Origin: Novosphingobium sp.
Lineage (GTDB): Bacteria; Pseudomonadota; Alphaproteobacteria; Sphingomonadales; Sphingomonadaceae
NCBI GenBank assembly: GCA_016719755.1
Contig: JADJYM010000012.1
Coordinates: forward strand, 553,688 to 617,687
Direction: 5' to 3'
Length of the DNA stretch: 64,000 nt
Part shown: piece after piece, positions 1-64,000 of the stretch
How the letters are laid out: each line of letters begins with the position of its first letter
Position numbering within the stretch: position 1 is the first letter of the stretch
Notes under the pieces: generated by a model
What the model saw: the letters and a program-made list of their open reading frames with translations, nothing else
Database searches by the model: none
What the model was told of the DNA's origin: nothing
Position numbers and translations under genes: made by a program

Positions 1-1375
1 TCACCTCGTCGCTGGCCGCACCGGCATCAAGCGCTTCGCGGATCGCAGCCTCGACCGCGTCCAGGCCATCGGTCAGCACAGCGGCCAGCACGCGCACGAA
101 GCGCCGGTCGGCCTCGTCACCGCTCCCCAGTTTGCGGCGCAGCCGCGCCAGTGCCGGCGGCAGGTCCCAGCCCTGGAAGGGCGCACCGTTGCGCAAGGCG
201 CCGGGCTTGTTGGCCAGGACGGGCAGGTAGTGCCAGGGATCGTAGATCGTCCGGTCACGGCCGAAGTGCCGGGCATGCTCGGCGATGACCTCGTCGCCGA
301 GGCGCACGACGATCCGGTCGGCATAGGCACGGACCTGGACGGCACGCCGCGCGGCCTTGGCCATGACAGAATAGCGGTTGCGGTCGAAGCTGATCAGGCA
401 GGTGCCGGTCACGGCGTGGGTTGTCTCATGGAAGCCATCGAACGGTGCCAGCATCGGCTGCAAAGATGGCCGCTCGAGATCCAGCGCCTCGGCCACGGTC
501 AGTTCCTTCTGCTCGGGATGGGGATGCAACGCGGCCCAGCGCAGGCACTCGGCCTCCAGCCATCCGCTGAGCTCTTCGATGCTGGCGAAGCGCAGACGGG
601 GCTGGAAGAAACGGCCGCGGATGGTCTGGACCTGGTTCTCGACCTGACCCTTCTCCCATCCCGCCGCCGGCGAGCAGGCCGTGGGCTCGACCATATAATG
701 ATCCGCCATGACCAGGAACCGGCGGTTGAACACCCGCTGTTTGCCCACGAAGACCGCGGCGACAGCGGTCTTCATGTTATCGTAGATCCCGCGCAGCGGA
801 ACGCCGCCGAAGAAGGCGAAGCCCCGGGCATGGGCATCGAACACCATCTCCTGGGTCTCGCGGGGATAGGCTCGGACGTAGACCGCCCGAGACGCGCACA
901 GCCGCATATGCGCCACCTTCACCCGCATCGGCTTGCCGGCGATCTCCACGTCCTCGTGGCTCCAGTCGAACTGGTAGGCTTCGCCAGGCTGGAACAACAG
1001 CGGGATGAAGGCAGGTGCGCCGTCGCCCGCATCCTTGCGCCGGGCTTCCGCCCAGCGCCGGGCGTAGCGCCGGACCGCGTCGTAGGAACCCTCAAACCCC
1101 TCGCGGCACAGCAGGTCATGGATCCGGGTCATGCGCAGCCGATCGCGCCGATGCCGGGCCTCGTTCTCCGTCAGCAGCGTATCAAGGCGCTCCTGGAACG
1201 GCCCAAGCCGGGGCAGCGGTTGAACCGTGCGGTGATAATCGAACGCGCCTTCCGGCGCCCGGATCGCCTTGCGCACCACCTTGCGAGACAGACGCAGATC
1301 CCGCGCAATCGCCTTGATCGCCTTCCCACTGGCGTGCTCGCGCCGGATCCGAACGACTGTCTCCACTATCAACAT
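1..1375 (-). CDS. istA: IS21-family transposase IstA, 3' end outside window
   Basis: DDE-type transposase of an IS21 element. The minus strand is open from ATG at 1375 to the window edge, about 458 residues. It starts MLIVETVVRIRREHASGKAI, a helix-turn-helix typical of IstA N-termini. The catalytic core shows FDWSHEDVEI and later the family signature FAFFGGVPLRGIYDNMK, followed by a WEKGQVENQVQ segment. No internal stop or frameshift was seen. IstA acts with the ATPase IstB, which is expected downstream (left) of the window. Family assignment is firm; whether the element is still active cannot be judged. Confidence 0.85.
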   Translation of the reverse strand, partial: MLIVETVVRIRREHASGKAIKAIARDLRLSRKVVRKAIRAPEGAFDYHRTVQPLPRLGPFQERLDTLLTENEARHRRDRLRMTRIHDLLCREGFEGSYDAVRRYARRWAEARRKDAGDGAPAFIPLLFQPGEAYQFDWSHEDVEIAGKPMRVKVAHMRLCASRAVYVRAYPRETQEMVFDAHARGFAFFGGVPLRGIYDNMKTAVAAVFVGKQRVFNRRFLVMADHYMVEPTACSPAAGWEKGQVENQVQTIRGRFFQPRLRFASIEELSGWLEAECLRWAALHPHPEQKELTVAEALDLERPSLQPMLAPFDGFHETTHAVTGTCLISFDRNRYSVMAKAARRAVQVRAYADRIVVRLGDEVIAEHARHFGRDRTIYDPWHYLPVLANKPGALRNGAPFQGWDLPPALARLRRKLGSGDEADRRFVRVLAAVLTDGLDAVEAAIREALDAGAASDEV

Positions 1376-1483
1376 CCCGATCTCGCTACCTGGAAAACCA
1401 GGCAGCCAGCTACACCATCGGAATGAGGGGTCCCTTTTAGACGCCAATCACCCCGCTAACGGGGTCCCTTTTGCACGCCGGTC
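1..1483. mobile_element. IS21-family insertion sequence, one end (partial)
   Basis: The right part of an IS21-type element, continuing beyond the start of the window. Its end carries two short direct repeats reading ggggtccctttt followed by gacgcc or gcacgcc (1427-1445 and 1461-1479), the multiple terminal repeats usual in this family. The element interrupts a small gene whose 3' part resumes at 1483. The partner gene istB should lie to the left, outside the window. The outer boundary is placed from the repeat end and is accurate to a few bases. Confidence 0.75.
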
Positions 1484-1641
1484 CACACCACAAGGCCTTC
1501 TGGACCAAGGTTGGAGCAGCGTGGTTCCACCGCGACCGCAAGGGCGTTTCGCTTCAGCTGGAGGTCGTGCCGATCAATGGCCGCATCGTCCTGCGCACGC
1601 CGCTCGACGACGAGGCCAAAGGGGAGCAGCCGGGCGCTTAG
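1483..1641 (+). pseudogene. 3' fragment of a small conserved hypothetical gene cut by IS21
   Basis: The open frame directly after the IS21 end reads HHKAFWTKVGAAWFHRDRKG, continues with VVPINGRIVLRTPLDDEAK, and stops at TAG 1639-1641. This pattern (FW..G.AW.H.DG.G followed by LPLDGRIVLR) matches a small protein often found near plasmid-transfer and mobile regions in alphaproteobacteria; this is from memory of the family. The 5' part is missing because the IS element lies against it. Its function is not known to me. Confidence 0.5.
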
Positions 1642-1648
1642 CGCCCGG
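1630..1648. terminator. Hairpin overlapping the stop codon of the fragment
   Basis: ccgggcgc-tta-gcgcccgg is a perfect 8-bp stem with a 3-base loop that includes the stop codon of the preceding fragment. No T-run follows, so it may be a weak terminator or only an mRNA 3' hairpin. Confidence 0.35.
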
Positions 1649-1848
1649 CCTCGATCGCGGATACGACGTTGCGATTGGCGCAGCGTCATATCAGGCCTTT
1701 CCCGATTATCTTTGCGCGAGTTGCGTGCGTTTTGCGATCAGCCCAGGCTGGCACGCTTGCTTAGATCGGCCACTGGAAATGGCTCTGTCATTTCGCGAGG
1801 TCGCGTCCGTCAAGGTGGTGTAATTTCGGCTGTGGCCGTGGGCCATCG

Positions 1849-3062
1849 TCAGGCGGCTTTGGCGGTGATGTGTAGGGGCTGATTTTCCTCCTCGATCATG
1901 GGTTGGTTGAGTTCGGCCATGCCTTCGATCTGCATGTATCGGTGCTGGAGCTGCCACTCGTCGTTCTGCTCCATCAGCACAGCCCCGACGAGGCGGATGA
2001 TGCTGTCTTCGTTCGGGAAGATTCCGACGACGTCGGCGCGGCGCTTGACCTCCTTGTTGAGCCGCTCGAGCGGATTGGTTGAGTGTAACTTCGTGCGGTG
2101 CTGGGTGGGAAAGCCGGTGTAGGCGAGCACGTCGGTTTCGGCCTCGTCCATGCAGGCGCCGAGCTTGGGCCAACGGGTGCGCAACTGGTCGGCGACCTGT
2201 CGCCAGACCTGCGTTGCGCTTTTCTGATCGGGCTGCAGGAAGACCTGGCGGATCGCGGCGGCGACGACAGTGTTCTGGCCCTTGGGCACATAGGACAGGG
2301 CATTGCGCATGAAGTGCACCCGGCAGCGCTGCCAGGTGGCGCCCATGACGCGGGTGATCGCGCCCTTGAGGCCCTCGTGAGCATCGGAGATGACCAGCTT
2401 CACGCCGGTAAGACCGCGCCGAACAAGGTCCTTCAGGAAGTCGGACCAGAAGACCTCCGCTTCCGAGGGGCCGATATGCAGGCCGACGATCTCGCGCCGG
2501 CCCTCGGTGTTGACGGCCATGGCGATTATTGCGGCAACGCTGATGATCCGCCCGCCTTCGCGTACCTTGAGATAGGTGGCATCGAGCCAGAGATACGGCC
2601 ATTCGCCGGTGAGCGGGCGTTTCAGAAAGGCATGGACGCGCTCGTCAATGTCCTTGCAAAGCTTGGAGACGGTGGACTTGGAGATGCCGGTCATGCCCAT
2701 GGCCTGGACGAGTTCATCGACCCGCCGGGTGCTGACCCCGCCGATCCACGCTTCCTGGATCACCGCAACCAGCGCTTTCTCGACCATCTTGCGGGGCTCA
2801 AGGAAGCCCGGAAAGTAGGACCCAGCACGCAGCTTGGGGATTTTCAGGTTCAGCGTGCCTACCCGGGTATCCAGCGAACGGTCGCGATAGCCGTTGCGCC
2901 AGGTCGCGCGCTCGCTGCTGCGTTCGTGGCGACCCGCGCCGATCAGGCCATCAACGTCGGCCTCCATGATCAGCTGCAGCACGTTCTCGGCGATGGTGCG
3001 CAAAAATCCGGTTGGCCGCCCTTCGCAGCAAGCTCTTCGATCAGTAATCTGTCCTCGGTCAT
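1849..3062 (-). pseudogene. IS256-family transposase, frameshifted (copy 1)
   Basis: Mutator-type DDE transposase, about 404 residues when whole (compare copy 2). The start is ATG at 3062 with a GAGGAG ribosome site. After residues GGQPDF the frame is lost because one base of an A-run near 3002-3006 is missing (5 A here, 6 in copy 2). The rest, from LRTIAENVLQL to HITAKAA, is open. Catalytic context is present: [16 protein letters not shown] and the late NPLERLNKE. Since the only lesion is a homopolymer indel, this may be a sequencing artefact. Confidence 0.85.
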
Positions 3063-3140
3063 CGGGAACTCCTCTTCGTCACGGTTGAAGTGTGCAAACT
3101 CCACCATAACGATGAACCCGGTGGCCACCAGCGACGCCGC

Positions 3141-3172
3141 ATTCCGGGGTGGGGCATGCCCCACCCCGGAAT
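3141..3172. repeat. 32-bp perfect palindrome inside IS256
   Basis: attccggggtggggca and its exact reverse complement abut. The palindrome sits between the terminal repeat and the transposase start in all four copies (3141, 13014, 17665, 40552; copy 4 has one extra C). It would fold into a very strong hairpin in the transposase leader, possibly limiting transposase expression from outside transcription. Confidence 0.8.
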
Positions 3173-3233
3173 ACACCATCGCCTACACCGGAAATTACAC
3201 CACGAGCGCGGACGCTAACTTTCGCGAGCCTGG

Positions 3234-3827
3234 CTAAGACCTTGCGAAAGCAAGCAGCGGCTCGATCTCGCCACCATCCGCTGCCCTCAGCGCCGCGACA
3301 TAAGCTCTTCTGGTTTCACCCGGATCGACCAGATTGGCCCTGCCCCAAGTGAAGCGGGGCTGGCCCATCTCCGTTGCGAGCAGGTCAGCGACCAGGCGGG
3401 AGTGCCGACGATTGCCGTTGGGGAATGGGTGTATGGACACCAGCCGGGGGGAGAAGCGGATCGCAATCTCGTCCGGGGGGTAGGTGGCGTTGTCTACCCA
3501 GTACCGCGCATCGTGGACGAGCTCTCGTACCGCCATGGGAATGCGGTAGGCGTCGATGCCGATATTGCGCGGAGTCTTGCGATACTGGCCTGCCCACTTC
3601 CAGACTTCGCCGAACATCCGTTTGTGCAGATCCCGCAGGAATGCATCGTAGAGCACGTCAACATTGCGCGCGCGCCGGAGCCAGAGGCTGGCCCGGGTGA
3701 TGTTGATCTGCTCGGCTTCGTTCAGTTCGGCTCTGGTGGTGATGTAGGTCGGAATAAGCTGTTCGCGTTCTTCCGCTTCGAGCGGCGTATTGGCTTCGTC
3801 TTCACCGTCGTAGAGAGGATCGGTCAT
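3234..3827 (-). CDS. Mobile mystery protein B, Fic/DOC-domain protein
   Basis: A 197-residue Fic-fold protein of the 'mobile mystery protein B' type. Fic enzymes usually transfer AMP to a hydroxyl group of a target protein. The active-site loop reads HPFPNGNRRHSR; the canonical motif is HPFx(D/E)GNGRxxR, so the acidic residue that binds metal is Asn here. The upstream segment FGEVWKWAGQYRKTPRNIGI matches the conserved WaGxyR..niGi region. The ATG overlaps the stop of the upstream regulator gene by 4 bases, so the two are translationally coupled. The pair resembles a toxin-antitoxin or addiction module of mobile elements, which is family knowledge and not shown here. IS256 copy 1 is inserted 7 bp after the stop codon. 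Confidence 0.85.
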   Translation of the reverse strand: MTDPLYDGEDEANTPLEAEEREQLIPTYITTRAELNEAEQINITRASLWLRRARNVDVLYDAFLRDLHKRMFGEVWKWAGQYRKTPRNIGIDAYRIPMAVRELVHDARYWVDNATYPPDEIAIRFSPRLVSIHPFPNGNRRHSRLVADLLATEMGQPRFTWGRANLVDPGETRRAYVAALRAADGGEIEPLLAFARS

Positions 3828-4291
3828 TCATCCTCCCACAGGTAGCGCAGCGGCTCATTCAGGATCTCGGCAGTCAGACGCGCAAGTTCCTCCTGCATCT
3901 GCCCAGTGGTTAGAGACTGGTTCTCCAGCATCATGCCCTGTGCAACGGGACCGAACTGATCGAGAGCTTTGGCTGCCGCGCGGTCGCGCACGATCTCGTC
4001 GAGCGGTGCCTTGGGCACGAGCGCGTAAACAAGCTGGCAGTTGAGCGCCTCGGCAGCCTCTCGCAGGGATTTGAGGGTAGTGGCGTCGGTTGCCTCCGCC
4101 TTTTCCAGCGCGATAATACGCGACTGCACCACGCCCATGCGCTTGGCGAGCTGGCGCGATGTCATGCCCAGCGAATCGCGGATAGCGCGTATCCAGCCCC
4201 CGTGCGGACGCGGGAGGCTTTGTTCCCGCAGAAAGGCGAGCTTCCTGTCGAGGTTTTTTCGAGCCAGTTCGGCTTGCCGATCCTTGATCAT
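3824..4291 (-). CDS. Mobile mystery protein A, XRE-type HTH regulator
   Basis: A DNA-binding protein of about 155 residues. An N-terminal segment LARKNLDRKLAF precedes a helix-turn-helix (WIRAIRDSLGMTSRQLAKRM, VQSRIIALEKAEA), the layout of mobile mystery protein A. I chose ATG 4291 (MIKDRQ) because GGAGG lies six bases upstream. An ATG 18 bases further up (4309) is also open but overlaps the operator-like palindrome. It sits directly upstream of the Fic gene with a 4-base overlap. It probably represses its own operon through the AT-rich inverted repeats at 4308-4385. Confidence 0.82.
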   Translation of the reverse strand: MIKDRQAELARKNLDRKLAFLREQSLPRPHGGWIRAIRDSLGMTSRQLAKRMGVVQSRIIALEKAEATDATTLKSLREAAEALNCQLVYALVPKAPLDEIVRDRAAAKALDQFGPVAQGMMLENQSLTTGQMQEELARLTAEILNEPLRYLWEDE

Positions 4292-4307
4292 CGCAGTCCT
4301 CCGCTGC

Positions 4308-4396
4308 ATTTATGATCATAAATAAGTGATTTTGTCAAAGGGTAAAGATCATTAATAAATGGTCATATGACACCATTATGATCACTTTTATGTGAT
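4308..4396. promoter_or_regulatory. Operator/promoter region of the mobile mystery A/B operon
   Basis: An AT-rich island in GC-rich surroundings. It holds a perfect 16-bp palindrome atttatgatcataaat (4308-4323) just upstream of the HTH gene start. Related half-sites follow (gatcattaataaatggtc, then ttatgatcactttta up to about 4390). Repeated atgatca cores suggest several regulator dimers bind here. Promoter elements probably overlap, but no single -35/-10 pair stands out. Confidence 0.6.
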
Positions 4397-4467
4397 TACC
4401 ATTCGAAGTTTGAGCGGCGAACGTCCGCGACAGAGCTTGTGGGCGCAACGGCGCGTGCCATATCCTT

Positions 4468-6588
4468 CTACGCGGTAATCCTCAATTCAGATCCGATTTC
4501 AATGACATCGGCATCATCTGGAACCTCGAGCTGCATTTCGTCGATCCAGCTCGAAACCCAGTCTCGTCTCGCTTGAGACCAAGCATCGAATATCGGTAGC
4601 TTCCGATAGATCGCGCGAGTTCGAATGATCTCATCGACAATGGCGCGGACGATCGCAGGGACTCGATGACGGTTCAGCTCCGCCCTGACGAGCCCTTCGT
4701 CGGCGCTGAGGCTAGCAATGATCGATCTGCCATAACCTGGTTGCTCCAACTGATCTTCAAAAGCTCCGATCAGCGTGGCCAAAATATCTTGCAGCCCTGT
4801 GGTGACGAAGGGGGCAGAAATGACGACTTGGTCGTTTATCTGCCGGTTATGCCACGCCAAAAGGAATTGGCTGACCGAACGAAAGATATCGAGAAAATTT
4901 GCCAGCCCGCCCAGATTTCCTCGATCGACATGCCGCTCAAGGCGCGTACGGATATGTCGCTGGACGAACTCCCAGATAGCTTCGCGCAATTCGGCGACCG
5001 ACGCGCCGCTTGACCCAATAGCCCAATGTTCGGGAACGTCGCCCGAAAAAGGATCGCGCGCTCGCCAGCGCCCAAAACCTCCACTGCCCGAAATGGCACC
5101 GTCGTGGAACCGAATGTTTGTCCGGTTGATGAAATCGATCGCCTCGTCGATTCCGCCAAGAGCATCGACGTATTCAATAAGGCCGTCGCCACTTTCGATC
5201 ACTCTCTGCAGCCTATTAGCTGCGGCGGATCCTCCTCCACGATCGCGCAGCAACCGTGGCAGTTGCTTTACGGAACAAAGCTGACTCTTCACTTCGCAAC
5301 CGTAAAGCATGGCACGAAGCTGACCCACTGCCGGCTGGTCGAACTTGGCTTGGTCATCGTCCTTCAGTGCCAGGACGAAATCAGCCTTCTCCACGCCGAG
5401 GTTCCAGGAGAGAGTTGGCAGCGTGTCACCACGTTTGAATATTCGCAATGAAAGGTCAGTCGCGTCTGCGGGTATCGCTGATGTTGCCAGAAGCTGACCT
5501 TCTTCGGTCAGGACAAGCGATTGCAGCTTCAACCCGTGAGGCTCCTGGACCGGAGGGGCGGGTTCAGCAATCGCCACCGACATGAATCTTTCGGGTTCAA
5601 TCTTCGCAAACTTCAGGTCGTCTTGCTTCAACGCCCCGGCTGCGTTCTGTTTGGTCGCGAACCAGAGACATGCCTCGCTATTGCCGCCAGAAAGAGCGGC
5701 ATTGGACATGTTCGCGCTCCCGGCGAGCCAATAAGTGGATTCTGGTGTTTGGAAGGCGAGTGCCTTTGCGTGCATCTTTCGCCCAGCCTTTTTCGATGTG
5801 GCCGAAATCAGTTCCAGATCTCCAATCGAATCGCGCAGCTCCACAAACCTCTCTACCGGTAAATTGCTATAACCGGACTGGCTGACGATCTGGATGGTTG
5901 CTGTGGGGAAAAGCGCCCTTATCCGCTCAACCATACGAAGGTTGCTGTCGAAAAATGGGGCGAGCATCACGACCTTGCGAACATCTGTGTTACTCATGCG
6001 CGCGACTATCTGTGGCCAGAGCGGACCATCGTGACTGGAGAGCAGTTCGATGTCCTGCGTGCTGACATCGGCATCGCCTAGCCAAGAAAAGGCGTTCTCG
6101 AGCCGATCGAATATATCCTTCTTCAGCCACTTCGACACCGGCCCCGCTTCTTGGGCGTAGCGCTGGAATTGACGAAATATCGAAGCGATCAGGGGGGCAT
6201 TTGCGTTTCGATCGTCGCCGCTCGACGACTCCAGCGTCGAGATCAACTCGAAGTTATGTCCTGTTCCGGCAGATGTGCAGTTATTGCTGCCAACCGACGC
6301 AATCACCTTTTCCTCGCCGATCGAAAGGTACAATTTCGGATGGAACACTCCGCCAGTTCTACTGATAGGAATAACGAAGTAGTTCCGATCGAAACCTTGC
6401 CCCTGCTTGTTGTTTTCGAGGATGTCCCGGTAGCGGTCATTGTCGATGAAAACGATCACCGTAGCGCCATCGAACGCCGGAGTGGGGAGTATGCGCCGCT
6501 CGAAAAAGTGCGAATCAAAATCATATGTAGCAACGAACGCAAACTTACCCCTGATCTTCTTCAAGAACTCAAGGAAATCGACGGTCAC
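4468..6588 (-). CDS. Phospholipase-D-like (HKD) protein, candidate defence effector
   Basis: About 706 residues. Two PLD/HKD-type motifs are visible: H83-x-K85 in VFHPKLYLSIGEE with GSNN at 100-103, and H273-x-K275 in GRKMHAKALAF with GSANMS at 290-295. Paired HxK...GSxN motifs form one active site in PLD-superfamily nucleases and lipid hydrolases. The C-terminal ~400 residues match nothing I recognise. I prefer GTG 6588: it overlaps the upstream stop as GTGA and has GGAGG about ten bases before it. A longer ATG form (6645) would overlap the upstream gene by 61 bases. It forms an operon with the 587-residue protein. PLD nucleases occur in several phage-defence systems (for example DISARM drmC), so a defence role is plausible but inferred. 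Confidence 0.75.
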   Translation of the reverse strand: MTVDFLEFLKKIRGKFAFVATYDFDSHFFERRILPTPAFDGATVIVFIDNDRYRDILENNKQGQGFDRNYFVIPISRTGGVFHPKLYLSIGEEKVIASVGSNNCTSAGTGHNFELISTLESSSGDDRNANAPLIASIFRQFQRYAQEAGPVSKWLKKDIFDRLENAFSWLGDADVSTQDIELLSSHDGPLWPQIVARMSNTDVRKVVMLAPFFDSNLRMVERIRALFPTATIQIVSQSGYSNLPVERFVELRDSIGDLELISATSKKAGRKMHAKALAFQTPESTYWLAGSANMSNAALSGGNSEACLWFATKQNAAGALKQDDLKFAKIEPERFMSVAIAEPAPPVQEPHGLKLQSLVLTEEGQLLATSAIPADATDLSLRIFKRGDTLPTLSWNLGVEKADFVLALKDDDQAKFDQPAVGQLRAMLYGCEVKSQLCSVKQLPRLLRDRGGGSAAANRLQRVIESGDGLIEYVDALGGIDEAIDFINRTNIRFHDGAISGSGGFGRWRARDPFSGDVPEHWAIGSSGASVAELREAIWEFVQRHIRTRLERHVDRGNLGGLANFLDIFRSVSQFLLAWHNRQINDQVVISAPFVTTGLQDILATLIGAFEDQLEQPGYGRSIIASLSADEGLVRAELNRHRVPAIVRAIVDEIIRTRAIYRKLPIFDAWSQARRDWVSSWIDEMQLEVPDDADVIEIGSELRITA

Positions 6589-8348
6589 GAAACTACGTCC
6601 TCCAGAAGGAAGTTGAGCATTTCCTGGCCATCCGGCGTCAGGCATTGACCTTTTTCCGGATCGCGGTCGATCAGCCGCAAGTCTCTCAAAACCTGCATCG
6701 CGCTTGGGAATCGGGGGTTTCCGGAATCCACATCGTCACGGGTGAGCCCCGTCCCCACGACCATCGGGCCATCAACTCGGAATAGCGGGGGACTTCCGCC
6801 AAACCCCTTTTCGTAACTCATTGTTTCGTGCTGACGCACCACAAATCGGCTTACAACCCGATACAAAATTTCCCGGTTTGGCGTGTTCCACCAGTCTTCG
6901 AAATCCAAAGCGAGCATGCGCGCGACCGTTGGCATGGCGACGTCAGCACTTGGATCGAATACCTTCTGGGCGTTCCATCCTTTATGAGCATCGGCAACGG
7001 TCAGATCGTATCGAAGCATCAGGCAGTATAGCAACATAGCGGCGACCGCCGCGCCCGCGGACCCAGAAACCAAGTCCTGCTCGATAAGCGCGTCACGGAG
7101 AAATCGTTCGACGAACGGATTTGATGCGAAAATCTCGGATGAACCAGCAACGCCGCTTGTCTGACCGGGAACGTCAATCGCCAGCAATGCCAAGGAAGCG
7201 GCCGGGGTAAGATCCAAGAACGGGACGGGAAACTCTACGCCGAATAGCTCGCCGAGCACTTCGGCTGCTTCGACATTGTCAAACGCCTCAATTACGTCTG
7301 CGACAGCCCTACCGGCTGGGTAATTCAGGATCGCACGAACAAAGCTGGCCAGCAGCGATTCTAGGGCGATTGTCAGATAGTTATGGAACTGGAAAATGCG
7401 CCAGCGCTCAGATATATCGATCAGCGAAGGCAGCAATTCCACCGACACGGCCTCGTCTTCCTCGTCGAAGATCATCCGATAGTATGCCAAGTCGCCGAAC
7501 GATCGCTCGTCGAGTTCCACACCTGCATCAGCTGTGACCAAAGTCGCCCATAAAAGGAGCAGCAGGCTCATGCGTCGCCGATAATGGGAATTAAGCTGGG
7601 AGTCGCTATCGGTCGAGAAAAACAGATCGCGCAATGGTAAAAGGTCGAACTCCTCTGCCGCTCGCAATTCACACAGCCCTGCCGAGGCGCCGAATTCCTC
7701 GAGCACATCCAGATCCATCGATCCGCCTTCTGGCCCCATTTTAACAAATTCTGTTCCCGCAACCGCTTGACCGAAGGCGGTGGCTAATTCGCGCCCCTTG
7801 GCGGACAATTCGCCAGAGGTCAGGTTGTTGGATTGGCCGTTTTCGTCCTCATCGTCGGCTGTATCAGGGCTCGCGCTCTCCGCGAAAATGCCAAGATTGA
7901 TCAGGGACCCCTTGTACGCAGCGAACCCACTGGCGTTGTCGCGCAGATGGCTCCATTGGCCAAGATCAATCGAGCGCTTACTTGAATTCGCCGCAAGATC
8001 GACCGCTCGATTGGAACCCTGCAGAGACCCACCTTCACACGGATTGCCGTTGTGATGAAGGACCGCACCCAGCGTCATTGCCCTTTCGTCAATCAAGACA
8101 AACCGCATAAGCTGGTCGAAGTCGCCCTTGCCCCTCGTTCGATCTTGGGCGCGCTGGAATGCCCATGGGAAAAAAGAATAATAACGGGCGCGCGGCGTGA
8201 TCGAGGTAATGCAATGTAACAATTCAGCGCCTAGGCGTGCACCAACCCGAAGCGTCATGCCCAGCGGATCACCGGTACCCGATGACGGCAGCTCGCTGTT
8301 CCAATTGAGCAACGCGACACCGGTTGGAAGGCGCTTGAGATTTAGCAA
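6585..8348 (-). CDS. Unrecognised 587-residue protein, partner of the PLD-like gene
   Basis: A long open frame, acidic in the middle (stretch EDENGQ around residue 165), with no family I can name and no clear Walker, HTH or membrane segment. The N-terminal part reads ITSITPRARYYSFFPWAFQ. The start is TTG at 8348 with a GGGGG run five bases before it; no in-frame ATG lies upstream. The stop overlaps the GTG of the PLD-like gene (GTGA), which implies coupled translation and a shared task. It may supply recognition or regulation for the nuclease. Codon use looks like the rest of the accessory region. Confidence concerns its being a real gene, not its function. Confidence 0.75.
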   Translation of the reverse strand: MLNLKRLPTGVALLNWNSELPSSGTGDPLGMTLRVGARLGAELLHCITSITPRARYYSFFPWAFQRAQDRTRGKGDFDQLMRFVLIDERAMTLGAVLHHNGNPCEGGSLQGSNRAVDLAANSSKRSIDLGQWSHLRDNASGFAAYKGSLINLGIFAESASPDTADDEDENGQSNNLTSGELSAKGRELATAFGQAVAGTEFVKMGPEGGSMDLDVLEEFGASAGLCELRAAEEFDLLPLRDLFFSTDSDSQLNSHYRRRMSLLLLLWATLVTADAGVELDERSFGDLAYYRMIFDEEDEAVSVELLPSLIDISERWRIFQFHNYLTIALESLLASFVRAILNYPAGRAVADVIEAFDNVEAAEVLGELFGVEFPVPFLDLTPAASLALLAIDVPGQTSGVAGSSEIFASNPFVERFLRDALIEQDLVSGSAGAAVAAMLLYCLMLRYDLTVADAHKGWNAQKVFDPSADVAMPTVARMLALDFEDWWNTPNREILYRVVSRFVVRQHETMSYEKGFGGSPPLFRVDGPMVVGTGLTRDDVDSGNPRFPSAMQVLRDLRLIDRDPEKGQCLTPDGQEMLNFLLEDVVS

Positions 8349-8621
8349 ATGACCCCCAGCAAATTCAGACGGTTCACGATATCAAACAATCCTCCGCGTT
8401 GCCTCGCTCCAATATTGCCTCAAGCCGCGCGGCTGGTCGAAGCTGGAAGTGCCGATAGGCTTCTCCATTCGGGTTATCTTTGTTGGATGGTTCGAACGCC
8501 CTGCGGACACGTTTGCGTCAGTAGTCAGTGTTGCTTCGGGTTATGCTTAAGACCGACCGCAAGGGCTAAAACAGCGCCCTCGCTCTTCTCTTAGTTAGCA
8601 GTGAATAGGTTCGTCGAGGCA

Positions 8622-9824
8622 TCAATTGTTGGCCTGGCCTCGCTTTAGCTGATCAAGGTAATCGGCCCACCATTGCGCCATCTCGACGCGTTCGGCCCAA
8701 TGCGCACCGCGATGGTAAGCTGCCCGAACGGCATCCTTATCCTTGTGAGCCAATGCCCTTTCGATGGCATCGGGAGACCACTTGCCCGACTCGTTGAGCA
8801 AGGTGCTGGCCATGGCCCGGAAGCCATGGGCAGTCATTTCGTCACCGGCATAGCCAAGCCGCCGCAGCGCTGCGTTGACCGTGTTCTCGGACATCGGTGA
8901 TTTCGGCGTCCTGATCGACGGGAAAACATACTTCCCGCCGCCGGTGAAAGCCTTCGCCTCCTTCAGCACAGCGATAGCCTGCCTGGACAAGGGAACTGCG
9001 TGTTCGAGGCGGGTCTTCATCTTTGCGGGAGGGATGCGCCACACCGCATCGTCGAGATCGATCTCCCGCCATTCCGCGTGACGCAGTTCGCCTGGCCGGA
9101 CAAATACCAGCGGCGAGAACAGGAGCGCATACTTGGTTGTCGGATACCCCTCATAGCCATCGATCGCGCGCAGCAGTTCGCCGACGCGCCGGGAATCGAG
9201 GATCGCGGCGAAATGCTTTGGTTTGCGACTGGCGAGCGCGCCGCGCAGATCACGGGTCGGATCGACCTTGGCTAACTGGTTGGCGACCGCGAACCGGAAC
9301 ACCTGTCCAGCGAACTGGAGCGTCCGGTGAGCCTTCTCGTCGTTCTTGGACGCTTCATAAGGCCGGACAGCCTCCAGAACCTCTACCGGCTCGATCTCGA
9401 CAATCGGACGGTTGCCCAGCTTCTTTTGCAGCAGGCTCAGAAACCACTCGCGCTTGCGGACCGTCGCTGCCGCCAGCCCATCCCGCCGGTTCTTCTCAAT
9501 GTAAGCTTTGGCGACCGCGCTGAAGGTGTTCAGTGCGCTGATCTTGGCAGCAATCTTGTCGCGGCGTTTCTGATCAGCCGGATCGATACCTTTGGCCAGG
9601 CTCCCCCTGGCCGTATCGCGGGCATCGCGAGCGTCACGGAGCTTCAATTCAGGATAGGACCCCAAGGCAAGCTTCTTCTCGACCCCGGCGCCATTGCGGA
9701 ATTTCATTCGCCAAAGCCGTCCGCCCGAGGGGGTCACGAGCAGATAAAGGCCCTTCTCGTCGGCAACCTTGTAAGCCTTGGCTTTGGGTTTGAGGGCGCG
9801 GATCGCAGTCTCTGTCAGAGCCAT
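8622..9824 (-). CDS. int: P4-type tyrosine integrase (DUF4102 N-terminus)
   Basis: About 400 residues. Site-specific recombinase that integrates islands, typically at tRNA 3' ends. The N-terminus MALTETAIRALKPKAKAY is the DUF4102 arm-binding domain. The catalytic domain shows the first arginine in FVRPGELRHAEWREI, the HGFR box (MTAHGFRAMASTLLN) and the nucleophile tyrosine in RAAYHRGAHWAER. I placed the start at ATG 9824; a longer frame upstream lacks family similarity. A fragment of a tRNA-Thr 3' end lies about 165 bp upstream (9990-10006), where an attachment site is expected, so this integrase probably belongs to the island extending to the left. Confidence 0.92.
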   Translation of the reverse strand: MALTETAIRALKPKAKAYKVADEKGLYLLVTPSGGRLWRMKFRNGAGVEKKLALGSYPELKLRDARDARDTARGSLAKGIDPADQKRRDKIAAKISALNTFSAVAKAYIEKNRRDGLAAATVRKREWFLSLLQKKLGNRPIVEIEPVEVLEAVRPYEASKNDEKAHRTLQFAGQVFRFAVANQLAKVDPTRDLRGALASRKPKHFAAILDSRRVGELLRAIDGYEGYPTTKYALLFSPLVFVRPGELRHAEWREIDLDDAVWRIPPAKMKTRLEHAVPLSRQAIAVLKEAKAFTGGGKYVFPSIRTPKSPMSENTVNAALRRLGYAGDEMTAHGFRAMASTLLNESGKWSPDAIERALAHKDKDAVRAAYHRGAHWAERVEMAQWWADYLDQLKRGQANN

Positions 9825-9963
9825 TTGGGGGCCTTTCGAATTTGGGGTTGGCGAAGGCCCCCACAAAAGGCCCCCAAATCGTCGCGGCTGCAGGCGAATT
9901 TCAGCGAACCTTGGCGGCCAAGCCAAGGCAATTTATCGCAGATTTCCGGGGTTTTAGCAACCT

Positions 9964-10422
9964 TCAGCGGTCAATGGCGAAGGTGAAGGTGGTGCCGCTT
10001 ACGTGAGGCGCAGATGGATCGGCTGACTTGTCGCATGTCGAGTGCTCGTTTTTGGCGGATTTGCGTGTGCTGAGTTCGAGTCCGCTTACGTGACCCACAC
10101 TCGTGACCGAGTGTTCAAGGAGAGCCTTGGCCAGCGCCTCTTTCGTTGCCGGTGAACGCCCTTCGAGGTCGTCCAGTACGGCGTCGATCCAGCGACGATC
10201 AGCCTCGGTTGCCGCGAAGCCCGAAGGCCCCTGACCCCGCGTTAACGGTCTCGGATCATCCCGAAGAACATCACGGGCTTCGCCGATGTCGGGTGATGAC
10301 TGGAGACCGTCCGGGTTATCAACCCAAGCAGCATCAGGAGACGCTTCTCCAGCCCCGTGGGAGCGTTCAGGGATGCTCGGCCCCATGATGCCGTCGATGC
10401 CCTCCGAAGCGTCCTCAGCCAT
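9964..10422 (-). CDS. Hypothetical protein downstream of serine recombinase (copy 1)
   Basis: 152 residues starting MAEDASEGIDGIMGPS. The ATG lies two bases after the recombinase stop, so the two form an operon. A conserved-looking core is ATEADRRWIDAVLDDLEGRS followed by PATKEALAKALLEHS. The last ~20 residues are encoded by the tRNA-Thr attachment fragment and the sequence beyond it, so the C-terminus differs from the copy at 23694 and is a product of the junction. Function unknown; it could assist the recombinase. Confidence 0.55.
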   Translation of the reverse strand: MAEDASEGIDGIMGPSIPERSHGAGEASPDAAWVDNPDGLQSSPDIGEARDVLRDDPRPLTRGQGPSGFAATEADRRWIDAVLDDLEGRSPATKEALAKALLEHSVTSVGHVSGLELSTRKSAKNEHSTCDKSADPSAPHVSGTTFTFAIDR

Positions 10423-10424
10423 CC

Positions 10425-11023
10425 TCAGGCGGCTTTCTTAAGGTCGGTCATACGGGCCTTGATCCGGGAGACCGACCCCACACCGACCTTGGCCTTCTTG
10501 GCCGTGACCGAGAGACTGACGCCTTGAGCGAGCAGCTTCTCGACCTTCTTCACCTTCAAGGGATCGAGCCGTGGCCTTCCTGCTCGTTTTGTCGAACGAG
10601 CCAAGCCTGCCATGATCCTCTGCCTCAGGATCGAACGTTCGAACTCGGCAAAGACTGAGAGCATCGAGAACATGGCTCGGCCTGCCGGTGTCGAGGTATC
10701 GAGCCCTTGTGTGTGGAGATAGAGATCGACGCCGCGTTCGTTGATCTCGCCAAGGAAGCTCACGAGATGCTGGAGGGACCTTCCGAGACGATCCACCGAC
10801 CAGCATGCGATCAGGTCGATCTCCTTCCGCGCGACCATCTTCATGAGCTTGTCGTAGCCGGGGCGTTTGTCCCGGCCTTTGGCTCCTGAGATGCCTTCAT
10901 CGGCAAGGGTCTCGACGATGTGCCAGTCGAGGCGCTGGGCGACGGCTGGAGTTCTTGAAGTTGGTTCTCGACGGTCTGCTGATCAGTCGAGACGCGGAGA
11001 TAGAGGGCAACGCGTTTGGTCAT
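10425..11023 (-). pseudogene. Serine recombinase/resolvase, frameshifted (copy 1)
   Basis: Resolvase/invertase family, about 199 residues when whole. The N-terminus MTKRVALYLRVSTDQQTVEN carries the catalytic serine (LRVST). Then follow RLGRSLQHLVSFL, the AEFERSILRQRIMAGL region and a C-terminal HTH (GVGSVSRIKARM). One base is missing near 10948 (ctccagcc against ctccaagcc in the other copy), which breaks the N-terminal third. The copy at 23093 is intact at this point but broken elsewhere. It is transcribed away from the small gene at 11104. Confidence 0.85.
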
Positions 11024-11103
11024 CCATCCGGACTCTCACAGATTTGAGAATTGTCCAGAAAATGTGGCACGCTGGCGCACTACCGCATTGCGAGGAGCCG
11101 AAG

Positions 11104-11430
11104 ATGTCTCGAACACCACCCTACTCAGGCACCACAGGGTACCGCGATCCAGTTTCGATTCTTGTCTTCAATAAGGAAGGGACCACAGTCTACTCGCGCT
11201 TGATCCGCCGAGTGCCTATTCGACTGGCTTTACGAGAAGGCGGCACCATCGACGTTGTGCGATACGACGGGCGCTACTGGCCGACGTACGAGCCCGAGAC
11301 ATTGCCCGACCAACCATGGTTCGACCGGCGAGACACTCTCTACGGTCCCGACCAGAAGCCATTGAAGCTCCCGCTCACCGAACGCTTCCTGTTCGAAGGT
11401 GATCAACATCGAGGTGGCTACGGTTGGTAG
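11104..11430 (+). CDS. Orphan small protein in left inverted-repeat arm
   Basis: 108 residues from ATG 11104, with a GAGGAG site eight bases upstream. It reads MSRTPPYSGTTGYRDPVSIL and ends FLFEGDQHRGGYGW. It is divergent from the recombinase gene, sharing the ~80-bp region between them. An identical copy is at 22686-23012. No known domain; a charged, proline-rich soluble protein is likely. Confidence 0.55.
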   Translation: MSRTPPYSGTTGYRDPVSILVFNKEGTTVYSRLIRRVPIRLALREGGTIDVVRYDGRYWPTYEPETLPDQPWFDRRDTLYGPDQKPLKLPLTERFLFEGDQHRGGYGW

Positions 11431-11670
11431 CCCACCAATTTCAAATGATTTGGGGAGAGGAACCTGCGCGACCTCTTGGGTGCGAGAATCTGCGGTTTTT
11501 GGACAGCCGGTGACAAAACGGTTTTGGAAGGGGGGGAACGGTAGGTGGTCCCATTGGCCAAAAAATCATTTCCCTGCCTACGCGGGTATCATGTGGCAGA
11601 GGATGGATTGCTCATGATGGCCTGATGGGGCTAAGTTAGCTCTGATGACTGTGGACGAACTTCACGCGCG

Positions 11671-13092
11671 GGTCGCGTCCGTCAAGGTGGTGTAATTTCG
11701 GCTGTGGCCGTGGGCCATCGTCAGGCGGCTTTGGCGGTGATGTGTAGGGGCTGATTTTCCTCCTCGATCATGGGTTGGTTGAGTTCGGCCATGCCTTCGA
11801 TCTGCATGTATCGGTGCTGGAGCTGCCACTCGTCGTTCTGCTCCATCAGCACAGCCCCGACGAGGCGGATGATGCTGTCTTCGTTCGGGAAGATTCCGAC
11901 GACGTCGGCGCGGCGCTTGACCTCCTTGTTGAGCCGCTCGAGCGGATTGGTTGAGTGTAACTTCGTGCGGTGCTGGGTGGGAAAGCCGGTGTAGGCGAGC
12001 ACGTCGGTTTCGGCCTCGTCCATGCAGGCGCCGAGCTTGGGCCAACGGGTGCGCAACTGGTCGGCGACCTGTCGCCAGACCTGCGTTGCGCTTTTCTGAT
12101 CGGGCTGCAGGAAGACCTGGCGGATCGCGGCGGCGACGACAGTGTTCTGGCCCTTGGGCACATAGGACAGGGCATTGCGCATGAAGTGCACCCGGCAGCG
12201 CTGCCAGGTGGCGCCCATGACGCGGGTGATCGCGCCCTTGAGGCCCTCGTGAGCATCGGAGATGACCAGCTTCACGCCGGTAAGACCGCGCCGAACAAGG
12301 TCCTTCAGGAAGTCGGACCAGAAGACCTCCGCTTCCGAGGGGCCGATATGCAGGCCGACGATCTCGCGCCGGCCCTCGGTGTTGACGGCCATGGCGATTA
12401 TTGCGGCAACGCTGATGATCCGCCCGCCTTCGCGTACCTTGAGATAGGTGGCATCGAGCCAGAGATACGGCCATTCGCCGGTGAGCGGGCGTTTCAGAAA
12501 GGCATGGACGCGCTCGTCAATGTCCTTGCAAAGCTTGGAGACGGTGGACTTGGAGATGCCGGTCATGCCCATGGCCTGGACGAGTTCATCGACCCGCCGG
12601 GTGCTGACCCCGCCGATCCACGCTTCCTGGATCACCGCAACCAGCGCTTTCTCGACCATCTTGCGGGGCTCAAGGAAGCCCGGAAAGTAGGACCCAGCAC
12701 GCAGCTTGGGGATTTTCAGGTTCAGCGTGCCTACCCGGGTATCCAGCGAACGGTCGCGATAGCCGTTGCGCCAGGTCGCGCGCTCGCTGCTGCGTTCGTG
12801 GCGACCCGCGCCGATCAGGCCATCAACGTCGGCCTCCATGATCAGCTGCAGCACGTTCTCGGCGATGGTGCGCAAAAAATCCGGTTGGCCGCCCTTCGCA
12901 GCAAGCTCTTCGATCAGTAATCTGTCCTCGGTCATCGGGAACTCCTCTTCGTCACGGTTGAAGTGTGCAAACTCCACCATAACGATGAACCCGGTGGCCA
13001 CCAGCGACGCCGCATTCCGGGGTGGGGCATGCCCCACCCCGGAATACACCATCGCCTACACCGGAAATTACACCACGAGCGCGGACGCTAAC
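11671..13092 (-). mobile_element. IS256-family insertion sequence, copy 2 (intact)
   Basis: A 1422-bp copy with the same termini as copy 1. Flanks carry tcacgcgc at 11662-11669 and 13093-13100, an 8-bp duplication, with one additional G between duplication and left end. It contains an uninterrupted transposase and is the reference for the other copies. Confidence 0.9.
11721..12935 (-). CDS. IS256-family (Mutator-type) transposase, intact
   Basis: 404 residues from ATG 12935, preceded by GAGGAG. DDE transposase that moves the element by cut/copy with 8-9 bp target duplication. Catalytic-core landmarks are [30 protein letters not shown] and [15 protein letters not shown], with a [10 protein letters not shown] segment between, as in this family. 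The frame is also open upstream through the palindromic leader, but the family start and ribosome site favour 12935. This is the only copy in the window with no frameshift. Confidence 0.92.
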   Translation of the reverse strand: MTEDRLLIEELAAKGGQPDFLRTIAENVLQLIMEADVDGLIGAGRHERSSERATWRNGYRDRSLDTRVGTLNLKIPKLRAGSYFPGFLEPRKMVEKALVAVIQEAWIGGVSTRRVDELVQAMGMTGISKSTVSKLCKDIDERVHAFLKRPLTGEWPYLWLDATYLKVREGGRIISVAAIIAMAVNTEGRREIVGLHIGPSEAEVFWSDFLKDLVRRGLTGVKLVISDAHEGLKGAITRVMGATWQRCRVHFMRNALSYVPKGQNTVVAAAIRQVFLQPDQKSATQVWRQVADQLRTRWPKLGACMDEAETDVLAYTGFPTQHRTKLHSTNPLERLNKEVKRRADVVGIFPNEDSIIRLVGAVLMEQNDEWQLQHRYMQIEGMAELNQPMIEEENQPLHITAKAA

Positions 13093-13137
13093 TCACGCGC
13101 TGCTGACTGAATGCAGTTGCCACGATAGTCACAACAC

Positions 13138-14691
13138 ATGCCAAAGCGAAGCATCACTGACGACGAGATCGCGCTCATAAAAGCGATGTCTGCGCGGGGC
13201 ATGAAGAATAAAGACATTCAGTTCTATTTCAACCGACCTGACCGAGCCGTGAACAGTGGTCGTATCACCGGCATCCGCGAAGGTAGCTACGGGCCTTCCA
13301 AAGACATCGCCCCCGCATCCGAGGAGCAGGTTGACGCCCTATTAGCGGCCCAAAGCCAGACAGAGCCTCTATCAGCGGTCATTATTCCGAGCCTGCAAGG
13401 TCATAATGATACTAACCCGTTGAGCGCAGATACGATCAAGACACTATTCGACAATGACGGGGACGGGGTTTGGCGCTTTGCAGTGGGTGAGACCGACGCG
13501 CACGAATGCAAAGCCAATTTTGGCTTAAAGCACACGAGCGGTTGGCTTCGCGCCATTGCGGCCCTCGCCAACAATAACGGCGGCTACATCTTTTTCGGCG
13601 TCCATGACAAAGGCGCTGTAGGCGAGGGTGGCGAGGACCTGAGCTACGCCGTCGTCGGCATGAAGTCAGACGAGTTCGCAAAAATGGACCCTGCCGAGGT
13701 GACGAAGCGCGTAAAGTCGGTCTTCGACCCGACACCCCGCGTGCAGACATCCTTACTCTCCATAGGGGGTGCCAGCGTAGGTGTTATCCATGTGGAGCAA
13801 CACCAAAGCCGCCCTGTTATCGCAACCAAGACCGAGGGCAATGACGTTCGAGAGGGCGATATTTACTTCCGCTATCCCGGCCAGTCAGCCCGCATCAAAT
13901 ACAGCGATTTGCGAGCGTTGCTCGATGCTCGCGATCACGATGCGCGCGCGCAGATATTGCCTATGGTCGAGCGCCTTCTTCAGCTTGGGCCGCAACGGAC
14001 GATGATTGCCGATCTCATGCAAGGGACTCTTGCAGATGGAGTGCGCTCAATCCAACTGGATGAGGCGCTCGTGGAAAAGCTGACCTTCATTAAGGAGGGA
14101 GAGTTCTCAGAAACAGCAGGCGCTCCAACTTTGCGTTTAATCGGCGATGTAGAGCCATTTAACCAAGCTGGACCTGTGAAGACCAAGCTTGGCCTGCTGA
14201 CCCGAGCCAAGGTCATTGCGGCCTTCCTCGATCAGTCTGCGCCCGATGATCCGGAGCAATACATCCGCTTTGCCATTGAGGTAGGCCAAGGCGAGTGGTT
14301 CCCTCTGCACTATTTCGCGAAGCTGGCCGGGATGTCACAAGTGCAACTTGTGGATTTCATCAATGCGTCTGAAGGCACAAATCACCGAAAGGCTATCTAC
14401 TCCGCGCGGGTCCAGCCAAATGCTGCATTCAAGCCCGCAGTCGGCAAACCCAAGGCTCTCCTTGAATTGTTGATTGCCGGATCGCCCATCGCATTGGCAG
14501 ACGCTCAGAAGGCGAGCCATGCCGCTCAAGCAATCACTGCTTTGCCCAATGGTTTCGAGGTAAACGGGGATGAGATGATGGGGCTCTTGAAGCAATGTCT
14601 CACCTTGCTTGAGGGAAAAACCACCCTAAGCTTCGCGAGGCGCGCCGTCTGTCGTGTTGACGAATTGCTCTTTGCTGACGATCTGACTTAG
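13138..14691 (+). CDS. AlbA_2 (Schlafen-like) domain DNA-binding protein
   Basis: 517 residues. The N-terminal ~45 residues (ITDDEIALIKAMSARG, KNKDIQFYF) look like a small helix-turn-helix. At about 115-260 lies an AlbA_2-type domain: ETDAHECKANFG, then WLRAIAALANNNGGYIFFGV, matching the conserved E.K......l.r.i.AfaN..GG.l..Gv pattern. The rest is unassigned. AlbA_2 proteins bind nucleic acid and occur in regulators and in Schlafen-like putative defence proteins. The ATG has no clear ribosome site. It stands alone beside IS256 copy 2 and converges with the gene at 14717. Confidence 0.75.
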   Translation: MPKRSITDDEIALIKAMSARGMKNKDIQFYFNRPDRAVNSGRITGIREGSYGPSKDIAPASEEQVDALLAAQSQTEPLSAVIIPSLQGHNDTNPLSADTIKTLFDNDGDGVWRFAVGETDAHECKANFGLKHTSGWLRAIAALANNNGGYIFFGVHDKGAVGEGGEDLSYAVVGMKSDEFAKMDPAEVTKRVKSVFDPTPRVQTSLLSIGGASVGVIHVEQHQSRPVIATKTEGNDVREGDIYFRYPGQSARIKYSDLRALLDARDHDARAQILPMVERLLQLGPQRTMIADLMQGTLADGVRSIQLDEALVEKLTFIKEGEFSETAGAPTLRLIGDVEPFNQAGPVKTKLGLLTRAKVIAAFLDQSAPDDPEQYIRFAIEVGQGEWFPLHYFAKLAGMSQVQLVDFINASEGTNHRKAIYSARVQPNAAFKPAVGKPKALLELLIAGSPIALADAQKASHAAQAITALPNGFEVNGDEMMGLLKQCLTLLEGKTTLSFARRAVCRVDELLFADDLT

Positions 14692-14716
14692 CGCGATCCT
14701 CGCGGTGCGCCCCTGC

Positions 14717-15307
14717 TCAACTCAGGTCAGCGTCTTCAAATTCACACGGTACCGGACCCCGCTCAACGAACGGGTCGATTCTGTGTTCGCCAAATCGATC
14801 TCGAAAGTACGAGGGAATTTGGATTAGGACCATACTTCCGGGCGGCACGGCCTTATCGCTGTCAAAATAGATGTTGGCACATTTGGCGCTGAAGCTTTCG
14901 AGCGTTTTGGATGATGGATTCGCCACGCGCGCAACCAACGAGAGTTGATAAGGGTCCGCCGTGTTGAAGCTGACGATTTCCACCCTTGTGCCGGAAGCCA
15001 ATGCATCAGCAATGCCACGTTGCTCAGACGCGTTAACGAAGTAACCAGCTACGTAAAGTGCGCTGAAGAAAATGGCCCAATTCCTGAAACCCACATATTG
15101 AATGAACGCACCAATCAGTGCGCCCCAAACAAATCCCTCGATGAACGAATGACGATTTGAAATCCGGTTGCCTCTCTTTGCGAGAGAGATGACAGTTCGC
15201 GCAAAGATTTCAAGACATTCGCCTGTGCGAACTATGCAATATAGGAATAAGTGTCGTCGTAAATCGCCTTCAGTACTTTGCCTCCGTAATTCCAGTAAGG
15301 GTGTCAA
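14717..15307 (-). CDS. Putative membrane protein, unknown function
   Basis: Up to 196 residues. One or two hydrophobic segments around residues 55-90 (EGFVWGALIGAFIQYVGF, then AIFFSALYVAGYFVNA) are followed by a soluble domain of about 100 residues (VEIVSFNTADPYQLSLVARV, SYFRDRFGEHRIDPF). This suggests an inner-membrane anchor with a C-terminal domain. The start is uncertain: the longest form uses TTG 15307, which nearly touches the IS21 end at about 15302. No family recognised. Confidence 0.5.
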   Translation of the reverse strand: MTPLLELRRQSTEGDLRRHLFLYCIVRTGECLEIFARTVISLAKRGNRISNRHSFIEGFVWGALIGAFIQYVGFRNWAIFFSALYVAGYFVNASEQRGIADALASGTRVEIVSFNTADPYQLSLVARVANPSSKTLESFSAKCANIYFDSDKAVPPGSMVLIQIPSYFRDRFGEHRIDPFVERGPVPCEFEDADLS

Positions 15308-15371
15308 CGCCGGTATAAAATGGGGCCAGCCACCGGTTTAAAAGTGGGCCAGTCAATTCAAAACAAAAGCC

Positions 15372-16208
15372 TCAGTTTGAGGCTGGGTTTAATCGGCGTC
15401 GGGGAAGCGGCTGATTTTGTCGCTTACGGCTGCTAGCAAGACGGAAGCTGTCACCATTCATCTCGAGGATGTGGACATGGTGGGTTAGCCGGTCGAGGAG
15501 CGCGCCGGTAAGGCGTTCGGAGCCGAACACCGATGTCCATTCGTCGAACGGTAGGTTGCTGGTGATCAGCGTGCTGCCGCGTTCGTATCGCTGGCTGAGC
15601 ACTTCGAACAGGAGTTCGCCGCCGACGGCAGTGAACGGCACGTAGCCGAGTTCGTCCAAGATCAGCAGCTTGACTGATGCCAGTTGCTTCTGGAGCATGC
15701 GTAATCGCCGCTCATCTCTGGCCTCCATCAGGTCATGCACCAGCGCTGCCGCGGTGGTGAACGCCACGCTTTGGCCCTTCTGGCAAGCGGCAAGACCCAA
15801 TGCGAGGGCGGCGTGCGTTTTGCCTGTACCGCTCGGCCCCAACGCAATAACATTACGCCGCTGTTCGATCCATTCCCCGCGCGCCAGTTCCAGCACCAGT
15901 GCTTTGTTCAGCGATGGCTGGGCGGTAAAATCAAACGTGTCGAAGCTCTTGGTGTGCGGGAACTTGGCCATGCGAATGCGGCGTTCCACCATTCGGCGTT
16001 CGCGGTCGATCCGCTCGAGCTCGCATAGCCGCAGCAGATAGCGCGGATAATCGGCACGGTCTTGCGCTGCTTCAAAGGCGACCTTTTCATGCTCACGCGC
16101 AAAGGTTGGCAACTTGAGCGCCTTGAGGTGGTTGGCCAGCAACACCGCTGGCGGAACGCTGGCAGAAGTTTGCGCCATGGCAGGCAGCGGCATCAGGGAC
16201 TCGGTCAT
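15372..16208 (-). CDS. istB: IS21 transposition helper ATPase IstB
   Basis: 278 residues from ATG 16208, with GGGAG upstream. AAA+ ATPase that selects target DNA and activates IstA. Walker A is GPSGTGKTHAALAL; Walker B is VKLLILDELGYVPF; sensor region TLITSNLPFDEW and LLDRLTHHVHIL follow. The frame is intact, but its partner istA is truncated, so the element should be immobile on its own. Confidence 0.92.
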   Translation of the reverse strand: MTESLMPLPAMAQTSASVPPAVLLANHLKALKLPTFAREHEKVAFEAAQDRADYPRYLLRLCELERIDRERRMVERRIRMAKFPHTKSFDTFDFTAQPSLNKALVLELARGEWIEQRRNVIALGPSGTGKTHAALALGLAACQKGQSVAFTTAAALVHDLMEARDERRLRMLQKQLASVKLLILDELGYVPFTAVGGELLFEVLSQRYERGSTLITSNLPFDEWTSVFGSERLTGALLDRLTHHVHILEMNGDSFRLASSRKRQNQPLPRRRLNPASN

Positions 16209-17617
16209 GCCAATACTCCCGCCGGGGACCGCCTGTCTGCGACAGCAAGCCCATATAGCTACGCGGGTCAGTGCGCCCGACATCTGCGCGTGGCAGGTGC
16301 GGATAAAACTGCAAGTCAAGCCGCGGTGGCCGCCGCTCGAGCCGCGCCAGCGCGATCATCTTCACGGCATCGAAGCTGATCGCCCCAGATCCAAGGCATG
16401 AGCCACTGCCCATTCCACAAGGCTTTGCTCGAACCGCTCACAAAGCCGCAGCACCTGGATAAACTCGCGCCGCCCTTCTTTGCCGCTACGCGCCTCCATC
16501 AATCGCCGGATGCGATGCATTGGCTCGGCCAGAACCCAGCCATCAAGCGGTGCGGCCTGATCAAGTGCGCGCGGCTTTTGCTCCAGAAGCGCCAGGTAGT
16601 GCAACGGATTGGCGATGAAGTCTTCGCGTTCATAGCTGCGCGGATGCACCGCAATCTGTTCACCCCGGCAGATCACCGCGACACGGTCGACATAGCCTTT
16701 GATCACCACCTCCTGATGGGCATAGGCCGTGGGCACTGAGTAATCATTGGTGCGATAGCGCACCAGTGACATCGACGAGGCACGCCCCGTCACAATATGG
16801 CAGGGATCGAATGGCACCGCTGGCAGCGACATAAATGCTGCCAGATCGGCTTGCATGCGCGTCTCGATGTTTTCGCTGTGCCCGCGTAGCACTGCATGCC
16901 TGCGCTCCATGCATTGTTCGACAAAGCGCGCGTTCATGGCATCAAAGCTATCGGCAACCGGCATCGGAACCATGAAGTGCCGCCGCACATAACCGACCAG
17001 CCCTTCGACCTTGCCTTTGTCGTTGCCCTTGCCGGGCCGACCGAATTTGTCTTCGAACAGGTAATGGCTCTGCAGGGTCGAGAACATCCGGCTGCGCTCG
17101 CGCTTCCCGTCACCCAAGATCTGCGCCACAGCAAGTTTGGTGTTGTCATATAGGATCGATATCGGAATGCCGCCGAAGAAGGCGAAGGCTGCGACATGCC
17201 CATCACAAAAAAGCCTCGGCCACCTCGGCAGGATAAGCTTTGATGAATGGCGCATCGCTGTGCGGCAGATCCATGCAGAAATAGTGGAACCGCACCAGCT
17301 TGCCGCCAATGATCCCGTCCGCCTCACCAAAATCGACCTGAGCGTGGCCAGGCTTATGGCTCAAGGGAATGTACACTTCGCGGCTGCGCAGCTTCGCCCC
17401 GGCCACGTAATCACGTACGATCGTGATGCCGCCGGTAAATCCATGCCCATCGCGCAGGCGCTCGAATATCCGCACCGCTGTATGCCGCTGCTTGGCATGC
17501 ACGCTGCGATCATCTTCCAATATCTGATCGATGGTCTCGGTGAACCCGGACAACTTCCGGCTATAACTCACGCCTGTCCGACCATGCTCAGGCGGAGCCG
17601 GGAAGGCCAACATCTTG
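16206..17617 (-). pseudogene. istA: IS21 transposase IstA, truncated and frameshifted
   Basis: Clear IstA: HKPGHAQVDFGEADGIIGG (first catalytic region), AAFAFFGGIPISILYDNTK, and GKVEGLVGYVRRHFMVP. The N-terminus is cut off by IS256 copy 3. The frame breaks near 17208, in a run of six A (one too many). It breaks again near 16395, where one G is missing and the true C-terminus continues as AISFDAVKMIALARL in another frame. The last codons overlap istB. Confidence 0.88.
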
Positions 17618-19038
17618 GTTAGCGTCCGCGCTCGTGGTGTAATTTCCGGTGTAGGCGATGGTGTATTCCGGGGTGGGGCATGCCCCACCCCGGAATGCGG
17701 CGTCGCTGGTGGCCACCGGGTTCATCGTTATGGTGGAGTTTGCACACTTCAACCGTGACGAAGAGGAGTTCCCGATGACCGAGGACAGATTACTGATCGA
17801 AGAGCTTGCTGCGAAGGGCGGCCAACCGGATTTTTGCGCACCATCGCCGAGAACGTGCTGCAGCTGATCATGGAGGCCGACGTTGATGGCCTGATCGGCG
17901 CGGGTCGCCACGAACGCAGCAGCGAGCGCGCGACCTGGCGCAACGGCTATCGCGACCGTTCGCTGGATACCCGGGTAGGCACGCTGAACCTGAAAATCCC
18001 CAAGCTGCGTGCTGGGTCCTACTTTCCGGGCTTCCTTGAGCCCCGCAAGATGGTCGAGAAAGCGCTGGTTGCGGTGATCCAGGAAGCGTGGATCGGCGGG
18101 GTCAGCACCCGGCGGGTCGATGAACTCGTCCAGGCCATGGGCATGACCGGCATCTCCAAGTCCACCGTCTCCAAGCTTTGCAAGGACATTGACGAGCGCG
18201 TCCATGCCTTTCTGAAACGCCCGCTCACCGGCGAATGGCCGTATCTCTGGCTCGATGCCACCTATCTCAAGGTACGCGAAGGCGGGCGGATCATCAGCGT
18301 TGCCGCAATAATCGCCATGGCCGTCAACACCGAGGGCCGGCGCGAGATCGTCGGCCTGCATATCGGCCCTCGGAAGCGGAGGTCTTCTGGTCCGACTTCC
18401 TGAAGGACCTTGTTCGGCGCGGTCTTACCGGCGTGAAGCTGGTCATCTCCGATGCTCACGAGGGCCTCAAGGGCGCGATCACCCGCGTCATGGGCGCCAC
18501 CTGGCAGCGCTGCCGGGTGCACTTCATGCGCAATGCCCTGTCCTATGTGCCCAAGGGCCAGAACACCGTCGTCGCCGCCGCGATCCGCCAGGTCTTCCTG
18601 CAGCCCGATCAGAAAAAGCGCAACGCAGGTCTGGCGACAGGTCGCCGACCAGTTGCGCACCCGTTGGCCCAAGCTCGGCGCCTGCATGGACGAGGCCGAA
18701 ACCGACGTGCTCGCCTACACCGGCTTTCCCACCCAGCACCGCACGAAGTTACACTCAACCAATCCGCTCGAGCGGCTCAACAAGGAGGTCAAGCGCCGCG
18801 CCGACGTCGTCGGAATCTTCCCGAACGAAGACAGCATCATCCGCCTCGTCGGGGCTGTGCTGATGGAGCAGAACGACGAGTGGCAGCTCCAGCACCGATA
18901 CATGCAGATCGAAGGCATGGCCGAACTCAACCAACCCATGATCGAGGAGGAAAATCAGCCCCTACACATCACCGCCAAAGCCGCCTGACGATGGCCCACG
19001 GCCACAGCCGAAATTACACCACCTTGACGGACGCGACC
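17618..19038 (+). mobile_element. IS256-family insertion sequence, copy 3
   Basis: A 1421-bp copy in the opposite orientation to copies 1 and 2. The flanking octamers (acatcttg left, gaaatcga right) do not match. A target duplication is absent, which points to a deletion or recombination between IS copies after insertion. The left flank is the IS21 istA gene; the right flank is unrelated. Confidence 0.9.
17775..18988 (+). pseudogene. IS256-family transposase, three frameshifts (copy 3)
   Basis: Same protein as copy 2, but with a T missing in the run near 17832, a C missing near 18368 and an A too many near 18614. All three are homopolymer indels. Start ATG 17775 with the usual GAGGAG; stop at 18986-18988. 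Non-functional as written, or mis-sequenced. Confidence 0.88.
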
Positions 19039-19162
19039 GAAATCGACGCAATCTTCGAATTGGCGAAGACGGACCCTGCACTTCAAGTGCGCCTTAATAA
19101 GCCTATCGGCAACTAAGTCAGACTTCCGAATCTGGCGAGAAGTTTTCGTTTGTGCTATCATA

Positions 19163-20206
19163 ATGGCATGTGCCGACGTCACCGTTTCCGCGAGGCCGTG
19201 CCCTTACGCAAGTAAGGAGCGCGCTATCACAAACCACATTTCACATTCCCCTTGGGTGCTCGACCTCGTCGTCAGCATCGACGAGCAAGTCCGTGGCTTC
19301 GCGGGGGACTTCCTGAGGCTTAGCTCCGAGCGCCTGCAAGTCGTTACGGCGTACCTCGCGATGAAGCCTCCAGCAGTCGAGGAGATGGCGGCCATCGGCG
19401 ACTTCTTGCTTGCTTCCGACCATCAGACCATCCTCAGTGCGGCGTTCAACGGCGACGTGCCAGAGGGCCTGCGTCGCGCCCTGCGCCGCATCGGTCCGTC
19501 AGCGCAGGATCGGCGTTGCTATACGCTGCTTCACCAGCTTCTCTCTCGACCGCATCATGAATCCCTGACGGCCTGCATATATCGCCTCTCCTCGATCGCT
19601 CGGTCGAAGCTGCTGATCGCCCGCATGCTGCCGGAAGCAATTTGTCGCGCCAACGTCGTCGAGGCGATTACCGATGTTTCTGCTGCCACCGACGTGACCG
19701 GTGCGTTCGAGCAATTGGTCAGTCGGGGCGTGAATGCGAATGATCTCGCAGGGGCCATTTGCAAGGTGCGGTCAGAAAGCGAACTCATGAACTTGTGGCA
19801 TCGATGGCTGATCAAGCTGGATTGCCCGCCAAATCCGATCCCAGCATCCAGTAGCTTCACTCCAGTGCGTTCAGGTGAAGAATTGGTCAGCTTGGCCAAG
19901 CGATTCCGGAATTGCGGCGCGCGCTATCTTTTGCCCGTGATGGCTGGTGAAGACGCCATGGCGGTCATGGAACACGGAGGCGAAAGCGCGATGGTCCACC
20001 TTCGGTTCTCGGAAGGCCGCTGGCGATGCGAAGGTGTCTATGGCCCTCGCAATTCGCCACCCTCGTCTGCGCTGCGTGAGGCGCTTTACGAGCACTTGGA
20101 ACGACATAATGTTGTGGTTCTGTCGGCCAGCAGGCGAAAGCCATCGGAATGGGATTCGCTGCGCAGGCTGATGCGGCATCGCATGCTGGATTTCGACTTC
20201 GATTGA
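19163..20206 (+). CDS. Hypothetical protein, alpha-helical
   Basis: Up to 347 residues starting at ATG 19163. The more conserved-looking part starts around residue 25 (SPWVLDLVVSIDEQVRGFAG). The C-terminal third has an FRNCGARYLLPVMAGEDAMA segment and ends RHRMLDFDFD. No membrane segment or catalytic motif that I can name. It follows IS256 copy 3 directly, so its original promoter region may have been replaced. Alternative start: a short ORF (MCRRHRFREAVPLRK) lies in another frame at 19168 and could be a leader peptide or chance. Confidence 0.6.
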   Translation: MACADVTVSARPCPYASKERAITNHISHSPWVLDLVVSIDEQVRGFAGDFLRLSSERLQVVTAYLAMKPPAVEEMAAIGDFLLASDHQTILSAAFNGDVPEGLRRALRRIGPSAQDRRCYTLLHQLLSRPHHESLTACIYRLSSIARSKLLIARMLPEAICRANVVEAITDVSAATDVTGAFEQLVSRGVNANDLAGAICKVRSESELMNLWHRWLIKLDCPPNPIPASSSFTPVRSGEELVSLAKRFRNCGARYLLPVMAGEDAMAVMEHGGESAMVHLRFSEGRWRCEGVYGPRNSPPSSALREALYEHLERHNVVVLSASRRKPSEWDSLRRLMRHRMLDFDFD

Positions 20207-21060
20207 TTGGCTGTCACTCATGACGAGCATTGAAGGCATGCGCTTCGCGCAGCCTCTCAAGCTCATCCAGTCGCGGACAAGCCCGCTCCTGAATGTCGCT
20301 TGCGTCCTTTTCAAAAGTGAACTTGTAATTTCTTCTTACTCCATATTCCTAAGCAACAACGCCCTTTCTCCCCCCGCCACCACGCTCGAAGAACGACGAA
20401 GTGACGGGGGAAGAAAGTTTCGTTGAGGTCATATTCCTGAAGTGACCAACGCCCATGGTGGCGCTCTCACAGCCGGTTCCTCGACCACTGCATACGCCCT
20501 CCTTTTTCTCCCCTGCTTCCAACGGCGCGGTGGCAAAGACGAGTGACGGGTGTCGAGTCTGAGTTAAATCCACATAACTTCGCCGTGATCGTAAGCACGG
20601 AACGGTGCCTCGATGACCCTAACCATGGGAGTTGCCATCGAGGTGGGGCGGCCAGCCAATTCGCACAGGCTGCGCCCCTCAGATTACAAAATGCCTTTGC
20701 TCGTGGGTCTTGTGCTTCATGGCCGAAGAATCTCCCACCGGGGCAGCCGTTACTCCGGTCGCGTTCGCTCTGAACGACGACACGCCGGATGTCCGACCCC
20801 GAGATGAGCGGCCCTGTTTCTCGGCACCGATCCTCACCCGCCTCGCTCTGGCCGTCGCGCACTATGCGCGGTGTGGGGAGCGCCACCTACCTGTCCTCCC
20901 TGAGCGTTATGGCCTGAAGTTATCATCTTCAGTCACGATCTACACTATCTTATATTGATCGTATTGTTCAATATATTTAATCAAGTCTACTGCGAACTAA
21001 AAATAATGCCGAGGGCGCAGGGTCGCGTTATTATGGATCGGCTAATCATTAGGAGCATTT
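20207..21060. other. Long stretch without a supported gene
   Basis: Short open frames exist on both strands (for example 20613-20807 +, 64 residues), but none has a convincing ribosome site or family resemblance. The last ~120 bp (20920-21050) are markedly AT-rich and probably hold the promoter of the small gene at 21061. Confidence 0.5.
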
Positions 21061-21345
21061 ATGTTTATTGTTGGACAATCAGTGACGTGGAGGGAAGCAA
21101 TCATCGCAAGGGCGCGCGGAGGACACGTACTGCTTGGTGAAAGGGTGATCTGCGGCACCATCAGGCGTGAACGGAAGTCGCGCGGCGGCACGACGGACTT
21201 CCACATCGATGTCCAGTCAGTCGAAGGCTACCAAGCTGGAACTGTAGGGGCGTCTGTGTGGGTTAAGCGCAGCAAACTGGCCAAGGGGATGTCGTGGCAG
21301 CGGGCGAAGACGAAGTCGCGCACGTCGCCACAGTCACGGAAGTGA
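21061..21345 (+). CDS. Small basic hypothetical protein
   Basis: 94 residues: MFIVGQSVTWREAIIARARG, then VICGTIRRERKSRGGTTDFH, with a basic C-terminus (KRSKLAKGMSWQRAKTKSR). The ribosome site aggag lies five bases before the ATG and an AT-rich promoter-like region precedes it. It may bind nucleic acid, judging by charge only. No family recognised. Confidence 0.5.
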   Translation: MFIVGQSVTWREAIIARARGGHVLLGERVICGTIRRERKSRGGTTDFHIDVQSVEGYQAGTVGASVWVKRSKLAKGMSWQRAKTKSRTSPQSRK

Positions 21346-21425
21346 GGACTTGAGGCGGGTCCGGCCAAAGCCGCGCCGATTACGGGAATGAATGTGCGGG
21401 TTTGGCATCCACTAATGCCCGACCA

Positions 21426-22268
21426 TTACGCCGCGTGCACGGCCTGAGGCCCGAGCAACAGGCTCCGCCAGTTGGTTGTGTCTTGAAGAGGGGCTCTGCG
21501 CTTTCTTGGTGGGACGAGGAGAGCGTCGAGCTTCAGTCGGCACGCGTCACCGCTTGCGTCTAATGCTTCGGCGACAGCGATCAAGGTTGCTGGCGATACG
21601 CTGCTCAGGTTGTCGCGCTGCTCCGAAAACCATTTTAGCGCCTGCACCCGATCTGCGAGCGCCCGAGGCTGCTCTCTGGACACACCCCAAACCTCAATCC
21701 GAGCTTTGTCGAGTAACCCGTGATAGAGCGCCAGTCCGACGCTGTGCTCCCACAAGTCTCGGCGAGAGGCTTCGGTGCTCACACCGGAGGGTGGAATGCG
21801 CCGGAAGACTGGTGGGCCGTAGTGCTGAAGGTTCTTGCTCCACTTCGTCGAGTCACGCAGGTCGAGGTTGGTGAGCACGAAAAAGGGGGCGCTCACATCG
21901 ACGTCCTGATACACACGCCGGGACCTCCCGCGCTTAGGATCGGTGGCGATGTTGATGATCTGCATCATCCGCGTTGAGGACCAAATGACGTCGCACTCAT
22001 CGAACACGATAGGTCGCTCACCGGCGGCCTCTTCGAATGCTGCCAACATCTCCCGGTAGTTGGCCGGGTTCGCGTCCACGCGCTCGTGACCGCGCATCTT
22101 GAACAGTATCAGCGCCTCGTCGAGTACGAAGTTCTTGCCGATCCCCGGAGGGCCGAAAAGGTAAGCGGCTCGCTGGTAACCTGCGCCGACCTGCTGACAT
22201 TGCAGTTCCATCATCTGGAGTGAGACGGCCACCTCGTTGTCTCGCTCGATCTGTTCCCACGTCTTCAT
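21426..22268 (-). CDS. AAA-type ATP-binding protein of mobile elements
   Basis: 280 residues from ATG 22268 (MKTWEQIERDNEVAVSLQMM). A 10-residue longer form from 22298 is possible but has no ribosome site. Walker A is LFGPPGIGKNFVL; Walker B is ERPIVFDECDVIW; sensor-like APFFVLTNLDL and an arginine-rich VFRRIPPSG follow. The composition resembles ATPases of the MoxR/DnaC-like type found on plasmids and islands. Role unknown: replication helper or regulation are possible. No neighbouring partner gene in the same direction. Confidence 0.7.
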   Translation of the reverse strand: MKTWEQIERDNEVAVSLQMMELQCQQVGAGYQRAAYLFGPPGIGKNFVLDEALILFKMRGHERVDANPANYREMLAAFEEAAGERPIVFDECDVIWSSTRMMQIINIATDPKRGRSRRVYQDVDVSAPFFVLTNLDLRDSTKWSKNLQHYGPPVFRRIPPSGVSTEASRRDLWEHSVGLALYHGLLDKARIEVWGVSREQPRALADRVQALKWFSEQRDNLSSVSPATLIAVAEALDASGDACRLKLDALLVPPRKRRAPLQDTTNWRSLLLGPQAVHAA

Positions 22269-22387
22269 CTTCGGTCCCTGAAGGACGGTAGCCCCCATGC
22301 GCTACCGTGCGGACCCGTGCATGGGCACGGGGCTAAAGGTTAAAACAATTTTCGAAGGCAACTTCTGCAATCAAGGAGAAGCGCCAT

Positions 22388-22546
22388 ATGACGTTAGGTG
22401 CACCATTCGTCATCAACTTCTTAGCTGAACGTAAGATGTTGGAAAAGAACGAAATACTATTGACAAGAATATTATTCGGGTCACACTTTTTGATAAACTA
22501 TTTGATCGGCATCTTTCGATTAGACGCGTCGCATTTCAGGTCCTGA
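22388..22546 (+). CDS. Possible small hydrophobic protein
   Basis: 52 residues (MTLGAPFVINFLAERKMLEK, then LFGSHFLINYLIGIFRL) with aaggaga nine bases before the ATG. The second half could span a membrane. It is divergent from the ATPase at 21426 and ends just before the right arm of the large inverted repeat. Too short to be sure. Confidence 0.3.
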   Translation: MTLGAPFVINFLAERKMLEKNEILLTRILFGSHFLINYLIGIFRLDASHFRS

Positions 22547-22685
22547 GCCCCAAAATCGCCAATGGGACCACCTACCGTTCCCCCCCTTCCAAAACCGTTT
22601 TGTCACCGGCTGTCCAAAAACCGCAGATTCTCGCACCCAAGAGGTCGCGCAGGTTCCTCTCCCCAAATCATTTGAAATTGGTGGG

Positions 22686-23012
22686 CTACCAACCGTAGCC
22701 ACCTCGATGTTGATCACCTTCGAACAGGAAGCGTTCGGTGAGCGGGAGCTTCAATGGCTTCTGGTCGGGACCGTAGAGAGTGTCTCGCCGGTCGAACCAT
22801 GGTTGGTCGGGCAATGTCTCGGGCTCGTACGTCGGCCAGTAGCGCCCGTCGTATCGCACAACGTCGATGGTGCCGCCTTCTCGTAAAGCCAGTCGAATAG
22901 GCACTCGGCGGATCAAGCGCGAGTAGACTGTGGTCCCTTCCTTATTGAAGACAAGAATCGAAACTGGATCGCGGTACCCTGTGGTGCCTGAGTAGGGTGG
23001 TGTTCGAGACAT
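22686..23012 (-). CDS. Orphan small protein in right inverted-repeat arm
   Basis: 108 residues, the duplicate of the gene at 11104-11430, from ATG 23012. Intact and identical in protein sequence. It is divergent from the recombinase at 23093, as in the left arm. Confidence 0.55.
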   Translation of the reverse strand: MSRTPPYSGTTGYRDPVSILVFNKEGTTVYSRLIRRVPIRLALREGGTIDVVRYDGRYWPTYEPETLPDQPWFDRRDTLYGPDQKPLKLPLTERFLFEGDQHRGGYGW

Positions 23013-23092
23013 CTTCGGCTCCTCGCAATGCGGTAGTGCGCCAGCGTGCCACATTTTCTGGACAATTCTCAAATCTGTGAGAGTCCGGATGG

Positions 23093-23691
23093 ATGACCAA
23101 ACGCGTTGCCCTCTATCTCCGCGTCTCGACTGATCAGCAGACCGTCGAGAACCAACTTCAAGAACTCCAAGCCGTCGCCCAGCGCCTCGACTGGCACATC
23201 GTCGAGACCCTTGCCGATGAAGGCATCTCAGGAGCCAAAGGCCGGGACAAACGCCCCGGCTACGACAAGCTCATGAAGATGGTCGCGCGGAAGGAGATCG
23301 ACCTGATCGCATGCTGGTCGGTGGATCGTCTCGGAAGGTCCCTCCAGCATCTCGTGAGCTTCCTTGGCGAGATCAACGAACGCGGCGTCGATCTCTATCT
23401 CCACACACAAGGCTCGATACCTCGACACCGGCAGGCCGAGCCATGTTCTCGATGCTCTCAGTCTTTGCCGAGTTCGAACGTTCGATCCTGAGGCAGAGGA
23501 TCATGGCAGGCTTGGCTCGTTCGACAAAACGAGCAGGAAGGCCACGGCTCGATCCCTTGAAGGTGAAGAAGGTCGAGAAGCTGCTCGCTCAAGGCGTCAG
23601 TCTCTCGGTCACGGCCAAGAAGGCCAAGGTCGGTGTGGGGTCGGTCTCCCGGATCAAGGCCCGTATGACCGACCTTAAGAAAGCCGCCTGA
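23093..23691 (+). pseudogene. Serine recombinase/resolvase, frameshifted (copy 2)
   Basis: Second copy of the ~199-residue resolvase. The N-terminal catalytic part is intact here (LRVSTDQQ, GISGAKGRDKRPGYDKLMKM, WSVDRLGRS). One G is missing near 23411 (acaaggctcg against acaagggctcg in copy 1), which shifts the frame before DTSTPAGRAMFSML. The two copies are broken at different places, so the sequence of a working gene can be read by combining them. Confidence 0.85.
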
Positions 23692-23693
23692 GG

Positions 23694-24350
23694 ATGGCTG
23701 AGGACGCTTCGGAGGGCATCGACGGCATCATGGGGCCGAGCACCCCTGAACGCTCCCACGGGGCTGGAGAAGCGTCTCCTGATGCTGCTTGGGTTGATAA
23801 CCCGGACGGTCTCCAGTCATCACCCGACATCGGCGAAGCCCGTGATGTTCTTCGGGATGATCCGAGACCGTTAACGCGGGGTCAGGGGCCTTCGGGCTTC
23901 GCGGCAACCGAGGCTGATCGTCGCTGGATCGACGCCGTACTGGACGACCTCGAAGGGCGTTCACCGGCAACGAAAGAGGCGCTGGCCAAGGCTCTCCTTG
24001 AACACTCGGTCACGAGTGTGGGTCACGTAAGCGGACTCGAACTCAGCACACGCAAATCCGCCAAAAACGAGCACTCGACATGCGACAAGTCAGCCGATCC
24101 ATCTGCGCCTCACGTAAGCGGCACCACCACCTCCCAGCGCAGTACCGCTCCGCTTCGTTCCGTGACGACCGACGGCAGTCGCCGAAATGGCAAAAAGCCG
24201 CAGAAAACTGCGGCCTTTACGGTCCAATCCACGCCTCCTGTAAGCGGCACCACCTTTCCAGAAATCGCCGAAAATCCACGATCTTCCGCAAGGTCAGCAC
24301 GAATGTGCGACACAAAGTGCGACACACGATGCAGCCAAATGTCGTCCTAA
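23694..24350 (+). CDS. Hypothetical protein downstream of serine recombinase (copy 2)
   Basis: 218 residues as written. The first ~140 are the same as in the copy at 9964-10422. The remainder (PVSGTTFPEIAENPRSS and on) is read through the tRNA-Thr fragments and the 290-bp repeat, so it is a junction product. The natural C-terminus is unknown. It shares an operon with the recombinase (2-base gap). Confidence 0.45.
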   Translation: MAEDASEGIDGIMGPSTPERSHGAGEASPDAAWVDNPDGLQSSPDIGEARDVLRDDPRPLTRGQGPSGFAATEADRRWIDAVLDDLEGRSPATKEALAKALLEHSVTSVGHVSGLELSTRKSAKNEHSTCDKSADPSAPHVSGTTTSQRSTAPLRSVTTDGSRRNGKKPQKTAAFTVQSTPPVSGTTFPEIAENPRSSARSARMCDTKCDTRCSQMSS

Positions 24351-24400
24351 CTCCCTCTGACAGTGAGAGGATTCAGGGGCGCAAGTGCGACACACGGGTG
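24110..24400. repeat. ~290-bp inverted repeat, left arm, around tyrosine recombinase
   Basis: Reverse complement of 25757-26048 with one indel. It contains two tRNA-Thr 3'-end pieces of different sequence type: 24110-24126, matching the version at 26031, and 24237-24252, matching the resident tRNA-Thr at 48966. It also holds three direct repeats gtgcgacaca (24305, 24317, 24385) and a hairpin with a T-run on the minus strand (24190-24221), a terminator for transcripts leaving the recombinase gene. Confidence 0.88.
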
Positions 24401-24426
24401 GGAGCGGAGCGCAGCTTCGCTCCTCT

Positions 24427-25758
24427 TCAAATCTTGAGATGAGAAAGGTCGAGGTCCGGATAGCGCACTTTCTCGATTTCGGTCAGCAGCACGCGAGGGT
24501 CGAAGCCGCTGCCATACGCGTCGCCCACAGCCGCAAATCCGTTGGGCGTAGTCCAGCCTCCGAGCGCGAGTGCGATCTCCCGGTTAACCCCTCCATTCCG
24601 CAAAGCATCGCGGAACGCGTGGCGAAAGGAATGAAAGCAGGTCCGAGGTCCGTTTGCACCGCAAACTACGAGGTACCGAGCGAACCAACGAGAGAAGCGA
24701 CCGGAATGCATACCGAACGAGTCGAGCTTGATCTCATCGAACAAGCGCACCTGTCCGGTCCTCCGCGCCGAATGTAGGTCTTCGGCCAATCCGAACTCAA
24801 GCAAGGCTGGGTGGACGGGTACGACCCGCCTGCTCGCCGACGTCTTGAGAACCTGTCCATCTCCGTCCGACGAGATGTGGAAGCAGAGAACACCCCGGTC
24901 TTCGCGAACATCGTCAACGAGCAACTGGCATGCCTCGTTCAGGCGGAGACCGCACAGCAAGCTGAACAGGGGTACCCAGAAGCGCGACCGCCGTGGCCGC
25001 TGATCTCCGACAACCGCATAACCGCGCTCATCGTCGGCGCAGCCGCGATAGAGCGGCGCGTCGAATATACGCTGCAACTGCTCGCTGCTAAATGCCAAGC
25101 GACGATCCTTGGCCGAAGTCATTTGCGGCAGGCGCAAACCTCTTGCCGGATTTGCTGAGCAAATATCCTCTTTGATCGCCCAGTTCAGGACCGTGGAAAG
25201 CTTGTTCATGTGCTCGTTGACGTTGGCGGCGCTCATAGGCTCGTCGCCGCTCGCAGCGGCATTTTTCGCGACCACTCGAAGCGGCATTTCCGGCCACCGC
25301 TTCCGTGCGTTGCGCGGAAGGGACGCGAGGACGCTCATCACATCGCGGCACACTGATCGATCAATCTCACTCGCCAGTGTCTCTGCCCCGATCAGTTCGA
25401 TAAGCATGGACAGGCTGCTCCGATAAGCGTGCAAGCTCTTGCTGGTCCGAGGTGAGGTCGGGTCGCAAAGGTATTGATCACAAAGTTGCTCGAACGTGGT
25501 GGTCGAGAGAGGGGCCGTGTCGGTAACGACAACGCCAAGCAGGTTGGTGGATTCTCGTTGACGAGCGGCATCGAAGGCGGACGCGGCTTCGAGGGCGCAC
25601 CGGGCGGCGAGCCGCTTTGCCAAGCTGAGAGAATCTGTCCCCAGCGACCGGCCCAAATGTGTTCGACCAATTACGGCCTGAACGTCCCGTGGGACGCGCA
25701 TTCGGAACTGGTAGATTGAGCCTCGTTGCCACACCCCGTAAACGCGTTTGTGATGCAC
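24427..25758 (-). CDS. Tyrosine recombinase/integrase flanked by inverted repeats
   Basis: About 443 residues if started at GTG 25758, exactly at the inner edge of the right inverted repeat. The frame stays open ~120 codons further upstream, but those codons lie in the repeat and tRNA fragments. The N-terminus VYGVWQRGSIYQFRMRVPRD is a DUF6538-like/SAM-like arm seen in phage integrases. Catalytic residues: Arg in SLLCGLRLNEACQLLV, box FHSFRHAFRDAL (H-x-x-R) and Tyr in VGDAYGSGFDP. A tRNA-Thr 3' fragment sits about 270 bp upstream of the start (26031-26075), the expected attachment site. Probably the integrase of the island between 9.99 and 26.05 kb. Confidence 0.85.
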   Translation of the reverse strand: MHHKRVYGVWQRGSIYQFRMRVPRDVQAVIGRTHLGRSLGTDSLSLAKRLAARCALEAASAFDAARQRESTNLLGVVVTDTAPLSTTTFEQLCDQYLCDPTSPRTSKSLHAYRSSLSMLIELIGAETLASEIDRSVCRDVMSVLASLPRNARKRWPEMPLRVVAKNAAASGDEPMSAANVNEHMNKLSTVLNWAIKEDICSANPARGLRLPQMTSAKDRRLAFSSEQLQRIFDAPLYRGCADDERGYAVVGDQRPRRSRFWVPLFSLLCGLRLNEACQLLVDDVREDRGVLCFHISSDGDGQVLKTSASRRVVPVHPALLEFGLAEDLHSARRTGQVRLFDEIKLDSFGMHSGRFSRWFARYLVVCGANGPRTCFHSFRHAFRDALRNGGVNREIALALGGWTTPNGFAAVGDAYGSGFDPRVLLTEIEKVRYPDLDLSHLKI

Positions 25759-26048
25759 CCGTGTGTCGCACTTGCGCCCCTGAATCCTCTCACTGTCAGA
25801 GGGAGTTAGGACGACATTTGGCTGCATCGTGTGTCGCACTTTTGTGTCGCACATTCGTGCTGACCTTGCGGAAGATCGTGGATTTTCGGCGATTTCTGGA
25901 AAGGTGGTGCCGCTTACAGGAGGCGTGGATTGGACCGTAAAGGCCGCAGTTTTCTGCGGCTTTTTGCCATTTCGGCGACTGCCGTCGGTCGTCACGGAAC
26001 GAAGCGGAGCGGTACTGCGCTGGGAGGTGGTGGTGCCGCTTACGTGAC
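25757..26048. repeat. ~290-bp inverted repeat, right arm
   Basis: Mirror copy of 24110-24400. It carries tgtgtcgcac at 25762, 25830 and 25843 (complement of gtgcgacaca), tRNA-Thr pieces at 25905-25920 and from 26031, and a plus-strand hairpin aggccgcag-tttt-ctgcggcttttt (25941-25965) that is a good rho-independent terminator pointing out of the element. Confidence 0.88.
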
Positions 26049-26075
26049 TCGAACACGTGACCCCATCATTACGAA
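26031..26075 (-). repeat. att: tRNA-Thr 3'-end fragment, island attachment site
   Basis: 45 bases equivalent to 48966-49010, the 3' part of the resident tRNA-Thr including CCA. Five positions differ: two base pairs of the T-stem are changed on both sides so pairing is kept, plus one loop base. The fragment therefore came from a different, once functional tRNA-Thr allele. It forms a direct repeat with the resident tRNA and bounds a 22.9-kb segment. Confidence 0.8.
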
Positions 26076-26340
26076 AGGCTATGCTGCATTGCAGCAAACC
26101 GATGTTTTACAACGCATTAGGAGGCCGAAATACCTTCTAAACTGGCGAAACCCACACCCTACCCAAATCGGCAAGGCATTCAGACTTCCCGCTTAGCTGG
26201 CGAAAGTGCTTTAGCTCAATAGAAACCTGAAATCCGACCCGGCCCAGACCCGGCCCAAACCACATTCGCCCGACCTCTCGCAAAGGCCTACTAGTGTATG
26301 GTCAGCGCAGGCTTGAGAGTACCAACCAGGAGATGCTGAG

Positions 26341-26799
26341 ATGGCACGGAAGGCTGTGATAGCACCTGAGGAACTGATTGCCAAAATCGAGAGTCATTGG
26401 CGAACCTACTATTTGTCACAGCAATCCACCGACGGTGCGCGCGTGGGCGACGAGGCTCAGCTAGAGATCACGGCAACAATCATCGACATCAGCAAGCGCC
26501 ATCGTCGATTTCTCGGTGTTCCGATAGAGATCAGCCTCCTAGCGGCGCGCTCCTTCGATCGCGGTGGTAACGGTATGAAGGCGACCGAGGCGGTATTCTT
26601 GTCACAGATGAATCTTCGAAAAGGTAGATGCTCGTGCCTTGCCTACGTTCCCGCCGATGCGTTTTGGGCTTTGCCCGAAATGCTTCAGAATGGGGCTGTA
26701 ACCCATGCGCAAATTGCCTTTGAGCCGACACGACATGGAAGCGGTGTATTGCAAAGTATCTATCTTGCTCCTGAGACGAAGTTGGAGCCTATTGCGTAA
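26341..26799 (+). CDS. Hypothetical protein upstream of DUF2779-type gene
   Basis: 152 residues, with caggag eight bases before the ATG. It starts MARKAVIAPEELIAKIESHW and contains VGDEAQLEITATIIDIS and ISLLAARSFDRGG. No known motif. It lies 27 bp before the nuclease-like gene and probably shares its transcript. Confidence 0.6.
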   Translation: MARKAVIAPEELIAKIESHWRTYYLSQQSTDGARVGDEAQLEITATIIDISKRHRRFLGVPIEISLLAARSFDRGGNGMKATEAVFLSQMNLRKGRCSCLAYVPADAFWALPEMLQNGAVTHAQIAFEPTRHGSGVLQSIYLAPETKLEPIA

Positions 26800-27899
26800 A
26801 GTGACCGCGAAGGGGCCAATAGCTAAATGCGTTACCTGACGAAATCCCGCTTCAAGCTGGCGGTCGAATGTCCTCGCAAGCTCCATTATTCGGGGAAGAA
26901 AGATTATCGAAACACCAAGCAGGAAGACTCATTTCTCCAGTCCCTTGCGGACGGCGGGTTTCAGGTTGGAGAGCTCGCGAAGCGCCTTTACCCCGGCGGT
27001 ATCGAAATCACCGCCAAAGGTAACGCCGAGGCGTTAGCCGCGACGGCAGAGTTGCTGCAGCGCGAAAACGTCACGCTGTTCGAACCCGCCATAGCCCATG
27101 GGAATTTGCTGATCCGCGCTGACGTCCTGATCAAAACCGGCTCTTCTCTCAAGATTGTCGAAGTGAAGTCGAAATCCTTCGATTCCAGTGATCCGCAGAT
27201 CGAGGGCAAAGGGGGTCTGCTAAAGGCCGAGTTCAAGCCGTACATTGAGGACATCGCTTTCCAGGCATACGTCGTCCGCTCTGCCTTTCCAGACAGCCGG
27301 GTCACCGCCTTCCCATTGCTGCCTGACAAATCGCGACTGGCCAGCGTCGAGCAAATGAACCAGCTGTTTAAGATCGATCGGTCCGGTGACCGCGTTCGAA
27401 TTGTCTGCGATCCTAAGGCAGATCGCCTCACCACCGAAGAATCCTTGTTGTGCGAGTTTAATGTCGATCCGTACATTGCGCTGGTGCACGAGCATGGGCT
27501 CAATACGCCTAGCGGCGTGCTGGGACTGGCCGAGGCGTCGCGCCAATGGGCAGAGGCCTATGCCAATGATGAACCGCTCCCCGCGTCGATCGGAGCGCAA
27601 TGCGCCAAGTGCGAGTTCAAAGCACCTTTGGGCGATGCGCTGAAAAGCGGTCACGCAGAATGTTGGAAGGAAGCGAACGGCTGGTCGGATGCCGATTTGA
27701 CCGAGCCGACAATTCTCGACCTGTGGAACTTCCGAGGCAAACAGAAGCTGATGGATCAAGGGGTCCGGCGGCTGGCGGAGGTCACCCAGGAGGACATCAA
27801 GCTAGCGCCGGGGTCAAACGGTTTGAGCAACTCAGAGCGGCAGTGGCTGCAGGTCGATGGCTTACCCATCGAGCACAAGTCTGAGTAGCCCCTAGTTTT

Positions 27900-28775
27900 C
27901 TAGACGCCTTCCGCTTTCAAAATCTGCTGCCGTTCGAACTCGACGGGCGACAGCATCCCGTTCCTGACCTGCTTGCGCACCGGGTTGTAGAACATCTCGA
28001 TGTAATCGAACACGTCCTGCCGGGCTTCCTCGCGGGTTTTGTAGGTCCGGCGCCGGATGCGCTCGCGCTTGAGCGACGAGAAGAAGCTCTCGGCCACGGC
28101 ATTGTCATGGCAGTTGCCGCGTCGGCTCATCGAGTGCTCAAGATTGTGAGCCCGGATGAACGCAGCCCAGTCCATGCTGGTGAACTGCGAGCCCTGATCC
28201 GAGTGGATCAGCACCCGCTGCTTCGGTTTGCGCCGCCATACCGCCATGTGCAGCGCCTGCAGCACCACATCGGTGGTCTGCCGGCTCTGCATCGACCAGC
28301 CCACCACGCGGCGGGAGTAGAGATCGATCACGACGGCCAGATAGGCAAAGCCTTCCAGGGTGCGGATGTAGGTGATGTCTGTCACCCAGGCCCGGTCTGG
28401 CGCAGCAACGTCGAACTGGCGGTCCAGAGTGTTGTCGACCGCCAGGGACGGTTTGCCGCCATAGCTGCCCGGCCTGCGCTTGTAGCCGATCTGCGCCCTG
28501 ATACCCGCCAGCCTGGTCAACCGGGCAACGCGGTTGGGGCAGCAGGTCTCGCCCTGATCCAGCAGGTCATCGTGCAGCTTGCGGTAGCCATAGACCTTGC
28601 CGCTGTCGTTCCAGGCTTGCCGGATCAGATCGGTCTGCCGGGCATCTTCCCGAGCCCGCTGGCTCAGCGGGCTCTTCTGCCATGCATAGAAGCCACTGGG
28701 CTGGATGCGCAGGCACCGACACATCGACCGAACCCTGAACTGGTCACGATGCTCGGCAACGAACGCGTATCTCAC
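27900..28775 (-). CDS. IS3-family OrfB (DDE transposase part)
   Basis: 291 residues in the -1 frame relative to OrfA, with a 4-base overlap and GTG at 28775. The integrase core (rve) shows DRAWVTDITYIRTLEG (first D), VLIHSDQGSQFTSMDW (second D) and NAVAESFFSSLKRERIRRR (E). Intact. Active transposase is expected as the OrfAB fusion. Confidence 0.93.
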   Translation of the reverse strand: MRYAFVAEHRDQFRVRSMCRCLRIQPSGFYAWQKSPLSQRAREDARQTDLIRQAWNDSGKVYGYRKLHDDLLDQGETCCPNRVARLTRLAGIRAQIGYKRRPGSYGGKPSLAVDNTLDRQFDVAAPDRAWVTDITYIRTLEGFAYLAVVIDLYSRRVVGWSMQSRQTTDVVLQALHMAVWRRKPKQRVLIHSDQGSQFTSMDWAAFIRAHNLEHSMSRRGNCHDNAVAESFFSSLKRERIRRRTYKTREEARQDVFDYIEMFYNPVRKQVRNGMLSPVEFERQQILKAEGV

Positions 28776-29041
28776 TTTGCATCCCTGGCGAAATACGCGG
28801 TGGCTTTTTTTAGGATGTCGCGCTCCTCGGTCACCCGGGCCAGCTCGCGCTTCAGCTGGCGGATCTCGGCATCCTTGCTGGCATCGCCGGACACCTGTCG
28901 GGCCAACTGCCGCTTCCAGGCATACAACGAATGCTGACTGACACCGAGCCGCTGCGAAACCTCGGCTACCGGATACCCGCGCTCGGTGATCTGGGCCACC
29001 GCATCACGCTTGAACTCATCACTGAAATTGGGCTTCCCCAT
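28772..29041 (-). CDS. IS3-family OrfA (HTH and leucine-zipper part)
   Basis: 89 residues: MGKPNFSDEFKRDAVAQITE, HTH VAEVSQRLGVSQHSLYAWKR, then the coiled region EIRQLKRELARVTEERDILK. Near its 3' end an A7G run (28803-28811, minus strand) offers a -1 slip site. A slip there would fuse OrfA to OrfB, the usual way this family makes its full transposase. Confidence 0.92.
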   Translation of the reverse strand: MGKPNFSDEFKRDAVAQITERGYPVAEVSQRLGVSQHSLYAWKRQLARQVSGDASKDAEIRQLKRELARVTEERDILKKATAYFARDAK

Positions 29042-29443
29042 CGTCGCCTCCTGTCCTCAAAATTAGGATCGAAGGCGTCCAGAAATCTAGGGGCTACTCA
29101 GTCCGCTGGTTTCTTTCTGGACCACGACTTCCTTGCGAGCGAAATGGACAATTGGGTCTACCCGCTCAATTTCATCGACTTTGAGACAGCCACGGTCGCA
29201 CTGCCATTTCATCGGGGCATGAGGCCCTACGAGAGTGTCGCGTTTCAGTTCTCGCACCACGTCATGGAAGTGGATGGCTCCCTGCGGCACGCCAACGAAT
29301 TCCTGCTGGCTGAGCCGGGAAGCTTCCCAAACTTCGAGTTCGCCAGAGCCTTGAAGGAAGCGGTTTCGCAAAACGCTGGCTCCGTCTTTCGTTGGGCTGA
29401 GCACGAAAACACCATACTCAAACACATACTGACGCAGCTGGAG

Positions 29444-30305
29444 TGCGGATTCCGACGATCGCGCGCATGTCTTCCGATCTGATGCCGCGCAGCGTTCCAA
29501 GCTGATCGCGCGCAGGTTAAACACCTGATCGTTGGTATGTTGTGGCACTATGGTTTGCCGTTGGTCAAGCGGTGGCAATTTGACCGAGGCGGCGCATGGA
29601 TTCCCGGATAGTTCGAGCCGGTGGGCGTTGTGGACGAGACGATCGAGGATGGCATCGGCGTAGGTGGGATCGCCGATGAGATCGAACCAGCGCGCTATGG
29701 GTAGCTGGCTTGTTACCAGCGTTGAACGGCGCCCATAGCGATCCTCGAGTATCTCAAGCAGATGGTGGCGGGCATTGCCATCGAGTGGCTCAAGCCCCCA
29801 GTCATCGAGGATGAGCAGGTCCACGCGGGCCAGGCTCTTCATGCGCGCAGCAATGCGGCCATCGCCCTTGGCAAGCGACAGCTCGTCGATCAGGCGCGGC
29901 AGGCGGGTGTAGAGAACCGAGCGATTGTCACGGCAGGCCTGATGCCCGACGGCGCAGGCCAGCCAGCTCTTGCCGACCCCTGCCGGCCCGATAATCGCAC
30001 AGTTCTCATGGGCACCGATCCAGCTGCCCTTCAGCAGCGTTTCGAACAGCCGGCGGTCGAGCCTGCGGGCGCTGCGATAATCGACGTCCTCAGGCACGGC
30101 ATGATGCCGCAGCTTGGCCAGACGCAGGCGAAGGGCAAGGCGGCGATCATTGCGCCATGTCGCTTCATGATCGAGCAGCAGCGCCAGCCATTCCGCATGG
30201 CTCAGGCTGGCGGCATCGCCATTACCATCCAGATCCGCAAAGGCTTGGGCCATCCCGGTCAGGCCAAGCTGGTTCAACTGATCAAGTGTGGGGGTGTTTG
30301 AGCAT
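29444..30305 (-). pseudogene. istB: IS21 helper ATPase IstB, frameshift at the start
   Basis: Walker A is IIGPAGVGKSWLACAVG; Walker B is VDLLILDDWGLEPL; then STLVTSQLPIARW and ILDRLVHNAHRLEL. The natural ATG is at 30305, but a run of five C just after it (four would restore MLKHPTLDQLNQLGL) puts the start out of frame. As written, the frame enters from istA and runs past the IS end into flanking DNA to 29087, so the natural stop is unclear. Confidence 0.8.
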
Positions 30306-31844
30306 CCTTGCTCCTTTCGGTGGTAGTATTGAGAGCCCCGGATATTGTCGTGCAGGATCGGCTCGTGCTCCGGGGCTTTGGATACGGGCACCTTGTCGAG
30401 CCCCTTTTCGAGGATCGATTTTACAGACGGATAATTGCGCGCGCCGATCTCCAGCGCGCGAAGCGCAGCCGCTTCAAGGCGCTCAGGGCCAAAGCGCTTG
30501 GACAAGCCGATGATCCCCAGGCACGAGCGGTAGCCTTGCTTCGGGATGGGGCCGGTCCGCGATGATGCGTTCCATCAGCAGCGACAGCATCGGGCCGATC
30601 CGGCCCGCTTCTTCCTGGATCTTTGCCGGCGTCCAGTCGAGATAGCGCCTGTGGCTCGATGGCATGTGCTCGGGCACGGTCGTATGCCGACCATTGCCAC
30701 TGCCGCGCATGTGCACCGCGATCCGCTCGCCGCCGAGGAAGATCTCAACGCTGCGGGCCGTGTAACGCACCTCAACCTCGCGCCGCGCGTAGCGGTGCGG
30801 CACCGAGTAATGATGCTGCTCAAGCGCAATATGGTAATCAAGCCCGACCCGGCAGCGCTTCCATTGTGCATGAACCCACGGCTCGGCCGGCAGCGGCTTC
30901 AGGTTGGGAGCATCGACCTCCTCGAACAGCTGTCGGCGCGTTTGGCCGAACTGGCGAAGCACGCGCCGCTCGTTGAGATCCGCAAGGCACTCGCCAATGG
31001 CAGCATTGAGCTCGGCCAGGCTGTAGAAGATACGATTGCGCAGACGGCCCAGCACCCAGCGCTCGACGATCCTGACGCAGGCCTCAACCTTTGCCTTGTC
31101 CTGGGCCTCCCTCGGCCGCGCCGGCAGCACCGCCGTTCCATAATGCCGCGCCATGTCCGTGTAGCTGCGGTTGAGCATCGGATCGAAGTGGCAAGCCTTG
31201 ATCACCGCGACCTTGGCATTGTCGGGCACCAGCAGCTGCGGAACCCCGCCGAAGAATGCGAAGGCAGCATTGTGAGCCTCGGCCCAGTCAGCAAACTGCT
31301 CGGTCCAGGTCGCACACGCAAACGACAGGCTCGAGCCGCCCAGCACCGCCACGAACAGATGCGCATCGCGGACCTCGCCGGTCCTGCGGTCCACCACCAC
31401 CGGCACCGTGTCGCCCGCATAATCAACGAACAGCTTCTCGCCGCCGGCATGGCTCTGGCGCATCACCAGCGGCAGCCGGCCTTCCCAGCGCCGGAACAGG
31501 TCACACCAGCGGCTATAGCGATAGCCGTCAGGGTTCGCCGCGTAATACCTCCCACAGGATCTGCAGCGTCACGTGCTTGCGCTTCAGCTCGCTCGCCACC
31601 ACCGCCCAGTCCGGCTCCGGCAACTTGCGGCGTCCGGGCTTGCCACACCAGGCACGCCGTAGAGCCGGGACTCCAGGTCAGTGTCCGTCGTCTCAGGCTG
31701 CACCGGCCAAGTCAGCCCCGACCGCCTGAACCGCCGAAGCGTGTCGCGGACCGTCGTCGGTCCGACCCCCGACCCGCTTCCAACTACCCGCGTCGAAAGC
31801 CCGCAATCCAGGCTCAGACGCAAAATCTCGCGCACATGGCGCAT
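30274..31844 (-). pseudogene. istA: IS21 transposase IstA, several frameshifts
   Basis: N-terminal HTH from ATG 31844 (MRHVREILRLSLDCGLSTRV), catalytic regions GGEKLFVDYAGDTVPVVVD, AAFAFFGGVPQLLVPDNAK and KAKVEACVRIVERWVLGRL. Frame breaks near 31640, 31553 and 30530; at the last, the C-terminus continues as SKRFGPERLEAAALRALEIG. The end overlaps istB. Broken as written; sequencing error is possible. Confidence 0.82.
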
Positions 31845-32750
31845 CGCAACTCTCCTCGTCGGCATGCATTCCTCCAACCGCTGTCCGGTCGAAAGAATGC
31901 CCCAACGATCAGGTGAGCCTCACCTCAAACTGCGCGCGATCATATCGGAATGCTGCGCGGACAATTCTCGGAACACTGCGCGCCATCACATCGGAATACC
32001 GCGCGAGATCAAATCGGAACACCGAGCGCGATCACCTCGGAATCCGCAAGCTGGAGACGAGAGACGACGCACCAACCGACAAAGCGGAGCTGGTCGCGTT
32101 CCTGCAAACGCTGATCAAAGGCGGCAGCCGCGCCATGATCGATCTGAAGGAGCTTGCCCAGAAGGGGTATTTTCACCCTCCACCAAAGGCAGCAACTCCA
32201 TCAAGAAGGTTCTCCCCGCAGTGCTGGAGACCTCGGCATTCCTCAAAGAACGCTATTCCCAGCCGCTCTATGGCGCGGCCAACGGCATTCCGAGTAAGAA
32301 CTTCCAAGGCATGGCTTGGTGGTCAGCCGATGAACTCGGACTGGTGCAGGACCCTTACCAGAAGCTCGTCGAGGCGGTCGATGGCGAGTGGGTCGAGATT
32401 GAAGCGACAGAAGAAGATCTCGACATCGCGGCTGGCGGCGAGGCGATGATGGCCTATGCCCGACTACAGTACGAAGCGCTTGATGACGCGACCCGAGCTT
32501 CGCTGAAGGCCAAGCTTTTACGGTATTGTGAGCTTGATACGTTGGCGATGGCCATGGTTGTTGAAGCGTGGATAGACTCGGTGAGCTAGTAGCCAAGTTG
32601 GGTAAGCTAGAAAGCCATTTTCCCCGCGTATTGTTCTCGGCGCCGGGCAACGAAGTCTCGCCGAGGGTGGTCGAGACTATGGCTTGGTCCGAGGCCAAGG
32701 GACATCAGGATAACCACTATGAGCCTATCGTCGCCCTGCCAAATCCCCTG

Positions 32751-32779
32751 TTGACAACATCGGATGTATTAACTATATA
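32751..32779 (+). promoter_or_regulatory. Sigma-70-type promoter
   Basis: ttgaca (32751-32756), a 17-bp spacer and tatata (32774-32779), about 25 bp before the gene at 32805. A near-consensus pair in otherwise GC-rich DNA. Confidence 0.7.
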
Positions 32780-32804
32780 CATCGCATGTTAAAGGAGATT
32801 AAGT

Positions 32805-33290
32805 ATGAGTAAGAGTTTGACACTCTCATTCAGCGACGAAGTCCACACTGCTTTGATGCTGGGCTCTGAAGCCGAAGGCTTTGAACCCAGTGGCTACGCC
32901 GTGCGCATTATCGAGGACTATCTAATGGCCAAGGACGGGCTGCTCGACCACGAAGCAAAAGCAGACATTCTCCTTGGTCGCAGCTTGATTGAACAGGCAG
33001 TTGACCGAGCCCTGGCGATCGTCGCAAAAACCGGGTTCAGCAGCTCAATCACATTCGACACCATTCAGGCAGTCAGCCAAGATGAGGCGTGGCTGGCTGA
33101 TTACCGGAAGCTCGTCCGTGATGAGCCCTACAAAACGGGCAACCCCCGCAAGCAAACCATCAATCAAAATCTTGGCTACTTCATCAAGAAGGCCGTCGGC
33201 GCAAAGAGCGTGACCAAGGCGGATAACAAGGCTGCAAACGTGAAGGTGAAAGGATCGATCATTCAGAGTTATACGCCGCTCGAACTGTAA
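32805..33290 (+). CDS. Hypothetical protein with ribbon-helix-helix-like N-terminus
   Basis: 161 residues, aaaggag eight bases before the ATG and a strong promoter just upstream. The N-terminus (KSLTLSFSDEVHTALMLGSE, SGYAVRIIEDYLM) resembles a ribbon-helix-helix DNA-binding unit; the C-terminal half (ASQDEAWL-like, GYFIKKAVGAKSVTKADN) is unassigned. Possibly an antitoxin-type or plasmid regulator, on weak grounds. Confidence 0.6.
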   Translation: MSKSLTLSFSDEVHTALMLGSEAEGFEPSGYAVRIIEDYLMAKDGLLDHEAKADILLGRSLIEQAVDRALAIVAKTGFSSSITFDTIQAVSQDEAWLADYRKLVRDEPYKTGNPRKQTINQNLGYFIKKAVGAKSVTKADNKAANVKVKGSIIQSYTPLEL

Positions 33291-33426
33291 TTTGGTGCGG
33301 AGGCAGGGATCCGGCCAGCTCGCGAAACACGGCCCAAACTTGCAACTCGACCAAAGACTCAGGCAATCGGCAGTGTTGCTGAGCGTGGATCGAACAGCCT
33401 TCTTCAGGGAGACCAGAAGGCGATCC

Positions 33427-34137
33427 TCATGCAATCAGGTCGACCTTCCCACACTTTGCCGCGAACGCGCTCAGCGCGTCTGAAATAGCGCTTTCGTTCG
33501 CGGTGTGGGCCAGGGTGAAGAACAGGATGTTGGGTGCGACGCGCCCGCGGATGACAGGTAGCCGAGCAACCGGTCCGCACCGCTCTTCAAGCTCAGCCCT
33601 AATTGTCTGGGCCCGTGCCAAGGGATCGCACTGACGGGCAAACTGGATCGCCACGACCGCCTTGCCAGCCGCGAAGTGCTCCTGCGCCTCATTGAACAGG
33701 GCATATTTGGGCGTGGTGCGCCTCGTCATCGACTGGACTTCAAAACCATTATCCGGGTCGAGAAACACAAGGTCAGTTGAAGCAAGTGCATCGAGGCTAC
33801 GCCGGTGCCAACTTGACCGATCGACCGACGAAACTTCGTCGTCGAAATACGCGGTGTCGGGCGGCAATAAGTCCCACGCGGCGACGTTGGTGAAAGTGCG
33901 CCTCGCCCGATCCTCGAAGCCCCGAAGGCCCTGAAGCAACTCCGGGTCGGTCGCGTGCCAGATGCCGCCTTTGAGGTGATGCCTTTTCTCGCCGTCGTTG
34001 TTGCCAGGGCGATCGACGGCCTCGGGTTTGGTCAGGTACCAATTGATGCCTAGCCGCACACCAAGCGATGCGTTCAGGTGGCGAAGCAGGGCGTACTTCA
34101 GGAAGTCGTGACAATCGCCAAGGTATCGTTCTTGCAT
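33427..34137 (-). CDS. Conserved hypothetical protein with a DPDNG motif
   Basis: 236 residues from ATG 34137. It starts MQERYLGDCHDFLKYALLRH; the middle holds TDLVFLDPDNGFEVQS and the end APNILFFTLAH. The FLDPDNG string recalls the DPPY/DPPF motif of SAM-dependent N6-methyltransferases such as RlmJ, and the N-terminus KYALLRHL also fits that fold, but I cannot confirm it. Stands alone; the 3' end converges with the 32805 gene. Confidence 0.6.
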   Translation of the reverse strand: MQERYLGDCHDFLKYALLRHLNASLGVRLGINWYLTKPEAVDRPGNNDGEKRHHLKGGIWHATDPELLQGLRGFEDRARRTFTNVAAWDLLPPDTAYFDDEVSSVDRSSWHRRSLDALASTDLVFLDPDNGFEVQSMTRRTTPKYALFNEAQEHFAAGKAVVAIQFARQCDPLARAQTIRAELEERCGPVARLPVIRGRVAPNILFFTLAHTANESAISDALSAFAAKCGKVDLIA

Positions 34138-34248
34138 CCTGCCCCCAACGCTTTGCTACTGCAGTCATATTCGCGCGCAGGCAGAACGCAAATCTGAATA
34201 GGTCGCCCCGGATCTATCGCGAATCCAGGGCAAACCTGTTCAAACCCG

Positions 34249-34383
34249 ATGCATCTCCATCGGCACCCTCCATGGAGGTCGGATTTCCTCAATCAACTGG
34301 ACGGCCAGCAGGGCGATTTGCTCCTCCGGCAGATCAAGAACGGCGATCTGCAACTTGAGCTCGGCCCGATGTTCGTGAATTAA
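34249..34383 (+). CDS. Short ORF, possibly a gene fragment
   Basis: 44 codons that read SDFLNQLDGQQGDLLLRQIK and then LELGPMFVN before TAA, an amphipathic and protein-like sequence. There is no ribosome site at the ATG. Its end overlaps the end of the gene on the other strand by a few bases. It could be the 3' end of a gene lost on insertion of the neighbouring element. Confidence 0.25.
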   Translation: MHLHRHPPWRSDFLNQLDGQQGDLLLRQIKNGDLQLELGPMFVN

Positions 34384-34601
34384 CCGCCCGCATGGTGGTT
34401 TCGTCCGGTGCCCTTCGGGCTGCGATATGCGACGATCCGATTGCCCAGATTCGCGTTGAGCCCTGCAGCAAAACCGATGAACATGGTTTCGTCATCGAGT
34501 AGGAACTGAAATATCCCTCGTAAATGCGTAAAGCCGGAAAGGCTAATCTCGTGCCAAAGCGGGATGGTGACCCAGTTGAGGGCGGCCTTCGTGGTGGTCA
34601 T
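34380..34601 (-). CDS. Small hypothetical protein downstream of integrase
   Basis: 73 residues: MTTTKAALNWVTIPLWHEIS, then FLLDDETMFIGFAAGLNANL, ending SPKGTGRNHHAGG. The ribosome site ggag lies nine bases before the ATG. It follows the integrase on the same strand (79-bp gap). Function unknown; small proteins in this place are common in phage-like islands. Confidence 0.5.
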   Translation of the reverse strand: MTTTKAALNWVTIPLWHEISLSGFTHLRGIFQFLLDDETMFIGFAAGLNANLGNRIVAYRSPKGTGRNHHAGG

Positions 34602-34680
34602 TTTGCGTAACTCCAAAAAATATGGGTGAATGAAGAATTCCCCTCTCAGCCCCGTTGAGGGACCGAGAGGGGTAAGGGTG

Positions 34681-35832
34681 TCAGAGGTGCATTTTCGCGG
34701 CACCCGCCTCGACGGCGGCAAGCAGCGTGTCGTTCGCGAGGTGCGCGTAGCGCATTGTTGACTGGTGATCCGCGTGCCCGAGCACCTTGCCGACCGCGAA
34801 CAGGTCAATCCCGGCGTTGATCATGAAACTGGCCGCCGAATGGCGCAGGTCGTGGATGTGCAAGCCGTCGAGCCCAGCCGCTTCGCGTGCCGTTTCCCAC
34901 GGGTGCTTGATATCCGTGTAGGGCCTGCGCGTTTCCGGGTTGGGCACCACCCAAGGGCAACGCTTGAACCGGGGAAGCTTGTCGATCACATCCAGGGCCG
35001 CTTGGCTCAGCGGTACGTACCTGGACTTGCCGGTTTTCGACGTGGGAATGAACCACGCTCGCCGATCAAGATCGAAGTTCTCCCATTGCGCGTCGAGCAG
35101 CTCGCGCTTCCTGGCCCCGGTCAAGAGTAGCAACCTGACGATGTTGCCGAGCTGCGGATTCAGGGATGCATCGGCTGCCGCAAGCAGCCGCGCCGCTTCC
35201 GTCGAAGACAGGAAACGATCGCGGGCGTTGGCGATCTTTGGTCGCTGGATACCCCGCACCGGGTTGACCTTGACGCCCGGTGTTTGCCACCGCAGCGCCA
35301 GTTCAAACGATCGATTGAACGTAACCCGGATCTTCTCGACCGTGGCAGGGGCCTTCCCCGAATGGCGCAACTCCCCGAGCCATTTGGCAACATCCGGCGT
35401 GGTGATCTCGTCCAGCCGCTTCCCGCCCCATTTCGGGCGCAAATGAACACGCAGGATTGAGTCCGTGTTGAACGGGTTGCGCGAGTAGGTCTTGACGTAG
35501 GCGAGGTGCTGATCGGCAAGCTCGTTGTAGGTCAGGACCGCCTTCTTTTCGGCCTTCTTGGCGGCAGGATCACCGCCCATGATGACTTCGGCCCGCCACT
35601 TGCGCGCGATCTTCTGCGCTTCGGCGAAGCTTATGTCGCCGTAGGGAGCGATGCGGCGCTGCTTGAGCTTCCCGTACTGATCCTGATAACGAAACACATA
35701 AGTCTTGGTCCCACTGCTTTGGCATTCGAGCACAAAGCCGATCGTACCGGTGTCATAGAGATCGTCACGCTTTCTACCGGGCCTGCATGTAGCGATAAGG
35801 CAAATATGGGCGTCGAGTTTAACTTTTGGCAT
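34681..35832 (-). CDS. int: Tyrosine integrase
   Basis: 383 residues from ATG 35832, with aagga seven bases upstream (the frame is open 19 codons further up). N-terminal arm-binding part (TIGFVLECQSSGTKTYVFRY), core-binding part (ADQHLAYVKTYSRNPFNTD), catalytic Arg in LLLTGARKRELLDAQWE, box IHDLRHSAASFMINAG, then GHADHQSTMRYAHL with the Tyr. Complete. No tRNA lies next to it, so its attachment site is not evident. It is probably the recombinase of the VapE-containing element on its 5' side. Confidence 0.92.
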   Translation of the reverse strand: MPKVKLDAHICLIATCRPGRKRDDLYDTGTIGFVLECQSSGTKTYVFRYQDQYGKLKQRRIAPYGDISFAEAQKIARKWRAEVIMGGDPAAKKAEKKAVLTYNELADQHLAYVKTYSRNPFNTDSILRVHLRPKWGGKRLDEITTPDVAKWLGELRHSGKAPATVEKIRVTFNRSFELALRWQTPGVKVNPVRGIQRPKIANARDRFLSSTEAARLLAAADASLNPQLGNIVRLLLLTGARKRELLDAQWENFDLDRRAWFIPTSKTGKSRYVPLSQAALDVIDKLPRFKRCPWVVPNPETRRPYTDIKHPWETAREAAGLDGLHIHDLRHSAASFMINAGIDLFAVGKVLGHADHQSTMRYAHLANDTLLAAVEAGAAKMHL

Positions 35833-36014
35833 TGCTGATTCCTTCGTGAAAGTGAGTTGATTTGCGAAACGCGCAGGGCGTCCGCGCACGGTATGGGGGT
35901 GAGGCAGCGGGGAGCCCGACGCGGCGCTGTGCGCTTGCCAGAATCGGTCCTGCGACTGCCGGGGGAGCGAGGGGGACGACGAGCCGCATGGTCCAGCCGC
36001 CCCGTTTTGCGCAC

Positions 36015-37355
36015 CTAATCGAACCGACGTGGTGGCCTTGTCGACTCAGTTGCGTTGTCGGCGCTCGCTTCCGTTCGAAGCGGAACACGCCATTTCATTC
36101 GGCCCTGGATGCGTTTGGGTTCACCCAGATGTTCACGCAGGATCGCTGCGCATTCCTTGGCCTGCGGGTTGGTCGGATAACGCAGGTCCGCCTTGGACAG
36201 CAGGTCCGAAGCAGTCAGCGATTCAAACGCCGCAGGGTCGGTCTGATCCCAATCGACCACGCTGGAGATCGCATCATCGACCATACTGAAGCTGCGGTGG
36301 CGCGAGTTCCAAGCGTCAAGCTGCTGCTCTTCGTCAGGGGTGAGCCACCATTGGTCGCCATCCTCCAACCGTTCCGCAAGCTGAGCGAACACCTGTTGCA
36401 TGTCGATGCCATGCTCATAGTCGATTTGAACGACCGGGATCGTCCACCAGCGCGAGTTGCCGGTGTGATCGACGAGGAAGTCAGATTGGTTGACCGTCGC
36501 AAGGAAGGTAGTGCGGCGGCCATACTCGGCATCGACGCGGGCATAAGGGCGGCGAACCTTGTCGCGGTCATTGGTGAGGAAGCCTTTCAGCCGGGCAATG
36601 TCGCGGCGGAAGGACGAGTCCAGTTCACCAATCTCGACAATCCAATGGGCGATCGCACCTAGAATGCTGTCCTTGTTTGCGCCGTCCAGGTGATGATCCA
36701 GCTTTAGCGCTAGTTCCCGAAGCCAAGGCAAGGGGATCAAGCTTCGGCACCAGCTAGTCTTGCCGATCCCTTGCGGCCCTTGAAGCGTGAGCACGCCGCG
36801 TGCCCTGAACCCGGCGGGAAGCAGTGCAGCCGCGACACAACTGAGCAGCCACTTGCCCATGAGGACCGCTTTGAGATCCAGCGGGAAGTCTTCAACCGTA
36901 ACAAGGGTCGCACAAATCAACGGGAGCCGGTCCACGCCATCCCAAGGTTTGCCCGTGATCCAATCGGCCACCGGATTGTAAAGGTGCCGATCTGCCAAGG
37001 CATCCACGATGGCAGGGATGTTGCCCGTCGCCATGCCGTGCCGAGCGGCATTGCTGATTATGTGGGTCAAGGCGTTGTTGTCGTGATTGTCGGTCGTTCC
37101 AGACACGCCGGGGCAGATGATCTCGACCTTCTTTTTGATTACATTGTATCGGGTGATTATGCCTAGCCGATCAAGCAGCCACGCGATGTTCTCAATCGTA
37201 GTTGGGGGCGCACCTTGTCCGATCGCGGGATCGGGGAACTCTTTGGCATTCGCCCGTAGCGGGGTGGGGGGAGCAACTTGTACAGCGGGTGCAGGGGGAG
37301 TCGAGCTGTGCAGGTTCATTCCTGCCAAGCCCCTCTTTGGGTCTTTGTCTGTCAT
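36015..37355 (-). CDS. VapE-like (virulence-associated E) P-loop protein
   Basis: 446 residues. The central VapE domain carries the P-loop GVLTLQGPQGIGKTSWCRSL, then DANKDSILGAIAH-like text with WIVEIGELDSSFRRDIARLK (Walker B region) and KVRRPYARVDAEYGRRTTFL, then STVN/SATVNQSDFL. This family is close to superfamily 3 helicases and primases of phages, phage satellites and islands. Start ATG 37355 is preferred; ATG 37319 is possible. Together with the integrase at 34681 it suggests a satellite-like element with its own replication protein. Confidence 0.82.
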   Translation of the reverse strand: MTDKDPKRGLAGMNLHSSTPPAPAVQVAPPTPLRANAKEFPDPAIGQGAPPTTIENIAWLLDRLGIITRYNVIKKKVEIICPGVSGTTDNHDNNALTHIISNAARHGMATGNIPAIVDALADRHLYNPVADWITGKPWDGVDRLPLICATLVTVEDFPLDLKAVLMGKWLLSCVAAALLPAGFRARGVLTLQGPQGIGKTSWCRSLIPLPWLRELALKLDHHLDGANKDSILGAIAHWIVEIGELDSSFRRDIARLKGFLTNDRDKVRRPYARVDAEYGRRTTFLATVNQSDFLVDHTGNSRWWTIPVVQIDYEHGIDMQQVFAQLAERLEDGDQWWLTPDEEQQLDAWNSRHRSFSMVDDAISSVVDWDQTDPAAFESLTASDLLSKADLRYPTNPQAKECAAILREHLGEPKRIQGRMKWRVPLRTEASADNATESTRPPRRFD

Positions 37356-37964
37356 TGTCTGACTCGCACAACGCTGGCCCCGCGCGAACGCGACGGCTCA
37401 GCAAATCAACAAAAGGGTGAGTCACCACTTCGGTGAAAGACAAGGAACTGCGCGGACCGCCGCTGCAGCCTGAGGTGCTAAGCGAACCCCAGTCAGACTA
37501 AGTCATAACCCGGTGAGAAAGGCCGGAGCCACAGGACCGTCAACATTTGGGTATCAATATGCCTACCGACACAACCCCGGATCAGGGGGCAGCGAAGTGG
37601 TAGGAGAAAACTCAAAATCTCGATCAATTCCTTTCTGTGCGAATTCGAGATGGGTGGGAGCCCAGTCCCGATCTGCCGTGAGTTGCCGCCCCTCCCCCAA
37701 CTGCTGGGTGACTGGAGGAACGGCTACCCAAACTGTCGATTCCTTCGACCGTGTCAACAAGAAACAGACTGATTTTATGTAGATTTTTCTGGATTCCAAG
37801 GTATCGGCACGTTGGCTCAAGAAAATTGTTTTTGAACGGGAAAGGCACACAAAGCTTAGCGTAGCGCGATTGCCTGCCTTATGTGCCTCTACCTCGGACA
37901 CTGCATTATGAGCCCCAAACCTCGGTGAATGAGGGCAGGGCGACTTTGTTGTGCGATCGACGAA
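37356..37964. other. About 600 bp without a supported gene
   Basis: Both strands contain open frames of 70-110 codons (for example 37563-37901 minus, ending DWAPTHLEFAQKGIDRD), but no ribosome site or family match supports them. A degraded regulator of the VapE element is possible. Confidence 0.4.
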
Positions 37965-38324
37965 TCACGCGCCGCCGATGTGCGTCATGAACCAGCGTTC
38001 CGGCATGACCATGAACCACGCGAACCCGGAATTCCCTGCGGTCATCATCAACTCTATCCATTCGCCGTGCCGTTCCTTCCAGCACCAGTATGGTTCAAAT
38101 TGCTCCCCCTCCCCACCCAGCGGCCCGGTGGAGGGAGGGAACCCGAGAACGCCCCCAAAAACCTGTGCGGTGTCGTTTTGCTCCACCAGAACAATGCAGG
38201 TCAGCTCCCAAAGGTCCGAAGCCTTGGCGTCGTGGGCGATGCGTTCAATCAGGGTGCGGCTGGTATCATCGCATGTTGCGGCCAGAGCGGCGGCGAGCGT
38301 GGCGTCGTCGTAAATCAGATGCAT
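37965..38324 (-). CDS. Hypothetical protein
   Basis: 119 residues starting MHLIYDDATLAAALAATCDD, with aggatcg before the ATG. Tryptophan-rich C-terminal half (PYWCWKERHGEWIELMMTAG, then FMVMPERWFMTHIGGA). First of two small genes with similar base composition; no family recognised. Confidence 0.5.
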   Translation of the reverse strand: MHLIYDDATLAAALAATCDDTSRTLIERIAHDAKASDLWELTCIVLVEQNDTAQVFGGVLGFPPSTGPLGGEGEQFEPYWCWKERHGEWIELMMTAGNSGFAWFMVMPERWFMTHIGGA

Positions 38325-38402
38325 GGGTCGATCCTTTCGGGCATAAAAAATGCGCCCAAGGCGGGATGCCTGGACGCTTGCGATCGTCGGTTGTGGTGGT
38401 GA

Positions 38403-38666
38403 TCAGGTGCGGGTCAGCACGATCCAGCCGAAGCCGTCGTCGGAGATGATGAACACCTCTTCGGTCCAGCCGGGATGCTGTGTGCGGTATTCGTAAGCGT
38501 CGGGATCGAGGCCCTGAGGGGTTTCGTCCACCGCGATTGCGGCGATGTCCTCAAGCTCGAACTCGGCCAGCCTTTCAAGGTGCGGGGCAAGGATGGCTTC
38601 TACCTCTCGCCCCAGCGGGGTCGCCAGAAAGGCTTGCACCTCCCCGGCTGTTCGTAAGATTGTCAT
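38403..38666 (-). CDS. Hypothetical protein
   Basis: 87 residues: MTILRTAGEVQAFLATPLGR, acidic middle (EFELEDIAAIAVDETP), ending DDGFGWIVLTRT. ggag lies about ten bases before the ATG. Upstream partner of the gene at 37965, same strand. The aromatic, acidic make-up of both suggests related small plasmid- or island-type proteins. Confidence 0.55.
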   Translation of the reverse strand: MTILRTAGEVQAFLATPLGREVEAILAPHLERLAEFELEDIAAIAVDETPQGLDPDAYEYRTQHPGWTEEVFIISDDGFGWIVLTRT

Positions 38667-38743
38667 GTGCGGTTCTCCAAATGCAAAAAGGGGCGCTGCA
38701 GATCGCTCCGCAACGCCCCTCGTGGGTTGTCAGTGGTTGTTGG

Positions 38744-39363
38744 TTAGAAGGTCACGGCCACCTTGACGTCCGGCTGGCCGACGATGCGCAGCGGCACCTC
38801 AAAGTAGGATTGCACGTTGGCGATCGCCTGCCTCCGCGCAGTGTCCACAAAGCCCGGTCCTTGGGCCTGAGCCGTCATCGCCCGTCGCGCCGAAGCGTAG
38901 TTGGCCTTGAGCAGCTCATCGACTTGGGCCTGACTGAAGGTCAGCACGCCTCCGTTGATCGTGGTCGCCTGTTCCGGCTGAAACGCAATGTCGCCCATAA
39001 CGACGGGCTGCAGCTTCACCCGGACCAACTTGGCTTTCTCGTCGAACGTCACGTCGGCGAAGCTCAGCTTGCTGAGGTCAAGGTAGTAGTTGACCACGCC
39101 GGGAACGATCAGTTCCTGCGAAGCCCCCAGCACCCAAAATTTGGTGCGTTCAACCTTGACCCTGACCGTGCCCTTGTAGCTGAGCACCAGCATCTTGTTT
39201 TCGGTCCTGAGGCTTTCGACCGTGGCCGAGAGCACCTTCTTGGTGTCCGTCTGCAAGAATCCGGTATGCTCAACCACGGTGTCTAGCTGCTCCTTCGGGG
39301 CAATCCAGTAGCCAAGCCCGAAGGCCGCCAAGGAATCCCGATCAGAGCTACGCGGCTGGTCAC
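38744..39363 (-). CDS. DUF4230-domain membrane-anchored protein, frameshifted
   Basis: About 206 residues. The domain contains VRVKVERTKFWVLGASQELI, VPGVVNYYLDLSKLSFADV and a QARRQAIANVQSYFEVPL-like end, as in DUF4230 proteins. The true start is probably GTG 39363, overlapping the previous stop as GTGA: it begins TSRVALIGIP and, if one C is restored near 39343, runs into LAAFGLGYWIAPKEQ, forming an N-terminal membrane helix. As written, only a TTG start (39391) keeps the frame. It forms a pair with the secreted protein at 39360. Confidence 0.65.
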
Positions 39364-40244
39364 TTGAGCTTACTTGTATCGACTGACGCAAGCACCTGAT
39401 TCTGCATGCTCAGCACCAGAGCGCACTGCGCTTCAGCAACAATTATGGAAGCCCGATCAGTATAGCCATTAGGCTCGCTGGAGGTCGGTTCCGGCCCTTT
39501 GAAGTTGTAGCTTAGGAAAAATGGATCTTGGGGCCTGACAACAAGAGCAATCCGAATGGACTGTTTTGAGCGAGGAGCAGCGGCCAACGGTACTTCGAAA
39601 CCCATTATCGGAGAGGTATCTCGCTTGGCGAACGCGAACAGCCGCGTGTTGGTCAGGTGCAGCGCCTGCGTAGTCCGCTCAATCTCAGACACCCTGAACG
39701 CGGCACCAAACAGATTGTGCCCGACGTAGGTTCGGATGACCCTCTCGTTTTGACCTACGAATACAGGCGTTCCCTTGCCTACGTTATTGCCCACAGCAAG
39801 CCAGGCGCTAGCCTCAGCCCCGGTCTGTTCGCTGTATTCACCTGTATTCACCGCCCCTGCCGACACGAGCATCAAGCCGATATCTGCGTTATAGCGAACA
39901 AAGGTCCGATCTATCGGCAGAACCAGCACGGACAGATTGGCCGAGCCGCTGCCCGGCGTCGCTGCGATCCTGGCTTGATATTGCGCTGTCGTTTCAAACT
40001 CACCTTTCACCGTGCGTTTGGGAAGGGTCGTGGCGAGCGTATTGAAAGTGGTGGGCACAACCCGCTTGCCGACATAGCTCTTGCAGAGGACCGACTTTGA
40101 ATTTTCCGCATCGATCAAGTTGGTTATGTCGTCGGTTTGGTTTTTCAGGTCATCGAATTGTGCATCGGCCAACGCAGGTATGGCCAAACAGGTGCAGGCG
40201 ATGGGTGCGAAAATGCGCAGTTTGCGCGTTGTAAAATTTATCAT
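39360..40244 (-). CDS. Secreted/periplasmic protein of unknown function
   Basis: 294 residues from ATG 40244 with aagga upstream. The signal peptide is clear: KLRIFAPIACTCLAIPALADA, cleavage after ALA. The mature part contains KGEFETTAQYQARIAATPGS, a motif common in proteins with Sel1/lipoprotein-like 'GEFETTAEYEAR' segments, and LSVLVLPIDRTFVRYNAD. Translationally coupled to the DUF4230 gene. Envelope role inferred only from the signal. Confidence 0.7.
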   Translation of the reverse strand: MINFTTRKLRIFAPIACTCLAIPALADAQFDDLKNQTDDITNLIDAENSKSVLCKSYVGKRVVPTTFNTLATTLPKRTVKGEFETTAQYQARIAATPGSGSANLSVLVLPIDRTFVRYNADIGLMLVSAGAVNTGEYSEQTGAEASAWLAVGNNVGKGTPVFVGQNERVIRTYVGHNLFGAAFRVSEIERTTQALHLTNTRLFAFAKRDTSPIMGFEVPLAAAPRSKQSIRIALVVRPQDPFFLSYNFKGPEPTSSEPNGYTDRASIIVAEAQCALVLSMQNQVLASVDTSKLK

Positions 40245-40504
40245 GACAAATCCTTTGTGCAGGGAGACGAACCGAACCCGGCGGGCACGGCTGAACAGGC
40301 GGCTGATTGCTTGCGATGGATCAGTGCTCACGCCCCCACACTGTCAGGAGCGGCTACCGGCTGGACCTTCGCTACCCCTATGTTCCTCTCGGGGCGCGGC
40401 CAAAGCCGGATGTTGGAAACCTGGCATACACACAGGCGCATGCGCCTTTACCGGCGAACCGGCTGGACATGCGCGCATGCCACCCGGCCTTCAGCTTGTG
40501 CTGT

Positions 40505-41931
40505 GTTAGCGTCCGCGCTCGTGGTGTAATTTCCGGTGTAGGCGATGGTGTATTCCGGGGTGGGGCATGCCCCCACCCCGGAATGCGGCGTCGCTGGTGG
40601 CCACCAGGTTCATCGTTATGGTGGAGTTTGCACACTTCAACCGTGACGAAGAGGAGTTCCCGATGACCGAGGACAGATTACTGATCGAAGAGCTTGCTGC
40701 GAAGGGCGGCCAACCGGATTTTTTGCGCACCATCGCCGAGAACGTGCTGCAGCTGATCATGGAGGCCGACGTTGATGGCCTGATCGGCGCGGGTCGCCAC
40801 GAACGCAGCAGCGAGCGCGCGACCTGGCGCAACGGCTATCGCGACCGTTCGCTGGATACCCGGGTAGGCACGCTGAACCTGAAAAATCCCCAAGCTGCGT
40901 GCTGGGTCCTACTTTCCGGGCTTCCTTGAGCCCCGCAAGATGGTCGAGAAAGCGCTGGTTGCGGTGATCCAGGAAGCGTGGATCGGCGGGGTCAGCACCC
41001 GGCGGGTCGATGAACTCGTCCAGGCCATGGGCATGACCGGCATCTCCAAGTCCACCGTCTCCAAGCTTTGCAAGGACATTGACGAGCGCGTCCATGCCTT
41101 TCTGAAACGCCCGCTCACCGGCGAATGGCCGTATCTCTGGCTCGATGCCACCTATCTCCAAGGTACGCGAAGGCGGGCGGATCATCAGCGTTGCCGCAAT
41201 AATCGCCATGGCCGTCAACACCGAGGGCCGGCGCGAGATCGTCGGCCTGCATATCGGCCCCTCGGAAGCGGAGGTCTTCTGGTCCGACTTCCTGAAGGAC
41301 CTTGTTCGGCGCGGTCTTACCGGCGTGAAGCTGGTCATCTCCGATGCTCACGAGGGCCTACAGGGCGCGATCACCCGCGTCATGGGCGCCACCTGGCAGC
41401 GCTGCCGGGTGCACTTCATGCGCAATGCCCTGTCCTATGTGCCCAAGGGCCAGAACACTGTCGTCGCCGCCGCGATCCGCCAGGTCTTCCTGCAGCCCGA
41501 TCAGAAAAGCGCAACGCAGGTCTGGCGACAGGTCGCCGACCAGTTGCGCACCCGTTGGCCCAAGCTCGGCGCCTGCATGGACGAGGCCGAAACCGACGTG
41601 CTCGCCTACACCGGCTTTCCCACCCAGCACCGCACGAAGTTACACTCAACCAATCCGCTCGAGCGGCTCAACAAGGAGGTCAAGCGCCGCGCCGACGTCG
41701 TCGGAATCTTCCCGAACGAAGACAGCATCATCCGCCTCGTCGGGGCTGTGCTGATGGAGCAGAACGACGAGTGGCAGCTCCAGCACCGATACATGCAGAT
41801 CGAAGGCATGGCCGAACTCAACCAACCCATGATCGAGGAGGGAAAATCAGCCCCCTACACATCACCGCCAAAGCCGCCTGACGATGGCCCACGGCCACAG
41901 CCGAAATTACACCACCTTGACGGACGCGACC
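40505..41931 (+). mobile_element. IS256-family insertion sequence, copy 4
   Basis: 1427 bp, flanked by an exact 8-bp duplication tgtgctgt (40497-40504 and 41932-41939), so it inserted intact upstream of the CRISPR-Cas locus. This duplication fixes the element ends as gttagcgtcc and ggtcgcgtcc (opposite strands). Confidence 0.93.
40663..41881 (+). pseudogene. IS256-family transposase, four frameshifts (copy 4)
   Basis: Same protein as copy 2, with one extra base at each of four homopolymers: A near 40885, C near 41159, G near 41843 and C near 41856. The palindrome upstream also has one extra C. All are insertions in runs, which is the pattern of a base-calling error in one stretch of assembly. 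Confidence 0.88.
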
Positions 41932-42132
41932 TGTGCTGTTGACCGAGTTTGTATGCAGGGGTTTCCACGCCCCACCTTCCGGCTTTCACGGAAGGCAGAT
42001 GCGTTTTGGCGTGAGATCAGAGCTTTCGCAAGCGACCTTGGACCTATCCATATAAGATGGTCGTATTCTCGCAGCCGGATGACGCTCAAAATATGACGGA
42101 AAGCAGCCACAAAGCTCAGTGATGCGAGGTAA

Positions 42133-42232
42133 CAAAAAACCGGCCCCCGCAAGCGAGGACCGGCATTTTGTGGATCTAATCCTTGTTAACGGAAAGACCG
42201 CATTGCTCTGACTGCTAGATCAAGCAGCTAGT
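42133..42232 (-). ncRNA. Putative tracrRNA of the type II-C CRISPR system
   Basis: Minus strand, divergent from cas9. The anti-repeat (42221-42185) begins gatctagcagtcagagcaat and follows the reverse complement of the crRNA repeat over its full 36 bases, with few mismatches. After it come a nexus-like hairpin ggat-tag-atcc (42182-42172) and a strong rho-independent terminator: stem ccgg.cc.cgc / gcg.gg.ccgg (42163-42140) followed by a run of T (42139-42133). Upstream, ttgcaa - 17 bp - tacgaa is a possible promoter. The plus strand has no terminator after the anti-repeat, which supports this direction. Confidence 0.82.
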
Positions 42233-42299
42233 TCGTATTCAAACTTGACCGTGGTTGCAATAGGCAACAGAAATTGCCCGTGTTCTTGAAGGAAGTATC

Positions 42300-45200
42300 A
42301 TGCAGGACGGGCGGCTCTGGCGCTTAGGTTTCGACCTTGGTTCAAATTCTCTCGGCTGGGCTGCACTTTCCCTGACGGACGAGGGTCGCCCTTCAGGCTT
42401 GATCGACATGAGCGTCCGCATTTTCCCAGACGGACGCGACCCACAGGATCAGCAATCCAACGCAGCAAAGAGGCGCATGCCGCGTGGAGCGCGCCGCAAC
42501 AGGGATCGCTATTTGCAGCGCCGCGCCAAATTCCTGCGGATGTTGACCGATTACGGGTTGATGTCAGCCGAGTCTGAGCGGCGATCCGAGCTTGAAGCGA
42601 TCGATCCCTGGATATTGCGCGCACGCGGGTTGGAGGAACCGCTCGCGCTGCATGAGTTCGGTCGCGCCCTGTTCCACTTGCAGCAACGTCGCGGCTTTCA
42701 ATCCAATCGGCTGACCGACAAGGGCGACGATGACAAGGGCAAGGTCAGCAAAGGTGCAGAGCAGGCGAGGCTGGCGATGGGGCACAGCGGTGCCGAGACC
42801 TTGGGGCAACTCAAGGGACAGCCGAGATTGGAGAATCTTCGCAGTCCAGTTGGGCAGCGAAAAGCCATGCCGCTCGCCCGTGTGCGATCGCATGGTGAAG
42901 GTGCGAAGCTGGCCTATGACTACTATCCTCTGCGCGAGATGATTGCAGACGAATTCGACCTGCTTTGGGGTACTCAGGCACGGCACCATCCAGAACTGAC
43001 AGACACAGCGAGAAAGGCTTTGCGCGAGGCCCTTTTGTTTCAGCGCCCGCTGAAGCCTCAGCCTGTTGGCCGATGCACACTGGAATCGGACGAGGAACGC
43101 GCCCCGAACGCACTTCCCTCTGTGCAACGGCTGCGCATCTATCAGGAGCTGAACAACCTTCGTGTCGCCAAGCGACCGGGCGAGCCGCGCCTGCCATTGT
43201 CGCCAAGTGAACGGGATATTCTGGCCGTAAGACTGGAAACGTCTGCCAAACTCTCGCTCAAACAAATCCGCACGCTGCTTGGGTTAAGTGATGCCGCCAG
43301 CTTCAGTATCGAGGAAGGCGGTCGTGACTACCTGGATGGCAACAAGACACATGACAGCATGTGCGGAACGGCAAAGAACAAGGCGGGTTGGAAAGGCTGG
43401 GCCGACTTGCCCCGACGAGGGCAAAGTGCTCTGATCGAGATTCTGCTGGGCCGTCCCTCGCCGGTCAAGGGCAGCACACAGGCAGTAAGCAACACGCACC
43501 GGCAAATCATTGATCGCGTATCTGCGGCGCTGGCGGTTGACGAAGGAATCGCACAATCGCTGATCGAAGCCAAAGATCAAAACGCAATCACCGACTTTCT
43601 GTGCGAACGCTACAACCTCGAGGAAGATGCAGCGGGTCGTATCGCCACCATCCGCTTGCCCGATGGACATGGCCGGTTAGGCCGAACGGCGGGGGGCAAG
43701 GTGTTACCTCACCTGATCGCACCCGATGAAGAGGGAGAGCTTCGCACGTTTGACAAGGCAGTTGTTGCGGCTGGCTATCTGTCCCATTCGCTCCGTGGGA
43801 CAGGAGAAGTCCACGACACAGCGGACGGGCTTCCTTACTACGGCGTAGTGCTTGAGAAGTCAGTTGCTTTTGGCTCCGGCAACCCTGCCGATTCCGAAGA
43901 GAAGCGCATTGGCAAGGTCGCCAATCCATCGGTCCACGTTGCGCTCAACCAGCTGCGTCACGTCTACAATGCGCTGGCCGCAAGGCTTGGCCCGCCCGCA
44001 CAAATCGTTATCGAATTGGCTCGCGACCTTCCCCTGTCTGCCAAAGGCAAAGCGGAGCTGGAGAAGACGCAAAAAGACAATCGCGCCGCGAACGAAAAGC
44101 GCAGCAAGGAGTTGGAGGCATTCGGCGTTCCCAACACCTATGAAAACCGGATGCGCCTCCGTCTTTGGGAAGACCTGGATGCCACGGGGAAGCGTTGCCC
44201 CTACTCTGGGAATCAGATCAGCAGTGCCGTGCTGTTTTCCAGTGAGATCGAAATCGACCACATCCTGCCCTTCTCGCGGACTCTTGACGATGGCTTCGGC
44301 AACAAGATTCTGGCTTTTCGGGAGCGCAACCGCGCCAAGGGGCATCGATCGCCATGGGAAGCGGTAGAGGCCGGAGCGTTCGACCGTGCAGTGATCGAAG
44401 CTTCCATGCGCGATCTGCCCAAGAGCAAGGCATGGCGTTTCGGTCCCGATGCGATGGAGCGTTTCGAAAATCAGGAACGTGGCTTCCTTGACCGACAACT
44501 CAATGACACGCGCTACATATCACGGCTCGCCAAGCAGTATCTCGATGCGACGGGCGCACAGACATGGGTGGTCAATGGCCGCCTTACTGCCGACCTGCGC
44601 CACGTCTGGGGCTTGAACGCTGTTCTCAGCACCCACAACAGCGCGCCACCGTCATCCGAAGCCGATGCGGTCAAGAAGAACCGCAACGATCATCGACACC
44701 ACGCGATCGACGCCTTTGTGGTGGCCTGCACTGATCGGTCGATGGTCAAGGCGGCATCGGATGCAGCAAAGGTGGTGGAGGACGAATTTGCCGCCGGTCG
44801 GCGCGAGTCAATGCGATTGCTTGAGAACGTGCCCGATCCGTTCGGCGGCTATTTGCAGGCGGTGCGGGAAGCGGCGGCGCGGATCGTCGTAAGCCACAAG
44901 CCCGATCACGGTATTCAGGGCGAGCTGCACGAGGGCACCAACTACGGCGTGGTCATGACACAAGATGGAAGCCAGCGGCTCGCCACGCGGAAGCCGATTA
45001 CAGGCCTGACGGCCAACGAGATCAAGAACATCGGCGATGATCGGATCAGGCGCGAACTGTTACCGCTGGTCGATTTAAGCGATGCAGAGCGCAAGGCGGC
45101 ATTGCTGAAATACTCTCAGGACACCGGGCATTTGCGTGTGCGCGTCCACAAGGTTCAGGCGACCTTTGAAACCATCCGCCACGGTCCCGACAGCAAGGGC

Positions 45201-45632
45201 GAAAGCCATTATCGTGCGGTGATCCCCGGCGAGAACTACTGCATGGATGTAGTCGAAACACCCGATGGCAAGTGGCAGGGTGTCGGCATCACACGATTTG
45301 AAGCGCACCAGCCGGGGTGGAAAAGGAAGTGGCGGCAGAAATTTCCCAATGGCAAGCTGGTGATGCGCCTGCGAAAGGGCGATCTGCTCAAGATTGTTCA
45401 CGAGGGCGAAGAGAAGGTCATGTTGATACATGATCTTCGTCCATCAGCGAATCTTTGCAAGATGGCCCCGCACAATGAAACGGGCAAGCTCCAGGAGCGC
45501 CACGATGTGGACAAGGATAAAGACCTTTTCAGATGGGACTTCGGATCGATATCCGGATATAAGCAACGAAGTGCGCGGCTCGTCCGAATAACTGCCGATG
45601 GACAGTTGATTGATCCCGGCCCACCTGCATAA
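42300..45632 (+). CDS. cas9: Cas9, type II-C RNA-guided endonuclease
   Basis: 1110 residues, a compact Cas9. RuvC-I: LGFDLGSNSLGWAALSL with D12. Arginine-rich bridge helix: NAAKRRMPRGARRNRDRYLQ. RuvC-II: QIVIELARDLPL with E572. HNH: EIEIDHILPFSRTLDDGFGN with H654, N668 and N677 in the expected spacing. RuvC-III: DHRHHAIDAFVVAC with H801 and D804. All catalytic residues are present and the frame is unbroken, so the nuclease should be active. The start ATG 42300 has gaaggaag upstream. Followed by cas1 and cas2 and a downstream array; no csn2 or cas4, which defines subtype II-C. The C-terminal ~260 residues should form the PAM-interacting domain; the PAM cannot be read from sequence. Confidence 0.97.
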   Translation: MQDGRLWRLGFDLGSNSLGWAALSLTDEGRPSGLIDMSVRIFPDGRDPQDQQSNAAKRRMPRGARRNRDRYLQRRAKFLRMLTDYGLMSAESERRSELEAIDPWILRARGLEEPLALHEFGRALFHLQQRRGFQSNRLTDKGDDDKGKVSKGAEQARLAMGHSGAETLGQLKGQPRLENLRSPVGQRKAMPLARVRSHGEGAKLAYDYYPLREMIADEFDLLWGTQARHHPELTDTARKALREALLFQRPLKPQPVGRCTLESDEERAPNALPSVQRLRIYQELNNLRVAKRPGEPRLPLSPSERDILAVRLETSAKLSLKQIRTLLGLSDAASFSIEEGGRDYLDGNKTHDSMCGTAKNKAGWKGWADLPRRGQSALIEILLGRPSPVKGSTQAVSNTHRQIIDRVSAALAVDEGIAQSLIEAKDQNAITDFLCERYNLEEDAAGRIATIRLPDGHGRLGRTAGGKVLPHLIAPDEEGELRTFDKAVVAAGYLSHSLRGTGEVHDTADGLPYYGVVLEKSVAFGSGNPADSEEKRIGKVANPSVHVALNQLRHVYNALAARLGPPAQIVIELARDLPLSAKGKAELEKTQKDNRAANEKRSKELEAFGVPNTYENRMRLRLWEDLDATGKRCPYSGNQISSAVLFSSEIEIDHILPFSRTLDDGFGNKILAFRERNRAKGHRSPWEAVEAGAFDRAVIEASMRDLPKSKAWRFGPDAMERFENQERGFLDRQLNDTRYISRLAKQYLDATGAQTWVVNGRLTADLRHVWGLNAVLSTHNSAPPSSEADAVKKNRNDHRHHAIDAFVVACTDRSMVKAASDAAKVVEDEFAAGRRESMRLLENVPDPFGGYLQAVREAAARIVVSHKPDHGIQGELHEGTNYGVVMTQDGSQRLATRKPITGLTANEIKNIGDDRIRRELLPLVDLSDAERKAALLKYSQDTGHLRVRVHKVQATFETIRHGPDSKGESHYRAVIPGENYCMDVVETPDGKWQGVGITRFEAHQPGWKRKWRQKFPNGKLVMRLRKGDLLKIVHEGEEKVMLIHDLRPSANLCKMAPHNETGKLQERHDVDKDKDLFRWDFGSISGYKQRSARLVRITADGQLIDPGPPA

Positions 45633-45727
45633 GCCACCTTTAACCATAGTGTGCGATTTTTGCCCTCGTCTTTATTGAAGGCGAACAAAGATGCAGCAGC
45701 AGCATTTATCGAAATCCTAGCGATGCC

Positions 45728-46610
45728 GTGCATCTGTCCGCTTATCGCGGCTTCATGAAGATCGAGCAGGCCGGTGCTGAAATTGGCCGGGTTCCATTCG
45801 ACGACATTGGCGCTGTTATTGTGCGGGGCCACGGCTCGACTTTCTCTGTCAATCTTTGCACCCGCCTGTCTGAAGCAGGTGCGCCGATGGTCATTTGCGG
45901 CTCGAACCAGTCGCCGACTGCACTGCTTTGGCCCGTGCAGGGCCACTATGAACAGGGTCGCCGCATGGAAGCGCAGGCTGCGCTAACAAGGCCGCAGCGA
46001 AAGCGGCTCTGGCGCGATCTGGTGATTGCAAAGATTACGGCCCAAGCATCTGTGCTGGCTGCAACCGTCGGTCCGGACGCGCGGCTGGAACGCATGACAA
46101 GGGAAGTCTTGTCCGGTGATACGTCCAACCTCGAAGCCCAAGCTGCACGGCGATACTGGCCTCTGCTGATGGGGAGCGACTTCCAGCGCGACCGTGACCA
46201 AAGCGGCGCGAATGCAGCTCTCAATTACGGCTATGCCGTTCTCAGGGCCGGTGCGGCGCGCTCAATATTGGGGGCCGGGCTGCACCCTTCGCTTTCGATC
46301 CATCACGAAAGCCGGGGCGATGCCTTGCGCCTTGCCGACGACATAATGGAGCCGTTCCGGGCTTTCGTGGATATCATGGTCTGGCAGTTGCAACGCGAAG
46401 GGGGAGATTCGGGACCTCGAACCCGAAGACAAACGCCATCTTGCCTCCGTGCTGACCCTCGACCTCCCAGGGCGTGATGGCGTAAGTCCGATCCAGATCT
46501 GGCTCGATCGGCTTGCATCGTCTTTCGCGAAAATCTGCATGGGCGAAAGCACGACACTCGACTTGCCGTTGGCTCCGTCAGTCCTCGACCTGCAGCCATG
46601 CGCCACCTGA
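45728..46610 (+). CDS. cas1: Cas1 integrase, frameshifted as written
   Basis: Spacer-acquisition integrase. The body is typical for type II-C: GRVPFDDIGAVIVRGHGSTF, APMVICGSNQSPTALLWPVQ, NAALNYGYAVLRAGAARSIL, SIHHESRGDALRLADDIMEP. Near 46399-46403 a run of five G (four expected) shifts the frame. In the corrected frame the protein ends EIRDLEPEDKRHLASVLTLD ... LDLQPCAT at TGA 46608-46610, overlapping cas2 by 13 bases. The start is also unclear: GTG 45728 lacks about 10 residues expected before HLSAYRGF, and the sequence around 45691-45725 contains matching fragments (FIEI) in another frame, hinting at further indels. About 290 residues when whole. Confidence 0.85.
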
Positions 46611-46928
46611 GCGGATATCGTATCGTGTGGCTGATGGTCTTGTTCGACTTGCCGGTTATGACACCGGAAGAGCGCAGAGCTGCCAACGGATTTCGCAACT
46701 ATCTGCTCGATGAAGGTTTCCAAATGGCGCAATTCTCAGTATATTTGCGCTGCACCCCAAGCAAGGAAGCCGCCAGCGCGTATGTTCGCCGAATCGAATC
46801 AGCGGTCCCCTCGGACGGTAAGGTGGACATCCTTCAATTCACCGACAGGCAGTATGAAAACATCATCTGCTTCAGGGAAGGTGCGCGATGCCGCACCACC
46901 AAAACCAGCGCAACTGCTCCTTTTTTGA
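46598..46928 (+). CDS. cas2: Cas2, frameshifted near its C-terminus
   Basis: Start ATG 46598 (MRHLSGYRIVWLMVLFDLPV). Ferredoxin-like Cas2 fold, with FRNYLLDEGFQMAQFSVYLR and PSDGKVDILQFTDRQYENII. The expected ending is ...AAPPKPAQLLLF then TGA at 46926-46928, but one base is missing near 46889 (gcgcgatgcc), so the literal frame runs to 46981 with an unrelated tail. About 110 residues when whole. Works with Cas1 in spacer integration. Confidence 0.88.
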
Positions 46929-47000
46929 CCGGATTCGTTTCGGTTTCAGCGAAGAAAATGGCGCAGAAAGCATTTCCTTAGAAACACTTACTGCGCCTCC

Positions 47001-48550
47001 GTTCTAGCAGTCAGAACAATGCGGGCCAACCGCAACGGACGCTGGGCAGCTGGTCAACGTCGGTTCGTTCTAGCAGTCAGAACAATGCGGGCCAACCGCA
47101 ACTGGGCCGCGACAGGCGTATTGGTCGCGGTGGTTCTAGCAGTCAGAACAATGCGGGCCAACCGCAACCCAACTCGTCGAGCGGAACAAGCGCCTCCGGT
47201 TCTAGCAGTCAGAACAATGCGGGCCAACCGCAACAGAACTTGGTCTCGAACTCGGCGTTGTGCGGTTCTAGCAGTCAGAACAATGCGGGCCAACCGCAAC
47301 GTTGTTTGTTGGCTAGCCCGTCCTCGAAAGTTCTAGCAGTCAGAACAATGCGGGCCAACCGCAACTGCCCTGCGCCGCCTCGCCAAGTGACTTGGGTTCT
47401 AGCAGTCAGAACAATGCGGGCCAACCGCAACTGAAGTGCATTTCGGTGCGGCCCATATCAGTTCTAGCAGTCAGAACAATGCGGGCCAACCGCAACGGTG
47501 ACGACAATCGACAGCGCGGGAGTTCGTTCTAGCAGTCAGAACAATGCGGGCCAACCGCAACTACGATGGCGGAGTGGCCGGGACAAGCTTCGTTCTAGCA
47601 GTCAGAACAATGCGGGCCAACCGCAACCACGGCAACAACAACGACTTCGAGGAGCGGGGTCTAGCAGTCAGAACAATGCGGGCCAACCGCAACGACGCCG
47701 GGTTTCGTGATCGGCGTTCAGCTGTTCTAGCAGTCAGAACAATGCGGGCCAACCGCAACGGTGCGCTCGTGATGGACAAGCTCGGGCAGGTTCTAGCAGT
47801 CAGAACAATGCGGGCCAACCGCAACAACAAACGGCGTGGCCCCCTCACGTTCGGCGTTCTAGCAGTCAGAACAATGCGGGCCAACCGCAACGGTCATGTC
47901 GATCAAGGGCAGCCAGCTACGGTTCTAGCAGTCAGAACAATGCGGGCCAACCGCAACAAGTTCACCAACACCGTCTTTAACTTGGCGGTTCTAGCAGTCA
48001 GAACAATGCGGGCCAACCGCAACTATGCCTTGCATGGCTGATCTATACCGCAAGTTCTAGCAGTCAGAACAATGCGGGCCAACCGCAACGGCAACAGGAA
48101 GCGACGATTGCGGAGCTGGGTTCTAGCAGTCAGAACAATGCGGGCCAACCGCAACCAATCGGAATGGGTGCAACGCGCAAGTTTCGTTCTAGCAGTCAGA
48201 ACAATGCGGGCCAACCGCAACTAGCCTTCAGATCGCCAATCTCTTTTCGCAGTTCTAGCAGTCAGAACAATGCGGGCCAACCGCAACGTGGGCGATAAGA
48301 CGCGCGACAGGATCGCCGTTCTAGCAGTCAGAACAATGCGGGCCAACCGCAACTAAAGCGCTTAGCGCAGCATATGTGGATTCGTTCTAGCAGTCAGAAC
48401 AATGCGGGCCAACCGCAACCACCTCGATCACCAAAGGCCGCCACGACAGTTCTAGCAGTCAGAACAATGCGGGCCAACCGCAACGAGCGGCACGGGTAGG
48501 CCCTTGACGCTCGAGTTCTAGCAGTCAGAACAATGCGGGCCAACCGCAAC
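47001..48550 (-). CRISPR. CRISPR array, 24 repeats of 36 bp, 23 spacers
   Basis: The repeat on the plus strand begins gttctagcagtcagaac and ends gggccaaccgcaac; period 66. Spacers are 30 bp, with four of 29 bp. Repeats are identical except the eleventh (47658), which has G instead of T at position 2. The tracrRNA direction implies crRNAs are read from the minus strand, starting gttgcggttggcccgc, opposite to the cas genes, as known for other II-C loci. No spacer matches a segment elsewhere in this window that I could find by eye. Confidence 0.98.
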
Positions 48551-48965
48551 CAGGCCTTCAGCCCCCCCGCGTTGGTGGAGCGTTTGTGACAGGTATCCGT
48601 CAGCGGCTCTGGACATAAGGACGAGCAAAGTTGCCCAACTGAAACCGACAATCTCAACTGAGTTCAGTACGGCGTGCGCCCAATTTGACTGCCCATGCTC
48701 GGCCCAAGCCTGACCCAGCTAGGGCACCAGGCGCAGGCGGAAAGTCTCTATAGCTTTCTTGCCCAGTCAGCGACGAGAGACCAGCCGCGCGAAACCTTCA
48801 ACTGTTTGATTTTGAATAGCGATCCGAAGATATTTCGATCGACTAACTGGGTCTGGGCCGGGTCGGCACCGAATCTAAGCCGAAAGTGCCATAAATCGCA
48901 CCAAATCGCCTTCCTGAGCGGAAGTGCCTTCCGGCTTATCTTCATGATTTTCTGAAGGAAAGGGG
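48551..48965. other. Region between CRISPR array and tRNA-Thr, possible leader
   Basis: About 415 bp with no supported gene. If the array is transcribed leftwards, the leader and its promoter should lie here. No clear -35/-10 pair was seen on the minus strand within 150 bp of the last repeat. The sequence just before the tRNA 3' end would contain one boundary of the tRNA-bounded island. Confidence 0.4.
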
Positions 48966-49041
48966 TGGTGCCGCTTACAGGATTCGAACCTGTGACCCCA
49001 TCATTACGAATGATGTGCTCTACCGACTGAGCTAAAGCGGC
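48966..49041 (-). tRNA. tRNA-Thr (anticodon CGT)
   Basis: 76 bases including encoded CCA. Acceptor gccgctt / aagcggc, D-arm with agctcagtcggtagagc, anticodon stem catcatt-CGT-aatgatg, T-arm acagg-ttcgaat-cctgt. Its 3' part is copied at 26031-26075 and, in shorter form, at 9990, 24110, 24237 and 25905, so this gene is an integration hot spot. Confidence 0.95.
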
Positions 49042-49057
49042 TTACCATCTTCAAATG

Positions 49058-49131
49058 TGGAGGCCCGAGCCGGAATCGAACCGGCGTAAACGGATTTGCA
49101 GTCCGGTGCGTAACCACTCCGCCATCGGGCC
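49058..49131 (-). tRNA. tRNA-Cys (anticodon GCA)
   Basis: 74 bases including CCA: ggcccgatggcggagtggtt at the 5' end, anticodon loop ctGCAaa, T-loop ggttcgattcc. Upstream of tRNA-Thr on the same strand (16-base spacing), probably one transcript. Confidence 0.95.
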
Positions 49132-49201
49132 ATCCCCCCGAACGGGCGAGCCCGCGCAGGAACGGCGCCACTAGCCGAGGGGAAGGCGCCGTGCAACCGA
49201 T

Positions 49202-50587
49202 TCATGCGGTGTGTTTGAAGGCCAGGGTGCGGCGGGCCGGATCGGCGCTTTCAGGCGCACCCGCACGGCCGCGCCGGGGATCGTACCGTTCGCCGCGACG
49301 CGCGCGACCACCGGCAGGTCGCAGAGCTGGATCCGCGCGCCGGTTTCGCCCAGATCGGTGACCACCGCGTCGAATTCCTCGCCGGTGCGGTGCGCGCCAG
49401 GATCGCGGTTTCAGCCAGGTCGATCACGGCGCGCTCGATCTGGCCTGAGCGGGCCTCGGCCTTGTCCATCACGGCGGGCAGGCGCTCGAACGCGGCGCTG
49501 ACCGCCTCTGGCACCTCCTGCCCGCTGGCCACCGCCAGCGCGGCGCGGACCACATAGCGATCAGCCAGGCGGCGCAGCGGCGCGGTGGCATGGGCGTAGG
49601 TCGCGGCCATCGCCGCGTGCCACGGGGTCTGTCCGGCGCGATAAGGCACATAGCTGGCCCCCTGCCCGGCGCGGCGCACCGCCAGCATGAAGGCGCCGTG
49701 GCGCGGGTCGAGCGGATCGAGCGTCTTTTCGAACTGGGCGAGCGGCGCGGCGGCGGGCCAGTCCATCCCGAACGCCTTCGCGGTCAGGCGCAGGCGCGCC
49801 TCGGCGCAGGGCTCGGGCGCGGCCATCACCCGGAACAGGCCGGTGCCATTGGCCTGGAGCAGATCGGCAACCGCCATGTTCGTGGCCAGCGACAGCGCGG
49901 CGTTGCGCTTTTCGGACGGGAGCAGCGGGCGGAAGCGCAGTTCGAAGCGGCCTTGTGCATCGCGCTCCACTTCCTGCTCGGGCGGGTCGACGCGCGCCGC
50001 GCCGCGATGGTCTTCGGCGGCCGCGATCCGCCGGGCAATCTCGGCAAAGCCCGGCGGCAGATCATCGTCCGCGACGGTTTCATAGGCGAGCTTCGCGCGG
50101 CTGCGGATCACCGCGCGCTGGACACCCGCGAGGACTGCGCCGCCATCGGGAGCGATGCGGGTGGTGAAGACCACGGCCGCGCGCGGCCCGTCGGGCAGCA
50201 GGCTGGCCGCGCCTTCGGCCAGGACCGGGGGATAGAGCCCGGCCTTGCCATCGGGAAGGTAGGTGGTGACACCGCGGGTCCAGGCCTCGCGGTCCAGCGG
50301 GCCATCATCGTCGACGAACCAGGCGACATCCGCGATGGCATAGTGGAGCAGGTAATCCACCCCCGCTGGCTCGATCGCGAAGGCCTGGTCAAGATCGGTA
50401 GCCCTGGCCGGATCGAGCGTGACGAAAGGGCGCCCCGTCCAGTCGGCATGGGCGGCGGCGCGCGCCAGGCGGCCTCCTCCGCGGCAGCCTGGACTTCGGG
50501 CGGAAAGGCGGGCGGAACGCGGTACTGCGCGCGGATTGCGGCCAGGCCATCGGCCAGCAAGCGGTCGGGATCGCGCAGTGCCTTCAT
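49202..50587 (-). CDS. RNB-domain ribonuclease (RNase II/R-like), frameshifted
   Basis: About 460 residues when reconstructed. Start ATG 50587 (MKALRDPDRLLADGLAAIRA). The catalytic RNB region reads ARATDLDQAFAI, then YLLHYAIADVAWFVDDDGPL with the aspartates that bind Mg, and later TAPLRRLADRYVVRAAL. It degrades RNA 3' to 5'. Frame breaks near 50470, 49395 and 49255; the corrected C-terminus is ...ARRTLAFKHTA. It lacks the cold-shock domains of full RNase R at its N-terminus, so it is a short form of the family. Confidence 0.75.
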
Positions 50588-50726
50588 AGGCCTGGGCGCA
50601 GCCGCTGCATCGGTCTTGCCAAGGCGGCGCGGGAGGCGTTTAGAAGCGGCGCGGCATTGACGCCGCCGCCAGCCCCTTAGTAAGCGTTGCTTACAAAATT
50701 CGCATCCCCAAGGAGAGCCCAAGCCC

Positions 50727-51841
<1,115 letters not shown>

Positions 51842-51918
51842 CCGCCTTTCACCGTTCGGGTCGAGCGAAGTCGAGACCGGGCGGCGGCCTCGCTCGCTCG
51901 ATGCGAACGGGGAATGGA

Positions 51919-52751
51919 ATGGAACAGTTGCTACCAGCCGCAGCCACGGCGGCACCCAGGGGGTCTATACCCACCAGAGCGCCGAAACCGGCACGCCGAT
52001 GACCTTTTCGGTCTTCGTGCCGGACCACGAACCCGGCGTGAAGCTGCCGGTGCTGTGGTATCTGTCGGGGCTGACCTGCACCCATGCCAATGTCACCGAA
52101 AAGGGCGAATTCCGCCAGGCCTGCGCCGAGGCGGGAATCGTCTTCGTCGCCCCGATACCTCTCCGCGCGGGCCAGAGGTGCCCGACGACGATGGCTATGA
52201 TTTCGGCAAGGGTGCGGGCTTTTACGTCGATGCCACCCAGGCGCCGTGGTCCACCCATTTCCGGATGCGCAGCTATATCGAGCAGGAGCTACCGACGCTG
52301 ATCGCCGAGCATTTCCCGGCTGACCTGGCGCGGCAGGGGATCACCGGGCATTCGATGGGCGGCCACGGTGCGCTGACCATCGGCGCTGCGGAACCCAGAC
52401 CGCTTCCGCTCGGTCAGTGCGTTTTCTCCGATCGTCAGCCCGCTGAACTGCCCGTGGGGCGACAAGGCGCTGACCGGCTATCTTGGCCCCGACAAGGCCA
52501 CCTGGCGCGAATACGATGCCTGCGCGCTGATCGAGGACGGCGCGCGCCTGCCCGCGCTGCTGGTCGATCAGGGCGATGCCGATGGCTTCCTGCACGAACA
52601 GCTCAAGACCGGGCTGCTGGTGATGGCGGCGCGCAAGGCCGGCATTCCGGCGACGATCCGGATGCAGCCGGGCTACGACCATTCCTATTACTTCATCTCC
52701 AGCTTCATGGCCGATCACGTGCGCTGGCACGCCGAAAGGCTGAAGGGGTGA
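51919..52751 (+). CDS. fghA: S-formylglutathione hydrolase, frameshifted
   Basis: Esterase that releases formate and glutathione from S-formylglutathione. Segments in several frames give one protein: SRSHGGTQGVYTHQSAETGT, LPVLWYLSGLTCTHANVTEK, FYVDATQAPWSTHFRMRSYI, nucleophile Ser in GHSMGGHGALTI, DQGDADGFLHEQLKTG (Asp) and PGYDHSYYFISSF (His). Ends ERLKG at TGA 52749-52751, overlapping the next gene as GTGA. At least four indels are needed to join the pieces. Confidence 0.88.
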
Positions 52752-53169
52752 GCAAGCCCAGCCTGGCCGCGATCCTGGCGGACTTCGCGCCGGAGCAGGC
52801 CGCGCTGCTGCCGATCCTGCACGAGGTCCAGGCCGCCTTCGGCTGCGTCGATGCGCAGGCGGAAGCGGCGATTGCCGCCCGCTCAACCTCAGCCGCGCCG
52901 AAGTGCATGGCGTAGCCAGCTTCTATCACGACCTGACGCCACAGGCCGATCCGAGGCCCCGAAGTGCAACTGTGCCGGGCCGAAGCCTGCCAGGCGCGCG
53001 GCGTGGAGGCGCTGGTCGCGGCGGCCAGGGCGGCGGCGGCGAGCCGGGTGCAGCTGAAGACGATCTAGTGCCTGGGCCTGTGCAGCAGCGGCCCGGCAGC
53101 GCGGGCAGGCGTCACGCTCCACGCCCGGCTCGATGCCGGGCGCTGGCCGCGCTGGTGAACTCGCTATGA
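52748..53169 (+). CDS. fdsG: NAD-dependent formate dehydrogenase gamma subunit, frameshifted
   Basis: NuoE-like subunit with a thioredoxin-like [2Fe-2S] site. GTG 52748 begins SKPSLAAILADFAPEQAALL and PILHEVQAAFGCVDAQAEAA; then RAEVHGVASFYHD, a C-x4-C element (LCRAEACQARG) and CLGLCSSGPAA. It ends ALVNSL at TGA 53167-53169, overlapping fdsB by 4 bases. Electrons pass from here to the FdsB FMN/NAD site. Three or more indels. Confidence 0.82.
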
Positions 53170-54676
53170 CCACGGTCCGGATCTCCGACGATGCCCTTGG
53201 CCTGGCCTGCGGCGCGGATGCGGTGGCGGCGGCGTTCCTGCGCGCCGGCTGCACGGTGGAACGCGTGTCGAGCTGGGGCATGCACTGGCTGGAACCGCTG
53301 GTCGAGATCGATGGGCTGGGCTTTGGCCCGGCCACGCCGGGGACGTCGCCGCGATCCTGACGGGCACCAGCGCCAAGGCCATCGGTCCGATCGCCGACCA
53401 CCCCTTCATCGCCGGGCAGCAGCGGCTGACCTTCGCCCGCGCCGGGCGGACCCGGCCGCTCAGCCTGGAAGACTACGCCGCGACCGGCGGCTGGGCCAGG
53501 CTGACCCGCGCGCGCGGCATGGCGCCCGCCGAGTCATCGCCGAAGTGCCGCAATCGGGCCTGCGCGGGCGCGGCGGGGCGGGGTTCCCGGCGGGGATCAA
53601 GTGGCAGACCGTCGCCCAGCGCCGGGCCCCCGCAAATATATCGTCTGCAATGCCGACGAGGGCGACAGCGGCACCTTTGCCGACCGGATGCTGATGGAAG
53701 GCGATCCGTTCCAGCTGATCGAGGGCATGGCGATCGCCGCCCACGCAGTCGGCGCGGGGCAAGGCTATATCTACGTCCGCAGCGAATACCCCCACGCCAT
53801 CGCCAAGCTGAACGCGGCCATCGCGCTGGCGGCAGAGCATATCGCCCCCTTCGCCATTGAAGTGCGCGTCGGCGCGGGCGCCTATGTCTGCGGCGAGGAA
53901 ACCTCGCTGCTCAACAGCCTTGAGGGCAAGCGCGGCGAAGTGCGCGCCAAGCCGCCGCTGCCCGCGCTACAAGGGCTGTTCGGCTGCCCGACCGTGGTCA
54001 ACAACGTGCTGACGCTGGCGGCGATCCCGCACATCCTGGCCGGGCGGGGCCGCGCTTTACGACAGCCCGGGGCATCGACCGCTCCAAGGGGACCATGCCG
54101 ATCCAGCTGGCGGGCAACGTCAAGCACGGCGGGCTATACGAGACCGCCTTCGGGATCAGCCTCGACCAGCTGGTGAACGCGATCGGCGGCGGCACCGCAT
54201 CGGGCCGCCCGGTCAAGGCCGTGCAGGTCGGCGGGCCACTGGGGGCCTACATCCCGCCCAGCCAGTTCGACCTGCCGTTCGATTACGACGCCTATGCCGC
54301 GGCCGATGCGCTGATCGGCCACGGCGGGATCGTGGTGTTCGACGACAGCGCCGACATGGGCGCGATGGCGCGCTTCGCGTTTCAGTTCTGCGCGGCGGAA
54401 AGCTGCGGCAAGTGCACCCCCTGCCGGATCGGATCGACGCGCGGCGTCAAACTGGTCGACCGCATCCGCGGCGGTGGCAAGCCGCGCCCGACGCGGTCGA
54501 AGCGCTGCCCCAGATGCACAACGCCCGCAAGGCCGCGCAGCCGCGCCGAGGACCTCCAGCTGCTGGAGGACCTGTGCGAAACCATGCAGCTGGGCTCGCT
54601 CTGCGCGCTGGGCGGGTTCACGCCCTATCCGGTGCGTTCGGCGCTGAAGCACTGGCCGGAGGATTTCGAGCGATGA
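53166..54676 (+). CDS. fdsB: NAD-dependent formate dehydrogenase beta subunit, frameshifted
   Basis: NuoF-like flavoprotein that reduces NAD. Start ATG 53166 ([20 protein letters not shown]). [20 protein letters not shown] (NAD/FMN loop), [40 protein letters not shown], and the [4Fe-4S] cluster [19 protein letters not shown] with the late C in [12 protein letters not shown]. Ends HWPEDFER at TGA 54674-54676, overlapping mobA. Several indels near 53340, 53530, 53620, 54050 and 54480. Confidence 0.88.
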
Positions 54677-55190
54677 TCCTCGGCGCGGTCCTGGCCGGCG
54701 GGCAATCGAGCCGCTTCGGCAGCGACAAGGCGCTGGCCGAGCTGGGCGGTGAAACGCTGCTGGCCCGCGCGGTTGCGACCCTTTCGGGCTGGTGCGACCA
54801 GGTGGTGGTGGTCGGCCGCGAGGACGCCCCGCCCCACCCTGCCCGACTGGCCGGCCCCGGCATGGGGCCGCTTGGCGGGATCGCCGCCGCGCTGCATCTG
54901 GCGCGCGATGAAGGCTATGCGCGTGCTGACCTGGGGGTCGACGCCGCCGGCCTGCCGGAAGACCTGCCCGCGCTGCTGGCCCCGCCCCGCCTATCTGGCC
55001 CGCAGCCGGTGGTCGGCCTGTGGCCGGCCAGCGCGGCAGCGCGGTCGAGGCGATCCTGCGCGGCGACGGCAGGCACTCGCTGCGCGCCTCGCCGAAGCGA
55101 CCGGCGCAGGGCGGTGCGGCTGGGCCACCTGCCAACATCAACACGCCGGCCGATCTGCCGGCGGCAGGCGGGAACCATGATGGGCTATGA
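54673..55190 (+). CDS. mobA: Molybdenum cofactor guanylyltransferase, frameshifted
   Basis: Attaches GMP to molybdopterin to make the bis-MGD cofactor that the FdsA subunit needs. Nucleotide-binding start [20 protein letters not shown] with the LAGGxSxRxGxDK signature, then GPGMGPLGGIAAALHLARDE and VVGLWPA. Indels near 54935, 55005 and 55045; ends INTPADLPAAGGNHDGL. Overlaps fdsB at its start and fdsA at its end, placing cofactor synthesis in the enzyme operon. Confidence 0.85.
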
Positions 55191-58026
55191 ACGGCAGGCC
55201 GATTTCGGCACGCCCGAGGTCCGCTCGGACACCCCGTAACGTTGACCATCGACGGGCGCGCGGTGACCGTGCCCGCCGGCACCAGCGTGATGCGCGCGGC
55301 GGCGGAGTGCGGCGGATCGATCCCCAGCCTGTGCGCCACCGACAGCCTCGAAGCCTTCGGATCGTGCCGCCTGTGCCTGGTCGAAATCGACGGCACGGCG
55401 CGGCACGCCCGCCAGCTGCACCACCCCCGCCGAAGCGAACATGGTGGTCCACACCCAGACGCCGCGCCTGGAAAAACTGCGGCGCGGGGTGATGGAACTC
55501 TACATCTCCGACCACCCGCTCGATTGCCTGACCTGCGCCGCCAACAACGACTGCGAATTGCAGGACACCGCCGCCGAGGTTGGCCTGCGCGACGTGCGCT
55601 ATGGGTATGACGGGGCCAACCACCTGGGCGCCGCGATCGATACCTCCAACCCCTATTTCGATTTCGATCCCAGCAAGTGCATCGCCTGCTCGCGCTGCGT
55701 GCGCGCCTGCGACGAAGTGCAGGGCACGCTGGCGCTGACGATCGACGGGCGCGGCTTTGCCAGCATGGTCAGCGCCGGGCAGACCGGCGACGATTTCCTG
55801 TCGAGCGAATGCGTGTCCTGCGGCGCCTGCGTGCAGGCCTGCCCGACCGCGACCTTGCAGGAAAAGGCGGTCAAGGAGATCGGCAAGCCCGAACGCGCCG
55901 TCGTCACCACCTGCGCCTATTGCGGGGTCGGCTGCACCTTCCGCGCCGAAATGCGCGGCGAGCAGCTGGTGCGCATGGTGCCCTGGAAGGACGGCAAGGC
56001 CAATCGCGGGCACTCCTGCGTCAAGGGCCGCTTCGCCTGGGGCTATGCCAATCACCGGGACCGCATCCTGACGCCGATGATCCGCGAGAGCATCGACCAG
56101 CCGTGGCGCGAAGTGAGCTGGGACGAGGCGCTGGGCTTCACCGCCGGGCGGCTGGGCGCGATCAAGGCGCAGCACGGCGCGCGGGCGCTGGGCGGCATCA
56201 CCTCCAGCCGCTGCACCAACGAGGAGACCTTCCTGGTCCAGAAGCTGGTGCGCGCCGGGTTTGGCTCGAACAATGTCGATACCTGCGCCCGCGTCTGCCA
56301 TTCGCCGACGGGCTACGGCCTGTCGAAGACCTTCGGCACCAGCGCGGGCACGCAGGATTTCGACAGCGTGATGCACGCCGATGTCATTCTGGTGATCGGC
56401 GCCAACCCGACCGATGGCCACCCGGTGTTCGCCAGCCGCATGAAGCGGCGGCTGCGCCAGGGCGCGAAGCTGATCGTGATCGACCCGCGCCGGATCGACC
56501 TGGTCCGCAGCCCCCATATCGCGGCCGCGCATCACCTGCCGCTCCAGCCCGGCACCAATGTCGCGGTGCTGACCGCGATGGCGCACGTCATCGTCACCGA
56601 AGGGCTGGCCGACGAGGCCTTCATCCGCGAACGCTGCGACTGGGACGAGTATCAGGACTGGGCGCGTTTCGTTGCCGAAGAGCGCCACAGCCCCGAAACG
56701 CTGGAAGCCGTCACCCGCGTTCCCGCGCATGATTTGCGCGAGGCGGCGCGGCTCTATGCGACCGGGGGCAACGGGGCGATCTATTACGGGCTGGGCGTGA
56801 CCGAGCATTCGCAAGGCTCTTCCACCGTCATGGCCATCGCCAACCTCGCCATGGCGACCGGCAACATCGGCCGGCCCGGCGTGGGGGTGAACCCCCTGCG
56901 CGGGCAGAACAACGTGCAGGGCGCCTGCGACATGGGCAGCTTCCCGCACGAACTTTCCGGCTATCGCCACATCTCCGGCAGCGCGAAACCCGCGCGCTGT
57001 TCGAACAGGACTGGGGCGTCGCGCTCGATCCCGAACCCGGCCTGCGCATCCCCAACATGCTCGACGCCGCGGTCGATGGCATCGTTCCGCGCGATCTACA
57101 TCCAGGGCGAGGATATCCTCCAGTCCGATCCCAACACCCACCACGTCGCCGCGGGGCTGAAGGCGATGGACTGCGTGATCGTCCACGACCTGTTCCTCAA
57201 CGAAACCGCCAACTACGCCCACGTGTTCCTGCCGGGCAGCACGTTCCTGGAAAAGGACGGCACCTTCACCAATGCCGAACGCCGCATCCAGCTGGTGCGC
57301 AAGGTGATGGAACCGGCCAACGGCTATGCCGACTGGGAAGTGACGCAGGCGCTGGCCAACGCCATGGGGCTGGGCTGGAACTATACCCACCCGTCCGAGA
57401 TCATGGACGAGATCGCCCGCCTCACCCCCAGCTTCGCCGGCGTCAGCCACGCGCGGCTGGAGGCGGAAGGCTCGCTGCAATGGCCGGTGAACGAAGCCCA
57501 TCCCGATGGCAGCCCGATCATGCACGTCGACGGCTTCGTGCGCGGCAAGGGCAAGTTCGTCGTCACCGACTACGTGCCCACCGACGAGAAGACCGGGCCG
57601 CGCTTTCCGCTGCTGCTGACCACCGGCCGCATCCTCAGCCAGTACAACGTCGGCGCGCAGACGCGGCGCACCGCCAACACCGTGTGGCACCCCGAGGACC
57701 TGCTGGAAATCCACCCGCCGATGCCGAGAACCGGGGCCTCAAGGATGGTGACTGGGTGCGCCTGACCAGCCGCACCGGCGAAACCACCCTGCGCGTCGAC
57801 CGTGACCGACCGGGTCGCGCCGGGCGTGGTCTATACCACCTTCCACCACCCCGCGACCCAGGCCAATGTCGTCACCACCGAGTATTCCGACTGGGCGACC
57901 AATTGCCCGGAATACAAGGTGACGGCGGTCCAGGTGCTGCCGAGCAACGGGCCTAGCGACTGGCAGGAAACCTATGCCAGCTGGTCCGACAAGAGCCGCC
58001 GGATCGCGGCGGAACCGGCGGAATAG
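55180..58026 (+). CDS. fdsA: NAD-dependent formate dehydrogenase alpha subunit, frameshifted
   Basis: Catalytic molybdenum subunit, about 950 residues. Start ATG 55180 (MGYERQADFGTPEVRSDTPV). N-terminal [2Fe-2S] cysteines (CGGSIPSLC, CRLCLVE), an HxxxC cluster (HPLDCLTCAANNDC), ferredoxin clusters CIACSRCVRACDE and CVSCGACVQACPT, then CAYCGVGCTF. Active-site Cys is in VDTCARVCHSPTGYGLSKTF. Mo-bis-MGD binding: LPGSTFLEKDGTFTNAERRI. Ends SWSDKSRRIAAEPAE. Indels near 55220, 55420, 56985, 57040, 57085, 57720 and 57800. Oxidises formate to CO2. Confidence 0.92.
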
Positions 58027-58030
58027 CGCG

Positions 58031-58225
58031 ATGGACCCCGGCCGCCTGACCTACATGGCCAACCAGATCGCCCGCAACCTGGCCGCGCAGGGCGCGGCGG
58101 CGGTCGAGGCAACCTGCCAGCACCTGCGCGATTTCTGGGATCCCCGGATGAAGGCCGCGATCCTTGGCGGAAGTCGCGCCGGGCTTGATCCGATCGCACG
58201 CGCAGCGGTGGAGCGGCTGGTTTAG
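58031..58225 (+). CDS. fdsD: Formate dehydrogenase delta subunit
   Basis: 64 residues: MDPGRLTYMANQIARNLAAQ, then EATCQHLRDFWDPRMKAAI, ending ARAAVERLV. The pattern MANQIA.nfa....e.a......H...FWdPRMr matches FdsD, a small protein needed for active formate dehydrogenase. Unbroken. It starts 4 bp after fdsA and its stop overlaps the end of the opposite-strand gene by 4 bp, closing the operon. Confidence 0.9.
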   Translation: MDPGRLTYMANQIARNLAAQGAAAVEATCQHLRDFWDPRMKAAILGGSRAGLDPIARAAVERLV

Positions 58226-58623
58226 TCCCGGCGGCTGAGCAGCAGCCCGCCAAGCATTGCTGCGCAGAACAGGCCCGCGCTGAGCGGCTGCGCGAACAGG
58301 TCGAGCAGCGCCGGCCCGGGGCATAGACCGACCAAGCCCCAGCCGACCCCGAACAGCACCGAACCGCCGATCAGCCTGCGATCCACCAGCGTCTGTTCCG
58401 GTTCGCCCAGCGTATCGCCGCAAAGCGCCACGCCGCGACGCCCGGCAAGAAGGTAGAGCGGCGTTGCAACCAGCAGCGCTCCACCCATCACAAAGGCCAG
58501 GCTGGGATCCCAGTTGCCGGCCACGTCTAGGAAGCCGATCACCTTGTCGGGGCTGGCCATGCCCGACAGCGCCAGGCCAATCCCGAACAGCAGACCCGAA
58601 ACCAGCGCAATGAGAATTCTCAC
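58222..58623 (-). CDS. YeeE/YedE-type membrane protein (DUF6691)
   Basis: 133 residues from GTG 58623 (RILIALVSGLLFGIGLALSG). Four hydrophobic segments; conserved GMASPDKVIGFLDVAGNWDP and LVGLCPGPALLDL with a conserved Cys, as in the second half of YeeE/YedE sulfur-compound transporters. The start overlaps the stop of the upstream YeeE gene (GTGA). The two half-proteins should form one transporter, of a type linked to thiosulfate or sulfide uptake. Confidence 0.82.
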   Translation of the reverse strand: MRILIALVSGLLFGIGLALSGMASPDKVIGFLDVAGNWDPSLAFVMGGALLVATPLYLLAGRRGVALCGDTLGEPEQTLVDRRLIGGSVLFGVGWGLVGLCPGPALLDLFAQPLSAGLFCAAMLGGLLLSRRD

Positions 58624-59049
58624 AGCCAGCCTCCCGTGCGGCGGATGAAGACCATGGCGGCAGCGGCCGGCATGAACACCACGACCGCGATCAGTGAACG
58701 CTTTGAAAAGCGTGCCAGCCCGCAGATGCCGTGACCGCTTGTGCAACCATTGCCGATGCCGGTCCCCAGACCGACAACCAGGCCGCCAGCGATCAGCGCG
58801 GAGAGCGAGGCATGCTCCAGCCCGGCGGCGAGCGCGCGGACCGGCAAGTGCCGCCGCGCCTGCGCCAGCCAGCAGCAGACCGGCCAGAAAGGCGAGTTGC
58901 CAGTCACGCCCGGGCCCGCGAACGCCAAGCCGCAGGATGCCGCTGATCCCGGCGATGTGACCAGTGCCCAGCCGCAGCAGTCCGGCTGAAAGCCCGATCA
59001 GGGCCCCGCCGGCAAGCGGCTGAATCAGATCTGCAAGAGCCAGAGCCAC
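58620..59049 (-). CDS. YeeE/YedE family membrane protein, frameshifted
   Basis: About 143 residues from GTG 59049 (ALALADLIQPLAGGALIGLS). Then AGLLRLGTGHIAGISGILRL and, in another frame after about 58845, ASLSALIAGGLVVGLGTGIG with NGCTSGHGICGLARFSKRS; the NGC.SGHG..G motif holds the conserved cysteines of this family. First half of the two-gene transporter with the gene at 58222. Confidence 0.82.
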
Positions 59050-59054
59050 GGCCC

Positions 59055-60313
59055 TCAGAACCGCACGCCGGCAGACAGGCCGAACGAGGTTTCGCCCAGC
59101 GAGACATCGGCCTCGCCCCGGCGTGGGGCGCGGGGATCGAGCCGCTACCGCGCACCGTCTGCTTGGGCGCGTGCATCGCATAGCGCAGGGTCAGTTCCAG
59201 CCCCGAGGGGTGGTATGGGTACGCCAGCGGTAAGGTGGTGCGAGAACCACCCCGGGGCAGAATGTTGAACAGCGTTTCCGAGGTCGGCACCGGGTTACCC
59301 GCATGGCCATAGCCGGCGCGCACCGTCCAGCTATCGCTGGCCACATAGGTCAGGCCAAGCTTCCAGGCGGTGATGTCGCGCCAACCGAAGCCAGGACCAT
59401 CCTCGGCGCCCAGCGGCTTGCCGGTGAACAGCACGGACAGCGGGTTGCCGACCGAGGCAATGCCTGAATATTTCGATCCGCTTGACGTCGGCGGCCAGCG
59501 TCAGCGCCGGCGTCGGCTTGATCGCGATCCCGCGCCGTAGGAGGCCGGGACATCGAACCCGCCATGCCCGGCGAACAGCCCGGCGTACTTGTCGAAGTGC
59601 CCGGTCCAGATTTTGGACTGATAGAACGCGCCCAGGCTGACCTTGTCGCCAAGATGGCCGAGATAGCCCACCCGCACGCCCGCGCCCGCCGACCAGTCGG
59701 TGCCCCGGTTTGTGAAGTTCGCCGGAGCGAGCGAGGCGGCGGCGAACGGCTGGATGCCCGTGGCGCGAAAGCCCTGGACCACGATGATCGGCGAAACGCC
59801 CAGGCTGTGACCGGGTGCGAAGCGCACCGCCGCAGTGGGGGTGATGAAGATCTGGCGGAGGTCGATCCCCGCCGGGCCGCTCGCGCCGAAGCTGGCGAAG
59901 GGGTTGGACTTGTAGACCGTGTTCATCCCGCCGTTGCCATAGACCGCGATGCCCACCGCGACGCTATCGGACAGCGGGCGGACATAGCCGAATTCGGGCA
60001 GGACGAACGGATTGGCGCCGTTGCCATTGTAGGTGCCGTTGAGCCCCGCGCCGTTGCCGCTGATGCTGGCGCCGCGATTGGGATGAACACTTCCACCCCG
60101 ACATCGAGCCGCTCGCCCACTTCGGTCGCGGCGGCGGGGTTGGCGGCGATCGACAGCGCGTCCTGCGGCTGGGCGATGGCGACCCCGGCCGAACCCTTGG
60201 CCTTGGCCCCAACGCCGTTCAGGAAGTAGCCGTCGGTAGCCTTGGCCGCGGTGACGGCCAGCGCGGCGAGGACCGTGCCGAGGCCGATCAGCAGGAGAAT
60301 GATGCCTGGACAT
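59055..60313 (-). CDS. FadL/OmpP1/TodX-family outer-membrane protein, frameshifted
   Basis: About 415 residues. The signal peptide region (IILLLIGLGTVLAALAVTAA) is followed by KATDGYFLNGVGAKAKGSAG and IAANPAAATEVGERLDVGVE, the classical FadL N-terminus that plugs the barrel. Later GTDWSAGAGVRVGYLGHLGD and KLGLTYVASDSWTVRAGYGH; the last strand ends LSAGVRF with a C-terminal Phe. Transports hydrophobic compounds across the outer membrane. Indels near 60300, 60080, 59530, 59465 and 59125. Confidence 0.85.
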
Positions 60314-60528
60314 GGATGCTCTCCAACTCAGGTGCGGGGCGGGACGAGCATCCTGGGCAGGGGTAGCGACGAGCCGAACTGTGGTCGCGGGACGTGAGCC
60401 ATCCCGCAAAACATGAGATTCGACTAATATACGGGAGCGCAAGCGGTCAACGCCGGAATGTCAACTCAGCCGGTAGAAATTCTGCGGGGGTGCAAAGCTG
60501 GAATTTCCGCCCTGACCTCCGCCCCGGA

Positions 60529-61342
60529 TCACGGATCGACGAACTGGGCCTTGCGCTTTTCCATCTGGCTCATCACCGCCTCGGTCTGGTTGCGGGTGCC
60601 CATCAGTTTTTGCTGCTCGACGCTTTCGGCCATCAGGATCTCGTCGGTGGCAGCTTCGAGATAGCGGTTGAACAGGCGCTGGCGGCGCGCTGCGCATCTG
60701 GGTTGCGGTTGGCGATTTCGGCCGCGATGGCGGTGGCGCGGGCGACCGGATTGGCATCGACCAGCGTGGCGAACCCATATTCGCGCGCCTGCTCGCCGTT
60801 GAATTCGCGGTTGGTGTGGGTCAGTTCACGCAGCACGTCGTCGCGCACGGTGCCCTTCCACAGCGCATAGCCGGCCATGTCGGGCACCAGCCCCCACTTC
60901 ATTTCCATCACCGCCAGCCGCGCGGCGGGATCGATCACGCGGATGTCGGCGCCGCTGGCGATCTGCAGCCCGCCGCCGAAGCAGACCCCGTGAACCGCCG
61001 CGATCACCGGCACCGGCAGCTTGCGCCACTGCATCGCCACCTGTTGCGGGCCATTGGCATTGCCATGGGTCCGTTCGGTCAGCGGGGTTTCGCGGTGGCG
61101 CCCGGTCTGTGCCATCGAGCCCATGTCGAGCCCGGCGCAGAAGCTGCGCCCCTCGCCCGCCAGCACCACGGCGCGCAGTCCGGCAGTTTCATAGAGCGTG
61201 CGCCCGGCATCGAGCAGGGCGGCGAACATGTCGGGATCGAGCGCGTTCATCTTGTCGGTGCGGATCAGCCGCACCTGAGCGACACCGTCAGCGTCCATGC
61301 TGATCGTGACCCGGCCCGGAGGAGGTTCATTTCGTGCGGCAT
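60529..61342 (-). CDS. Enoyl-CoA hydratase/isomerase (crotonase) family, frameshifted
   Basis: About 265 residues. Crotonase fold: RVTISMDADGVAQVRLIRTD, KMNALDPDMFAALLDAGRTL, oxyanion loop VVLAGEGRSFCAGLDMGSMA and VIAAVHGVCFGGGLQIASGA. Ends MEKRKAQFVDP at TGA after a frameshift near 60680. Start near 61342 (MPHEMNLL), where a further indel is likely. Substrate not predictable. It is close to a FadL-like porin, which fits lipid or aromatic catabolism. Confidence 0.82.
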
Positions 61343-61347
61343 AGTCC

Positions 61348-62153
61348 TCATCCTGCTGTGTGCGGCGCCATCTGGGCCTTTTCCTGTTCCTCGCCCAAAC
61401 GCAGGTAGCCGTCCAGCGCGAACTGCACGCGGCCGGCTTCTGGTGTGGCGGAGCACGCCACGGCGAGGCGGTAAGCACCCTCGCTGGTGGTCTCGATCAG
61501 TCCGCCAAGGCCCGAAAGCCGCAGCTTGGAGCGCAGGCGGCTGACATGGACTGCCAGCGAATTGGTCTCGGGCCGGAATGACAGTCGCCAGACGTCGCTA
61601 AGCAGGCTTCGACTGCGAGCCGCTTCGCCCGGGTTGTCGGCCAGCCGCCAGAGCAGCGCGAATTCACGCGGGTGAAGCCCCAGCGCGCGGCCGGCGACAA
61701 AGCCCTCGCGCGCCAGGAGATCAAGCTTGGGTGGGCCGACCTGGCGGTAGCGGGGAGCGAATGGATCTGTTCCTCGATCCTGAGGGCGCGGCTTTCCACC
61801 TCTTCAAGATGTGGCGCCGCGCCGATCGCATCGCCGAACCCCAGCCGCAGCAGGCGGGCGCGTTCCAACGCATCGTCCACCCCCACCACCAGCACCCGGC
61901 GGCGGCGCGCCGGGGCGGCGCCGAACAGCGTCACCCATTCGCCCAGCACGAGTCGGGCGGGCATGGCCAGAAGGGGCAGAACCTCACCGTGGGGAACGGA
62001 CTCGTTCTCCCGCAGCAGTTTCCACCCCAACCGGCGCAAATCGCACCCGACCGGGACTGGCCCGGCCGCGAACCATTGGAAATGCCGCAACGACCCCCGC
62101 AGAAAGCATCCGAATCCGGCGCTCACGCAACAGCAGAATCGCGCATTGCGCAA
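61348..62153 (-). CDS. Winged-helix (OmpR/PhoB-type) regulator, frameshifted
   Basis: The C-terminal winged helix in the corrected frames reads GLHPREFALLWRLADNPGEA, then ETNSLAVHVSRLRSKLRLSG and IETTSEGAYRLA, typical of OmpR-type DNA-binding domains. The N-terminal half (PVGCDLRRLGWKLLRENESV, RVLVVGVDDALERARLLRLG) looks like a degenerate receiver-like domain with no phosphorylation Asp recognised. Indels near 61720, 61640, 61560 and 61460. Start uncertain. Confidence 0.65.
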
Positions 62154-62213
62154 GTCAGGATAAGTCCGCGATGTCCCGCAGGGGAAGCAAAGCGGTTTAA
62201 GCAGCGCCCGTCG

Positions 62214-63421
62214 CTATGCCGCAGTGGTGTTGACGCCCATGCTGGCAAGATAGCGGCGGATGTTGCGCGCGGCCTGGCGCAGGCGCTGCTCGTTCTCCAC
62301 CATGGCGATACGGACGAATCCTTCGCCCTCCTCGCCATAGCCGACCCCCGGTGCCACGGCGACTTCAGCGTGGGTGAGGAGTTGTTTGGTGGGTCGAGGC
62401 TGCCACATCTCCTGCCAGCGCCGGGGCAGGGGTGCCCGGAGCGAACATCAGGCCCGGGGCTAGGAATGTCCCAGCCGGCCCGTCCGAACGCCTCGACCAT
62501 CACGTCGCGGCGCTTGCGATAGAGTTCGCGGTTGGCCTCGACGATGTCCTGCAGGCCGTTCAATGCGCGCAGGCCGCCGCCTGGATCGGGGTGAAGGCGC
62601 CGTAATCGAGGTGGCTCTCGGCCCGGGTCAGTGCCGCGATCAGCCGCTGGTTGCCGACCGCGAAACCGACCCGTCAACCAGCCATCGAAAGGTCTTGGAC
62701 ATCGAGGCTAAATTCGACCGCCACATCCCGGCGCCCGGGCACCTGAAGGATCGAGAGGGTCGGATTGCCGTCGTAGTAAGAGCTCCAGAATAGGCGGGAT
62801 CGGAAGAATCGGACCTTGTTCTCCTTGGCTCGAGAGACGGAGCCGTTCGTAAAACGCCAGGTCGACCGTCTCCGCCGTCGGGTTCGACGGGTAGTTGACT
62901 ATCAGGATCGAGGGGCGCGGCACGGTGAAGGCCATCGCCCGTTCGAGCGAGGCCCAGTAATGTTCGTCCGGCGTCGTCGGGACCGACCGGATCGTCGCCC
63001 CGGCGATGATGAAGCCGAAGGTGTGGATCGGGTAGCTGGGGTTGGGCGCCAGCACCACATCGCCCGGCGCGGTGATCGCGGTCGCAAGGCTGGCCAAACC
63101 TTCCTTGCTGCCCATGGTCATCACCACTTCGGTTTCGGGGTCAAGCTCAACCCCAAAACGGCGCGCATAGTAATTGGCCTGGGCCTTGCGGATCCCAGGG
63201 ATGCCCTTGGAGGCCGGAATAGCCGTGGGCGCCGGGCTTACCGCACCTTTTCGCACAGCTTGTCGATGACATGCTGGGGAGGAGGCAGGTCGGGATTGCC
63301 CATGCCGAGGTCGATGATGTCCCGTCCCGCCTGGCGTGCTGCGTGCCGCATCGCATTGACTTCGGCGATGACATAGGGCGGCAGGCGCTTGGTGCGGTAT
63401 TTTTTTTAATTCTTCGGACAT
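62214..63421 (-). CDS. Pyridoxal-phosphate aminotransferase (AlaC / DapL-like), frameshifted
   Basis: About 400 residues of fold-type I. Start ATG 63421 (MSEELKK). PGIRKAQANYYARRFGVELD, EVVMTMGSKEGLASLATAIT, APNPSYPIHTFGFIIAGATI and ILIVNYPSNPTAETVDLAFY are intact; the PLP lysine region (SMSKTFSMAGWRVGF) is spread over two frames near 62680. Similar to LL-diaminopimelate and alanine aminotransferases; the exact substrate is not certain. Further indels near 63380, 63230, 62840, 62770, 62560 and 62440. Confidence 0.82.
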
Positions 63422-63460
63422 TTGACCTTCCCGGTTGCATGCGCACCTTGCGCGCGCGCC

Positions 63461-64000
63461 TTATCGGGGATCGGCGCGCAAATCGCCAGCCCGTTTGAGC
63501 ACGACGGCGGTAATTGCCGTCGGCAGCCCCCAGGCCAGCCACGCGTCAAGCGCATAGAACAGCTCGTAATGGCGCATCGAACCAAGAATCGCGAACAGCG
63601 CAAGGTAGACGCGAAAGAACACCGCGCCGCTGGTTGCCGCCGCCAGCAGCAGCATGCAGGCGCGGTGCGCCTCGGTCGCCGGCGCGGATGGCGGATCCCA
63701 GCGCCAGCAGCACCAGCCACAGCGCCCCCGCGCCAGTGAAGCCCAGCGCCGACGCCTGTAGGTCACCGGTGCGATCAGCGCCACCGGAAGGCCGTGACCC
63801 CGGCCAGCGACGTCGACCGCGGTTGCCCGCGCGACCGGGCGGTGCCAGCGCGGATGATGGCGCAGCAGGATCGCCAGTGGCACCGCTTACGAGCACAGGC
63901 CCCCAGACCATGGACCGGGAATACCAGCGGCATCAGTTCGGCTTTCACCGCCAGCGTCTCGGGAAAGTCATCGACCATCCACGGCGCACCAAGGCCTTCC
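63461..64000 (-). CDS. Putative membrane protein, 5' end outside window, frameshifted
   Basis: Hydrophobic segments such as LYLALFAILGSMRHYELFYA and AWLAWGLPTAITAVVLKRAG end with a stop at 63461. Upstream, WMVDDFPETLAVKAELMPLV at the window edge belongs to the same gene in another frame. Multi-pass membrane protein of unknown role; not recognised. Confidence 0.5.

What the first reader, a model, noticed from the sequence alone, without database searches (positions are those of the whole stretch)
4468..8348. Two-gene operon: PLD-like nuclease plus an unrecognised 587-residue protein
Two long, intact, translationally coupled genes (GTGA overlap) sit in a mobile region beside an HTH-Fic module and several integrases. 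One has both HxK motifs of the phospholipase-D superfamily in a 706-residue protein with a large unknown C-terminal part; the other matches nothing I know. Both stayed open while neighbouring mobile-element genes are broken, which suggests selection. This is the best candidate in the window for an undescribed defence or conflict system.
Basis: partly seen in the sequence, partly recalled or inferred. Interest (0 to 1): 0.72.

Follow-up and report, generated by a model that had tools for sequence, protein, structure and literature searches.

The report
Two-gene nuclease system related to Azaca
Two overlapping genes that nearly always travel together, in many bacteria and some archaea and often near DNA restriction genes, look like a DNA-cutting defence pair related to the known Azaca system but without its helicase.

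Summary
Two intact genes overlap by GTGA: A (587 aa, 6585-8348 -) and B (706 aa, 4468-6588 -).

B is a single-chain, two-lobed phospholipase-D-superfamily protein. Both HxK...N...E motifs are nearly invariant in 68 aligned B proteins; its model matches bacterial PLD and Tdp1; it matches PADLOC ZacB (3.9e-16).

A has no known fold. It is a remote relative of DUF6361/ZacA over about 100 N-terminal residues (profile E 2e-6) and ends in a probable winged helix.

The pairing is nearly obligate. Of 57 testable non-redundant A loci, 55 carry B next door; all 15 plasmid loci fetched from a B search carry A next door. Hosts span many bacterial phyla and haloarchaea.

Type I restriction-modification genes lie near 11 of 61 non-redundant loci, scattered over the tree; IIG/DISARM-like methylases and SNF2 genes also recur.

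Best reading: a two-component antiphage or anti-mobile-element nuclease system, an Azaca-like variant lacking helicase ZacC. Defence is likely but untested; DNA cutting is inferred from family.

Novelty: no NCBIfam model matches any of 59 A proteins, and of PADLOC models only ZacA matches more than one. New variant of a known kind.

The parts
6585..8348 (-). gene A: 587-aa protein, remote DUF6361/ZacA relative; mostly helical, TTG start
8163..8270 (-). A residues 27-62: conserved D-x-L-G ... R-x-R-Y-Y-x-F-x-P-W stretch, likened to DUF6361/ZacA
   Evidence: (D27, T51, R55, Y56, Y57, W62 invariant in 55 members); coordinates computed by hand from residue numbers
6588..6878 (-). A residues 491-587: C-terminal helix-strand-strand-helix-strand-strand-helix segment, probable winged helix
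   Evidence: secondary structure; non-significant matches to S19e and Sso10a; HTH_45 in 1 of 59 A proteins
6585..6588 (-). GTGA overlap of A stop and B start
4468..6588 (-). gene B: 706-aa two-lobed PLD-superfamily protein, ZacB relative
6247..6342 (-). B motif 1: H83, K85, S101, N103, E114
   Evidence: conservation counts; coordinates computed by hand
5674..5772 (-). B motif 2: H273, K275, S291, N293, E305
   Evidence: coordinates computed by hand

Best explanation
A and B form a two-component defence system against phages or other invading DNA. B is the effector: a PLD-superfamily nuclease whose two HxK...N...E motifs make one active site in a single chain, by analogy with Tdp1 and BfiI working without metal and through a phospho-histidine (recalled chemistry). 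A is its obligate partner, read from an overlapping gene, and most likely binds DNA or the infection cue (C-terminal winged helix) and holds or directs B through its conserved N-terminal domain. The pair is kin to ZacA-ZacB of the Azaca/ZacABC defence system but here stands without the ZacC helicase; elsewhere it lies near other translocases (HsdR, SNF2-type). Shown: homology, near-obligate pairing, motif conservation, purifying selection, enrichment near restriction-modification genes. Inferred: defence role, DNA as substrate, A as sensor or specificity subunit.
For: B: PLDc_2 E 6e-7; ZacB E 3.9e-16; in 68 aligned B proteins (65 pair members, 3 ZacB), of the ungapped rows H83 66 of 66, K85 65 of 66, N103 66 of 66, E114 63 of 66, H273 67 of 67, K275 67 of 67, N293 66 of 67, E305 67 of 67. 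AlphaFold model pLDDT 85.1, Foldseek to PLD (7e0m 1.7e-10) and Tdp1 (2.3e-10). A: profile match to three DUF6361/ZacA proteins E 2.1e-6. B vs ZacB profile E 5e-17 over both motifs. Pairing: B adjacent in 55 of 57 testable non-redundant A loci; A adjacent to B in 15 of 15 fetched B-seeded plasmid loci; A/B distance correlation r 0.92 over 65 pairs, largest of 2000 permutations 0.15. Context: type I R-M genes near 11 of 61 non-redundant loci; HsdM in 8 of 61 vs about 0.3 expected; methylase or HsdR/SNF2 gene in 17 of 32 loci of 20 kb or more; M-S-A-B-R order in a Myroides plasmid as annotated. The three DUF6361 loci found are ZacA-ZacB-helicase operons.
Against: No phage, nuclease or toxicity data exist for the pair here. 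The window copy has no R-M or helicase gene among the seven neighbour ORFs scanned, HsdM is absent from its genome, and only short generic helicase hits answer a ZacC search there. A restriction or helicase gene abuts the pair within 150 bp in only 5 of 67 pairs. 33 of 61 non-redundant loci have none of the recurring families I labelled as defence. Two testable A loci lack B (L069, L073). Five of 10 genomes with a B-profile match hold only a B-like PLD protein with no A in the short flank. 18 of 50 B proteins match NCBI's DISARM DrmC model, so the PLD part alone is not specific. PLD folds also act on lipids. A has no fold match, so its role is a guess.
Confidence: 0.6

Rival explanations
1. 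Accessory or guard module of restriction-modification systems: A-B watches a partner translocase or methylase (HsdR, SNF2, DrmMI-like) and fires when the partner is inhibited, as PrrC does beside EcoprrI (recalled).
For: M-S-A-B-R in Myroides; A-B between HsdM and HsdR family genes in L035, L041, L045; the type I label is scattered on the B tree, 10 changes, 9 forced by starred branches; R-M/helicase neighbours co-directional 35 of 43 vs 317 of 533 for other genes, Fisher P 0.005.
Against: Window genome has no HsdM; 15 of 32 loci of 20 kb or more have no such gene; only 5 of 67 pairs have one abutting.
Confidence: 0.2
2. Toxin-antitoxin-like addiction pair: A is the upstream antitoxin/repressor with a winged helix, B a toxic nuclease; kept for plasmid or island maintenance.
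For: Upstream partner with probable HTH, overlap, near-obligate pairing, presence on plasmids.
Against: Both proteins are far larger than usual toxin-antitoxin partners (general knowledge); enrichment near R-M genes; kinship to the Zac genes.
Confidence: 0.1
3. DNA end-repair pair: B acts like Tdp1 on protein-DNA adducts, A positions it.
For: Tdp1 is among the best fold matches.
Against: Patchy distribution (2 of 296 genomes of the order at E<=0.001, the window's own included), R-M neighbours, ZacB kinship.
Confidence: 0.05

Closest known systems
Azaca (PADLOC ZacABC; that the two names mean one system is recalled, the original paper is not held)
   Same: B matches ZacB; A shares an N-terminal stretch with ZacA/DUF6361; same A-then-B gene order
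   Different: No ZacC helicase; A is 587 aa vs about 390 and not hit by Pfam DUF6361; the profile match of B to ZacB covers only its first ~320 residues
DISARM (DrmC PLD protein)
   Same: 39 of 50 B proteins match one PADLOC DrmC model and 18 of 50 the NCBIfam one; representatives of two neighbour families are DrmMI- and DrmD/DpdE-like
   Different: No DrmA/DrmB among the seven window neighbours scanned; the matched DrmC model is 153 positions against 706 residues; B is tied to A
NgoFVII/BfiI-type PLD restriction endonucleases
   Same: HxK...N...E motifs (likeness recalled); RE_NgoFVII hit below its cut-off (18 vs 23.8 bits)
   Different: Two motifs in one chain; long C-terminal half; partner A; no methylase among the window neighbours scanned
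Tdp1 / bacterial PLD
   Same: Two-lobed single-chain fold with two HxK motifs
   Different: About 13% identity; extra C-terminal half; different gene context

Membership tests
Azaca / ZacABC | ZacB PLD protein | tested here: met
   E 3.9e-16 for B; 50 of 50 B proteins match
Azaca / ZacABC | ZacA / DUF6361 protein | tested here: inconclusive
   ZacA E 0.0027 for A, Pfam DUF6361 not hit; profile-profile E 2.1e-6, probability 89, 92 aligned columns; 23 of 59 A proteins match ZacA at E<=0.001, 1 of 59 DUF6361 at E<=0.01
Azaca / ZacABC | ZacC helicase in the operon | tested here: not met
   No helicase among the seven neighbour ORFs scanned by Pfam apart from generic ATPase hits to IstB; in the whole genome only two short hits in one 1038-aa frame, far from the window, E 5.7e-7, while the model also rings in 6 of 14 control genomes
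PLD superfamily | two HxK motifs forming a bilobed fold | tested here: met
DISARM | DrmA and DrmB genes adjacent | tested here: not met
   Pfam scan of seven neighbour ORFs between 3.2 and 16.3 kb shows neither; the rest of the genome was not searched for them
Type I restriction-modification accessory | hsdMSR partner present | tested here: not met
   no HsdM_N match in own genome; type I genes near 11 of 61 relatives
Antiphage system | reduces phage plating | not testable with these tools
   needs the bench
Metal-independent PLD nuclease | cuts nucleic acid | not testable with these tools
   only motifs and fold tested

The most novel reading that the evidence does not exclude
A-B is an unnamed, portable two-gene immune module found across bacteria and archaea that plugs into different DNA-modifying and translocating systems (type I R-M, IIG/DISARM-like, Azaca) as an alternative effector or guard, and also works alone; Azaca would be just one of its combinations.
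Probability: 0.3. Interest if true: 0.75.

Novelty: new variant of a known kind. Interest (0 to 1): 0.55.

Why it matters
In the 13 fetched plasmid loci whose record carries annotation there, A is named only 'hypothetical protein', and none of 59 A proteins matches an NCBIfam model at E<=0.001. If the pair is a defence system, a thinly but widely spread one is going unnamed. Its scattered placement near and inside restriction-modification operons makes it testable whether restriction systems carry back-up or guard effectors. It would also separate the core of Azaca (A and B) from its helicase.

Tried and rejected
Composite transposon: insertion-sequence copies at 1794-3220 and 11667-13093 flank the region, but by eye each seems to have its own short target duplication, so they look like separate insertions.

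Known fold for A: no PDB or viral fold match (best E 0.76 and 0.072).

Solved sequence relatives: the best is E 0.04 (7clg, a putative helicase) for the B profile; all others are E 0.26 or worse.

Phage-borne copies: no match for B in 50,697 phage records at E<=1e-5; 2 loci in viral contigs with the A alignment A3 as query.

The first genome-contig scan, with P0002 alone, found nothing; alignment A3 gave 68 loci. That scan used one peptide motif, so it is no census.

Fic pair as part of the system: rejected, it belongs to 'mobile mystery' A/B. SoFic lies beside some relatives but is another Fic family.

Literature: ZacABC gave 0 papers, DUF6361 0, ZacA/ZacB 2 unrelated ones. A search holding PDC-M27 as one of four terms listed 15 of 326 papers, none with PDC-M27. 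A search with Zac, PADLOC and PLD terms and one with R-M and PLD terms listed 4 papers each; I read passages of PMC12458937 and PMC13239085 and saw no account of this pair. Whole-word Azaca with defence terms gave 5 papers; I read passages of three. Payne 2024 (embedded defences) is known here only from a reference list and may already cover this pair.

Dropped rows: the tree used 52 of 61 non-redundant loci (both ORFs over 400 aa) plus 16 others, 68 rows; it is a quick tree, several long branches meet, and deep placement is unsure. Plasmid loci: of the 21 B hits other than the N. humi pair, 15 were fetched; H4, H12, H13, H18, H19 and H21 were not (H18 and H19 have the same hit position as the fetched H17). 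My defence label left out the UvrD family and all families seen in one locus.
Full report
OBSERVATION. The window holds A (587 aa, 6585-8348 -) and B (706 aa, 4468-6588 -), overlapping by GTGA. Upstream of A lies an integrase (8622-9926), downstream of B an HTH/Fic pair (3824-4309, 3234-3827) identified as mobile mystery proteins A and B. The closest relatives have nearly the same lengths and a 4-base overlap (L015 587 + 707 aa; N. humi 585 + 708 aa), and substitutions are mostly silent (dS is close to saturation, so the ratio is rough).

WHAT B IS. Pfam PLDc_2 at 6e-7; NgoFVII PLD domain below cut-off; PADLOC ZacB 3.9e-16, weaker PbeA and DrmC. In 68 aligned B proteins (65 pair members and 3 ZacB) the H, K, N and E of both motifs are nearly invariant, E114 least so with 63 of 66. 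The AlphaFold model (pLDDT 85.1, pTM 0.68) matches bacterial PLD and human Tdp1 with TM-scores of about 0.3 over the whole model and about 0.5 over the target, over roughly 400 columns, so it is a match to part of B; I take that part to be the N-terminal catalytic half. The C-terminal half has no assigned relative. That Tdp1 and BfiI use like HxK/N chemistry without metal is recalled.

WHAT A IS. No believable Pfam, NCBIfam or PHROGs family for the window protein; none of 59 A proteins matches NCBIfam, 1 of 59 matches DUF6361 and 1 of 59 HTH_45 in Pfam. Model pLDDT 84.8, pTM 0.87, mostly helical, no PDB or viral fold match; the only local matches of note, none significant, are to S19e and Sso10a at the C-terminus, which I know as winged-helix proteins. 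Profile comparison with three DUF6361 proteins gives E 2.1e-6, probability 89, over window residues 20-122, where D27, T51, R55, Y56, Y57 and W62 are invariant in 55 members. PADLOC ZacA matches 23 of 59 members at E<=0.001, not the window's own (E 0.0027).

PAIRING. A scan of genome contigs with a five-member A alignment gave 68 loci, and viral contigs gave 2. Collapsed at 90% identity the 70 make 61. Six of the 61 show no B. Four of these (L043, L044, L050, L075) stop at the contig edge, leaving 57 testable, of which 55 have B adjacent; L069 and L073 lack it and have a shortened A ORF of 368-369 aa. From the other side, tblastn with B found 22 plasmid records; the N. humi record is the known pair, and I fetched 15 of the other 21. 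All 15 have A adjacent, 14 as A-B and one (L115) as B-A. With a distant A as query, 13 of 14 plasmid records are also in the B list at adjoining positions, and the fourteenth is an 86-residue piece. In a B-profile search of 299 Pseudomonadota genomes 10 had a match at E<=1e-5: the window's own pair, two more A-B pairs (G369, G895), two ZacAB (G039, G477), and five genomes with a B-like PLD protein and no A in the short flank held; G039 also holds a second such PLD protein. So not every PLD relative has A. A and B distances correlate at r 0.92 over 65 pairs, and 0.52 for the 1559 comparisons with A identity below 35%.

DISTRIBUTION. Record titles point to Pseudomonadota, Acidobacteriota, Chloroflexota, Thermodesulfobacteriota, Myxococcota, Nitrospirota, Elusimicrobiota and Bacteroidota (the Nitrospirota locus is cut before B); plasmids add Streptomyces, Halorussus and Halobaculum. 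It is rare in any one sample: 2 of 296 genomes of the order at E<=0.001, the window's own included, and 3 of 385 of the class, likewise.

CONTEXT. Recurrent neighbour families were identified from one representative each as HsdR, HsdM, DrmMI-like/Eco57I methylase, DrmD/DpdE-like SNF2, MmeI, Mrr, UvrD and SoFic. The HsdS label was put on two families by eye. 28 of 61 non-redundant loci hold at least one family that I labelled as defence (UvrD not counted); 11 of 61 hold type I R-M genes; 8 hold HsdM, against 0.31 expected from 137 HsdM_N matches in 120 Pseudomonadota genomes (my sum of the table; mean size assumed 3.8 Mb; found by BLAST cluster here and by Pfam there; Poisson 1.6e-9, ignoring kinship). 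Of 32 loci of at least 20 kb, 17 have a methylase or an HsdR/SNF2 gene. These genes are co-directional with the pair in 35 of 43 cases, other genes in 317 of 533 (Fisher P 0.005). Only 5 of 67 pairs have such a gene abutting within 150 bp. On the B tree the type I label (12 of 68 rows) needs 10 changes, 9 forced by starred branches; the shuffled mean is 11.2 and 92 of 500 shuffles are as low, so the association is scattered and not one clade's habit; changes may be gains or losses. The window's clade (window, L015, L002, L016, L017; support 100) has two members with type I genes nearby. The window genome has no HsdM.

ZAC/AZACA. ZacA searches found 3 of 249 genomes, each with ZacA, a B-like gene and a 1,044-1,129-aa gene of one family, of which one was checked and is ZacC at E 0. 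DUF6361 found the same three in 299. That ZacABC is the Azaca system of Millman 2022 is recalled; a table in PMC10952713 (passages) lists a PLD-like domain in Azaca with mechanism N/A, and PMC12926258 and PMC10482375 (passages) call its mechanism unknown. Because the helicase test failed and the ZacA test is inconclusive, I do not file the pair as Azaca; it may well work like it.

VERDICT. A real, selected, nearly obligate pair. I put defence at about 0.75 and the full mechanism (B nuclease on nucleic acid, A as its sensor or specificity partner) at about 0.6.

Noticed in passing
window 42300-48566: A 1110-aa Cas9-like ORF and a Cas1-like ORF (by eye, not scanned) followed by an array of 24 repeats at 65-66 nt spacing: a type II CRISPR-Cas locus in the same low-GC region.
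   Followed up: partly
window ~2000-49000: GC is 0.55-0.64 between about 2 and 50 kb and 0.65-0.71 beyond 50 kb; tRNA-Thr and tRNA-Cys lie at 48966-49131: probably a composite genomic island.
   Followed up: no
window 1794-3220, 11667-13093, 17618-19038, 40502-41931: Four copies of one insertion sequence (IS256-like by eye), the others 99.4-99.9% identical to the one at 11667.
   Followed up: partly
window 13138-14691: 517-aa protein with a Schlafen AlbA_2 domain, another possible conflict gene.
   Followed up: no
L070 / L013: The pair sits between a Tn7-like gene set (TnsA/B/C/TniQ by eye) and Mrr and MmeI genes in Kiloniella: likely transposon cargo.
   Followed up: partly
L024, L028: A Fic-family gene lies just upstream of A in both; the L028 protein matches SoFic at 1.2e-124.
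   Followed up: no
L104, L107, L111: Annotated SNF2 or DEAD helicase upstream of A (next gene in L111, with one or two genes between in L107 and L104), as though the helicase partner is exchangeable.
   Followed up: partly
L115 4989-8857: Gene order reversed (B then A), unlike the other pairs seen.
   Followed up: no
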